Origin: Phycisphaerae bacterium
GTDB taxonomy: Bacteria > Planctomycetota > Phycisphaerae > UBA1845
Length of the DNA: 40,111 bases
Reading direction: 5' to 3'
NCBI GenBank assembly: GCA_016929015.1
Contig: JAFGJQ010000191.1
Location: 1 to 40,111, forward strand
Part shown: positions 1 through 40,111 of the stretch, piece by piece
How positions within the stretch are numbered: the first letter of the stretch is position 1
How the letters are laid out: the number at the start of each line of letters is the position of its first letter
The notes under the pieces: model-generated
Seen by the model: the letters and a program-made list of their open reading frames with translations, nothing else
Database searches by the model: none
What the model was told of the DNA's origin: nothing
Made by a program: the position numbers and the translations under genes

Positions 1-1
1 C

Positions 2-1696
2 TACACGGACTACTACGGCACCACCTCATCCAGCCTGCACCGGATCAACGACCTGTCGCTCCGCGTCACCTCGCCCGGCGGCACCGTCTACTACGGGAAC
101 AATGGACTGCGCAGCGGGAACTGGTCAACGTCCGGCGGTTCGTCCAACACCATCGACGTGGTGGAGAACGTCTTCATCTCCTCGCCGGCGGCCGGGCAGT
201 GGGTCATCGAGGTCATGGCGGACGAGATCAACCAGGACGGGCATCCGGAGACGCCGGGCGTGCTCGACGCCGACTACGCCCTCGTGATCACCGGAGGCAC
301 CGAAGACTGCAACAACAACGGCGTGGCGGATACCATCGACATCGCCCAGGGCACGAGCGCCGACTGCAATGAGAACACCATTCCCGATGAGTGCGACATC
401 GACAGAGGCCGAAGCCAGGACTGCAACGAGAATGACGTGCCCGACGAATGCGACATCGCCGACGGCACCAGCACCGACTGCAACGGAAACGACGTTCCCG
501 ACGATTGCGACATCGACCAGGGACTCGCCTCAGACTGCGACGAGAACCTTGTTCCCGATGAGTGCCAGCCGGACTGCAACGGGAACGGCAACGCCGACGT
601 GTGCGAGATTCTGGGCGGCTCCCTGACGGACGCGAACGGCAACAACGTGCCCGACGTGTGCGAGGTGGCGCCGAAGTTTGAGGCGGGATTCACCACCGCC
701 AATCACGTCGTCAAGACGGTGAGCCTGAAGAACACGTACACAAACCCGGTCGTGGTCTGCATGGGCCAGTACTTCTTCAACGGCAAGCGCATGATCCCGC
801 GGGTCAGCAACGTGACCGCCGACAGCTTCGACCTGCGACTGGTCGATCCGACGAACGCATCCCAGACCTACTCCATCCAGGAGGTCGTCGGCTACTGGGT
901 CATGGAACAGGGCGTCACGGAACTCAGCGGCGTGAAGATGGAGGCCTGGAAATACACCTCCACCGTCACCGACGGAAACGGCAACTGGACCGGCGAGCCG
1001 CGCCGCTACTGGCGACAATACGACGACCCGGTCGTGCTGGGCCAGGTGATGAGCAGCAACGACGCCTGGTCCGTCTTCTGGACACAAGGGTCGGACACGG
1101 AGGACGTGCCGTCCCCCTATACCCTGCGCACGGGCAAGCACACCGGGGCCACCGGCCTGAACCGCCTGGATGAGACTGTGGGCGTCATCGTGTTCGAAAG
1201 AACAACCGGTGCGAGCCTGGCGGGCGTCCCGTTCGAGGCATGGGTCGGACCGGCCACCGTGCAGGGCCTGCTGCACGGCACCCCGGCGTATACGGCCTAC
1301 ACTCTCCAGACGCCGATGACCGCCCCTCAGTTCGTGGCCCTCGCCTCTCTCGCCGGCGTGCAGGCAAGCACGGGTGCCTGGGTGCAGCGACACGGCCAGG
1401 CCGGTTCCGGCGGATCGACGTACCTGCTGCTGTCCCTGGATGACGACCTTGACCGGACGCACACCACCGGCGAGCAGGCGGCGTACGCTTTGCTCCAGAG
1501 CAGCCTGGTCTGGCCGCGGGTGCCGGACTTCGACGCAGACGGTGACGTCGATCTGAAAGACTTCGCGGGCTTCCAGGACTGCTACGGCCAGCCGGCCACC
1601 GGCACGTGCCTGAAGGCGGAACTGACCGCAGACGGCGTCATCGACGAAGCGGACGTGCCGCTGTTCCTGAACCAGGTGGAGGGCCCGGGGCTGTAG
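2..1696 (+). CDS. Secreted subtilisin-type (S8) protease or surface protein, C-terminal part (5' end outside window)
   Basis: The frame is open from the left edge, so the gene starts outside the window. The first ~95 residues resemble the beta-jelly-roll domain that follows the catalytic domain of KP-43-like subtilases (motifs NDLSLRVTSPGGT, YYGNN, VENVFISSPAAGQW, DYALVITGG). Seven DCN-x-N-x-x-PDxC repeats follow, probably calcium binding as in thrombospondin type 3-like repeats. Next comes a ~280-residue beta-rich region of unknown function (NPVVV, VMEQGV, GVKMEAWKYTSTVTD). The last ~55 residues hold two EF-hand-like loops (DFDADGDVDLKDF and ELTADGVIDEADV) separated by a short Cys-containing linker, which is a type I dockerin-like module. 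The catalytic domain is not visible, so the protease call rests on the jelly-roll type alone. An exported or surface-attached protein is the safer reading. Confidence 0.8.
   Translation, partial: YTDYYGTTSSSLHRINDLSLRVTSPGGTVYYGNNGLRSGNWSTSGGSSNTIDVVENVFISSPAAGQWVIEVMADEINQDGHPETPGVLDADYALVITGGTEDCNNNGVADTIDIAQGTSADCNENTIPDECDIDRGRSQDCNENDVPDECDIADGTSTDCNGNDVPDDCDIDQGLASDCDENLVPDECQPDCNGNGNADVCEILGGSLTDANGNNVPDVCEVAPKFEAGFTTANHVVKTVSLKNTYTNPVVVCMGQYFFNGKRMIPRVSNVTADSFDLRLVDPTNASQTYSIQEVVGYWVMEQGVTELSGVKMEAWKYTSTVTDGNGNWTGEPRRYWRQYDDPVVLGQVMSSNDAWSVFWTQGSDTEDVPSPYTLRTGKHTGATGLNRLDETVGVIVFERTTGASLAGVPFEAWVGPATVQGLLHGTPAYTAYTLQTPMTAPQFVALASLAGVQASTGAWVQRHGQAGSGGSTYLLLSLDDDLDRTHTTGEQAAYALLQSSLVWPRVPDFDADGDVDLKDFAGFQDCYGQPATGTCLKAELTADGVIDEADVPLFLNQVEGPGL
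305..667 (+). repeat. Seven in-frame DCN-x-N-x-x-PD-x-C repeats
   Basis: Copies begin at 305, 362, 419, 476, 533, 572 and 629. The period is exactly 57 bp (19 codons) except for one 39-bp step between copies five and six. Each copy encodes Asp-Cys-Asn/Asp-x-Asn followed by a hydrophobic residue, Pro/Ala-Asp and usually Glu-Cys-Asp-Ile. The last copy has Ala in place of the first Cys. The spaced Asp/Asn pattern suggests calcium binding, with cysteines paired within each unit. Confidence 0.9.
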
Positions 1697-1766
1697 CGGT
1701 TTTCAGCCATGCTCTGAAAGCTGACGACGCAATCGCAACCCGTGCGTCTGGGAACGACTCCCTTGC

Positions 1767-4544
1767 TCACGGCGCATCCTGCGATGCCGCCGTCACCAGC
1801 AGCGTGACGATCTTCTTCGGCAACACCGTCAGCGGCAAGCGGCGGCCGTCCGGGTTCAACTCCTGCTCCGGCTCCTCCGCCAACGACGCGGTGCGGACGG
1901 CCGCCGCAGGAAAGCCGAAGTGCAGGACGCCCTGGCGAGGCCGGGTGTCCGCGTTGAACAGCCGAACCAGAATATCGCTCGACCGTTCCGCCCTTTTGAT
2001 GGCCGTCATCACCAGACCGTCGCCTTCCAGCCGAATGAGACTTCGTTCTTCCGGAAGTGGTCCGCCGGTCGCGGCCACCTGGACGACGCGCGGCGGGTTG
2101 GTGAATCGCTGCGCCCAGTTCAGGACATCCGCGGCAATCGCGTCCCCCGCGTGGGGAAGAATAGCGTAACAAAACTCCTTTGGGCCGGGACACTGCACGC
2201 CCGTGTCCGGCAGCACCTGCATTTTCTCTTCGGAAACCTGCAACCGAATGGGGAACGACCGGACCAGCGACAGGGCGATCGCGCGCCGATCGTCGTCGAA
2301 CACCTCGTACTCGAAAAGCCCCTCGGTCAGTACGGCCAGGCCGGCCTGCCCGTCGCTCAGATCCACCACGCTGTGCATGGGCGCGGTGCCGCGGAACGGC
2401 TCGATCCAGCCCCGGTCATCCGGATGCGGGATGGGTCGCTCCACGAGGTCGAAATGCGTGTCCGCGCGGACCACGTCGGTTTTGAGGTGAGTCGGGAAGA
2501 CGGCGCGGAGCCAATGATCCCGCACGCCGTTGTCGAACGCCACCCGGATGAACAGCCGCGGATCGCCCCGACGTAGCGTGTAATCGGTTTCGATCACGAA
2601 CGGAACGCGGGTGTCACTTCGCTTCAGGCCGTCCGGGCAGTCGAGCGGCAGCGCCAACTCGCTACACACCCGGATCGTGGAGGAGACCGGCCCGTTTTCC
2701 GTCAACGTAATCCGGGCCTTGCCGCCGGCCGTTGTGAACGTCTCGTCATGCCGGGGCGGCTCGTGCCCCCAGGCATTGCCGGCCTCGCCCTGGTCGTGGT
2801 AGGCGTTCAGCCCGCGATACCACCGGCCGGTGACCTTGTGCAGCATGTCCACCGCCCCGTCCGGCCGGACTTCGACGCGCAGATGCTCGTTCTCAAGCGA
2901 TTGGCCGTCCGCGTCGGCCAGATGGGATGGGGCAACCAGCGGCGATTCGGCAGGACGAATCGCGTAGGCCCGGTATCCCAATGCGGGCAGGTCGCAGAAT
3001 GCCACCTTCAGCCGAAAACGGCGAACGTCGGCATACGTCGGGACATCCCACTTGCTGTCCACGAAGAGCGAATCGTCTGCGGCCTCGATCACCTGGGCCG
3101 GGCAGGCTTGGCCGTGTCCGTCCACGATCTGCACCGCGGCCGGTGCATCCGCCGCCGGGCACGCGACCTCCACCTCCAGCACTTCGTCTCGCGGCAACGC
3201 CAGCGGGTTGAACACGATCACCCGGATGTCGCCCGGTTTGCCGCCGCCCAGGTTTGCGGCCACGTGCGCCATGGCGTCCGTGGTGCAGGTGTCGGCCAGA
3301 TCCAGGCACTGGCGGTACCGGTATTCCATGTCCAGGCAGACGGAGTCCGGCGCGCAGCCGGCGTTTGCATCATGCGTGTGATTGGCCAGTAAAAACCGCC
3401 ACGCGCGGTCCAGGGCGACGGCCGGATACTCACCGCCGAGCACGCGCGACAGCACCGACAGCGGCTCCGCCTCGCCGACCAGGGCATTCTCGGCACGCGT
3501 GTTGAGCACTTTGAGGTAGGTTCGAGCCGAGATCGTGCACGGCAGCAGGTACGTCCAGAAGCCCTCCTTCAGGTTCATCCGGCGTTCGCCGGTCAGCCGA
3601 ACCGCCTGGGCGGGATCCAGCGATTCCCGCACCCGTGCCATGAAATCCTCGAGGTTCGACACGCGGATGTCATATCGTCCTTGGAATGCCGCGGCGGCTC
3701 GTTCGACAATGTCTGCGTCTTGCGGATGAAGCACGGACACGTCGTGCCCGTCCATGGCCAGGAAAAGCCCCGTAGCGCTGTCCGGGCCCTCAAGTTCGAG
3801 CATCGCCTCCAGCGCCGGCACAAGCTTCTCGAAATCCGCAACCTCGGCGGGCCGAAGGAGTTGGAAATTGGGCGTCGCGCGGGAACGCCCGTCGGCCACC
3901 CGGAACGGCGCTTCGGCCGAGCCCGCCAGCGGATACCGCTTGTCCGTCGGCTCCACGCCGCGTGTGACCGGCCGGAACACCAAGTAGTACCAGTTGTACC
4001 GGGCGAGCCGGGCGAACCGGTGCCCATAGATCTCCGAACCGTCCGGCCCCTGCCAGATCCACTCGGACGGGCACTCGTGCGGGCTGATGCCGCGATAAAT
4101 GAGCGTGCTGTCCACGCCGAAGCCCCGGAAGATCTGCGGCATCTGGCTGGGCTGGCCCCAGTTGTTGGGAGAGTACCCGGCGGTCATGCAGCGGTCGCCG
4201 AGCGACTCGGCCACCTGCCGTGCCCGCAAGAAGTTGCGGACCAGGGCCTCGCCGCCGACGTTCATCGAGTCGGGCAGGGTGTACCACGGCCCGATGAACA
4301 ACCGCCGATCCCGCAGCATCCGCCGCACCTGCTCGCGCCGCTCAGGCCGGGCCTCCAGGTAGTCCTCCACCAGGATCACGTGGGCGTCCAGCGTGAATGA
4401 GGTTACGCGCGGGTCGGCCTCCATCAGGTCGAGCGTGGTGTCCATCATCTCGACCAGGCGGCGGCGAGTGATCTCGAACGTCTCGCGGAACTCGCGGTCC
4501 CAGTGCGTGTTGAAGATAACGTGGATTTCGCAAATGCTGTGCAT
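1767..4544 (-). CDS. Glycoside hydrolase family 38 alpha-mannosidase (downstream copy)
   Basis: A 925-residue GH38-type enzyme, predicted to hydrolyse terminal alpha-mannosyl residues from glycans or mannosylated small molecules. The family's metal site is visible at the N-terminus as NTHWDRE (His14, Asp16). The nucleophile region reads IGPWYTLPD, with Asp92 as predicted nucleophile by comparison with bacterial MngB-type enzymes. Further family blocks are AGYSPNNWGQPSQMPQ, the MDGHD segment and the second His/Asp element NHTHDANAG. The remaining ~500 residues are beta-rich as expected. I see no signal peptide, so it is probably cytoplasmic. It starts 14 nt after the stop of a second GH38 gene, so the two are almost certainly co-transcribed. 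Substrate cannot be told from sequence. Confidence 0.93.
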   Translation of the reverse strand: MHSICEIHVIFNTHWDREFRETFEITRRRLVEMMDTTLDLMEADPRVTSFTLDAHVILVEDYLEARPERREQVRRMLRDRRLFIGPWYTLPDSMNVGGEALVRNFLRARQVAESLGDRCMTAGYSPNNWGQPSQMPQIFRGFGVDSTLIYRGISPHECPSEWIWQGPDGSEIYGHRFARLARYNWYYLVFRPVTRGVEPTDKRYPLAGSAEAPFRVADGRSRATPNFQLLRPAEVADFEKLVPALEAMLELEGPDSATGLFLAMDGHDVSVLHPQDADIVERAAAAFQGRYDIRVSNLEDFMARVRESLDPAQAVRLTGERRMNLKEGFWTYLLPCTISARTYLKVLNTRAENALVGEAEPLSVLSRVLGGEYPAVALDRAWRFLLANHTHDANAGCAPDSVCLDMEYRYRQCLDLADTCTTDAMAHVAANLGGGKPGDIRVIVFNPLALPRDEVLEVEVACPAADAPAAVQIVDGHGQACPAQVIEAADDSLFVDSKWDVPTYADVRRFRLKVAFCDLPALGYRAYAIRPAESPLVAPSHLADADGQSLENEHLRVEVRPDGAVDMLHKVTGRWYRGLNAYHDQGEAGNAWGHEPPRHDETFTTAGGKARITLTENGPVSSTIRVCSELALPLDCPDGLKRSDTRVPFVIETDYTLRRGDPRLFIRVAFDNGVRDHWLRAVFPTHLKTDVVRADTHFDLVERPIPHPDDRGWIEPFRGTAPMHSVVDLSDGQAGLAVLTEGLFEYEVFDDDRRAIALSLVRSFPIRLQVSEEKMQVLPDTGVQCPGPKEFCYAILPHAGDAIAADVLNWAQRFTNPPRVVQVAATGGPLPEERSLIRLEGDGLVMTAIKRAERSSDILVRLFNADTRPRQGVLHFGFPAAAVRTASLAEEPEQELNPDGRRLPLTVLPKKIVTLLVTAASQDAP

Positions 4545-4558
4545 GGTGGCGGTCCGCC

Positions 4559-7369
4559 CTACACGGCCAGTTCCACGGTGGCGATCTTCTTCGGGCCGAT
4601 CCGGAACGAGACGGACGATTCACTGACCGTCACACCGGCGCCATCCAAGGGGTTTTCCTCCAGGGTCAGCAGCCGGGCCCCCTTCACTGCGCAGAACAGC
4701 GTCAACGTGGTGTCCTGGGCGCCGTCCGACGGGTTGAACAGACGAATGATCATCGCATCGCCCTGCTCCGCCTTCTTGATGCAGGAAAGCTCAATCGTGC
4801 CCGGCTTGACAGTCAGGAACGAACGAACGCGCGGTTCCTTGCCTGCGTGCTTGCCGGCCTGAACGATCAACAGCGGCACGTTGACCCGCTCGGCCTCCTC
4901 CACCACCCGGCCCTTCCAATCCGTCACGTGCGGCACGATCGCGTAGGAAATCTCGTGCCGGCCGAGTGCCTGGCTCAGTTCCTGGTCCGGCCGGTGCTCC
5001 CAGCGGTACGACACCGTACACATGTTCACCTCGAACGCACGCACCAGGCTCAGAGCGATGGCCCGGTCCGCGTCCTCCGTGGCCTGGTAGCCCCGCACGC
5101 CGGCATGCACGACGGCCAGCCCGTCCTTACCGTCCGCCACGTGCACGAACCGCAGCGTGGGGTGGCTGGGGGCGATCGTCTGGGAGAACGAGTGCTTCTC
5201 GTCGCGATGGATGCCGCGCGACACCACGTCAAAGGCCGTATCCGACGAGGAGACGCTCGCGTCACATCCCGTCGGGAACAGCACCTGAAGCAGATGGTGC
5301 TTCGCCCGGTTGTCGATCACCGTTCGGACGTCCACCGCCCGCCCCATCCGCGTGAGCGAGACGTACGAGGTGATGGGCAGCTCCACCGTCTCCGCGCTGC
5401 GCCGGGTGAACGAGTAGTCGTCGTTGGCCGTCATGTACGCGGGCACGCGCAGCACCTGCTCGACCTTCAGCGTCGCCCGCAGCGGGCTGTCGTGTACGAC
5501 GCTCACCCGGAGTTGATCACCCGTGCTGAGCACAACCGAGTCTTCCGTCGGCGGCGCGCTGGTCCAGGCATGCCCGGCGTCGCCGCGGTCGCGAAAGCGG
5601 TTCAGCCCGGCGTACGATCGGCCGCTCAGCTTTTCCGTGACGGTCAGCGTGCCGTCGGCGGCGACCGCCACCTTCAGATGCTCATTCTCCATACCGGCCG
5701 GACCGGTGAGCAGCGATCGGCAGTATCCGCGACGCGGGGCCTTCCGCACGATCAGCGTGCGATAGCCCAGGGCCGGCACGTCCGCCGCAACCAGATCGAC
5801 GTCCACGTGCGAGCAGAAGAAGGACGTGGGAGCGTCGTACAGGTCGCGGATGACGCGCTCCCCGTTGGGCCGCCATCGGGTGACGGCAAACTCCACCGGT
5901 TCGCCCGACTGGCCGTCCACAATCTCGAACCCCTCGTAGCCGAACGCGTGGGGCAGGTCGATCGTCGCCTGCACGATCTCCGACCTCGGCCACGGCGAAG
6001 GGTTGAACACGACGAGCGGAATCTCCGCGTCGTCCAGCCCGCCCAGGTCAATGCCCCGGATCAGGTCGCCCAGAGCGAACTGGGTCAGCGCCTCGCTGAT
6101 GCGAATCACCTGGTCCAGCCGGTGCATCAGGTCCTCCTGCAGGGCGTCCACGCCGGCCCCGGCGATGGTGTCATGGGGATGGCACTTGCACAGTTCTTTC
6201 CAGGCCAGGTCCAGCAGTGTCTGCGGGTAGGGCTGCCCTTGCAGCCAGGCCAACGCGGCCAGGGGCTCCGCATAGCGCTGCAGGCGCACTTCCGCAACCG
6301 CGTTTTTGCGTTTCTGGGCCGGGCGGGAGAGAAGAATGTCTCCCAGCATGGTGGTATCCGGCGCCGGTGCGCCCGCGTCACGCCGCTCGCCGTGGACGGT
6401 GGGTAGCTCGACGTGCTCCCGCTCCACCTCCGCCCGGAAGGCCTTCACGAAGTCGGGCAGGTTGGAGTGGAAGATGCGCCAGTTCTCCGGGAGCACGGCC
6501 TGGGCCTGCTGCACAACCTTGTGGTCCAGCAGGGTGGGCATGGACGTGTCCATACCGTTCATGAACGAGATGACGGAGCCCGGGAAGACCTTCGTATTGT
6601 CCTCCAGGAGGGCCACGATCAGGTCCCGCACGCGCTCCACGGACGCGTCCGTCCGCGAGTCCGCCAGAACGGCGTGCTCGCGTGTCCGCTCTTCGTCGCA
6701 CACGTGAATGGGCAACTGCCCGGAGGCGTAATCAAAATCCCGCTCCCGCACGCCGCCGCCCTTGAGCAGCGGCCGCATAACCCCGAAGTAGAAGTTGTAT
6801 CGGTTCGCCCGCGAGCAGAACGCCTCCGTGCCGTCCGCCCCCGTCCAGCGGAAGCAGATGCCCGGCACCTCCCGCTCCGATACGCCGCGATAGAACCAGA
6901 TCATGTCGATGCCGAACCCGGCGTAAATCTGCGGCAACTGCGACGGCTGGCCGAAGCCGAACGGCGTGTACCCCACCTTCATGACGTGGCCGAAATCGCG
7001 CGCGATGCGGTGGCCGATCAGCAGGTTGCGCACGATGGACTCGCCGAACACGCACGAGAAATCCGGGGCCGTGTACCAGGGGCCGATCCAGAGCCGTTTG
7101 CCCCGCACGTATTCACGCAGAACGGGCTCGGCCTCCGGCCGGACGGTGAGGTAATCCTCCAGGGGCAGCGTCTGGGAGTCGAGCAGGAACTGGTATTCCG
7201 GCACCTGCCGCATGATATTCAGAAGGTTGTCCAGAAACCGCACGGTCAGCATTCGCGTGAACTGGAAGTTTTCCGTCCATTCGCGGTCCAGGTGCGAATT
7301 GCAGATGACGTGCAGCTCGAAATCCCGCCGGAGCAGGTGCTCCGGGATGTTTGTGGTCGTATCGGGCAT
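4559..7369 (-). CDS. Glycoside hydrolase family 38 alpha-mannosidase (upstream copy)
   Basis: A 936-residue GH38 protein, first gene of the two-gene mannosidase operon. It has the same ordered blocks as its neighbour: metal site CNSHLDREW (His26, Asp28), IGPWYTAPD with predicted nucleophile Asp103, VGYTPFGFGQPSQLPQ, FMNGMDTSMP, and the metal-binding CHPHDTIAGAG. The protein aligns with its neighbour along its whole length but is clearly diverged, so the pair is an old duplication with possible specialisation. There is no signal peptide, so it is probably cytoplasmic. GH38 enzymes in bacteria act on alpha-mannosides or mannosylglycerate. No transporter or sugar kinase lies beside these genes to narrow the substrate. 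Confidence 0.93.
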   Translation of the reverse strand: MPDTTTNIPEHLLRRDFELHVICNSHLDREWTENFQFTRMLTVRFLDNLLNIMRQVPEYQFLLDSQTLPLEDYLTVRPEAEPVLREYVRGKRLWIGPWYTAPDFSCVFGESIVRNLLIGHRIARDFGHVMKVGYTPFGFGQPSQLPQIYAGFGIDMIWFYRGVSEREVPGICFRWTGADGTEAFCSRANRYNFYFGVMRPLLKGGGVRERDFDYASGQLPIHVCDEERTREHAVLADSRTDASVERVRDLIVALLEDNTKVFPGSVISFMNGMDTSMPTLLDHKVVQQAQAVLPENWRIFHSNLPDFVKAFRAEVEREHVELPTVHGERRDAGAPAPDTTMLGDILLSRPAQKRKNAVAEVRLQRYAEPLAALAWLQGQPYPQTLLDLAWKELCKCHPHDTIAGAGVDALQEDLMHRLDQVIRISEALTQFALGDLIRGIDLGGLDDAEIPLVVFNPSPWPRSEIVQATIDLPHAFGYEGFEIVDGQSGEPVEFAVTRWRPNGERVIRDLYDAPTSFFCSHVDVDLVAADVPALGYRTLIVRKAPRRGYCRSLLTGPAGMENEHLKVAVAADGTLTVTEKLSGRSYAGLNRFRDRGDAGHAWTSAPPTEDSVVLSTGDQLRVSVVHDSPLRATLKVEQVLRVPAYMTANDDYSFTRRSAETVELPITSYVSLTRMGRAVDVRTVIDNRAKHHLLQVLFPTGCDASVSSSDTAFDVVSRGIHRDEKHSFSQTIAPSHPTLRFVHVADGKDGLAVVHAGVRGYQATEDADRAIALSLVRAFEVNMCTVSYRWEHRPDQELSQALGRHEISYAIVPHVTDWKGRVVEEAERVNVPLLIVQAGKHAGKEPRVRSFLTVKPGTIELSCIKKAEQGDAMIIRLFNPSDGAQDTTLTLFCAVKGARLLTLEENPLDGAGVTVSESSVSFRIGPKKIATVELAV

Positions 7370-7429
7370 CGGTGGAACTCGGAATCAGAACCTGCGGTAC
7401 CTTTTGCCTGCGCCTGACGTCGGCCGGCC

Positions 7430-7458
7430 AGCATATCGGCCGCGACGGCCGCTCACAA
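7430..7458 (-). promoter_or_regulatory. Candidate promoter of the GH38 operon with palindrome in the spacer
   Basis: On the minus strand TTGTGA is separated by 17 bp from TATGCT, about 60 bp upstream of the first mannosidase start. The spacer contains a perfect palindrome, CGGCCG-CGA-CGGCCG (7437-7451), where a repressor could compete with RNA polymerase. Because the base composition is GC-rich, chance palindromes of G and C are not rare. Confidence 0.4.
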
Positions 7459-7511
7459 GCGAGACAAGTATGCGTGTGTGTCGATACCCGCCGGCACGAC
7501 GGTCCCCCGCC

Positions 7512-8168
7512 TCAGTGGGCCAGGTACTTGATGATAACGAACCCGCCAACGAGCAGCACCATGAACACGACGCACAGCAGGTTGAAGTACCGGTCGATGA
7601 AGTTGCGCACGGGCGGCCCGAAGATGTAGAGCAGAAGCGCCACGATGAAAAAACGCATCCCCCGCCCCACGGCCGACACCAGGGCAAACCCCACCAGGTT
7701 CATGTGGGCCGCACCCGACGCAATCGTGAAAACCTTGTAGGGAATGGGCGTGAATGCGGCCGTGAACACAATCCAGAGACCGTACTGATCGTAGAGCTTC
7801 TGCACGTGCCCGTACTGCTCCTGGGCGTGATAGAAGCGGATGATCGGCAGGCCGACGGCGTCCATCAGGCCCCACCCGATGAAATACCCCACCACGCCCC
7901 CCAGCACGCTGCCGATGGTGCAAATGGCAGCCAGCCACCACCACCGACGCCGGGCACCCAACACCATCGCAATCAGTAGAACGTCCGGCGGAACGGGGAA
8001 GAAGCTCGACTCGGCAAAGGCCAGAATGAACAGGGCCACCGCCGCATGCGGCGTCTCCGACCAATGCAGCACCCAGTCGTACATGCGCCGGTGCAGCCCG
8101 CGTCGTGGCGGCTTCGCCTGCTGGGACTCCGCCGCAGCCGGTGTTCCTTTGCCCGTCGGATCGTTCAA
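7512..8168 (-). CDS. VTT-domain (DedA/YqaA-like) inner-membrane protein
   Basis: A 218-residue membrane protein of the VTT (formerly SNARE-associated/DedA) superfamily, closest in pattern to the YqaA branch. Recognisable blocks are FAESSFFPVPPDVLLI, GSVLGGVVGYFIGW and the re-entrant segment AAFTPIPYKVFTIASGA, followed by two C-terminal membrane helices. I chose a TTG start because GGAAGGAG lies 8 nt upstream and the start falls 32 nt after the stop of the phosphate transporter; an ATG 28 codons downstream is the alternative. VTT proteins are linked to lipid scrambling and undecaprenyl-phosphate recycling. Position at the end of a phosphate-uptake operon fits a role in phosphate-linked membrane homeostasis, but that is inference. 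Confidence 0.85.
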   Translation of the reverse strand: MNDPTGKGTPAAAESQQAKPPRRGLHRRMYDWVLHWSETPHAAVALFILAFAESSFFPVPPDVLLIAMVLGARRRWWWLAAICTIGSVLGGVVGYFIGWGLMDAVGLPIIRFYHAQEQYGHVQKLYDQYGLWIVFTAAFTPIPYKVFTIASGAAHMNLVGFALVSAVGRGMRFFIVALLLYIFGPPVRNFIDRYFNLLCVVFMVLLVGGFVIIKYLAH

Positions 8169-8200
8169 AAACGAGTCTCCTTCCCGCGAAACGCCCGGCC

Positions 8201-9226
8201 CTAGCCACCCACCAGGCCCGCCACCCAGGCAACGAGCATGTACACCACGGCCGCCATCGCCGCCGCGCAGGGCAGCGTCAGGACCCAAGCCGTCATGATC
8301 TCCATGCCCACGCTCCAGCGCACCGTGCCCAGGCGGCGTGTCATTCCTACACCGAAGATCGCCCCGGTGATGGTGTGCGTCGTGCTGACCGGAATGCCCA
8401 GGACCGACATGGCCAGGATGGTCGCCCCGCCACCGGTCTCCGCGGCAAACCCGTCAAAGGGCGTAAGCCGCGTCACCCGATGCCCCAGGGTTCGGATGAC
8501 TCTCCAGCCGCCCAGATACGTCCCCAGCGCGATGGCTGCGTTGCATGAGACGATGATCCACCACGCGAGTTGATCCGTGGTGCCCGCCCGCGTGGCATAG
8601 CGTTCCAGCGCGGGCACGCTCAGCAACAAGGCCCAGATGATGCCCATCGTCTTCTGGGCGTCGTTCAACCCGTGACTGAGACTGTAAACGGCGGCCGACG
8701 ACAACTGCAGCCCGCGAAACACGCCGTCAACCTGACGTGGCGAGCGATTCCTGCAGATCCACATCGTGACGACCATGATGGCCGTCGCGCAGACGAGGCC
8801 GATCACCGGTGACAGCACAATGAACACCGCCACCCAGCCGAGGGTGCTCCAGGTCAGGGCGCCGACGCCTCCCTTCACCAGGGCCGACCCGGCCAGCGCC
8901 CCGATCAGGGCGTGCGACACGCTGATCGGCAGCCCTTTGAATGTGCAGAACGAAGTCCACGCGATGGCGGCCACAAGCGTGGCGGCGATCAGGTTCGGAT
9001 CAACGACCTGGGGATCCAACAGCCCTTTGCCGATGGTTTTCGCGACGTGCGTGCCGAATACGAAGGCGGCGGTGAAATTGAAGAACGCCGCCCACAGCAC
9101 GGCCAGGCGCGGGGAGAGCACGCGTGTGGCCACCACCGTGGCGATCGAGTTCGCGGCATCGTTCATGCCGTTCGTCAGATCGAAGAGTAGAGCAGCGATG
9201 ACCAGAATCACCACGTATGTCGTCAT
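8201..9226 (-). CDS. pit: PiT-family low-affinity inorganic phosphate transporter
   Basis: A 341-residue integral membrane protein with about ten hydrophobic segments. The two PiT signature repeats are visible: FDLTNGMNDAANSIATVVATR near the N-terminus and a related GLNDAQKTMG element in the second half. Each is paired with a GLPISVSHALIGA or GIPVSTTHTITGAI loop. It imports phosphate (as metal-phosphate) by proton or sodium symport. The gene follows the DUF47 gene by 10 nt and has GGAAG just before its ATG. DUF47-PiT is a recurrent operon pair across bacteria, which supports both calls. No defect is visible. Confidence 0.95.
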   Translation of the reverse strand: MTTYVVILVIAALLFDLTNGMNDAANSIATVVATRVLSPRLAVLWAAFFNFTAAFVFGTHVAKTIGKGLLDPQVVDPNLIAATLVAAIAWTSFCTFKGLPISVSHALIGALAGSALVKGGVGALTWSTLGWVAVFIVLSPVIGLVCATAIMVVTMWICRNRSPRQVDGVFRGLQLSSAAVYSLSHGLNDAQKTMGIIWALLLSVPALERYATRAGTTDQLAWWIIVSCNAAIALGTYLGGWRVIRTLGHRVTRLTPFDGFAAETGGGATILAMSVLGIPVSTTHTITGAIFGVGMTRRLGTVRWSVGMEIMTAWVLTLPCAAAMAAVVYMLVAWVAGLVGG

Positions 9227-9236
9227 GCCACTTCCA

Positions 9237-9860
9237 TCACGCGCTCTTGAGCAGCAGCCGTTCCAGCACGTCCGCGATGTCCTCGCACCGGTCGATGGCC
9301 CGTTCCGTCAGGTCGTAGATTTCCTTCCATTTCATGACCTCGATCGGGTCGCCGGCCCCCGCGTACAGCTCCGCCACCGCCGCGTGATGGATGTCGTCAC
9401 CCTGGTTTTCCAGGTCGTGCAGTTCCATGAGGTGGCTGCGAATTCGGTCCGGCCTGCGCACCGTGCGCAACCCCGGCATGGCCTGCTGCACGCACCGCGT
9501 CGCCCGCCGCAGAATATCCGCCTGCTGGAGCAGCCAGTCCCTCGGCGTCGCAATCTCGTACAGAATCAACCGCTTCGACGCCGCGTCGATGCCGTCGATC
9601 ACGTCGTCCATCCGCCGCATCAGCGAATGGATGTCCTCGCGTTCAAACGGCGTGATGAACGTCCGGTCCAGGCGCTCGTACGTCCGATGCGCCACTGCAT
9701 CGGCGTCGTGCTCAAACTGACGGATGACCAGCAGGTGCTGTTCGCGGTGCCCGTAATCGCCCAGCAGATCCACGAACGCCTGGGCCCCGCGCGACAGCAA
9801 CTCGGCAATCTCCTCGAAAAGATCAAAGAACTTCTGGTCTCGTGGTACGATGCTGAACAC
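9237..9860 (-). CDS. DUF47 / PhoU-like accessory protein of the PiT transporter
   Basis: A 207-residue all-helical protein of the DUF47 (Pit accessory, PhoU-like) family. Typical features are the N-terminal FFDLFEEIAELLSRGA segment, EHDADAVAHRTYERLDRTFITPFEREDI in the first helical bundle, and the corresponding ENQGDDIHHAAVAEL and KEIYDLTERAIDRCEDIADVLE in the second. These Glu/Asp/His-rich helices resemble the metal-binding helices of PhoU. It is thought to modulate the PiT transporter encoded next to it. The GTG start is supported by GGGAGG six nt upstream. First gene of the DUF47-PiT-VTT operon. Confidence 0.92.
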   Translation of the reverse strand: MFSIVPRDQKFFDLFEEIAELLSRGAQAFVDLLGDYGHREQHLLVIRQFEHDADAVAHRTYERLDRTFITPFEREDIHSLMRRMDDVIDGIDAASKRLILYEIATPRDWLLQQADILRRATRCVQQAMPGLRTVRRPDRIRSHLMELHDLENQGDDIHHAAVAELYAGAGDPIEVMKWKEIYDLTERAIDRCEDIADVLERLLLKSA

Positions 9861-9922
9861 GCTTGGCCTCCCAGCCCGCCCTCAGAAACCCCGCTCCGAC
9901 ACCGCCGTGGGCGACCGACCGC

Positions 9923-9941
9923 AAAAAGCCCGGGCCGGGGC
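9923..9941 (-). terminator. Weak possible terminator after the PGPGW gene
   Basis: On the minus strand a short GC-rich hairpin (GCCC/GGGC arms, six-base loop) is followed directly by five T residues, about 100 bp after the PGPGW gene stop. The stem is short, so this is tentative. Confidence 0.3.
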
Positions 9942-10043
9942 GCCCTTCCCCAATCCCCAGGATGACGGGAGTGTACTCGCCAACGCTGAACTCGACTACG
10001 CCTTGCAGACGATCCCGCGTTCCCACCGCCGCTTGGGCCGGCG

Positions 10044-10298
10044 TCAATTGTCCGCCCGCTCCCCGACTCTCCCATCGACCACCGCATCGCCCCCTGGTCG
10101 CAGCCGATTCACCTGGTCCCGCATTCGCCGCACGTACCGACGCGCCCACACGAACTCCGTCGCCAGAATGCCAAGCCCGATCGGAATCACCACAACCGCC
10201 GGGCCGGGCAGCACAAGCATCGCCACCCCCAGGGCCAGCACCGTGGAGCCCACCACGGCCACGACAACCCGCCTCGCGGACTTCCAGATCAAACCCAC
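10044..10298 (-). CDS. Small PGPGW-type transmembrane protein
   Basis: An 84-residue protein with a long hydrophobic stretch (about residues 11-45) containing the LPGPAVVVIPIGLGILATEF element that characterises the PGPGW putative transmembrane family. Here the usual PGPGW is PGPAV. A basic tail follows (WARRYVRRMRDQVNRLRPG), probably cytoplasmic. I chose a GTG start because GGAGG lies six nt upstream. The longer frame back to an ATG at 10424 would add 42 residues rich in Gly and Pro with no matching ribosome binding site. Function is unknown; members are often single small inner-membrane proteins. It lies 183 bp upstream of the phosphate operon on the same strand. Confidence 0.75.
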   Translation of the reverse strand: MGLIWKSARRVVVAVVGSTVLALGVAMLVLPGPAVVVIPIGLGILATEFVWARRYVRRMRDQVNRLRPGGDAVVDGRVGERADN

Positions 10299-10528
10299 AC
10301 GCGTCCTCCGCCAGACTTCGCCGCCCCCGGCCTGCCCGAGACCGGTGCCTGCCGGACACCCCGCAGGCCCCGGAATCTTGGCCGAAACTGCGCGGCCGGC
10401 AAAGGTCCGCTCCGAGAAGATCACGCACTACCAGCCGAGGAAATTCAGTGACGCTGCAAATCCTGGCTGCGACCCGTCTTGCCAGCCTTATCGGGCCTGC
10501 AAGTTTGCCCCAGATTCAAGAGGTTTGC

Positions 10529-10558
10529 TTGAAACGCACCGGCTCGCACTGGTATAGT
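10529..10558 (+). promoter_or_regulatory. Sigma-70-like promoter of the PEP-CTERM gene
   Basis: TTGAAA is followed after 18 bp by TATAGT, in an otherwise unremarkable non-coding stretch (10299-10528 shows nothing else I can support apart from the ribosome binding site of the minus-strand gene). Transcription would begin near 10565, leaving a leader of roughly 235 nt before the start codon. Confidence 0.6.
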
Positions 10559-10564
10559 AGTCAG

Positions 10565-10802
10565 TGAGGTTTTGGGGTGGGAGATTAGAGAGAGCAGGCA
10601 CTGCGTTGCCCTTTGGGCGGTCGGTGCGTGCTCTTTGTTGTTTTCGGTCATTTTCGGCCGGTTGATGTGGCGAGCTGTTCTCTCAAGCGAGACGCGTTGG
10701 CCGGATGTCGTGTGGGTCGTGTTTGAAACGTGTCTGATGGGCATCCACCGGTTCAGTTTGGCCGGGGTGCCGGAGGCTCTCTTTTCTGGAGGAGGATAGT
10801 CT
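10565..10802 (+). promoter_or_regulatory. Long structured 5' leader with terminator-like hairpin
   Basis: Between the promoter and the gene lies ~235 nt of leader. GAGCAGGCAC (10592-10601) pairs with GTGCGTGCTC (10624-10633) with a single mismatch and encloses a second hairpin, GCCC-TTT-GGGC (10608-10618). A T-rich tail (TTTGTTGTTTT) follows at once. This arrangement resembles an attenuator. The leader ends with GGAGGAGG, an unusually strong ribosome binding site. No known riboswitch class was recognised. A short open frame inside it (from 10572) has no homology I can see and is not annotated. Confidence 0.45.
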
Positions 10803-11453
10803 ATGAAGAAACTCAGTGCGATTGTAATGGTTCTGGCGTTCGCGAGCGTCGCCTTCGCGGACGCGCCGATTTACAGCGGTGCGGCAGTGACGTTTGAGCC
10901 ACTGGACGCGGTGAGCGGGTTGCGGGCGGGCGTGATCTACTCGAACATGACGGGCGCCGCCTACTCCGTCTCAGCGGAAGCCACGGGCGGCGTGGTCAGC
11001 GCCGATGACTACGACTCGATCAGCACCGCGGGGGCAACCACCCAGATCGAGCAGTTCAGGTTCGTGGGCGGGGCGGACGTCGCGGGCGGAGTGATTTTCT
11101 TCACGTTCTTCGACTCCGCGAGCAACTTGCTGGACAGCTTTGGCTTCCTGACGAACCAGGCTGGCTACGGCACTTATACCATCACCCTGAACACGCCGGT
11201 GACGGTGGCGGACGCGGGAACCGTGCAGATGTGGGGCAACAACGGGTATTTCCCCTCGTACCCCATCACCGTGGGAACGTGGTTCCTCACTCCGGATGCC
11301 CCGACGGTGGGCACCACGACGGATTGGCCGGGCTATGCCGGTGGGGATCCGCCTGTGCCGCTGAACCACAACTTCGAGATGACGGAGGTCCCGGAGCCGG
11401 CGACGCTGGCGTTGCTGGGTCTGGGCGCGCTGGCCCTGATCCGTCGTCGCTAG
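10803..11453 (+). CDS. Secreted PEP-CTERM sorting-domain protein
   Basis: A 216-residue exported protein. Residues 1-20 are a signal peptide (MKKLSAIVMVLAFASVAFA, cleavage after the Ala before DAP). The C-terminus is a textbook PEP-CTERM tripartite signal: VPEP, a hydrophobic stretch (ATLALLGLGALAL) and IRRR. Such proteins are processed by exosortase and are usually linked to the cell surface or exopolysaccharide. The central ~170 residues are Gly/Thr/Ala-rich and probably all-beta, with no recognised catalytic motif. Expression is likely high: strong promoter-like sequence, GGAGGAGG ribosome binding site and a 12-bp-stem terminator. No exosortase gene is present in the window. Confidence 0.9.
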   Translation: MKKLSAIVMVLAFASVAFADAPIYSGAAVTFEPLDAVSGLRAGVIYSNMTGAAYSVSAEATGGVVSADDYDSISTAGATTQIEQFRFVGGADVAGGVIFFTFFDSASNLLDSFGFLTNQAGYGTYTITLNTPVTVADAGTVQMWGNNGYFPSYPITVGTWFLTPDAPTVGTTTDWPGYAGGDPPVPLNHNFEMTEVPEPATLALLGLGALALIRRR

Positions 11454-11513
11454 TCGATCGGCTGGTGTCGATCCGACCTTCGGATCGGCCCTGAAGAGCC
11501 AACACGAATGGAA

Positions 11514-11548
11514 GCGCCCTGCCGGTCCCCGGCAGGGCGCTTTGTGTT
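11514..11548 (+). terminator. Strong intrinsic terminator after the PEP-CTERM gene
   Basis: GCGCCCTGCCGG and CCGGCAGGGCGC form a perfect 12-bp stem with a three-base loop, followed by TTTGTGTT. A second, smaller perfect inverted repeat (CGATCCGA/TCGGATCG, 11469-11487) lies just upstream. Together they isolate the PEP-CTERM transcript from the sulfatase-TPR gene. Confidence 0.9.
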
Positions 11549-11602
11549 GGTGCCCCTGCCACGCTTGCGTTTCCGCCCTGCCCGTCGATACTGGTCCCAC
11601 GA

Positions 11603-14458
11603 ATGAACCAGCGCACCCCTCCAAACCCGAAAGACCCGCCGGACTCGGTGGTAGATGCGTTCTCCTGTTGGGGGGAGCGCTGCCGATTCCACGTTCTCCT
11701 TGTCGCAGTCATCGCCTCTCTGTTCGTAGCCGGATGCTCCCGCTCCGCCGACAAGGCCGATGCGAACAGCACTCCCGCGCCCATCGGCGGTGCCGGGCTG
11801 AACGTGCTACTGATCAGCGTCGACACGACCCGGGCGGACCACCTGGGCTGTTACGGGCACCCGGCACGCCACACGCCGAACATCGATCGCGTGGCGAAGG
11901 AGGGAACGCGTTTTGCCCAGTGCGTGGCGTCCACGCCGGTGACGCTGCCGTCTCACACCACGATGCTGACGGGGTCATATCCGTTCGTGCACGGCGTTCG
12001 AGACAACGGGACGTTCCGCCTGGAACCGGCGAACGTCACGCTCGCGGAGATATTCCACGCCGCCGGCTACGTCACACACGCGGAGGTGGCCAGCACCGTG
12101 TTGGACGCCAAATACGGCCTGGACCAAGGGTTCGACGCGTACGGCGAGGTTCAGCCGCAGGCCCTGCCGGTGCTGAATGAAGAGACCGACGCAAAGCTGC
12201 CGCTGATCGAGTACATGGAACGCAAGGCCGACGAAATCACGCGCGGCGGCATCTCCTTCCTGGAGCAGAACAAGGACCGCCCGTTTTTCCTGTTCCTTCA
12301 CTATTACGATCCACACCGTGCGTACACCGCGCCCGAGCGATTCCTTCGCCGCTACGCAAACGGATACCTGGCGGAGATCGCGTTTTTCGACGAACAGTTC
12401 GGCCTGTTGATGGAGAGCCTGCGGAAGAACGGGCTCGCCGAGCGGACGCTCGTGGTCCTCACCTCCGATCACGGGGAGGGTCTGGGGCAGCACGGAGAGG
12501 CCACGCATACGTTCTTCGTCTATGACACCACGCAGATGGTACCGCTGATTCTGTGGTGTCCGGGACACGTGCCGGCCGGTCGCGTGGTTCCGTCGCAGGT
12601 CCGGCTGATCGACATTGCCCCGACGCTGGCCTCGTTCGTCCGCCTGGAACCCACACCGCAGATGCAGGGTCGGGACCTTCTGCCCCTGGTTTCCGATCCG
12701 AAGAAAGAAGTCCAGTTGGCGTGTTACGGAGATACGCTCTGTCCCGCTTTGTCCTTCGGCTACGCCCCGCTTCGTTTCCTCCGCGTAGGAGGCTGGAAGT
12801 ACATTCACGCGCCCCGGCCCGAGCTGTACCACGTGGCGGCCGACCCGCACGAACTGTCCGATCTGGCCTCGAAAGAGCCGGCGCGCGTGCAGGCCATGCG
12901 GGAGGAACTCCGCTCCATCATCGAGCATTCTCCGCCGCCACCGGCCGGTCGCGTCTCCCAGATGGCGGCCGACCCCGCAGAGATGGAGAAGCTGCGTGCC
13001 CTCGGGTATGTCGGGGCCGGCGCCTCGGAAGGCCGCGAAAAGGAGTTGGCCGAAGGGAGCGAGCTGGACCATTTTGAGCCGGAGGGCGCCAACCCGCGCG
13101 ACCATATGGAGTCCATCGAGCTTCTTTGCGACGGCATCGGGGCCTTGTATGGGGGCAATTTCGAGGAGGCGGAACGCGTTTTTCGGAGACTGCTGGCACT
13201 GGAGCCGGCGAACGCTCGTGTACTGCGGGACCTGGGTGACGCCCTGGTGGGGCAGGAGAAGCTGGACGACGCGCTGGAGGCGTACCGAGCTTCTCTGGAG
13301 CGGTCTCCGGACGACGATCAGACGATGTCGCGAGTCGCCCGCATTCAGGCGGTCCGCGGCGAGTTCGAGGAAGCCGAGTCGTATTATCGGCGCGTGATCG
13401 CGTCCACCCCAGACCAGTACAAACCCCACCTCGGTCTGGCTGAGGTCCTCAGCGAGGAAAAACGCTTCGACGAAGCATTCGTCGAGTACGAAGCGGCCGC
13501 CGCACTGGCACCTGAAATCGCGGACGTGTTCCTCAAGTGGGGCATGGCGTGTCACCTTGCCGGTCGGACGGAAGAAGCGGTTGAGAAACTGCAGAAGGCA
13601 TGCGGGCTGGACGAATCGGAGACACGCTGCCCGATTTACCTGGCCCAGGTTCTGCGGGAGGCAGGCCGTCTGCCGGACGCGATCCGCACAATGTCGGCAG
13701 TCGCAACGGGGCATCCGGACGACCCGCTTGTTCACCGGCGTCTGGGTGAATGGCTAACCGAGAGCGGTGAACACGCCCGGGCGACCGTTCATTACCAGCG
13801 GGCGGCGGAGCTTCAGTCGGACATCCCGCAGGCGTGGTTCAACTACGGGCTGAACCTGGTGCAGGTCGGCCGGGCGGCGGAGGCTGTTGAGGCGTTTCGC
13901 AAGGCCGTCGGGCTGGACCCGGATTATCTGCGGGCGTGGATGGAACTGGCCACGTTGCTGACCCGCACCGGCCAAGATGCAGAAGCGCTGGATGCCTGGC
14001 AAAACGTACTCCGGATCGCCCCCGAGACCGGCTCCGCCTACCTGGCATGTGCTCAGCTGATGGCCCGCCTTGGACGCCCCGAGAAGGACGTAATCGGACT
14101 GCTTCGCCGCGGAAACGAGCAGGTCCCGGACGACATGCCCATCAACAACATGCTGAGCTGGGTGCTTGCCACCACCCCGGATGACAGCCTTTGGGACGGT
14201 GCCGAGGCCGTGCGCACGGCCGAACGCGCCCTCCAGCTCGCCGGAGATGATCCTCACGTGCTGGACACGCTGGCTGCGGCGTACGCGGCGGCCGGGCGGT
14301 TTGAGGATGCGGTGGCTGCCGTAGATCGAGCCCTAAACCTAGCCCAGGCGCAGAACCTGACCCCCCTGACAAGCGTCTTGCGGGACCGCCGGGCCCTGTA
14401 CGCCGCAGGCCGACCCTACAGAAGGCCGCAACCTGCAGATCCCGTCAGGGACCCGTAG
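11603..14458 (+). CDS. Sulfatase-like (alkaline phosphatase superfamily) lipoprotein fused to TPR array
   Basis: A 951-residue protein. A hydrophobic segment (residues 30-44) ends in a lipobox, VAGC, so it is probably a lipoprotein facing the periplasm; the true start may lie slightly downstream, as no good ribosome binding site precedes the ATG. Residues ~66-450 are a sulfatase-like domain: LLISVDTTRADHLGCYG with metal ligand Asp74, VTLPSHTTMLTGSYP at the nucleophile, and the metal-binding TSDHGEGLGQHGE. The position occupied by the formylglycine Cys/Ser in true sulfatases is Thr114, so this is unlikely to be a formylglycine enzyme; Thr is the nucleophile in phosphodiesterase members of the superfamily. 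From about residue 517 to the end there are about ten tetratricopeptide repeats. Substrate unknown. Confidence 0.85.
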   Translation: MNQRTPPNPKDPPDSVVDAFSCWGERCRFHVLLVAVIASLFVAGCSRSADKADANSTPAPIGGAGLNVLLISVDTTRADHLGCYGHPARHTPNIDRVAKEGTRFAQCVASTPVTLPSHTTMLTGSYPFVHGVRDNGTFRLEPANVTLAEIFHAAGYVTHAEVASTVLDAKYGLDQGFDAYGEVQPQALPVLNEETDAKLPLIEYMERKADEITRGGISFLEQNKDRPFFLFLHYYDPHRAYTAPERFLRRYANGYLAEIAFFDEQFGLLMESLRKNGLAERTLVVLTSDHGEGLGQHGEATHTFFVYDTTQMVPLILWCPGHVPAGRVVPSQVRLIDIAPTLASFVRLEPTPQMQGRDLLPLVSDPKKEVQLACYGDTLCPALSFGYAPLRFLRVGGWKYIHAPRPELYHVAADPHELSDLASKEPARVQAMREELRSIIEHSPPPPAGRVSQMAADPAEMEKLRALGYVGAGASEGREKELAEGSELDHFEPEGANPRDHMESIELLCDGIGALYGGNFEEAERVFRRLLALEPANARVLRDLGDALVGQEKLDDALEAYRASLERSPDDDQTMSRVARIQAVRGEFEEAESYYRRVIASTPDQYKPHLGLAEVLSEEKRFDEAFVEYEAAAALAPEIADVFLKWGMACHLAGRTEEAVEKLQKACGLDESETRCPIYLAQVLREAGRLPDAIRTMSAVATGHPDDPLVHRRLGEWLTESGEHARATVHYQRAAELQSDIPQAWFNYGLNLVQVGRAAEAVEAFRKAVGLDPDYLRAWMELATLLTRTGQDAEALDAWQNVLRIAPETGSAYLACAQLMARLGRPEKDVIGLLRRGNEQVPDDMPINNMLSWVLATTPDDSLWDGAEAVRTAERALQLAGDDPHVLDTLAAAYAAAGRFEDAVAAVDRALNLAQAQNLTPLTSVLRDRRALYAAGRPYRRPQPADPVRDP

Positions 14459-14945
14459 CACCTCCATCGCCCCGCGGACGGCAATCGGCGTACACCCCCT
14501 GCTCGCAGGCCACGGTGAAGGCCTCTGCGGACGATTTGAGTTGTTCCCAGCCGCGGCGGATGCGGTCCGCTTCAGACGGTTCGATGCTGCCGTCGTCCTC
14601 GACCGACCGCGTCACCGTCAGCAGGAGTTCGCTGAACTCATGCACCAGCTTCTGCGTGTTGACCAAAAGGTGCGTCTGCAGATCCTCGTTCGTGATGCGG
14701 GGGTTGGACACGAAGAAGCCGCCGGCCTCATGGCAGAGCCAGTTCACCACTTCCACGCTGCCCGTCAGCCGAACCACGTCGGCCAGGCGATCCAGGGGAT
14801 TGCGGGCCCCGCTCGCCTCCGCGTCGCCCCGGCTGGGCTCCTGGCACCATTTGTAGACGAGGGCGGGCGACAGCCTTAACTCGGCCGCCAGCGCCTTGGC
14901 CCCGATCTCCTCCACCGCCTCGCGTAACACCTCGTATGACTGCAT
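14445..14945 (-). CDS. Helix-turn-helix regulator, phage CII (CP76)-like
   Basis: A 166-residue soluble protein. The N-terminal ~35 residues (EEIGAKALAAELRLSPALVYKWCQE) form a convincing helix-turn-helix of the type seen in phage regulatory protein CII/CP76-like proteins. The rest is helical and charged, with conserved-looking NPLDRLADVVRLTG and a GGFFVSNP block. AGGAG lies nine nt upstream of the ATG. Its 3' end overlaps that of the sulfatase-TPR gene by 14 bp in convergent orientation. No phage genes lie nearby, so it appears to be a chromosomal regulator. Targets unknown. Confidence 0.65.
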   Translation of the reverse strand: MQSYEVLREAVEEIGAKALAAELRLSPALVYKWCQEPSRGDAEASGARNPLDRLADVVRLTGSVEVVNWLCHEAGGFFVSNPRITNEDLQTHLLVNTQKLVHEFSELLLTVTRSVEDDGSIEPSEADRIRRGWEQLKSSAEAFTVACEQGVYADCRPRGDGGATGP

Positions 14946-15079
14946 GGCTGATCGCTCCTGGACATGCCCCGGGCGGGCCGTTCGACTGCACGACAGAGCA
15001 TACGCGATTCGCCGCGTAGGGGGTATTATACCTTTTGCGAAAATGGAGAATGGGCAGCCCGCCCGGGAGACGCCCTTTG

Positions 15080-15985
15080 GTGCAGACCAAGCGAGAAATC
15101 GAAGCCCTGCTGACCGCGGCCGGCATTCACCCCAAACGCCGGTTCGGCCAGCATTTTCTAATTGACGGGAACCTGATGCGGCGACTGGTGGAAGTCGCGG
15201 ACATCCACCCGGCGGACCTGGTGCTGGAGGTGGGCGCGGGCACGGGCGGCCTCACAGACCTGCTGGTCGAGCGGGCCGGGGCCGTCGTGGCCGTCGAGAT
15301 CGACCACCACCTGTTTGCCCTGCTGTCCGAACGATTTGCGCAGTCGGCGTCGCTGACCCTGGTGCGTGGGGACGCGCTGGATTCAAAACACCGGATCGCG
15401 ACGGCCGTGCGAGAGGCGATCCGGTCCGGCCGGCAGCAGGCGTCGGGAGAGCTTCTGCTGGTGGCGAACCTTCCGTACGACATCGCGACGCCGTTGCTGG
15501 TGAACCTGATCCTGTCGGACCTGAACGTGAAGCGGCTCTGCTTCACCGTGCAGCGTGAGGTGGGCGAGCGGATGGAGGGCCGACCGGGCACGAAGGCCTA
15601 CGGACCGCTCAGCATCCTTTTGCAGACGCTATGCCGGATCGAACGAATCGCCCGCGTGCCGGCGGAGGCATTCTGGCCCCGGCCGGCGGTGGAGTCGAGC
15701 CTGTATCGCCTGGATGTGATCGAGGATCCACCCGTGACCGGCGAGTCGCTGGCCTCGTTTGCGTCGCTGGTCCAGGCCGGTTTCCGGCACCGGCGCAAGA
15801 CGCTGCGATTCAACCTCGATCATGCCTTCGGGCAGGCGGTGTGCGACCAGGCGGGCCGCGTGTTGGACCTGTCCGTGCGGGCAGAGATGGTCGCCCCGGC
15901 GCAGTGGGTTGAACTCGCGTGTGTGACCCGTGCTACGGATTCGGCTGCTGCTTCGCCAGATGCTCCGTCAGGGCCTTCCGAATGA
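15080..15985 (+). CDS. rsmA: 16S rRNA (adenine(1518)-N6/adenine(1519)-N6)-dimethyltransferase
   Basis: RsmA/KsgA dimethylates two adjacent adenines in the 3'-terminal hairpin of 16S rRNA during 30S maturation. It shows the family's substrate motif KRRFGQHFLID, the SAM-binding loop LEVGAGTGGLTDLL, the acidic VAVEID, and the catalytic NLPYDIATPLL, followed by a small C-terminal helical domain (SLVQAGFRHRRKTLRFNL). I chose GTG at 15080, which gives 301 residues and a typical ~20-residue lead to the FGQHFL motif, with GGGAG ten nt upstream. TTG at 15035 and ATG at 15050 are alternatives. Its 3' end overlaps the convergent STN-domain gene by 53 bp. Confidence 0.95.
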   Translation: MQTKREIEALLTAAGIHPKRRFGQHFLIDGNLMRRLVEVADIHPADLVLEVGAGTGGLTDLLVERAGAVVAVEIDHHLFALLSERFAQSASLTLVRGDALDSKHRIATAVREAIRSGRQQASGELLLVANLPYDIATPLLVNLILSDLNVKRLCFTVQREVGERMEGRPGTKAYGPLSILLQTLCRIERIARVPAEAFWPRPAVESSLYRLDVIEDPPVTGESLASFASLVQAGFRHRRKTLRFNLDHAFGQAVCDQAGRVLDLSVRAEMVAPAQWVELACVTRATDSAAASPDAPSGPSE

Positions 15986-17075
15986 CCTCGTCGGCGTCCT
16001 TGAGGACCTGCTTGCGCAGTTCGTTCACCTCGGGTGACAGGTCCGACTCCCGCACCACAAGCTCGATCTGGAACGTGCCGGTCGGGTCGGGCACGCAGAT
16101 TTTGCCGACGAAGGGGTCCGTGGATCGGGTGGAACGCCCTTCCCCCATGAAGCCGCTGGGCAGCTCGAACACGACGCCTTCGGCGTCCACGCGATACGTC
16201 AGTCCCGTCAGGCCCGCAATCTCCTCCAGGGCCTCCACGGCGCTGACGTTGTCGGCCAGCAGAGAGAAGTTCTTCCTCGTCTGAACGGGCAGGGCGTCGG
16301 ACACGCCGTCGCCCAGCCGAATGAGAATGCCCGCCTGCCGCCCGACGTTCCGCAGGACCTCGGTCAGGGAGCGGTTCGTCATGCGTACGCTGATCATCGT
16401 GTCAAGCTGGCGCTTCATCTGCTCCTTCAGCGACACGACGACGATCCCGTTGTCCCACACGTACCACGACCAGCCCAACGCCTCGCACGCCGCCTCCAGG
16501 ACGTCCTCGCCCGAGCCGGCCCCCACCTTGCGAATTTCGCCCACCAGGAGGTCCCAGGGCTCCGCCTCCGTCACGTGAAACTGCACGCGCTTGCGCAGGA
16601 CCGCCAGGGGCTCTTCCTGGTCGACGAATTCCGTCGTATTCAACCACTGCAGGGTCTCCAGCTCCGGCCAGGACGCTCTCCGTCCCAGCCGCTGCAGACC
16701 GGGAGTGGGCACCACTTCCAGCCCGGTCGGCGTGACCACGTACACCATGCCCAGGCGAGCGAGAATCTGCCTGAGCCCCTCACGCAACGTCACGTTCTCC
16801 AGCGTGGCCGTCACCTGCGTGGCCCGACCGTAGGGCAGCAGACCATATGCCTCGTCCGGCATTCGGATGGAGACGCCCGTCTTGTCCGAGACCTGCGCAA
16901 AGGCATCGGCCAGTGGAGCGTTTTCCACCGTCAGTTCGATAGGCTCGTCCAGCACCTGCTCAATGAGCGGCTGAAGATCGGTCTGGGCGGGCATTCCGGC
17001 CGCCATTGCACTGAGCCACAGCAATCCACTCACCATGTACATGTCAGGCTTCCTCAACACGCTGCCTCGAATCAT
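15933..17075 (-). CDS. Exported protein with STN (secretin/TonB N-terminal short) domains
   Basis: About 380 residues. A basic n-region and hydrophobic core (VSGLLWLSAMAAGMPAQ) form a signal peptide. Three similar modules follow. The first has VENAPLADAFAQVSDKTGVSI with TLENVTLREGLRQILARLGMVYVV, the second lies around DVLEAACEALGWSWYVWDNGIVVVS, and the third has NRSLTEVLRNVGRQAGILI with VSAVEALEEIAGLTGLTYRV. This helix-strand pattern is that of STN domains found in secretins, FecA-type receptors and signalling proteins. No secretin pore or TonB barrel follows. It is the third gene after an ECF sigma factor and its anti-sigma factor, so it may sense or transmit the periplasmic signal. ATG at 17075 was chosen; a GTG at 17114 would overlap the anti-sigma gene. 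Confidence 0.7.
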   Translation of the reverse strand: MIRGSVLRKPDMYMVSGLLWLSAMAAGMPAQTDLQPLIEQVLDEPIELTVENAPLADAFAQVSDKTGVSIRMPDEAYGLLPYGRATQVTATLENVTLREGLRQILARLGMVYVVTPTGLEVVPTPGLQRLGRRASWPELETLQWLNTTEFVDQEEPLAVLRKRVQFHVTEAEPWDLLVGEIRKVGAGSGEDVLEAACEALGWSWYVWDNGIVVVSLKEQMKRQLDTMISVRMTNRSLTEVLRNVGRQAGILIRLGDGVSDALPVQTRKNFSLLADNVSAVEALEEIAGLTGLTYRVDAEGVVFELPSGFMGEGRSTRSTDPFVGKICVPDPTGTFQIELVVRESDLSPEVNELRKQVLKDADEVIRKALTEHLAKQQPNP

Positions 17076-17098
17076 AGACGCTCTCGTCACAAGACACG

Positions 17099-17695
17099 TC
17101 AGAACAGAGACCACTCCGCCGAGACAACAGACTCATCCACGGAGACCACGGCTCCGGACGTCACCATCAATCGCGGCCGCTCTGCCTCCCGCGCATCCTC
17201 TGCCGGGACGGCCCCACGCGAAAACGACACGATCACAACCGCTTCCGGTCGGGCCTCGGACGGCGCCGGCGGCTCGACGACCACATGGGTTTCCATCCGT
17301 TCTTTTTCCACGACCACGACTCCCATGTGCGATTCGGCCGGCGGGCCCGAGCGCGTCACCAGCCATCCCGTCACGAGCAGCCCGACGGCCGCCGCCGCCG
17401 CCAGCGGCGCCATCCACCGATGCAGGCGAATCACGCGCCGGCCGGCATCGGCGTTCTCACGCCGAAGACGAGCGCCGGCCACAAACGCCTCCGCGTCCAC
17501 CACCGGGACCCGCTCGCCCCACGTGCGGACCCAATCGTCCACGCGACGCAGCTCGGACAGCATCGACGCCAACTCGGCGTCACTCGCCAACTCACGCTCC
17601 AGGTCCGCCCGAGTGAGCTCGTCCAACTGACCGTCCAGGTACTGGCTCAGCAGGTATTCGCGGGATTCACGATTGTCAGGAGGAGTCGACATCAT
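17099..17695 (-). CDS. Membrane-bound anti-sigma factor
   Basis: About 198 residues. The N-terminus (YLLSQYLDGQLDELTRADLERELASD) matches the helical sigma-binding start of zf-HC2/RseA-like anti-sigma factors but has no zinc-binding Cys/His cluster. One transmembrane helix (MAPLAAAAAVGLLVTGWLV) separates it from an ~80-residue periplasmic tail rich in Val, Glu and Pro. It lies directly downstream of an ECF sigma factor gene, which is the usual arrangement. Tandem ATG codons at 17695 and 17692, and another at 17704, make the exact start uncertain. It presumably holds the sigma factor at the membrane until a periplasmic signal triggers release. Confidence 0.8.
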   Translation of the reverse strand: MMSTPPDNRESREYLLSQYLDGQLDELTRADLERELASDAELASMLSELRRVDDWVRTWGERVPVVDAEAFVAGARLRRENADAGRRVIRLHRWMAPLAAAAAVGLLVTGWLVTRSGPPAESHMGVVVVEKERMETHVVVEPPAPSEARPEAVVIVSFSRGAVPAEDAREAERPRLMVTSGAVVSVDESVVSAEWSLF

Positions 17696-17743
17696 CCACT
17701 TCATCTCTGCCGCCGCACACGGCCATCGTTTCCACAAACCGGC

Positions 17744-18364
17744 CTACAGGTACTCGGCAAGCATCTCACGCAGCTTCTTGCGGGCCTGGAACACATTCCA
17801 CTTCACCAACTCCACACTGCAGTCCAACAGGTCCGCCACTTCCTTCTGCGGCAGCCCTTCGATGCTGAACAACACCAGGGCCAACCGCTGTTTGTCCGGC
17901 AATGCCTCCAGGGCCCGCCGCACCGCCTCCTGGGTTTCCTCGGACCCCGACGTGTCGTGGGGCGCCAGCCGCTGCAACACGGCCGCTCCGTCGGCACTGC
18001 GCAGCTCCCCGACCTTGTCCCCCACCTCGTCCAGGGAGAGCGCCGACCCCACTCCCCCGCTTCGCCGGGACCGCAACGCGTTCAGGGCCAGGTTCCCGAC
18101 AATCCGCATCAACCACGGGCCGAATCGACCGGAATCCTTGAGGCTGCCCAAGCTTCGGTAGGCCCGCAAAAACGCGTCCTGGGCGACGTCCGACGCGTCC
18201 TGGAGGGAGCCCAGACGCCGGTAGGCAACGGCCATGGCCTGCCGATGGTAGCGCCGCACCAAGTCGTCGAACGCGGTCGAGTCACCGGCCAGTGTTCGAG
18301 CGATCAGGATCGCGTCCTCTTCTGCTGGGCTGGCCGGGGCTCCCACCGGTAACTGCGTCTCCAT
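17744..18364 (-). CDS. ECF-type RNA polymerase sigma factor
   Basis: About 206 residues. Region 2 is clear (FDDLVRRYHRQAMAVAYRR, ASDVAQDAFLRAYRSL, GRFGPWLMRIVGNLALNALR), and so is region 4 (ALEALPDKQRLALVLFSIEG, PQKEVADLLDCSVELVKWN, VFQARKKLREML). The linker between them is Ser/Gly-rich. The VKWxVFxARKKL ending is common in planctomycete and proteobacterial ECF factors. First gene of a three-gene operon with an anti-sigma factor and an STN-domain protein. ATG at 18364 is assumed; GTG at 18376 is possible. The upstream sequence on this strand contains AACCTGTAACCGTC close to the gene, which could be an autoregulated ECF-type promoter, but I cannot assign its class. Confidence 0.9.
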   Translation of the reverse strand: METQLPVGAPASPAEEDAILIARTLAGDSTAFDDLVRRYHRQAMAVAYRRLGSLQDASDVAQDAFLRAYRSLGSLKDSGRFGPWLMRIVGNLALNALRSRRSGGVGSALSLDEVGDKVGELRSADGAAVLQRLAPHDTSGSEETQEAVRRALEALPDKQRLALVLFSIEGLPQKEVADLLDCSVELVKWNVFQARKKLREMLAEYL

Positions 18365-18543
18365 AACCTTTGACACTTCAAGACGGTTACAGGTTAGCGA
18401 TGCACAAGGGCGACAGACGGCGGTCGCAAGGTAGCGCCGCTATCAGGTCGTGTCAAACGACCGCATCCGCGAGCCCGGTGTCGGATTACCGTCCGAGCGG
18501 ACGGCATGTTCCGATAATGAGGCGCAAGAACCCTGTGCTGCGG

Positions 18544-18571
18544 TTGCCGGACCCTGCGTGGTTTCTATGAT
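18544..18571 (+). promoter_or_regulatory. Possible promoter of panC giving a near-leaderless transcript
   Basis: TTGCCG and TATGAT are separated by 16 bp. Transcription from this pair would start within a few bases of the preferred panC ATG, and no ribosome binding site precedes that ATG. The -35 match is only partial. Confidence 0.3.
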
Positions 18572-18581
18572 GGTGCGACCC

Positions 18582-19442
18582 ATGTTCACGGCAACGACAA
18601 TCGCAGAGGTTCGGGAGGGCTTGGAGCCGGTTCGGCGAGCGGATCGGTGCATCGGGTTCGTCCCGACGATGGGGGCCCTGCACGAGGGTCACGTTTCGCT
18701 GATTCGGGCCGCCCGGCGCGACTGCGCCCACGTGGTGGTGAGCATTTTCGTGAACCCGACGCAGTTTGGGCCGGGAGAAGATCTTGCGAAGTATCCGCGT
18801 CCGCTGGAAGAGGATCTGCGGGCATGCCGGGAAGCGGGCACGGACCTTGTCTTTGCGCCGACCGCGTCCGAGATGTACCGTTCGAATGCCGTCACCACGG
18901 TCCGCGTGGGGAAGCTGAGCGAACCTCTTTGCGGCGCGTTCCGGCCAGGGCATTTCGAGGGCGTCGCGACGGTGGTGGCCAAGCTGTTCAACATTGTGAT
19001 GCCGGGCCGGGCGTACTTCGGCGAGAAGGACTATCAGCAACTCGTCGTGATCCGGCAAATGGTCCGGGACCTGGACCTGCCGATTGGGATTGTCGGCTGC
19101 CCCACGGTGCGGGAGACGGGCGGCCTGGCGATGTCGAGTCGAAACCGCTATCTCAGCGTCGAACAGCGTCACCAGGCCCTGAGCCTGAACCAGGCCCTGA
19201 CCGAAGCGCGGCAGGCCGTGACGGCGGGGACACGCGACGTGTCGATGCTGTGCGACATGATTCGCCGTCGCATCCTGGCCGCCGGAGAGGCCCGGATGGA
19301 CTACGTGAGCATTGTGGACGCGGCATCGTTGGAGGCCCTGCAAACGGTGGACCGGCCGGCCCGGATGTGCGTGGCCGTCCGCATCGGTGACTGTCGGCTC
19401 ATCGACAACATGCCGGTGGACGTTCCCGGAGCACACGGGTAG
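18582..19442 (+). CDS. panC: Pantothenate synthetase
   Basis: PanC condenses pantoate and beta-alanine with ATP via a pantoyl-adenylate, the last step of vitamin B5 synthesis. The 286-residue protein has the family's ATP-binding blocks: VPTMGALHEGHVSLIR (HIGH-like), SIFVNPTQFGPGEDL, KLFNIVMPGRAYFGEKDYQQ, and RETGGLAMSSRN (KMSKS-like). ATG at 18582 was chosen because family members begin with a short strand matching FTATTIAEVRE. In-frame ATGs at 18567 and 18570 are possible. It is divergent from the ECF sigma operon. lgt follows 76 bp downstream and may be co-transcribed. Confidence 0.96.
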   Translation: MFTATTIAEVREGLEPVRRADRCIGFVPTMGALHEGHVSLIRAARRDCAHVVVSIFVNPTQFGPGEDLAKYPRPLEEDLRACREAGTDLVFAPTASEMYRSNAVTTVRVGKLSEPLCGAFRPGHFEGVATVVAKLFNIVMPGRAYFGEKDYQQLVVIRQMVRDLDLPIGIVGCPTVRETGGLAMSSRNRYLSVEQRHQALSLNQALTEARQAVTAGTRDVSMLCDMIRRRILAAGEARMDYVSIVDAASLEALQTVDRPARMCVAVRIGDCRLIDNMPVDVPGAHG

Positions 19443-19518
19443 GATATGCACGGCCCTGCGTAGCCGGCGCGGGCGGGGCCGATCTTGGATTGTCCCAGCA
19501 AAGGAAGTTACAAGGCGA

Positions 19519-20742
19519 ATGTATCCCGAACTATTCCGTCTGCCCTTCGTGGGGTACCCGATCAAGAGTTACGGCTTCATGCTGATGGTGGGGTTCCTCA
19601 CCGCGATCTGGTTCGCCATGCGCCGTGCGGAGCGAGTCAAGGGCGATCCGGACCTCATTCTGAACCTGGGTTTCATCGCGTTGTTCTGTGGCGTGGTGGG
19701 TGCTCGGCTGTTCTACGTCGCCCATTACTGGAAGACGCAGTTCGCTCCGCAGTCCAACCCACTGATGGCCGCGATCAACCTGACCTCGGGCGGGCTGGAG
19801 TATTACGGCGGCCTGCTCTTCGCCATTGCCGGTGCGTCGCTCTACCTGGTGATCAAGCGTGTGTCGTGGCGGATGTACATGGACATTGTGGCGCCATCGG
19901 TGATGTGGGGCCTGGCCTTCGGCAGAATGGGCTGCTTCCTGAACGGCTGCTGCTGGGGCGGCCTGTGCGTGGATGCGCACAACGAGGCGGCCCTGCCCTG
20001 GGCGGTCCAGTTTCCCTTCAGCAGTCCGGCGTATCTGCGTCAGTGGGAGGAACGACGCGTCACCGCCCCGGCGGAACTGCTCTATACACCGCAGATTCTA
20101 CCCGGGCAGAGTGCACCGCTGGCGCGTGAGCTGCTGAGCCTCACACCGGAGGAAAGATTCGGTCCCATCCGCCAACTGGAAGAGCTGCAGAAGCAGTTCG
20201 AAGACGCCAAGGCGGCGTCGGCGACGCCGGCGAAGCTGGAGAGGCTGAAGCGGCAAATCGATGCCGCGGACAAAAGGGTCAAGGCACTGAACGCACAGCA
20301 TGACGCGCTGGATCGTGCCCTGCAATTCCCGTCGCGAACCGACCCGTCGCGTGCCATGACGTACTCGGAACTCCAGGACCTGGCGGCCGCGCACAAGACG
20401 CTCCCCGTCCATCCGGCGCAGATCTACGGCATCCTCAATGCACTGATCCTCTCGTTTGTGCTCAGCCTGGTCTTCTACCGAAGGCGCCGGCACGGCGTTG
20501 TGATGGGGCTGATGCTTGTGCTGTACCCGATTACGCGCATCATTCTGGAGGTGATCCGCACGGACAACCCGCACGACAGCTTCGGTGTCACCATCTCGCA
20601 GGCGGTGAGCATCGGCACCATCGCGGTCGGCATCGCCTTCCTTGTGATCCTCTATCGCTATCTGCCGCTGCGCTCACCGCGAGCCGTGCCGTTTGTGCCA
20701 CCGTCCGGTCCGGCAGCGACGGACGGACGCGACACCCGCTGA
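19519..20742 (+). CDS. lgt: Prolipoprotein diacylglyceryl transferase with large insertion
   Basis: Lgt moves a diacylglyceryl group from phosphatidylglycerol to the lipobox Cys of prolipoproteins. The protein has 407 residues against a usual 260-300. The signature GRMGCFLNGCCWGG (residues 135-148, with essential Arg136) and membrane segments before and after it are intact, as is HPAQIYG near residue 298. Between about 170 and 292 is an extra segment with a predicted coiled coil (RQLEELQKQFEDAKAAS and LERLKRQIDAADKRVKALN). The usual SFHGG motif, whose His is important in E. coli, reads LEYYGG here. The start ATG follows AAGG by four nt. The window encodes several lipoproteins that would be substrates. 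Confidence 0.94.
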   Translation: MYPELFRLPFVGYPIKSYGFMLMVGFLTAIWFAMRRAERVKGDPDLILNLGFIALFCGVVGARLFYVAHYWKTQFAPQSNPLMAAINLTSGGLEYYGGLLFAIAGASLYLVIKRVSWRMYMDIVAPSVMWGLAFGRMGCFLNGCCWGGLCVDAHNEAALPWAVQFPFSSPAYLRQWEERRVTAPAELLYTPQILPGQSAPLARELLSLTPEERFGPIRQLEELQKQFEDAKAASATPAKLERLKRQIDAADKRVKALNAQHDALDRALQFPSRTDPSRAMTYSELQDLAAAHKTLPVHPAQIYGILNALILSFVLSLVFYRRRRHGVVMGLMLVLYPITRIILEVIRTDNPHDSFGVTISQAVSIGTIAVGIAFLVILYRYLPLRSPRAVPFVPPSGPAATDGRDTR

Positions 20743-20760
20743 TCCCCGACGGAACGGCGG

Positions 20761-21375
20761 TCAGCGTCGTCCCTCGCGGTTCAGGCCCCACAAATGCGCG
20801 GCACTGGTGCTGATCGCGCGGAAGCCCTCCGCCAGCAGTTGCCTGGCCAGGTCCGGCGTGCGGATCAGGCCGCCGGCAATCAGCGGCATGGGCTGAGAGC
20901 GGAACCGCTGAATCTCGTGCAGGGCGGCCACGGCGGGCACCAGTTCGATCGCATCGGGCTGCGACTGCTCAATCACGTGCAGGCCGCGTTCAACGGACCG
21001 CCCATCCTGCAGGAACACCAGCAGAATGGAGGCCAGGCCGAAGCGCCGGGCCGCCGCCACCAGATGGGATCGGACGGTGATGATCCCATCCACCATCTGC
21101 AGCCCGGCCAGGTATTCCAGGCCCGCCACATCACTGCTGAGGCCCGCCAGGAGGTCCAGGTGCAGAATCACGGGCGTGTGGGCGGTCGGGCCTTCCCTCA
21201 AACGCGTCACGCACGTAGAGAGCTCTGCCAACTGAATGCCCTGAAGGAAGATCAGGCTCGCGTCGGCCAGAACGGCCGCGTCGACCTTGTTTTCGTGAAC
21301 GACGGGAATGACCGGCTGTCGGAGCCAGTCGCGGATCGGCCTGGGACGCACGTGCTTCTTCGTCAAGGCGTTCAC
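20761..21375 (-). CDS. glpP: GlpP-family glycerol-3-phosphate-responsive antiterminator
   Basis: About 204 residues with the GlpP family pattern: PVIPVVHENKVDAAVLADASLIFLQG at the N-terminus, then HTPVILHLDLLAGLSSD, VDGIITVRSHLVAAARRFGL, PDAIELVPAVA and PLIAGGLI, typical of a small phosphate-binding TIM-barrel-like fold. In Bacillus, GlpP bound to G3P prevents termination in glp leader RNAs. I chose GTG at 21375, downstream of a plausible promoter. The frame extends up to an ATG at 21441, but that would run the coding region through the divergent promoters and has no ribosome binding site. It is divergent from glpQ, whose leader contains an intrinsic terminator, and convergent with lgt. Confidence 0.88.
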   Translation of the reverse strand: MNALTKKHVRPRPIRDWLRQPVIPVVHENKVDAAVLADASLIFLQGIQLAELSTCVTRLREGPTAHTPVILHLDLLAGLSSDVAGLEYLAGLQMVDGIITVRSHLVAAARRFGLASILLVFLQDGRSVERGLHVIEQSQPDAIELVPAVAALHEIQRFRSQPMPLIAGGLIRTPDLARQLLAEGFRAISTSAAHLWGLNREGRR

Positions 21376-21401
21376 ACTCGCCGGCAAGCGGTCCGGAAGA
21401 C

Positions 21402-21431
21402 TTGACAACAACCTGACGCAGGTTGTACTAT
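21402..21431 (+). promoter_or_regulatory. Promoter of the glpQ-egsA-HAD-glpD operon
   Basis: A consensus TTGACA is followed after 18 bp by TACTAT. Transcription would start near 21438, about 8 nt before the first leader hairpin. It overlaps a candidate promoter on the opposite strand. Confidence 0.65.
21408..21426. promoter_or_regulatory. Perfect palindrome (candidate operator) between divergent glp promoters
   Basis: ACAACCTG-ACG-CAGGTTGT has perfect 8-bp arms around three bases. It fills the -35/-10 spacer of the rightward promoter and lies just beyond the -10 element of the leftward one, so a bound dimer could control both directions. GlpP is an RNA-binding regulator, so a separate DNA-binding protein would be needed. 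Confidence 0.6.
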
Positions 21432-21456
21432 AAAGATACATTCAGGGCCATCGCAA
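21427..21456 (-). promoter_or_regulatory. Candidate glpP promoter
   Basis: On the minus strand TTGCGA is followed after 18 bp by TATAGT. It overlaps the operon promoter face to face. Transcription would begin near 21420 and give a ~45-nt leader before the GTG chosen for glpP. Confidence 0.45.
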
Positions 21457-21467
21457 GGGCGGTGGCC
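21446..21467 (+). promoter_or_regulatory. 5' leader hairpin, possible GlpP-binding element
   Basis: GGCCATCGC and GCGGTGGCC pair over nine positions (one G-U) with loop AAGG. It is the first structure on the leader RNA and is followed by a purine-rich single-stranded linker (GAGAACAAAGAGAAAG) leading into the terminator. The position suits an element recognised by an antiterminator. Confidence 0.5.
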
Positions 21468-21493
21468 GGTAGGGCCAGAGAACAAAGAGAAAG

Positions 21494-21549
21494 GCCCCGC
21501 GATAACGCTTCGTACGGCTTGCCCGTACGCGGATCGCGGGGCTTTTTTT
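21494..21549 (+). terminator. Intrinsic terminator in the glpQ leader (antitermination target)
   Basis: GCCCCGCGAT (21494-21503) pairs perfectly with ATCGCGGGGC (21533-21542). Inside, CGTACGG and CCGTACG form a second hairpin. Seven T residues follow. It lies between the operon promoter and the glpQ start codon, so by default it would stop transcription before the first gene. A GlpP-type antiterminator is encoded immediately upstream. Confidence 0.85.
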
Positions 21550-21612
21550 CTCGCGCCGTTGCGGTCACCGCCGGGCCCGCAGGTGAAGGCCGCCTTGGGA
21601 GAAGTCCAGACG

Positions 21613-22566
21613 ATGAAACGAGAACAGTGGAAGCGACGGGGTCAACGTTGGATCGCGATCCCCCTGGCGGCCGGCGGCCTGCTGACATGCGGTGTCGCCT
21701 GTCTGCAGCCGGCCGGAAGTGAGCCCGCGCCGCTGTCGCCGGCGCCGCCGCAGGCTCGTTTTGTGATTCAGGCGCACCGCGGGGCCGGCAATTCGGCGCC
21801 GGAAAACACGCTCGAATCCTTCGAGTTGTCGTGGGCGATGGGGACGGTGCCCGAAGCCGACGTCCGCACGACGAAGGACGGCGTTCTGGTCGCATTTCAC
21901 GACAACACGCTGAAGCGGCTGGTCAAGAACGTGCCGGCCGAGCGAGCCAACCTGGGGATCGCCGATCTTCCGTGGGCCGAGGCGGGAAAACTGGACGTGG
22001 GCGCGTACAAGGGCGAGGCGTTCCGCGGCCAGCACATCCCGCGGATGTGCGACGTGTTCGCGGCCATGCGCGGGCGGCCGTCGCGGTGGCTGTATCTCGA
22101 CATCAAGGATGTCCCGCTGGCGACGCTGGCCGCCCTGGTTCGGCGGCACGGCGTCGAGCAACAGGTCATCCTGGCCTCCACGAAATACCCGCTCATCTGT
22201 GCGTGGCGGGAACTGCTGCCCGAAGGCCGGACGCTGCACTGGATGGGCGGCGATGAAGCGGAATTGTCGCAGCGGCTGAGCGCGTTGCGGGAGGAAGGCT
22301 TCCGGGGCATTACCCAGCTCCAGATCCACGTGCGAGTCAACGATCCGGGCGAGGACGACCCGTTCCGCCCGTCCTCCGCGTTCCTCGCGTCTGTCGGACG
22401 CGAGTTGCAGGCGTACGGCATCTTGTTTCAGACGCTTCCCTGGGATTGTGACGACGTCGGCGTGTTTCACCGCCTGCTGGACCTGGGGGCGAAGTCGTTC
22501 GCCACAGATTTCCCGGAAACCGCCCTGGAGGCCGTTCGAACGTATGAGCGGCGGGAGGGCCGTTGA
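21613..22566 (+). CDS. glpQ: Glycerophosphodiester phosphodiesterase, exported
   Basis: GlpQ cleaves glycerophosphodiesters (deacylated phospholipids) to G3P and an alcohol. The 317-residue protein starts with a signal peptide (KREQWKRRGQRW, then a hydrophobic core) with Cys residues at 26 and 30. LLTC or GVAC could act as an atypical lipobox. The catalytic domain has QAHRGAGNSAPENTLESF (His55, Arg56, Glu64), the metal-binding EADVRTTKDG, and VAFHDNTLKRL with catalytic His96, followed by FATDFPE near the end. GGGAGAAG lies eight nt upstream of the ATG. Its stop codon overlaps the start of the next gene. First gene of an operon predicted to be controlled by GlpP antitermination. Confidence 0.92.
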   Translation: MKREQWKRRGQRWIAIPLAAGGLLTCGVACLQPAGSEPAPLSPAPPQARFVIQAHRGAGNSAPENTLESFELSWAMGTVPEADVRTTKDGVLVAFHDNTLKRLVKNVPAERANLGIADLPWAEAGKLDVGAYKGEAFRGQHIPRMCDVFAAMRGRPSRWLYLDIKDVPLATLAALVRRHGVEQQVILASTKYPLICAWRELLPEGRTLHWMGGDEAELSQRLSALREEGFRGITQLQIHVRVNDPGEDDPFRPSSAFLASVGRELQAYGILFQTLPWDCDDVGVFHRLLDLGAKSFATDFPETALEAVRTYERREGR

Positions 22567-23987
22567 ACTCTTTGGGTGCCTGTATCGTGACGTGTGAACC
22601 GTTGAATCCGTGGGTGCGCGAGGCTCTGGACCTGGCTTCCGATACCCAGGAAGTGAGACTGGGCCGCGGCGCCGTTGACGAAGCCGCGAACGTGTTCGGA
22701 CAGTGCTTTGGCGACGCTACGCCCATGGTTGTCGCCGATACGGCCACGTTCGAGGCCGCCGGCCGAAAGACCTTTGACGTTCTAAGTCGGGCCGGGCAGA
22801 CCCCAGTGGACGCATTCGTATTCGAGGGCCCCGACCTGCACGCCCACCACGATCACGTGGTGCGGCTGCAGCAGCAGCTCGGCTTGACTGACGCAGTGCC
22901 CGTCGCGGTCGGATCGGGAACGATCAACGACCTGGTAAAGCTGGCGGCGCACCGCTGCCGGCGCCCGTACATGGTGGTGGGCACGGCGGCGTCCATGGAC
23001 GGCTACACCGCATTTGGGGCGTCCATCAACCGTGCCGGATCGAAGCAGACGTTCTACTGCCCGGCCCCTCGGGCGGTGATCGCGGACCTGGACGTGATCT
23101 GTGAAGCTCCCACGGAGTTGAACGCCGCCGGCTACGCGGACCTGGCCGCCAAGACGACCGCAGGCGCAGACTGGATTCTCGCCGACGCGCTGGGAATCGA
23201 TGCCATCGCTCCGGAGGCATGGGAAATGGTCCAGAACCGCCTGGCGGACTGGCTGGGCGATCCGGCGGGCGTCCGGAATCGAAGCCCGCAGGCCCTGCGA
23301 GACCTGATGGAGGGGCTGCTCATGACCGGCTTTGCCATGCAGTGGTGCAAATCCAGCCGGCCGGCCTCCGGGGCGGAACACCAGTTCAGTCACCTGTGGG
23401 ACATGCAGAATCATCACCACGAGGGCCGCATTCCCCTGCACGGCCACAAGGTGGCGGTTGGCACGCTGGCCTCCACGCTGCTGTACGAGGCGATGCTGGA
23501 AGCTCCGATCCAGACGATCGACGTGCAGCGTGTGTGCGCGGAATGGCCGGAGGCGAACACGATTGCGCGGTTGGCGACGCGCGCCCACGAGTCGCTGGCG
23601 CTTCGAGCGGTGGCCATCCGGGAAAGCCAGGCCAAGTACGTGGATCGCTACACGTTGTCTCAGCGGTTGGACCGTCTCAAGGAACTCTGGCCCGAACTGC
23701 GTGGGAGACTGACCGGCCGGTTGATCCCGTCCCACCGCCTGCGAGACATGCTGAAGGATGCGGGCGCGCCGATCGATCCCGGCGACATCGGCATTGATCG
23801 AGCCCGCCTGCGTCGCTCGTACGTTGAGGCGTACCAGATCCGCCGCCGATACACCGTGCTGGACCTGGCGGTGGAGTCGGGGACCCTGCCGCCGTGCCTG
23901 GACCGACTTTTCGGCGGCAACGGGGCCTGGGGCGCCGACGCTTGCCCGCCTGGCTCGAACGATGCGCGAGCGTGCAGTACGCCCTGA
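22563..23987 (+). CDS. egsA: sn-Glycerol-1-phosphate dehydrogenase (EgsA/AraM family)
   Basis: This NAD(P)H-dependent enzyme reduces dihydroxyacetone phosphate to sn-glycerol-1-phosphate, the backbone of archaeal lipids and of the heptaprenylglyceryl lipids made in Bacillus via AraM. The 474-residue protein has the Rossmann-type nucleotide-binding GSGTINDLVKLAA (117-129), GTAASMDGYTAFGASI, the metal ligand region AAGYADLAAKTTAGADW (Asp193 by family comparison), and His-containing SGAEHQFSHLWDM and LHGHKVAVG. These match the AraM layout rather than glycerol dehydrogenase. The TTG start overlaps the glpQ stop and is preceded by GGGAGG. The extra ~100 C-terminal residues are helical. The two key His motifs are intact, so activity is plausible. 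Confidence 0.9.
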   Translation: MNSLGACIVTCEPLNPWVREALDLASDTQEVRLGRGAVDEAANVFGQCFGDATPMVVADTATFEAAGRKTFDVLSRAGQTPVDAFVFEGPDLHAHHDHVVRLQQQLGLTDAVPVAVGSGTINDLVKLAAHRCRRPYMVVGTAASMDGYTAFGASINRAGSKQTFYCPAPRAVIADLDVICEAPTELNAAGYADLAAKTTAGADWILADALGIDAIAPEAWEMVQNRLADWLGDPAGVRNRSPQALRDLMEGLLMTGFAMQWCKSSRPASGAEHQFSHLWDMQNHHHEGRIPLHGHKVAVGTLASTLLYEAMLEAPIQTIDVQRVCAEWPEANTIARLATRAHESLALRAVAIRESQAKYVDRYTLSQRLDRLKELWPELRGRLTGRLIPSHRLRDMLKDAGAPIDPGDIGIDRARLRRSYVEAYQIRRRYTVLDLAVESGTLPPCLDRLFGGNGAWGADACPPGSNDARACSTP

Positions 23988-24039
23988 AGTGGAATGCGCA
24001 ACACAGGCCGGCGCCGGCAGATATGGGAGAAGGCAATCC

Positions 24040-24897
24040 ATGACGAAGAACAACGTCGCATTCGGCTCCATCCGGCACGTCGCCTTGGACATGGACGGCA
24101 CCATCTACAAAGGCGGGACACTGTTTGAATGGACGCTCGGTTTCCTGGCCCGGCTGGACGCACTGGGCATCGGGCACACGTTTCTGACGAACAACTCGTC
24201 GCGCAGCCGGAAGGACTACCTGCGTCATTTGCGAAAGATGGGGATCGTCGCGACCGCCGACCAACTCTACACGTCCACGCTGGCCACGATCGACCACGTG
24301 CGAAACGTCTATCCCGCCGGCCGCCGGCTTTTCCTGATCGGCACGCCCAGCCTGGCCGATGAGCTTGCAGAGGCGGGCTTCGAGGTAATCACAGACCCGC
24401 ACAGCGAGGCGGAGCCCGACCTGGTGATCGTGGGTTTCGACACGGCGCTCGAGTACACGCGCCTGTGCAAGGCGGCCTGGTGGATCAGACGGGGCAAGCC
24501 GTTCATCGCGACGCACCCCGACCGGGTTTGCCCGACCGACCTGCCCACGGTGCTGGTTGACTGCGGTGCGGTGTGCGCGTGTCTGGCGAGCGCGACGGGG
24601 GTGGAGCCGGCGGCGGTCCTGGGCAAGCCGGACCCCCGGATGTTGACGGGCATTCTGCAGCGACACGGGTTGGCGCCGCACGAACTGGTGATGGTCGGCG
24701 ATCGGCTCTACACGGACATGGTCATGGCCCAGCGAGCGGGCGTGATGGGAGTGCTGGTGCTGACCGGCGAGGCGACAGCCGAGGACGCCGTGCAGTGGCC
24801 GACGCTGCCGACGGTCGTCTTGCCGAGCCTGAAGGAACTGGGCGACCTGCTGGCACGCGCCCGCAGGGCGAAGTCGTCGGCCACAGACGGGGAGTAG
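24040..24897 (+). CDS. HAD-superfamily phosphatase, subclass IIA (NagD/AraL-like)
   Basis: A 285-residue cytoplasmic HAD phosphatase with all four motifs: LDMDGTIY (Asp17 nucleophile, Asp19), FLTNNSSRS, the Lys motif in VLGKPDPRML, and MVGDRLYTDMVMAQRAGV. The cap between motifs II and III is the C2 type of NagD, AraL and glycerol-phosphate phosphatases. The ATG follows GGGAGAAGG. In Bacillus subtilis araL (a NagD-like phosphatase) sits beside araM (G1P dehydrogenase), and the same pairing is seen here. A role in removing phosphate from glycerol phosphates, or in clearing phosphosugars, is inferred from this context only. Confidence 0.9.
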   Translation: MTKNNVAFGSIRHVALDMDGTIYKGGTLFEWTLGFLARLDALGIGHTFLTNNSSRSRKDYLRHLRKMGIVATADQLYTSTLATIDHVRNVYPAGRRLFLIGTPSLADELAEAGFEVITDPHSEAEPDLVIVGFDTALEYTRLCKAAWWIRRGKPFIATHPDRVCPTDLPTVLVDCGAVCACLASATGVEPAAVLGKPDPRMLTGILQRHGLAPHELVMVGDRLYTDMVMAQRAGVMGVLVLTGEATAEDAVQWPTLPTVVLPSLKELGDLLARARRAKSSATDGE

Positions 24898-24909
24898 AAG
24901 AACGGGACC

Positions 24910-26397
24910 ATGAATCGCTCGCAGACCATTGCAGGACTGACCGCCGCCGGCCTGGACGTGCTCGTCGTGGGCGGGGGCATCGTGGGGGCGGGGATTGCCC
25001 GCGATGCGGCCATGCGCGGCCTGCGCGTCGGCCTGGTGGAACAGCACGATTTCGCGTACGGCACCAGCAGCCGCTCCAGCCGGCTGCTGCACGGGGGGCT
25101 GCGGTACCTGGCCCAGGGGCGGGTCGGACTCGTGCGCGAAGCCAGCATCGAGAAGCGCGTCGTGCATTCGATTGCGCCGCACCTGGCGGAACCGCTCCCC
25201 TTTCTCTTTCCGACGTACGAATGCCCGCCCTGGGCCACCTGGGCCCACTGGAAGCTGAGCATCGGCGTCCGCCTGTACGACCTGTTGTGCAGCGGTCGAA
25301 ACCTGGGGAAATCGACATCGCTGAACGCCGCCCAGTTGGTCGAACGTCTGCCGCAAATCCGGCGGCAGCGACTCACCGGTGGCGTGTACTACTACGACGG
25401 GCTGACCAGCGACGGGCGCCTGGTCCTGGACACGCTGCGATCCGCCGAAAACGCCGGCGGCCTGGTACTGAACTACTGCCGCATGGAGACGTCGGAGCCG
25501 GATGCCGGCGGCTGGCGCTGTCGCCTGTGGGATCGTCTCTCGGACACCCGCTTTGACGTGACCGCCCGCTGTGTGGTCAACGCGACGGGGCCGTGGGCCC
25601 CGCAGATCCGGCACAGCCGCGTGCGGCTCCGGCTCACGAAGGGTGTGCACATCGTCGTGGACCGGACCCGACTGCCCGTGCCCTGCGCCGTGGTCATGAC
25701 AGACGAGAAACGCATTCTCTTCGCGATTCCCTGGGGCGAGCGGGTCATCCTGGGCACCACGGACACGGACTACGACGGCGTGATCGAGGACGTTCAGACC
25801 GATCCCGAGGATACGCAGTACATTCTCGACATTGTCAACAACGCCTTTCCGGACGCCGACCTGGTGCCGCAGGATGTCATCGGCGATTGGGCCGGCCTGA
25901 GGCCGCTGATCGCCGATCCCCATGGGAACCCGTCGGACATCTCGCGATCACACGAGATTCGTTCACCCGCGCCCGGATGGTGGGACGTGGCCGGCGGCAA
26001 GCTCACCACGTATCGGCTGATGGCCGAGCAGACGGTGGACCGAATCGGCCGGCACATCGGGCGAAAGCTCCGCCCCTGCACGACGGCCACGGTCCCGCTG
26101 TTGGGCCGCGCGGAGGCGGCCGGCGTCAGCGGCATCGTTCCGCCGCCCGTCAGCCGCGACGTCGTCCGGCACTGCTGCCGGAACGAATGGGCCGTACACC
26201 TGGATGACGTCATGACCCGGCGTACAAGCTGGCGATTCTACTTCCGTGACGCGGGCGAGACGGCCGCTCAGGTCGCCCGCTGGATGGCCGATTCGCTGGG
26301 TTGGGATGAGGAACGCATCGCCCAGGAGGTCCGCCGCTACGCCGAGGGCACCGCACACGCAGGCAACGGCCGCGCCGGCGCGGCCTGTACGCAGTAG
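24910..26397 (+). CDS. glpD: Glycerol-3-phosphate dehydrogenase, FAD-dependent
   Basis: GlpD oxidises G3P to dihydroxyacetone phosphate at the membrane and feeds electrons to quinone. The 495-residue protein has the FAD-binding VLVVGGGIVGAGIARDAAMRG, the family block YGTSSRSSRLLHGGLRYL, the C-terminal substrate-site TTDTDYDG, WAGLRPLI, and GGKLTTYRLMAE. It is the last gene of the operon, 12 nt after the phosphatase. Together with GlpQ it would channel glycerophosphodiesters into central metabolism, and the DHAP it makes is also the substrate of the EgsA-type enzyme encoded two genes upstream. No motif is missing. Confidence 0.95.
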   Translation: MNRSQTIAGLTAAGLDVLVVGGGIVGAGIARDAAMRGLRVGLVEQHDFAYGTSSRSSRLLHGGLRYLAQGRVGLVREASIEKRVVHSIAPHLAEPLPFLFPTYECPPWATWAHWKLSIGVRLYDLLCSGRNLGKSTSLNAAQLVERLPQIRRQRLTGGVYYYDGLTSDGRLVLDTLRSAENAGGLVLNYCRMETSEPDAGGWRCRLWDRLSDTRFDVTARCVVNATGPWAPQIRHSRVRLRLTKGVHIVVDRTRLPVPCAVVMTDEKRILFAIPWGERVILGTTDTDYDGVIEDVQTDPEDTQYILDIVNNAFPDADLVPQDVIGDWAGLRPLIADPHGNPSDISRSHEIRSPAPGWWDVAGGKLTTYRLMAEQTVDRIGRHIGRKLRPCTTATVPLLGRAEAAGVSGIVPPPVSRDVVRHCCRNEWAVHLDDVMTRRTSWRFYFRDAGETAAQVARWMADSLGWDEERIAQEVRRYAEGTAHAGNGRAGAACTQ

Positions 26398-26440
26398 CGT
26401 CGTGCGTCCACGAGCGCACCTGCTTCCGAGCCACCGTCTC

Positions 26441-26469
26441 TTGAACCCATCCCCGCATCGGAATAAGAT
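26441..26469 (+). promoter_or_regulatory. Candidate promoter of the phosphodiesterase-like cluster
   Basis: TTGAAC and TAAGAT are separated by 17 bp in the 119-bp gap after glpD. This suggests that the following four-gene cluster can be transcribed independently of the glp operon. Confidence 0.5.
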
Positions 26470-26516
26470 GCCCTATTCGCGTTTCCGGGCAAGTCAGGTC
26501 CGACAGGGGCCGGGAA

Positions 26517-28664
26517 GTGGCGGTTATAGGACCGCCGGGATGCCAGGTGCAGGTCAAAGCGTCACACAATTCAAACTGTCGGCGGTCAACGGAACGCATC
26601 GTTCTCCTGGCCGGGTGCCTGTTGGTCGCACTGGCTGAACCCGCGCAGGCGTACATCGGCCCGGGCGCGGGGTTTGCCGTCCTGTCGTCAGCGCTGGTGA
26701 TCCTGACCGCGATGTTGTCGGCCATTCTCACGCTGTTCACGTGGCCGGCGCGCTGGGTGATCCGGGCCATCCGTGGCCGGCGGGCGTTTGCCCGGGCGAA
26801 GGTCCGTCGGGTGGTGTTCGTCGGGCTGGATGGCATGGACGCCGGGCTGGTCGAACGGTACATGGAAGAGGGCCGGCTGCCGAACCTCGCCGCCCTGCGG
26901 AAGAGAGGGTATTACAGCCGGCTGGGCACCACGCTGCCGGCCATCACGCCGACGGCCTGGTCGTCGTTTCTGACCGGCACGAACCCGGGCAAGCACAACA
27001 TCTTTGACTTTCTCACGCGCGACAAGCGAAGCTACCTGCCGATGCTCTCCTCGGTGCAGATCTCCGGCGGTCGCAAGCCGAGCATCCGGCTGTTGCGCAG
27101 AGGCAAGCCGTTCTGGAACATCCTGGGCGAGCACGGCATCTTCAGTAACATCATCCGGGTGCCGATCACGTTCCCGCCGGAGCGATTCCGCGGCGTCCTG
27201 CTGTCGGCCATGTGCGTGCCGGACGTGCGGGGCAGCCAGGGCACGTTCTCGTTCTACACGACGCGTCCGCGCGATGAGGCCATCTACGAAGGCGGCGAAC
27301 AGGTGCAGGTCACCCGTGAGGGCAACCGCATCCGGTCCGAGCTGGTCGGCCCGGAAATCGAGCGGAACGGCGGCAAGGTCACGCTTCGCGCGCCGTTCTC
27401 GGTAGACATTGACGACGGCAACGAACGGGCCACCGTCACCGTTGGCGACACGAGCCTGACGCTGGGCCGGCGGCAGTTCAGTCCGTGGATCACCGTGACG
27501 TTCGACGGCGGGGTCCGCCGGAAAGTGCGAGGCATCTGCCAGTTCCAGTTGATCCAGACCCAACCGCACTTTGAGATGTACGTCTCGCCGATCCAGATTG
27601 ACCCGGAGAATCCGGCGTTTCCCATTTCGCACCCCACCGTGTTCAGCATGTACCTCTCCAAGAGCCAGGGCAAGTTCGCCACGCTCGGCCTGGCGGAGGA
27701 CACCTGGGCCCACAACGAGTGCATCCTGGAAGACCCCGGCTTCCTGCACCAATGCACGGAGGCCGACGAAGAGCGCGAGCGCATGCTCATGGACGCCCTG
27801 GACAAGGTGAGCCAGGGCCTGGTGGTGTGCGTTTTTGACAGCACCGATCGCGTGAATCACCAGTACTGGCGGTATCTCGACCCCAGGCACCCCGCCCGGC
27901 ACGGCTTCGGCGATGAGAAGCTCGCGACGGCCATTCCGGACCACTACGCCCGGATCGACGCCATGCTCGGTCGCGTGCTGCGGCGCTGCGACCGCCCGGA
28001 CACGGTCGTGATGATTCTCTCCGACCACGGGGCAACGTCATTCCGCCGCGGCGTCGACGTGAACCGGTGGCTGATCAACAACGGCTACATGGCGCTCAAG
28101 CCGGACGCGAAGCCCGGCGCGCGGTACCTCGTCAATGTCGACTGGTCGCGGACGCGGGCGTACGCGAGCGGCCTGGCCGGCATCTACCTGAACCTCAAGG
28201 ATCGGGAGGGCCAGGGCATCGTCGAGCCGGGCGAAGAGGCCGACCGCCTGCGCGACGAACTGTGTGAGAAGCTCCGCGGGCTGAAAGACCCGCAGACCGG
28301 CGAGACGGCCATCCTGGAGGTCTACAACAGCCTGAAATACTACCGTGGCCCCTTCAAGGAAGAGGCCCCGGATCTGATGGTCGGCTACAACGAGGGATAC
28401 CGCGTCTCCTGGGAGGCGGCCATCGGCGACATCACGGACCAGGTTTTTGCGGACAACCACAAAGCCTGGAGCGCCGATCACTGCGTGGACCCGCGACTGG
28501 TGCCGGGCATCCTCTTCTGCAACCGGAAGATCGAGGCCGAGCACCCGCGCATTCTGGACATGGCCCCGACCACGCTGGATCTGTTCGGTGTGGACGTGCC
28601 CAAGAACATGGACGGCCACGTGCTGAGCGTCGCCGTCAACCGGAAGACGGAATCCGCAGACTGA
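26517..28664 (+). CDS. Membrane-anchored alkaline phosphatase superfamily protein (type I phosphodiesterase-like)
   Basis: About 715 residues. A signal-like segment (RRSTERIVLLAGCLLVALAEPAQA) is followed by the motif AYIGPGAGF and a transmembrane helix, then a basic stretch. From residue ~97 the catalytic domain shows VFVGLDGMD (metal Asp105), LPAITPTAWSSFLTGTNPG (nucleophile Thr144 by alignment with nucleotide pyrophosphatase/phosphodiesterases), FDSTDRVNHQYW and ILSDHG for metal binding, and WSADHCVDPRLVPG near the end. A ~150-residue beta-rich insert sits in the middle. Start GTG at 26517 is uncertain; GTG at 26547 also fits. The next gene is a paralogue beginning 4 nt after the stop. Substrate unknown; the catalytic domain could face either side of the membrane depending on signal cleavage. 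Confidence 0.85.
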   Translation: MAVIGPPGCQVQVKASHNSNCRRSTERIVLLAGCLLVALAEPAQAYIGPGAGFAVLSSALVILTAMLSAILTLFTWPARWVIRAIRGRRAFARAKVRRVVFVGLDGMDAGLVERYMEEGRLPNLAALRKRGYYSRLGTTLPAITPTAWSSFLTGTNPGKHNIFDFLTRDKRSYLPMLSSVQISGGRKPSIRLLRRGKPFWNILGEHGIFSNIIRVPITFPPERFRGVLLSAMCVPDVRGSQGTFSFYTTRPRDEAIYEGGEQVQVTREGNRIRSELVGPEIERNGGKVTLRAPFSVDIDDGNERATVTVGDTSLTLGRRQFSPWITVTFDGGVRRKVRGICQFQLIQTQPHFEMYVSPIQIDPENPAFPISHPTVFSMYLSKSQGKFATLGLAEDTWAHNECILEDPGFLHQCTEADEERERMLMDALDKVSQGLVVCVFDSTDRVNHQYWRYLDPRHPARHGFGDEKLATAIPDHYARIDAMLGRVLRRCDRPDTVVMILSDHGATSFRRGVDVNRWLINNGYMALKPDAKPGARYLVNVDWSRTRAYASGLAGIYLNLKDREGQGIVEPGEEADRLRDELCEKLRGLKDPQTGETAILEVYNSLKYYRGPFKEEAPDLMVGYNEGYRVSWEAAIGDITDQVFADNHKAWSADHCVDPRLVPGILFCNRKIEAEHPRILDMAPTTLDLFGVDVPKNMDGHVLSVAVNRKTESAD

Positions 28665-28668
28665 TGAC

Positions 28669-31008
28669 ATGAACGTGAGAGTCTGGACATTTCGTTGTGG
28701 CCGTTTGTCGCTTCGTTGCGGCGCCGCCCTCCTGCTCGGGGTCCTGTCCGTTCTCACCGGCTGCGACCGCCCACCACAAGCCCACAAGACTTCCGTCATC
28801 GTCCTCGGGTTCGACGGCATGGAGCCCGGCCTCACCGAGAAGATGATGAACGAGGGCCGGCTGCCGAACTTCGCCCGCCTCCGGGACATGGGCAGCTTCG
28901 GGCCGCTGCAGACGGTCATCCCGCCGCAGAGTCCCGTCGCCTGGGCAACGTTTGCCACGGGCCTGAACCCCGGGGGGCATGGCCTGTTCGACTTCATCCA
29001 TCGCGACCCGAGCCCGCCGCAGCCTGGCCCGCCGATCTCGCCGTACTCCGCCATGGCCCGGACCGTCGAGGACCGGCCGTGGTATGCCAAGCCGTTCATC
29101 GCCGTGCTGGGTGAGGAGATCGAGTGGGGTGACTACAACATCCCCCTGGTGTCGGCCCGGCACGAGCTGCTGCGGCACGGCACGCCGTTCTGGCAGTACC
29201 TGACGGAAGCCGGCGTGCCCGCCGCGGTCTACCGGCTGCCCGCGAACTTTCCATCCGTCCACATGCAGGGCGTCTCGTTCCGCGCGTTGACCGACATGGG
29301 CACGCCCGACCTGAGCGATTCCGTCGGTGGGAACTTCTCGTTTTACAGCAGCGACAAGGATTTCAATTTCCGACAGGAAATCGGAGGCGGGAAGGCCTAC
29401 CCCGTTCAGATCATCAACGGCATGGTGCTGCCGGAACGTGCCGCGCTGACGGGAACGGTGAAGACGGTGCTGTCCGCCACGGAATTCATCCTGCCCGGCT
29501 GGCACGCGCTGGAACCGCGGATCGACGGCTTCGCGGGCTGCGTGGCGGTCGCCAGCCGCGGGTCCGGCCGGGGCGAATGCATCCGAGCCATCCGCTCGCT
29601 GGACCCCGTCACACGTACGATCACGCTGGAGACTCCGTTTGACTTTGAGTTGAAACCGGAGGCCCTGGTCAAGGTATTTACGCCGTGCAAGTTGTACGGC
29701 CCCGCGAACACCACGGTGAATGCGAAGGAAAAGCCGGCACTCGAAGCCAGTTGGACCGCCTACGTGGATCCCGACCAACCGGCGGCATGCATTGAGATCG
29801 GCGGCCGGCGCGTCGTGATGCGCGAGGGCGAATGGAGCGAATGGCAGCCCATCGAATTCCCCATGGCCTACGGACTGACGGCGCCGGCCCTGCTGCCGCC
29901 GGTCCCCGCGATGTGCCGGCTCTATCTGCGCTGCGTGCGGCCGAACTTCGAGCTCTACGTGTCGCCGATCAACTTCGACCCGTTCGAGCCGGCCATCACG
30001 TTCTGCTCGCCGGATAACTTCTCGGCGGAAGTCGCCGGCGCCATCGGCCGGTACTACACGCAGGGGATGCCCGAGAACTTCAACGCCTTGAAGAGCCTCG
30101 TGCTGACCCGCGACGAGTTTCTGCAACAGGCCGACATCGTCGAAGAGGAACGAGAGAAGCTGCTGGACTTCGCCCTGGACCATTTCCAGGGCGGGCTGCT
30201 GTTTTTCTATTACGGCGGAACGGACCTGGTTTCGCACCTGTTCTGGGGCGTTCGTGACCCGGAGCACCCCGGCATCACCGACGAAGAGCGAGTCAAGTAC
30301 GCCGAGACCGTTGAACACTACTACATCGATGCCGACGTCATGCTTGGCCGCACGCTTGACTGGGCGGCCGAGAATGCGCCGGACGCCGTCATCGTGGCGA
30401 TCAGCGACCACGGTTTCGAGACCTTCTCCCGCGGCCTCAATGTCAACAACTGGCTTCAGGAGCATGGCTTCGCGAAGATGGGGCCGTTCCGCCCCTCTGA
30501 GCCCCTCAACATCAACTGGGCCGAGTCCCGCGCTTACGCCATGGGCATCAACGGCATCTACGTGAACCTTGCCGGCCGGGAGAGCCGGGGCATCGTCAAG
30601 CCCGAAGATAAGCAGGCCCTGCTGGACGAGATCACGCGTGAACTGCTGGATGAAGTCGACCCCAAAACGGGCCGGCACATCGTCGACACGGTGTACCAGT
30701 CCGATCGGGTCTACAGCGGCCCGTACGTGAAGACGCTGGCGCCGGACCTGCAGGTCGGCTACGCCCGCGGTTACCGGGCAAGCTGGGCCACCGGTTTGGC
30801 CTCCTTCGGAGACTCCGTCGTGGAGGACAACACGAATCCGTGGGGCGCCGACCACTGCATCGCCACGCACCTGGTGCCCGGCATCATCGTCTGCAATCGC
30901 CCGCTGACCGCGCAGAAACCCGGGCTGATCGATATGGCGCCGACCATCCTCCGCCGGTTCGGCATCACGCCGCCGACGACGCTGGAAGGCCGGGACGTGT
31001 TCGAATAG
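28669..31008 (+). CDS. Alkaline phosphatase superfamily lipoprotein (paralogue of preceding gene)
   Basis: A 779-residue paralogue of the upstream protein with a lipoprotein signal (LLLGVLSVLTGC, Cys32), so it is probably tethered in the periplasm or surface. The catalytic domain has VIVLGFDGMEPG (Asp49), PPQSPVAWATFATGLNPGG, YYGGTDLVSHLFW, AISDHGF and WGADHCIATHLVPG. The nucleophile position is Ser88 rather than the Thr of its partner. The central insert is larger and beta-rich. It starts 4 nt after the preceding stop with no strong ribosome binding site, suggesting translational coupling. Metal ligands appear intact, so both paralogues may be active, but a Ser nucleophile may shift specificity. 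Confidence 0.85.
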   Translation: MNVRVWTFRCGRLSLRCGAALLLGVLSVLTGCDRPPQAHKTSVIVLGFDGMEPGLTEKMMNEGRLPNFARLRDMGSFGPLQTVIPPQSPVAWATFATGLNPGGHGLFDFIHRDPSPPQPGPPISPYSAMARTVEDRPWYAKPFIAVLGEEIEWGDYNIPLVSARHELLRHGTPFWQYLTEAGVPAAVYRLPANFPSVHMQGVSFRALTDMGTPDLSDSVGGNFSFYSSDKDFNFRQEIGGGKAYPVQIINGMVLPERAALTGTVKTVLSATEFILPGWHALEPRIDGFAGCVAVASRGSGRGECIRAIRSLDPVTRTITLETPFDFELKPEALVKVFTPCKLYGPANTTVNAKEKPALEASWTAYVDPDQPAACIEIGGRRVVMREGEWSEWQPIEFPMAYGLTAPALLPPVPAMCRLYLRCVRPNFELYVSPINFDPFEPAITFCSPDNFSAEVAGAIGRYYTQGMPENFNALKSLVLTRDEFLQQADIVEEEREKLLDFALDHFQGGLLFFYYGGTDLVSHLFWGVRDPEHPGITDEERVKYAETVEHYYIDADVMLGRTLDWAAENAPDAVIVAISDHGFETFSRGLNVNNWLQEHGFAKMGPFRPSEPLNINWAESRAYAMGINGIYVNLAGRESRGIVKPEDKQALLDEITRELLDEVDPKTGRHIVDTVYQSDRVYSGPYVKTLAPDLQVGYARGYRASWATGLASFGDSVVEDNTNPWGADHCIATHLVPGIIVCNRPLTAQKPGLIDMAPTILRRFGITPPTTLEGRDVFE

Positions 31009-31065
31009 GTATCGTGTCCGGCCCCGCCGCAGCGCTGTCGGCCGGGCCGGAAGGGAGTGCGAAAA

Positions 31066-31254
31066 GTGGCCAAGATCAAGATCGACGACGCCCTGTACGA
31101 CCGCGTCAAGCGGGTGGCCGACACCGCCGGGTACGCCTCGCCGGAAGAGTTCATCACCTATGTGATCGAACGCGAGCTGGACAAGATCGCACCTGACAAC
31201 GTCAGCGATCAGGAAGTGATGGAGCGGCTCCGCGGGCTGGGTTACATCGAGTAA
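31066..31254 (+). CDS. Small ribbon-helix-helix-like protein
   Basis: 62 residues from a GTG placed eight nt after AAGGGAG. The first ~42 residues have the strand-helix-helix plan of CopG/Arc proteins: a short strand (AKIKID), helix one (DALYDRVKRVADTAGY) and helix two (PEEFITYVIERELDKI). The last 20 residues end in EVMERLRGLGYIE. That tail resembles MEKLRALGYVG, found right after the sulfatase-like domain of the 951-residue lipoprotein encoded at 11.6-14.5 kb. It may be a dimeric DNA binder that controls this cluster, or a small partner of the phosphodiesterase-like proteins. Neither is shown. Confidence 0.7.
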   Translation: MAKIKIDDALYDRVKRVADTAGYASPEEFITYVIERELDKIAPDNVSDQEVMERLRGLGYIE

Positions 31255-31282
31255 GGGACCGTTCCTCGCTGGTGACAACCGC

Positions 31283-32113
31283 ATGGGAGTTCTGAACAGC
31301 ATTCTGACCGCCCTGTTCGACACGGTGTACGCCGTGCTCGGGCTGGGACCGCGCTGGCTCTCGCTGACCATCCTTTCCGGCGTGGTCGGGGTGATTGCCC
31401 TGATCGTCGTGCGGTTTTGCTCCAACCAGGCGGCCATCGGCCGGGTGAAAGACGACATCAAGGCCAACATGCTGAGCCTGAAGCTCTTTAAGGATGAGCT
31501 GCGGGTGGTGCTGAAGGCCCAGGCCCGGCTGGTCTGGGCCGGCCTGCGGATGCAGTATTACATGGTGCCGCCGTTGCTGGTCATGTTCATCCCGTTCGTG
31601 CTCGTCGCGGCCCAGATGGGCCTGCGATACCAGTGGCGTCCCGTCGAAACCAATGAACCGACGGACCTGACCGTCTTGCTCCGCCCGGACGTCCCGGACT
31701 CCGCGCTGAACTGGGTGCTGGAAACCCCGGACGGCGTGGAGGCTTCCCCATCCGGCCGAGGCGTTCGGATCAACGCTGATAGAAAGGCGGTGGTCTGGAA
31801 TCTCACGGGGCGCAAGCCCGGCCGGCATGTTCTCACCCTGCAGAACGGCACTGAATCGGTCACGAAGGAGTTCGTCGTAGGCAGGGATCAGGATCGTGTC
31901 AGCCCCATGCGGCCCGGCCCGAGCCTGCTGGACCGCATCCTCTACCCGGCCGAACGCCCGTTCGGCTCAGACTCCATCATCCAATCCATCGCCGTCACGT
32001 ACCCCCCCCGCGATTCGTGGTTCCACGGCGCCGACTGGTGGGTCTTCTGGTTCCTGGTGCTGTCCATCGTCATCGCCCTGCTGCTCAAGCCCGTGTTCGG
32101 TGTGAAGCTGTAA
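31283..32113 (+). CDS. Membrane protein with DUF106/EMC3/Oxa1-like topology
   Basis: A 276-residue protein I cannot name with certainty. There is one N-terminal membrane helix (WLSLTILSGVVGVIALIVV), then a basic amphipathic cytoplasmic segment (NQAAIGRVKDDIKANMLSLKLFKDELRVVLKAQ), then a second helix (MVPPLLVMFIPFVLVAAQMG). A ~120-residue beta-rich extracytoplasmic region and a C-terminal helix (WWVFWFLVLSIVIALLLKP) follow. The helix, basic coiled segment, helix order recalls archaeal DUF106 and EMC3, members of the Oxa1 insertase superfamily. It is the last gene of the phosphodiesterase-like cluster. Its final 147 bp overlap the 3' end of the convergent batE frame. Confidence 0.6.
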   Translation: MGVLNSILTALFDTVYAVLGLGPRWLSLTILSGVVGVIALIVVRFCSNQAAIGRVKDDIKANMLSLKLFKDELRVVLKAQARLVWAGLRMQYYMVPPLLVMFIPFVLVAAQMGLRYQWRPVETNEPTDLTVLLRPDVPDSALNWVLETPDGVEASPSGRGVRINADRKAVVWNLTGRKPGRHVLTLQNGTESVTKEFVVGRDQDRVSPMRPGPSLLDRILYPAERPFGSDSIIQSIAVTYPPRDSWFHGADWWVFWFLVLSIVIALLLKPVFGVKL

Positions 32114-33010
32114 GGCGGCGAATTCCGTCGCGTTTTGCACATCCTGCGCCCGGGCCTCGACGTGTACCATGCCCGCCCGATCGGACGGAATCCAGCCCGT
32201 TTTGCCGTCAGCCAGCTCGATGAGCAGCCAGTCACCCCGGGATTCGAGCACGGTGAACTCCGTCCCCTCGTGCAGCGGCTGCTGAAACTTCGGATCGTAC
32301 GTTTCGCTGTCCCCCTTGCGCACGATCACCTCGTCCGCCAGCACCACGCCCGCCTGCTTTCGCCCCTCCACCTGCCAATCCACGAGCACGGAAATTCCCA
32401 GACCCACCCACGCCGCCGCCAGCACACCGGCCAGTGCACGCAGGGAAAGCCGCGGGGCGTACATGCGTAGAAGCAGAACCAGCCAGAACAGCACGTAGCA
32501 GACCAGACCTGCCGCGAATCGAGTCTGCAGAGAAGTCTGGTAGTGCAGAAAGAACAGCGTCCGGACAAACTCGCTGCTGCCGCGCTGCGGAATCTGCGTG
32601 CGACACAGCTCGCGCGCGACGCGCAGGTTCTCCTGCAAACGCCGATCACCCGGGATCAAATCCTGTGCCCGCCGGTAATTCAGGATGGCCGCACCCAGCC
32701 GGCCCCGCTGAAGCTCGGCGTTGCCCAGGTTGTAGAACAGCCGACCGTTCCGTACGCCGGAATCAACCAGGGCCTCATACTTGCCCACGGCCTGGGCAAA
32801 CGCCTCGCTCGCACCGACCGGGTCCGACCGCTCCAGCTCCTTGCCCCGGTTGAACGCCGCAGAGGCCTCCGCCAGAAGCCGTTCCTGCTGGTCGCGTGTC
32901 AGGGACTCCGCGCGGGCCGCGTCCGCCGCCAATATCGCGACCGCCGCTGCCACCAGAACCAGCCCGGTGCGGCCGGTCAGAAAGACTGTCGTTCCAGCTC
33001 TCGAATGCAT
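31967..33010 (-). CDS. batE: BatE: TPR and SH3-like membrane protein of the Bat operon
   Basis: A 347-residue protein with a signal peptide (VLVAAAVAILAADAARA). Tetratricopeptide repeats (AFNRGKELERSD, NGRLFYNLGNAELQRGRLG) are followed by two membrane helices (residues ~165-205). An SH3-like domain comes next (VIVRKGDSETY, EGTEFTVLESRGDWLLIELADGKTGWIP). This order is that of BatE, last gene of Bat (Bacteroides aerotolerance) operons. The ATG lies inside the end of batD, a 34-bp overlap, with AGGG upstream. After the SH3 domain the frame runs on for ~60 polar residues antisense to the neighbouring membrane-protein gene. That tail may be real or may reflect a lost stop codon. Confidence 0.82.
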   Translation of the reverse strand: MHSRAGTTVFLTGRTGLVLVAAAVAILAADAARAESLTRDQQERLLAEASAAFNRGKELERSDPVGASEAFAQAVGKYEALVDSGVRNGRLFYNLGNAELQRGRLGAAILNYRRAQDLIPGDRRLQENLRVARELCRTQIPQRGSSEFVRTLFFLHYQTSLQTRFAAGLVCYVLFWLVLLLRMYAPRLSLRALAGVLAAAWVGLGISVLVDWQVEGRKQAGVVLADEVIVRKGDSETYDPKFQQPLHEGTEFTVLESRGDWLLIELADGKTGWIPSDRAGMVHVEARAQDVQNATEFAALQLHTEHGLEQQGDDDGQHQEPEDPPVGAVEPRIAGGVRDGDGLDDGV

Positions 33011-34791
33011 TCCTGTGCCCTGACCACCAGGGAGTCACCCGCTTCCACGCCGCGGCCCGCGTAGCGGGCGTCATCGCAGCACCGCAGCAACGCATCCACG
33101 CGCTCGGCCACATCCGGCCGGACGCCACGATGCAGCATCGCCTCGATCGTGTCCGCCCGCGTCAGACCGGCCGTGGGAAGGTTGCAGCGATCGGCCACGT
33201 ACCCGATCAACGCACCGGCCACCGCATCCGCCGCACCGGCACCGGCGCCGTCGCGTGCCGATGCCAACGCGTGGGACGCATTCCGGCGGGCCGATCGGCG
33301 TCGGGCGTACGAGCGGTCCGTCCGCAGACGCTCCTTCCGCCGCCGGCCGGCCCACAGCACGCCGAATAACAGGGGCGGCACCACCGCCACGACAACGGAG
33401 GCCGCTCCGGGGGCGAAGGACTGGTCTGCCAGCAGCTCGGTGCTGCCATAGTAATTCGCAACAATCCCCCCGCTCAACTCCGTCAGATGCGTGGGGGCAA
33501 CGAGGCCCGGCCGGGCCTCCACGACCTCCGACACCGCCATCCGCTGGGCCGCCTCCACCTTGAGCGGAATCGGCTCGCTCTGCACGACGACAAACTTCTC
33601 CGCCTTCGTGTCGAAATAGGCAAACGGAATGGGGGGGATTTCCGTCACGGATTCCGATTTCGCCCGAATGCTCTGCGTGAAGACCTTCGAGTTGCCCTGC
33701 ACCGAGCCGGCCAACACCTCGTCCGGGACCTGAAAATCGGCCGTCAACTCGGGCACTTCGACCAGGGCCGGCGCCTGCAACAGGTCCAGCCGCCCCTGGC
33801 CGCGCAGCGTCATGGTCAGCGTGATCGGGTCGCCCACCCGGACCTCCGTCGGCTTGGCCGTCACGCTCAGCGCGTACGGCTCCACCGCCCCTCGGAAAAA
33901 CGCCGGCTGGCCCTCCGTCGGGACAGCCTTCACCTCGATGGGCGGCACGGCGGGCGTGGCCTGCACCGGCCGGGCATCCGTCACGCGAAGCTGGTCTTCA
34001 AAGAAACTGCGCTCCCGACGCAATCCGACTGGGTACGTCACCACAACACGGACGTCGCCGGTGTCCAGCGGTCCGGGACGCTCCGGCCACACCGTCGTCC
34101 GAATCTCGTAGAGATAGTATCCACGGTCGGAGCCCTCGGAATCGGCGCGCAGCACTTCCCGGCCTCGAGGACGGACGCGCTGGCGAGCCATGTCAGCCAG
34201 CGAGTCCGTGAACACACCCCACCGGCTGTTCTCCTCATTCACGAGCGACCACATGTCGTCCTCGTCCAGCCGGATTCCCAGCGACTTGTCGGTGAAGGGC
34301 CGAATCCAGATCTTCAGGACGAGATCCAGGCGCTCCCCCGCGTAGAGGGAATCCCGCGCTCCCTCCACCTCCACGAACAGCAGGTCGCCGGTCTCCGACT
34401 TGACGGCCACAAGCTCGAGGGGGTCTGTCTTCCGGGTCTCACCATCCATTTTCACGGAGAAGGGCGGAACGCGAATCGTGCCCACCCGCTCCGGCGTGAC
34501 GGCGTACACGTACGTGACCGTCTTCTCCTGCGACATCTGCCCTTGGATGATGCTTGTGCGAGAACTGGTCTGCGGCCCAGCAATCAGGCGAATGTCGGCC
34601 CCGTCCACCTCGGACGGCTCCGGCAACTCATGCGACTCTGCATTCCGGATAACCACCAGCACGCGTACCGGCTGCCCCACGTACGCCTCCCGGCTGGAGA
34701 CCTGGACGGCCACGTCGCCGGCGCGGGCGACGCCCGCAACGGCGAGTGCAAAGGCCGTTCCCAGAAGCCAACCTGGCTGCATGCGATTCAT
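32977..34791 (-). CDS. batD: BatD: exported, membrane-anchored Bat protein
   Basis: A 604-residue protein with a signal peptide (WLLGTAFALAVAGVARA) and several beta-sandwich repeats typical of BatD/oxygen-tolerance proteins (VSSREAYVGQPVRVLVVI, VEVEGARDSLYAGERLDLVL, VTAKPTEVRVGDPITLTMTL). It ends with a membrane helix (VVVAVVPPLLFGVLWAG), a basic stretch and a helical cytoplasmic tail. ATG at 34791 shares one base with the batC stop (TGATG) and has AAGGA six nt upstream, so it is preferred over the TTG two codons earlier. BatD is thought to join the BatA/BatB complex in the periplasm. The exact function of Bat proteins remains unsettled. Confidence 0.9.
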   Translation of the reverse strand: MNRMQPGWLLGTAFALAVAGVARAGDVAVQVSSREAYVGQPVRVLVVIRNAESHELPEPSEVDGADIRLIAGPQTSSRTSIIQGQMSQEKTVTYVYAVTPERVGTIRVPPFSVKMDGETRKTDPLELVAVKSETGDLLFVEVEGARDSLYAGERLDLVLKIWIRPFTDKSLGIRLDEDDMWSLVNEENSRWGVFTDSLADMARQRVRPRGREVLRADSEGSDRGYYLYEIRTTVWPERPGPLDTGDVRVVVTYPVGLRRERSFFEDQLRVTDARPVQATPAVPPIEVKAVPTEGQPAFFRGAVEPYALSVTAKPTEVRVGDPITLTMTLRGQGRLDLLQAPALVEVPELTADFQVPDEVLAGSVQGNSKVFTQSIRAKSESVTEIPPIPFAYFDTKAEKFVVVQSEPIPLKVEAAQRMAVSEVVEARPGLVAPTHLTELSGGIVANYYGSTELLADQSFAPGAASVVVAVVPPLLFGVLWAGRRRKERLRTDRSYARRRSARRNASHALASARDGAGAGAADAVAGALIGYVADRCNLPTAGLTRADTIEAMLHRGVRPDVAERVDALLRCCDDARYAGRGVEAGDSLVVRAQECIRELERQSF

Positions 34792-35690
34792 CACCAATCC
34801 TTGTCCACCGGCGGGCGGCCGAGCATCTGCCGCCGCCGGACTTCGTCCCGTCGCTCCCGCTCCCGGTCCCGAACCGCCTGAAGGAGGCGGGCCGCCTCTT
34901 CCCGAGTCATTTTCCGCATGTCCTGCTCCTGCGGCTTGCCCGCCTGTTGCTGTTGCTCCTGCTTGTCCTGCGGGTTTTCCGACTCCAACTCGCCGTTCTG
35001 CGGCTGGGACGACTGCTCCTGCTTCGACTGCTCCTGCTCACCGCCCTGCTGTTGCTGCTTCTGTTGCTGCTGCTGCGATTGTTCCTGCTGCTGTTGTTGC
35101 CCGTCCTGCTCCTGCTGCTGCTGATCCTGGCCCTCGGACGGCTGGCTGCACTGCGACGGCTGCGACGTGGGCGGTTCCTCCTGCTTCTTCTTCTCCTCTT
35201 CCTGCTTCTTCTTGTCCAGCAGGTCCTTGATCAACAGGTAGGCGGTCTCGATGTTCGCCCGGGCGTCCTGGTCGTCCGGATCGAGTTCCAGCGCGTCGCG
35301 ATAGTAATCAATGGCCCGCCGCAAATCCTCGATCGCTCCCGCATAATCCGTGAGCTTCTGAAGCGACTGCGAATACGCGCAGTTGCCCAGGTTGAATTTC
35401 GCCTTCTGCTCCAGGGCAAGGTCACGCGTGGACAGGGCCGACGCGAATGCCTCTTTCGCCTCGTCGAAATCCCCCAGGCGATACAGCGCCACGCCGCGGT
35501 TGTACGCCAGCTCCGATGATTCCGGGAAGCTCACCTCCGCATCCCGAAACCCTTCCAGCGCCTTCTCATACTCTCCCGCCTTCAGCGCCGCCATCGACGC
35601 ATCGACCTTCTTGCGCGCATCCGCCTCCGTCTGCCCCCGCGCCGGCATCGCCGCCGCCATGACAACCAGCATGGCAATCAGCGCCTTCAC
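34791..35690 (-). CDS. batC: BatC: TPR protein with long Gln-rich region
   Basis: A 299-residue exported protein. The signal peptide (KALIAMLVVMAAAMPARG) is followed by three to four tetratricopeptide repeats (AGEYEKALEGF, SSELAYNRGVALYRLGDFDEAKEAF, KAKFNLGNCAYSQS, ALELDPDDQDARANIETAYLLI). A Lys/Glu coiled segment and a ~110-residue stretch dominated by Gln come next, then a basic helix (TREEAARLLQAVRDRERERRDEVRRR). Such low-complexity tails are common in BatC. The GTG start is supported by AAGGGG ten nt upstream; the longer frame would run through a heptanucleotide repeat array. Translationally coupled to batD. Confidence 0.88.
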   Translation of the reverse strand: MKALIAMLVVMAAAMPARGQTEADARKKVDASMAALKAGEYEKALEGFRDAEVSFPESSELAYNRGVALYRLGDFDEAKEAFASALSTRDLALEQKAKFNLGNCAYSQSLQKLTDYAGAIEDLRRAIDYYRDALELDPDDQDARANIETAYLLIKDLLDKKKQEEEKKKQEEPPTSQPSQCSQPSEGQDQQQQEQDGQQQQQEQSQQQQQKQQQQGGEQEQSKQEQSSQPQNGELESENPQDKQEQQQQAGKPQEQDMRKMTREEAARLLQAVRDRERERRDEVRRRQMLGRPPVDKDW

Positions 35691-35709
35691 GGTCGGCACG
35701 CCCCTTCGC

Positions 35710-35729
35710 AATCCCGGTGCGCCGGGATT
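35710..35729 (-). promoter_or_regulatory. Hairpin between batB and batC
   Basis: AATCCCGG and CCGGGATT form a perfect 8-bp stem with loop TGCG, 19 bp upstream of the batC start and directly next to a repeat array. It has no T-tract, so it is more likely an mRNA processing or stability element than a terminator. Confidence 0.5.
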
Positions 35730-35730
35730 C

Positions 35731-35786
35731 GTAATTCGCAATTCGCAATTCGCCATTCGCAATTCACCATCCGCAATTCGCAATTC
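35731..35786. repeat. Heptanucleotide tandem repeat array (GCAATTC x 8)
   Basis: Eight consecutive 7-bp units: GTAATTC, GCAATTC twice, GCCATTC, GCAATTC, ACCATCC and GCAATTC twice. The array occupies the gap between the batB stop and the batC start almost exactly and is AT-rich against a GC-rich background. It recalls the short tandemly repeated heptamers (STRR) of cyanobacteria. Confidence 0.85.
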
Positions 35787-35790
35787 CCCG

Positions 35791-36807
35791 TCAGACCACC
35801 TTCCGTGTCGCCCGCCGCTCTGCGATCAGCGTCTCCAGCATCAGCAGTGCCAGCGCCGCTCCCGCAAACCACATGAACCGCGGGATCAACACCTGCTTCT
35901 GCGCAACTTCCATCTCCCGCTCCCGGACTTTCGAATCGATCACCCGGTAAATCTCGCGGAAATCAATGTCCCGCGTGGCCGCCCCGAAGTACGCGCCGCC
36001 CGCCACCGCCGCCATCTCCTCCAGGTCCTTCGCGTTCATCTTGGACCAGACTTCCTCGCCGTCGTGCACGAGGTACTGCCGCCCCTGGGCACCGGTCGGG
36101 ATGCGGGCGCCTTTTCGCGGGTCGCCCAGCCCGACCGTGAACACGCGAATGCCCTGCTTCTCATACGCCGACTGGGCCGCCTCCACCGGATAGCTCTCGT
36201 GGTCTTCGCCGTCCGTGATGACCAGGATGGCCTTGTGCTCCTTGATGCGGTCGACAAAGCTGTCCGCCGCCAGTCGAACGGCGTCGCCGATCAGCGTTCC
36301 GCCGCGCGGGGCGCTTTTCACGTCCACCTCGTCCAGCACCATACGGAACGCACCGTAGTTGATGGTCAGCGGGCACGCCAGCGACGGCGCCCCGGCAAAC
36401 GTCACCAGCCCGATTCGGTCGCCCGGCAGGAATTCCACCAGATCCTTCAATTCCTCCTTCGCCCGTTCCAGGCGGCTGGGGGCAATGTCCTCGGCCAGCA
36501 TCGAACGCGACACGTCCAGCACCACCATCAGGTCGATGCCCTTGCGAGGCAAAGTCTTGTATTCCTGCCCCCAGCGCGGACTCGTGGCGGCCACCGCCAG
36601 CAGGGCCGCCGCCGCCAGCACCAGCACCGCCTTGAGCCGCTGCCGGCCGGGACTCACGTGCGGCATCAGGTGCCCCAACAGATTCACGCTGGCAAACCGC
36701 CGCAGGGCCTGCCATTTGCGGGCAAACCCGTACGCGAACACCAGCCCCAGCACGGGCACCAGCCAGAGCAGATGAAGCAGTTCGCGATGTTCAAACGTCT
36801 CCGACAC
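35791..36807 (-). CDS. batB: BatB: von Willebrand factor A membrane protein
   Basis: A 338-residue protein with two N-terminal membrane helices (LLHLLWLVPVLGLVFAYGF and AVLVLAAAALLAVAA), a VWA domain, and a C-terminal helix (MWFAGAALALLMLETLI). The MIDAS metal site is intact: VVLDVSRSM (Asp98, Ser100, Ser102), the Thr in PRGGTLIGDAV, and VITDGEDHE. The GTG start has a modest AGAGGG upstream. It lies between batA and batC, the usual order. BatA and BatB are thought to form a membrane VWA complex linked to a MoxR-type ATPase, which would be encoded beyond the right edge if present. Confidence 0.92.
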   Translation of the reverse strand: MSETFEHRELLHLLWLVPVLGLVFAYGFARKWQALRRFASVNLLGHLMPHVSPGRQRLKAVLVLAAAALLAVAATSPRWGQEYKTLPRKGIDLMVVLDVSRSMLAEDIAPSRLERAKEELKDLVEFLPGDRIGLVTFAGAPSLACPLTINYGAFRMVLDEVDVKSAPRGGTLIGDAVRLAADSFVDRIKEHKAILVITDGEDHESYPVEAAQSAYEKQGIRVFTVGLGDPRKGARIPTGAQGRQYLVHDGEEVWSKMNAKDLEEMAAVAGGAYFGAATRDIDFREIYRVIDSKVREREMEVAQKQVLIPRFMWFAGAALALLMLETLIAERRATRKVV

Positions 36808-36836
36808 CGTCTCAAATCCCTCTGCGCGATCGCGTC

Positions 36837-37958
36837 CTACGGCACCCGCCGGAACACCGTGTTGGCCAGCAGCACTTCCAGCCCCAGCAGCCCGAAGGCC
36901 GTCAGCAGCAGCGACGGCAGTCGCAACTTGCCCAGCGTGATCGGCGCCGTGGCCAGGTCGCGCCGCGCCGCATACCGCTTCTCCTCCACCTTCACCCGCT
37001 CCAACTGGTCGATCTGCGTGTAAATCTGCTTGAGCGAGTCCGTATCCGTCGCCCGGAAGTACTGGCCGCCGGTGGTCTTGGCGATCTCCTTCAGCGTGTC
37101 CTCGTCAATGTTCACCGGCTGCGCGACAAGCCGCTCCCGGCCGAACATGTCCACCGTCGGGAACGGGGCCATGCCCTTGGTGCCGGCCCCGATCGTATAA
37201 ATCTTGATGCCGAACGCCGCGGCCATCTCCGCCGCCTGCTGCGGAGATATCTCGCCGCGGTTGTTCTCGCCGTCCGTCAGCAACACCATGATCTTGCTCT
37301 TGATCTTGGCCGCCTCCATCCGGCTCTGACGCCGCTCCAGGTCACGAAGCTTCTCCACGGCCAGGGCAATCGCGTCGCCGATGGCGGTCCCGTCTTCCTC
37401 ACGACCTTCCTGCCGAGCGTCGACAATCTCTGTCTGTTGCAGCGTGTCCAGCAGGTACGCATGATCCAGCGTCAGTGGACACCGACTGTCCGCGAACCCG
37501 GCGAACACGATCATCCCGACCAGGTCGTCATCCCGGCCGCGTAGTTCGCCCTTGTCGCCCTCCACAAACTCCCGCACCACGCGCTTCACGGCGTCCAAGC
37601 GGTTCACTCGCTTGCCGCCGATGCTGAAATCCATCGCCATCATGCTGCCCGACCGGTCCACCAGCAGTTGAATGGCGATTCCCTCCGAGAAAATCCGGGC
37701 CTGCTCGTCCTCTGCCTGCGGCCGGGCCAGGCTGACCGCCAGCAGCACCACCACCAGCGATCGCAGCAGCGGCACGAGGAAGCGCAGCCGGGTGCGAAGG
37801 CTCCCTCTCGACCCGCGCAATAGCGCCAGCGACGAGAACCGGACGGACGCCTGGCTGCCCCGCCGCCACCACCGCCACCAGATCACCGGCACCAGCAGCA
37901 ACAGCAGCAGGAACCACGGCGCGCCGAACAGCTCCCGGATGTCAGACCACCAGGTCAT
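36837..37958 (-). CDS. batA: BatA: von Willebrand factor A membrane protein
   Basis: A 373-residue protein with the same plan as BatB: N-terminal helices (WFLLLLLLVPVIWW and LVPLLRSLVVVLLAVSLA), a VWA domain with MIDAS motif LLVDRSGSM (Asp101, Ser103, Ser105), the GTAIGDAIALAVEKL segment with its Thr, VLLTDGENN, and a C-terminal hydrophobic helix. The DGENNRGEISP block is characteristic of BatA. Its ATG overlaps the stop of the upstream lipoprotein gene by four nt (ATGA), and batB follows after 29 nt, so the operon is tightly coupled. Confidence 0.93.
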   Translation of the reverse strand: MTWWSDIRELFGAPWFLLLLLLVPVIWWRWWRRGSQASVRFSSLALLRGSRGSLRTRLRFLVPLLRSLVVVLLAVSLARPQAEDEQARIFSEGIAIQLLVDRSGSMMAMDFSIGGKRVNRLDAVKRVVREFVEGDKGELRGRDDDLVGMIVFAGFADSRCPLTLDHAYLLDTLQQTEIVDARQEGREEDGTAIGDAIALAVEKLRDLERRQSRMEAAKIKSKIMVLLTDGENNRGEISPQQAAEMAAAFGIKIYTIGAGTKGMAPFPTVDMFGRERLVAQPVNIDEDTLKEIAKTTGGQYFRATDTDSLKQIYTQIDQLERVKVEEKRYAARRDLATAPITLGKLRLPSLLLTAFGLLGLEVLLANTVFRRVP

Positions 37959-39067
37959 GCCGCCGCCTCCTGCACCGCCTGCGGCGATTGCGTCTCGTCG
38001 TCCGGCCGGCGCGTCTGCTCCACGAAATCACGGGCCGAATGGAACGCCCGCTCAATCTCCTCGCTCACTGGCTCGTACCGGGCGTATTTCACCATGTCAC
38101 ACGCCTGCAAGAACTCGGCCAGCAGCGTCTTGTGCGCCGGCCGTAGCCGCGGGCTCTCGTGCGCGGCCTGCAGGAACTCCTCCGTCGTCTGCTCCGCCGC
38201 CATCAGGCCGAACCGCATCTCGATGTAGACCCGCGTGATCTCGCTGAGCCGGTAGAAAAACTCCCGCACCAGCCCCTGCTCGATCCACTGCTCGTCCAGC
38301 AGCGCGCGAAGCTGGTCAAACGCCCAATCGTGCGGCGCCTGGGGTCGAAGGGCCCGCCGCCGGGCGCGGCGAACGCACCAAACCGCCGCGACAAGACCCA
38401 CAGCCGCGACGACCGCGCCCAGTCCGCCCCATTTCGCGATCGCCTTCCACCGCTCCGCCGACCAGGGCGGCACCGGCAACGGCACCGCACCCTTGATGTC
38501 GCGAAACTGCTTCGGGTCCACGTCGCCTTCGACGAGCGACCGGACTTCGATGGGAATCGCCTCCGTGCTCAGCGTGCCTTCAATCGGCGCCGCCGACGGG
38601 TCGTCGGCCGTCTTCCGCGCGTCGCGGAACTGCACGGACATGGCCGGCACGCTGTATTGGCCGGACAGAAAGATGTCCAAGTCGTACTGCTGCTCCCACC
38701 GGGGCTTCGCCGCGTCCGGCTCCGGCTTGGATTCCGTAAACCCGCGAATCTGAAACTCGCCCAGGTTTTCGCCGAACTGCGGCAGCGTCACCTCCACACC
38801 GGGCTCCGCCTCCACCGCCAGCGTCAGAGTGAGTGATTCGGCGATGCTCACCTTGTCCTTGGCGCACGTGACGGTCAGCTTCACCGGCCCGCGCTCGGCC
38901 TCCCGCGTCACCGGCCTGGCCGCCTCTGCCGGGGCCGCCGCTTCCTTCGATTTCTCCCCGCAGCCGCCGAGCAAACAGAGGACCACCGCCAGCGCTGCGA
39001 CCCGCCTGAGTCGTGCGCCGCCGAGGACCGCGGCTGCATCTCCCGATTGTCCGATCCGCCTCGTCAC
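37955..39067 (-). CDS. Lipoprotein with DUF4381/BatD-like plan
   Basis: A 370-residue protein. A signal peptide ends in the lipobox LGGC. A periplasmic beta-sandwich resembling a BatD repeat follows (VTCAKDKVSIAESLTLTLAVEA, VTLPQFGENLGEFQI). Next are a membrane helix (GLGAVVAAVGLVAAVWCV), a basic stop-transfer stretch, and a helical cytoplasmic tail. The tail motifs are LREFFYRLSEITRVYIEMRF-like (here LVREFFYRLSEITRVYIE), TTEEFL and ACDMVKYARYEPVSEE. This tail is typical of DUF4381-type proteins that sit between DUF58 and batA in other Bat operons. The GTG start overlaps the upstream stop (GTGA). Confidence 0.8.
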   Translation of the reverse strand: MTRRIGQSGDAAAVLGGARLRRVAALAVVLCLLGGCGEKSKEAAAPAEAARPVTREAERGPVKLTVTCAKDKVSIAESLTLTLAVEAEPGVEVTLPQFGENLGEFQIRGFTESKPEPDAAKPRWEQQYDLDIFLSGQYSVPAMSVQFRDARKTADDPSAAPIEGTLSTEAIPIEVRSLVEGDVDPKQFRDIKGAVPLPVPPWSAERWKAIAKWGGLGAVVAAVGLVAAVWCVRRARRRALRPQAPHDWAFDQLRALLDEQWIEQGLVREFFYRLSEITRVYIEMRFGLMAAEQTTEEFLQAAHESPRLRPAHKTLLAEFLQACDMVKYARYEPVSEEIERAFHSARDFVEQTRRPDDETQSPQAVQEAAA

Positions 39068-40111
39068 GGCGATTGGGCCTCCGGTTTCGCCTCTGAACCG
39101 CCCAGAGAGAACGCCTCCGGGTACACCTTGACGCCCGCAGACTTCATCAGCTCCGTAACGTACTGCTCACTCACCTCCTGGCGCCGGGCCAGCCGCGTGT
39201 CATACTCCACGCGGTCGCGGACCTCATCCAGCGGTCGTTCCTTCCGAGCCGTCCGATCGAGCACCTTGATCACCTCCCACCCTGCCGCGCTGCGATAGGG
39301 CTCTGCCAGAAGGTCGCCCGGTGCGGCCGCCCAGATGCGACCATGCAACTCCGCGTCCGACCCGATCCCCGGCACCAGGTCGCCCTGCTCGGACACCGGG
39401 CGGGGCAACTCGCCGCCGTTGTCGCGCGTCTGGGCGTCACTTGAGTTCGCGCGGGCCAGCTCCGCAAAGTCCTCGCCCGCCCGGGCCCGCTCCAGAAGGG
39501 CCTGGGCCTCCTCCTGCGTTCCGCAGAGGATTCTCGCCACGCGGGTCGTGGCCGGTTCCGCGTAGCGGTCCTTGTTCGCCTCGTAATACCGCTGGATGTC
39601 CGCCTCCGTCACCGTCGCGCGCTTGCTGATCTCCTCACCGATCAGCGTGTCCGCCAGCATCGCGTCGGCCGTGGCCACCAGCCGTTCGCGGAACCCGGCC
39701 GATTCCTCGAGGTTCTGCTTGCGGGCCTCATTCGCGATCACCCGTGTCATTACGATCTGCTGCAAGTGCCGGGCCTTGGCCTGGGGGTCCGCCAGACGCT
39801 CATACGCACGCTGCCGGGCGGCATCGGCCTCCTCGGGCGTCAGGCCCCACTGGGACCGGACGGCCAACTCCACCTGGGCCGCCACGATCCGGTCAAAGTC
39901 GGCCACCGTGATCTTGTCGCCGCCGATCTCCGCCACCACCTGCCGGCCGGCCAGGCTCGAATCGCCCGAGTCGGGCGACGCGCGCTCCGCCATCTCGCGG
40001 GACAGGTCGCCGTATTGCCCCAGCGCCCGGAAGCACTCCCGCACGCGAACGGTGATGGTGCGTGACAAATCCTCATCCTGCACGCCCTGCCGCTCCAGCA
40101 GCTTCTCCGCC
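39064..40111 (-). CDS. SurA/PrsA-like parvulin peptidyl-prolyl isomerase, C-terminal part (5' end outside window)
   Basis: The frame is open to the right edge, so the N-terminus is missing. The visible ~349 residues contain a helical SurA-N-like chaperone segment (VVAEIGGDKITVADFDRIVAA, HLQQIVMTRVIANEARKQNLEES, YYEANKDRYAEP). After it comes a parvulin-type rotamase domain (VARILCGTQEEAQALLERARAGEDFAELAR, NGGELPRPVSEQGDLVPG, SAAGWEVIKVLD). The active-site His that normally precedes Ile-Leu in this fold is not obvious (RVARILC), so isomerase activity is doubtful and a chaperone role is more likely. Overlaps the next gene by four nt and leads the Bat operon in this window. Confidence 0.83.
   Translation of the reverse strand, partial: AEKLLERQGVQDEDLSRTITVRVRECFRALGQYGDLSREMAERASPDSGDSSLAGRQVVAEIGGDKITVADFDRIVAAQVELAVRSQWGLTPEEADAARQRAYERLADPQAKARHLQQIVMTRVIANEARKQNLEESAGFRERLVATADAMLADTLIGEEISKRATVTEADIQRYYEANKDRYAEPATTRVARILCGTQEEAQALLERARAGEDFAELARANSSDAQTRDNGGELPRPVSEQGDLVPGIGSDAELHGRIWAAAPGDLLAEPYRSAAGWEVIKVLDRTARKERPLDEVRDRVEYDTRLARRQEVSEQYVTELMKSAGVKVYPEAFSLGGSEAKPEAQSP

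Follow-up and report, generated by a model that had tools for sequence, protein, structure and literature searches.

Four genes of the window, a 40,111-nucleotide stretch of DNA from a Phycisphaerae bacterium, form one co-inherited membrane system. They encode a pair of predicted phosphodiesterases (A and B), a small ribbon-helix-helix (RHH) protein (C), and a membrane protein of the Oxa1 superfamily (D). No description of the gene set, of DUF106/EMC3 proteins in bacteria, or of COG3379 was found in the literature, of which subscription journals were sparsely covered, and the gene set points to an undescribed membrane system. The reading that we favor, tentatively and with less than even confidence, is a widespread bacterial machine that would make or reshape a sulfated surface molecule linked to the membrane. 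In it, a DUF106/EMC3-type protein would cooperate with two phosphodiesterases, one on each face of the membrane, and with an RHH adaptor supplying a sulfatase-type tail in trans. If this is true, a three-transmembrane (TM) form of Oxa1 is widely present in Bacteria beside YidC. The genes (positions 26517–32113, all head to tail in the order A-B-C-D, from open reading frames) and their main features are the following.

26517..28664, forward strand: gene A, predicted membrane-anchored AlkP-superfamily phosphodiesterase, 715 aa (open reading frame, PF01663)
26652..26675, forward strand: YIGPGAGF motif of A, between signal/TM1 and TM2 (motif Y.[GDA]PG.G in 97/101 loci)
28669..31008, forward strand: gene B, predicted exported AlkP-superfamily phosphodiesterase, 779 aa (open reading frame, PF01663)
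31066..31254, forward strand: gene C, RHH protein, 62 aa (open reading frame, AF2 model, profile)
31225..31251, forward strand: RLRGLGYIE tail at the C-terminus of C, LxGLGY being invariant (alignment of relatives)
31283..32113, forward strand: gene D, DUF106/EMC3-type Oxa1-superfamily membrane protein, 276 aa, 3 TM (open reading frame, MJ0480 profile match)
31352..31420, forward strand: TM1 of D, aa 24–46, followed by a helical hairpin from aa 49 to about 95 (AF2 helices, aligned to MJ0480)
31634..31891, forward strand: Ig/filamin-like beta domain of D, aa 118–203, inserted between TM2 and TM3 (Foldseek, VIA-align)
32036..32083, forward strand: TM3 of D, aa 252–267 (AF2 model, collinear with the final MJ0480 TM)

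The gaps between genes are short (4 bp for A-B, 57 bp for B-C, and 28 bp for C-D). The start of A is uncertain: the GTG used here is followed by another at 26547 that has a better-spaced GGGA. The single promoter proposed upstream in the initial annotation was not recovered, as no sigma-70-like site with at least 9/12 matches was found, about 0.7 being expected by chance.

Genome contigs were scanned with gene A as query. Of 80 public loci, all four genes are present in 67, and 12 of the remaining 13 are cut by contig ends. Among the 68 loci running past the cluster, 67 have the complete set, and they cover about 10 bacterial phyla. Within the same class, the full cluster is found in 21 of 23 loci. 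When loci were picked by D alone, B was adjacent in all 29 and C in 28. Gene order is not frozen, as the permutation B-C-D-A occurs in four loci and also in one divergent cluster. A and B are two old paralogous clades, each of which spans phyla. The initial annotation had described a four-gene cluster forming a single system and had proposed co-occurrence of the four families as a check. All four open reading frames are indeed there, their linkage is far beyond chance, and joint inheritance is strongly borne out by the three samples. No PADLOC model for defence systems matched A–D.

These distributions bear on the simplest alternative, namely that A and B are independent phosphate-scavenging phosphodiesterases accompanied by bystanders, the linkage reflecting operon inertia. 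AlkP phosphodiesterases are common, and glycerol-phosphate genes adjoin the cluster in the window. This alternative is nevertheless very improbable: it is contradicted by the 67 of 68 complete loci in some 10 phyla and by the re-ordered clusters, as well as by the attachment of B and C to D in all but one case of the D-first sample. The glycerol-phosphate neighbors noted in the initial annotation are truly present, but they are not conserved (in 23 related loci, none of their relatives was found near the cluster), and the suggested link to the cluster was dropped.

Both enzymes match PF01663 above the cut-off (E = 2.9e-35 for A, 4.3e-31 for B) and share 31% identity. The catalytic residues of A (D105, T144, D444, H448, D503, H504, and H655) are kept in 100 of 100 aligned rows, the nucleophile being S in 93 and T in 7, and the same positions are conserved among the relatives of B. 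A and B are predicted to be intact AlkP-superfamily phosphodiesterase paralogs. The nucleophile lies in an S/T-P-x-A-W context; the C/S-x-P-S-R formylglycine motif is absent there, and assignment to the sulfatases (PF00884) was rejected. B has no sequence match in the PDB. As initially described, the two enzymes have different anchors, a TM hairpin in A and Tat or lipoprotein signals in B. In A, the net charge is −0.4 in the YIGPGAGF loop and +8.5 over the 23 residues that follow TM2; this charge bias, the sole basis for orienting the protein, suggests that the enzyme domain following the TM1-YIGPGAG-TM2 hairpin is cytosolic. In B, the window protein has a lipobox (SVLTGC), and among relatives a twin-arginine motif is found in 57 of 100 and a lipobox in 37 of 100, suggesting that this enzyme domain is periplasmic.

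The small protein C is predicted to be an RHH-type protein with a strand-helix-helix fold, and it may bind DNA. Its AF2 model (pLDDT 83) has helices at 8–21 and 26–41 after an extended N-terminus, and RHH proteins head the list of PDB fold matches and make up most of it, with weak scores. Its profile is weakly NikR-like, and RHH_1 is weakly matched by 5 of 21 members. This agrees with the RHH-like character first attributed to the 62-residue protein. The LxxLGY motif of its tail is present in 89 of 90 C proteins and in 23 of 27 sulfatases, where it lies in cis after the catalytic domain, and in none of 205 C-termini of A, B, and the related PDE430. No viral relatives of C were found.

D had initially been described as a three-helix membrane protein recalling DUF106/EMC3, and this likeness holds. 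The D profile matches MJ0480 with E = 3.2e-8 (hhalign 91%), and TM3 of D lines up with the last TM of the archaeal protein. An artefact of hydrophobicity was ruled out with reversed MJ0480 (34.1 bits for the true sequence, 0.6 bits for the reversed one). PF01956 is matched by 2 of 22 and 9 of 64 relatives of D (best E = 8.7e-7), the D of the window having no Pfam match. The AF2 model (mean pLDDT 93.8; helices 24–46, 49–68, 73–116, and 252–267) has the three-TM core with a two-helix hairpin between TM1 and TM2, probably on the cytosolic side. The Ig domain matches SbsC and filamin domains in Foldseek and VIA-align (Z ~6 over 68–80 residues). With the whole of D, nearly all matches listed by these programs are Ig-like, this domain filling the lists. 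D is predicted to be a three-TM member of the Oxa1 superfamily, of DUF106/EMC3 type, in which the Ig-like insert is extracytoplasmic, and it may act as an insertase. It would span the membrane between A and B, its hairpin facing the cytosol and its Ig domain the outside. Identification of D as YidC was rejected, as there is no PF02096 match and the comparison with the genome's own YidC gives an hhalign probability of 2% and −0.6 bits.

That the genome encodes a separate, true YidC implies that, if D were a dedicated insertase or chaperone, it would be specialised. Such a D would serve the cluster's own membrane parts, mainly the TM1-YIGPGAG-TM2 hairpin of A, with A and B as ordinary surface phosphodiesterases and C as operon repressor. 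Membership of D in the Oxa1 superfamily fits this scheme, as do the conserved short-loop hairpin of A, of a kind handled by such insertases, and the fold of C, since RHH proteins are usually repressors. Yet a DNA-binding role does not explain the invariant sulfatase-like tail of C, and an insertase serving one two-TM protein would be unusual. We regard this scheme as possible, if doubtful.

The genomic context points to sulfation. In 18 of 57 loci, a minority, D is directly followed by a gene for a predicted PAPS-dependent sulfotransferase (PF13469, E = 1.7e-7), in which PRSGTS (the 5′-PSB loop) and R94...S102 (3′-phosphate) are invariant in 17 rows; the window genome has its own copy on another contig. 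CysD, CysN, arylsulfotransferases (ASST), and sulfatases recur near the cluster in other loci. For example, L118 carries a single array CysD-CysN-PDE-A-B-C-D, and L160 has a second cluster, lacking D, of RHH-LGY, PDE, CysD, and CysN. Within the class, co-occurrence of sulfotransferase and cluster in genomes has a raw p = 3e-6, which is not significant when stratified by order (CMH p = 0.06) and hence is counted as supportive only. Sulfotransferase loci away from ABCD have no common pathway in their neighborhood. An AlkP gene adjoins the ABCD-free sulfotransferase in L197 and L200.

These data also invite another explanation, in which A, B, and PDE430 would act at both membrane faces on activated-sulfate nucleotides or on sulfo/phospho-nucleotide sugars, hydrolysing or recycling them, and would serve sulfate activation and not lipid chemistry. 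AlkP phosphodiesterases beside CysD/CysN (L063, L080, L118, and L160) and the sulfotransferase after D would favor it. We consider it unlikely, since the periplasm, where B is expected, is not expected to contain nucleotides, CysDN is found in just 4–5 of 67 ABCD loci, and the insertase-like membrane partner is left unexplained.

As suggested in the initial annotation, the cluster may modify lipid headgroups or surface polymers. Our preferred model, again a tentative one, is a membrane-spanning phosphodiesterase system acting on a probably sulfated membrane-linked surface molecule. At the inner face, A would process a phosphodiester of this molecule, a lipid or lipid-linked glycan, and B would act on the outer face. 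The hydrophilic groove of D may assist the passage across the membrane of a polar group or of the hairpin of A itself; Oxa1-family proteins are capable of lipid scrambling (PMC10491306). C would be a trans subunit of A, docked through its sulfatase-type LxxLGY tail, while the RHH part of C may in addition contact DNA and control its own operon. Where a PAPS sulfotransferase is encoded after D, as in many species, this enzyme would add sulfate, and the product would therefore most likely be a sulfated surface lipid or glycoconjugate. The linked enzymes indicate what a specialised three-TM Oxa1 member may serve, and they offer a way into the question of how bacteria of the environment, many of them uncultured, produce sulfated surface molecules. 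Reviews credit Bacteria with the five-TM YidC form only and do not decide between three and five TMs for the core of the ancestral insertase (PMC7618853, PMC8675477). A three-TM DUF106/EMC3-type family in about 10 bacterial phyla makes this question directly testable.

Each component resembles a known family and departs from it. A and B share the domain, metal ligands, and Ser/Thr nucleophile of type I phosphodiesterases/nucleotide pyrophosphatases (PF01663), but form a paralog pair, probably on opposite membrane sides, with long inserted regions. Sulfatases also belong to the AlkP superfamily and carry in cis the LxxLGY tail found in C, whereas A and B lack both this tail and the FGly motif. 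C shares the predicted strand-helix-helix fold of NikR, VapB, FitA, and Arc, but has an extra third helix ending in an invariant LRGLGYIE and no toxin or metal-domain partner. YidC (PF02096) belongs with D to the Oxa1 superfamily in the broad sense, but D lacks the bacterial TM3/4 hairpin and the five-TM core of 60KD_IMP. Archaeal DUF106/Ylp1 (MJ0480, PDB 5c8j) and eukaryotic EMC3/TMCO1 share with D the succession of TM1, cytosolic helical hairpin, TM2, and TM3, as well as a Q after TM1 and a P...P pattern in TM2. In contrast with these proteins, D is bacterial, carries an Ig-like domain between TM2 and TM3, and has a constant operon setting beside the phosphodiesterase pair and the RHH protein; most members of its family miss the PF01956 model.

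The four genes form a head-to-tail array on the + strand of the window, in which B follows A by 4 bp, C follows B by 57 bp, and D follows C by 28 bp:

26517-28664, + strand: A, ORF of an AlkP-superfamily phosphodiesterase (PF01663, 2.9e-35)
28669-31008, + strand: B, ORF of its paralogue (PF01663, 4.3e-31)
31066-31254, + strand: C, ORF of a ribbon-helix-helix (RHH) protein, no Pfam family above cut-off
31283-32113, + strand: D, ORF of a membrane protein, no Pfam family above cut-off

Sequence identity between A and B is 31%, and none of the four proteins reaches the cut-off of an NCBIfam model. Convergent with D is a Bat-type operon (31967-37958, - strand; TPR/SH3, BatD-like, TPR, and VWA-type proteins), whose nearest gene, in its long ORF reading, overlaps the 3′ end of D.

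The systematic co-occurrence of the four families had been set beforehand as the test of a single system, and it is what the genomes show. Of 150 genomes from the class to which the window belongs, 24 contain a match to D, and 21 of the 23 non-self loci have A-B-C-D in this order on a single strand. The other two contain a remote D family and lack A, B, and C; in one of the 21 (L036/L076) A and B are ~5 kb apart. A search of GTDB genomes with an A profile gave at least 577 relatives, and among the best 80 loci, which were read, 67 contain all four genes. Twelve of the 13 incomplete loci stop at a contig edge; contig-edge loci aside, only L053 lacks a recognisable D. Because two gene orders are found in the complete loci (A-B-C-D in 63, B-C-D-A in 4), the set survives rearrangement. 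The 80 loci are labelled as Planctomycetota, Desulfobacterota/δ-proteobacteria, Acidobacteriota, Aminicenantes, Kiritimatiellota, Calditrichota, Poribacteria, Eisenbacteria, Dadabacteria, and a Bacteroidota MAG, some of these MAG labels being possibly wrong (L076 is labelled Actinomycetes, yet its genome belongs to the same class as the window). Another sample, independent of these, covers 294 Planctomycetota genomes and was chosen by D alone; in it, B is upstream of D in all 29 loci fetched and C lies between them in 28; a few genomes repeat earlier ones, and these loci are short, leaving A outside. The sole locus without C (L216) has a B-D gap of ~20 bp and a sulfatase downstream, and is a natural C loss for comparison. 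A divergent cluster in another genome (G055, L159) reads phosphodiesterase, C, D, and phosphodiesterase again. In the phylogenetic tree, A and B are two old paralogous clades, each spanning the phyla; a few rows entered as B are in fact A ORFs, taken in error where loci are truncated or overlap. In conclusion, A-B-C-D is almost certainly one co-inherited system. The initial annotation also placed glycerol-phosphate genes alongside; a compact array is indeed present upstream in the window (21559-26397: GDPD, glycerol-1-phosphate-dehydrogenase-like, HAD-IIA phosphatase, and GlpD-like genes, the dehydrogenase-like one unusual in a bacterium), but the 23 non-self class loci contain no relatives of it.

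For A and for B alike, all 100 aligned rows keep the Ser/Thr nucleophile and the metal-ligand positions; the B alignment includes some A ORFs, which come from loci that are truncated or overlap. The context of the nucleophile is S/T-P-x-A-W, not the formylglycine motif of sulfatases. The different membrane anchors first noticed are borne out. A starts with a hydrophobic stretch, a YIGPGAG-type motif (97/101 loci), and a second TM; because net charge is -0.4 in the loop before TM2 and +8.5 over the 23 residues after it, the positive-inside rule predicts a cytosolic enzyme domain. B has a twin-arginine motif in 57/100 relatives and a lipobox in 37/100, and hence should be exported. From these signals we infer that A and B lie on opposite sides of the membrane.

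The suggested resemblance of D to DUF106/EMC3 proteins holds. A profile of 22 D proteins has a sole PDB match at E < 0.01, the archaeal DUF106 YidC-like protein MJ0480 (E = 0.0014); with 64 diverse members the match reaches 3.2e-8, with the last TM also aligned in order. The alignment spans TM1, hairpin, and TM2, with a common Q after TM1 and P...P in TM2. Hydrophobicity is ruled out as its source, since reversed MJ0480 scores 0.6 bits against 34.1 for the real sequence. YidC structures are absent from the PDB match list of the D profile, and PF01956 (EMC3_TMCO1) is matched by 2/22 and 9/64 members. In the AF2 model, with a mean pLDDT of 93.8, helices span 2-19, 24-46, 49-68, 73-116, and 252-267, and there is a beta domain; residues 118-203 are Ig/filamin-like in a structure search, whose match list this domain fills. 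D is very probably an Oxa1-superfamily protein of the DUF106/EMC3 type. A second, remote D-like family (L047:6323-7135, L048:6789-7601, L162:6064-6876, L163:7107-7913; ~270 aa) matches the D profile weakly and occurs without A, B, or C, directly 3′ of a gene with a PEP-synthase/PPDK-like N-terminus. Before that gene there is usually one for a membrane PQQ-propeller-like protein. Together these genes form a second conserved bacterial DUF106-like cluster.

The AF2 model of C has an extended N-terminus and helices at 8-21, 26-41, and 48-58, and RHH proteins (VapB, NikR, FitA, Arc, ParD) lead its PDB fold matches, with weak scores, in line with the RHH-like nature first proposed. Its best-conserved stretch is the terminal LRGLGYI[E/D/S]. 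An LxxLGY segment lies at the C-terminus of 89/90 C proteins, and of the sulfatases close to the clusters 23/27 have it beyond their catalytic domain; among 205 enzymes of the A, B, and PDE430 types (the last a third AlkP phosphodiesterase), none has it at the C-terminus. A second RHH family, with tail RLRALGYIE, adjoins a 465-aa cytosolic-type phosphodiesterase in L164 (7572-9293) and, with CysD and CysN, in L160 (6825-12284), possibly a sulfate-activation module without D. We infer from these motifs that such small proteins may supply their tail in trans to phosphodiesterases without one.

Clustering of flanking genes reveals a sulfation theme. A sulfotransferase (PF13469, 190-200 aa) whose PRSGTS and R...S PAPS-type motifs are invariant lies directly 3′ of D and in the same orientation in 18 of the 57 loci with room for it. 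Within the window's class this family occurs in 17/22 ABCD genomes versus 31/128 others (p = 3e-6; p = 0.06 when stratified by order). Arylsulfotransferases lie upstream of A in several loci, and sulfatases occur in 16/67, within the cluster itself in L076, L098, and L124. CysD/CysN are present in L054, L063, L076, L080 (CysN only), and L118, the latter a continuous run CysD-CysN-PDE-A-B-C-D. PDE430 (~430 aa) directly precedes A in L103, L107, L118, L120, and L123 (Aminicenantes-type genomes), and a DUF2061 membrane protein separates CysN and CysD in L063 (11909-12238), adjoining ABCD.

A on the inner face and B on the outer face could together make up a split phosphodiesterase or transferase whose substrate is linked to the membrane, with D as an Oxa1-type groove protein passing or inserting the polar part. 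Oxa1-family proteins insert polypeptides and can also scramble lipids (PMC10491306). C would dock on A via its tail and may autoregulate, and the linked sulfotransferase would add sulfate as a frequent, not universal, step. This substrate and pathway are put forward tentatively, as rather less than an even bet.

Parts of A-B-C-D fall in known superfamilies; to our knowledge, the whole matches no known kind of system. The literature searched on bacterial DUF106/EMC3, this gene set, and COG3379 gave no description. Published accounts place only YidC in bacteria (PMC8675477), and whether the ancestor's core had three or five TMs is stated to be unclear (PMC7618853). The YidC of the window's genome lies on a separate contig and does not match D. 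The archaeal DUF106 protein MJ0480 has TM1, hairpin, TM2, and last TM in the same order as D.
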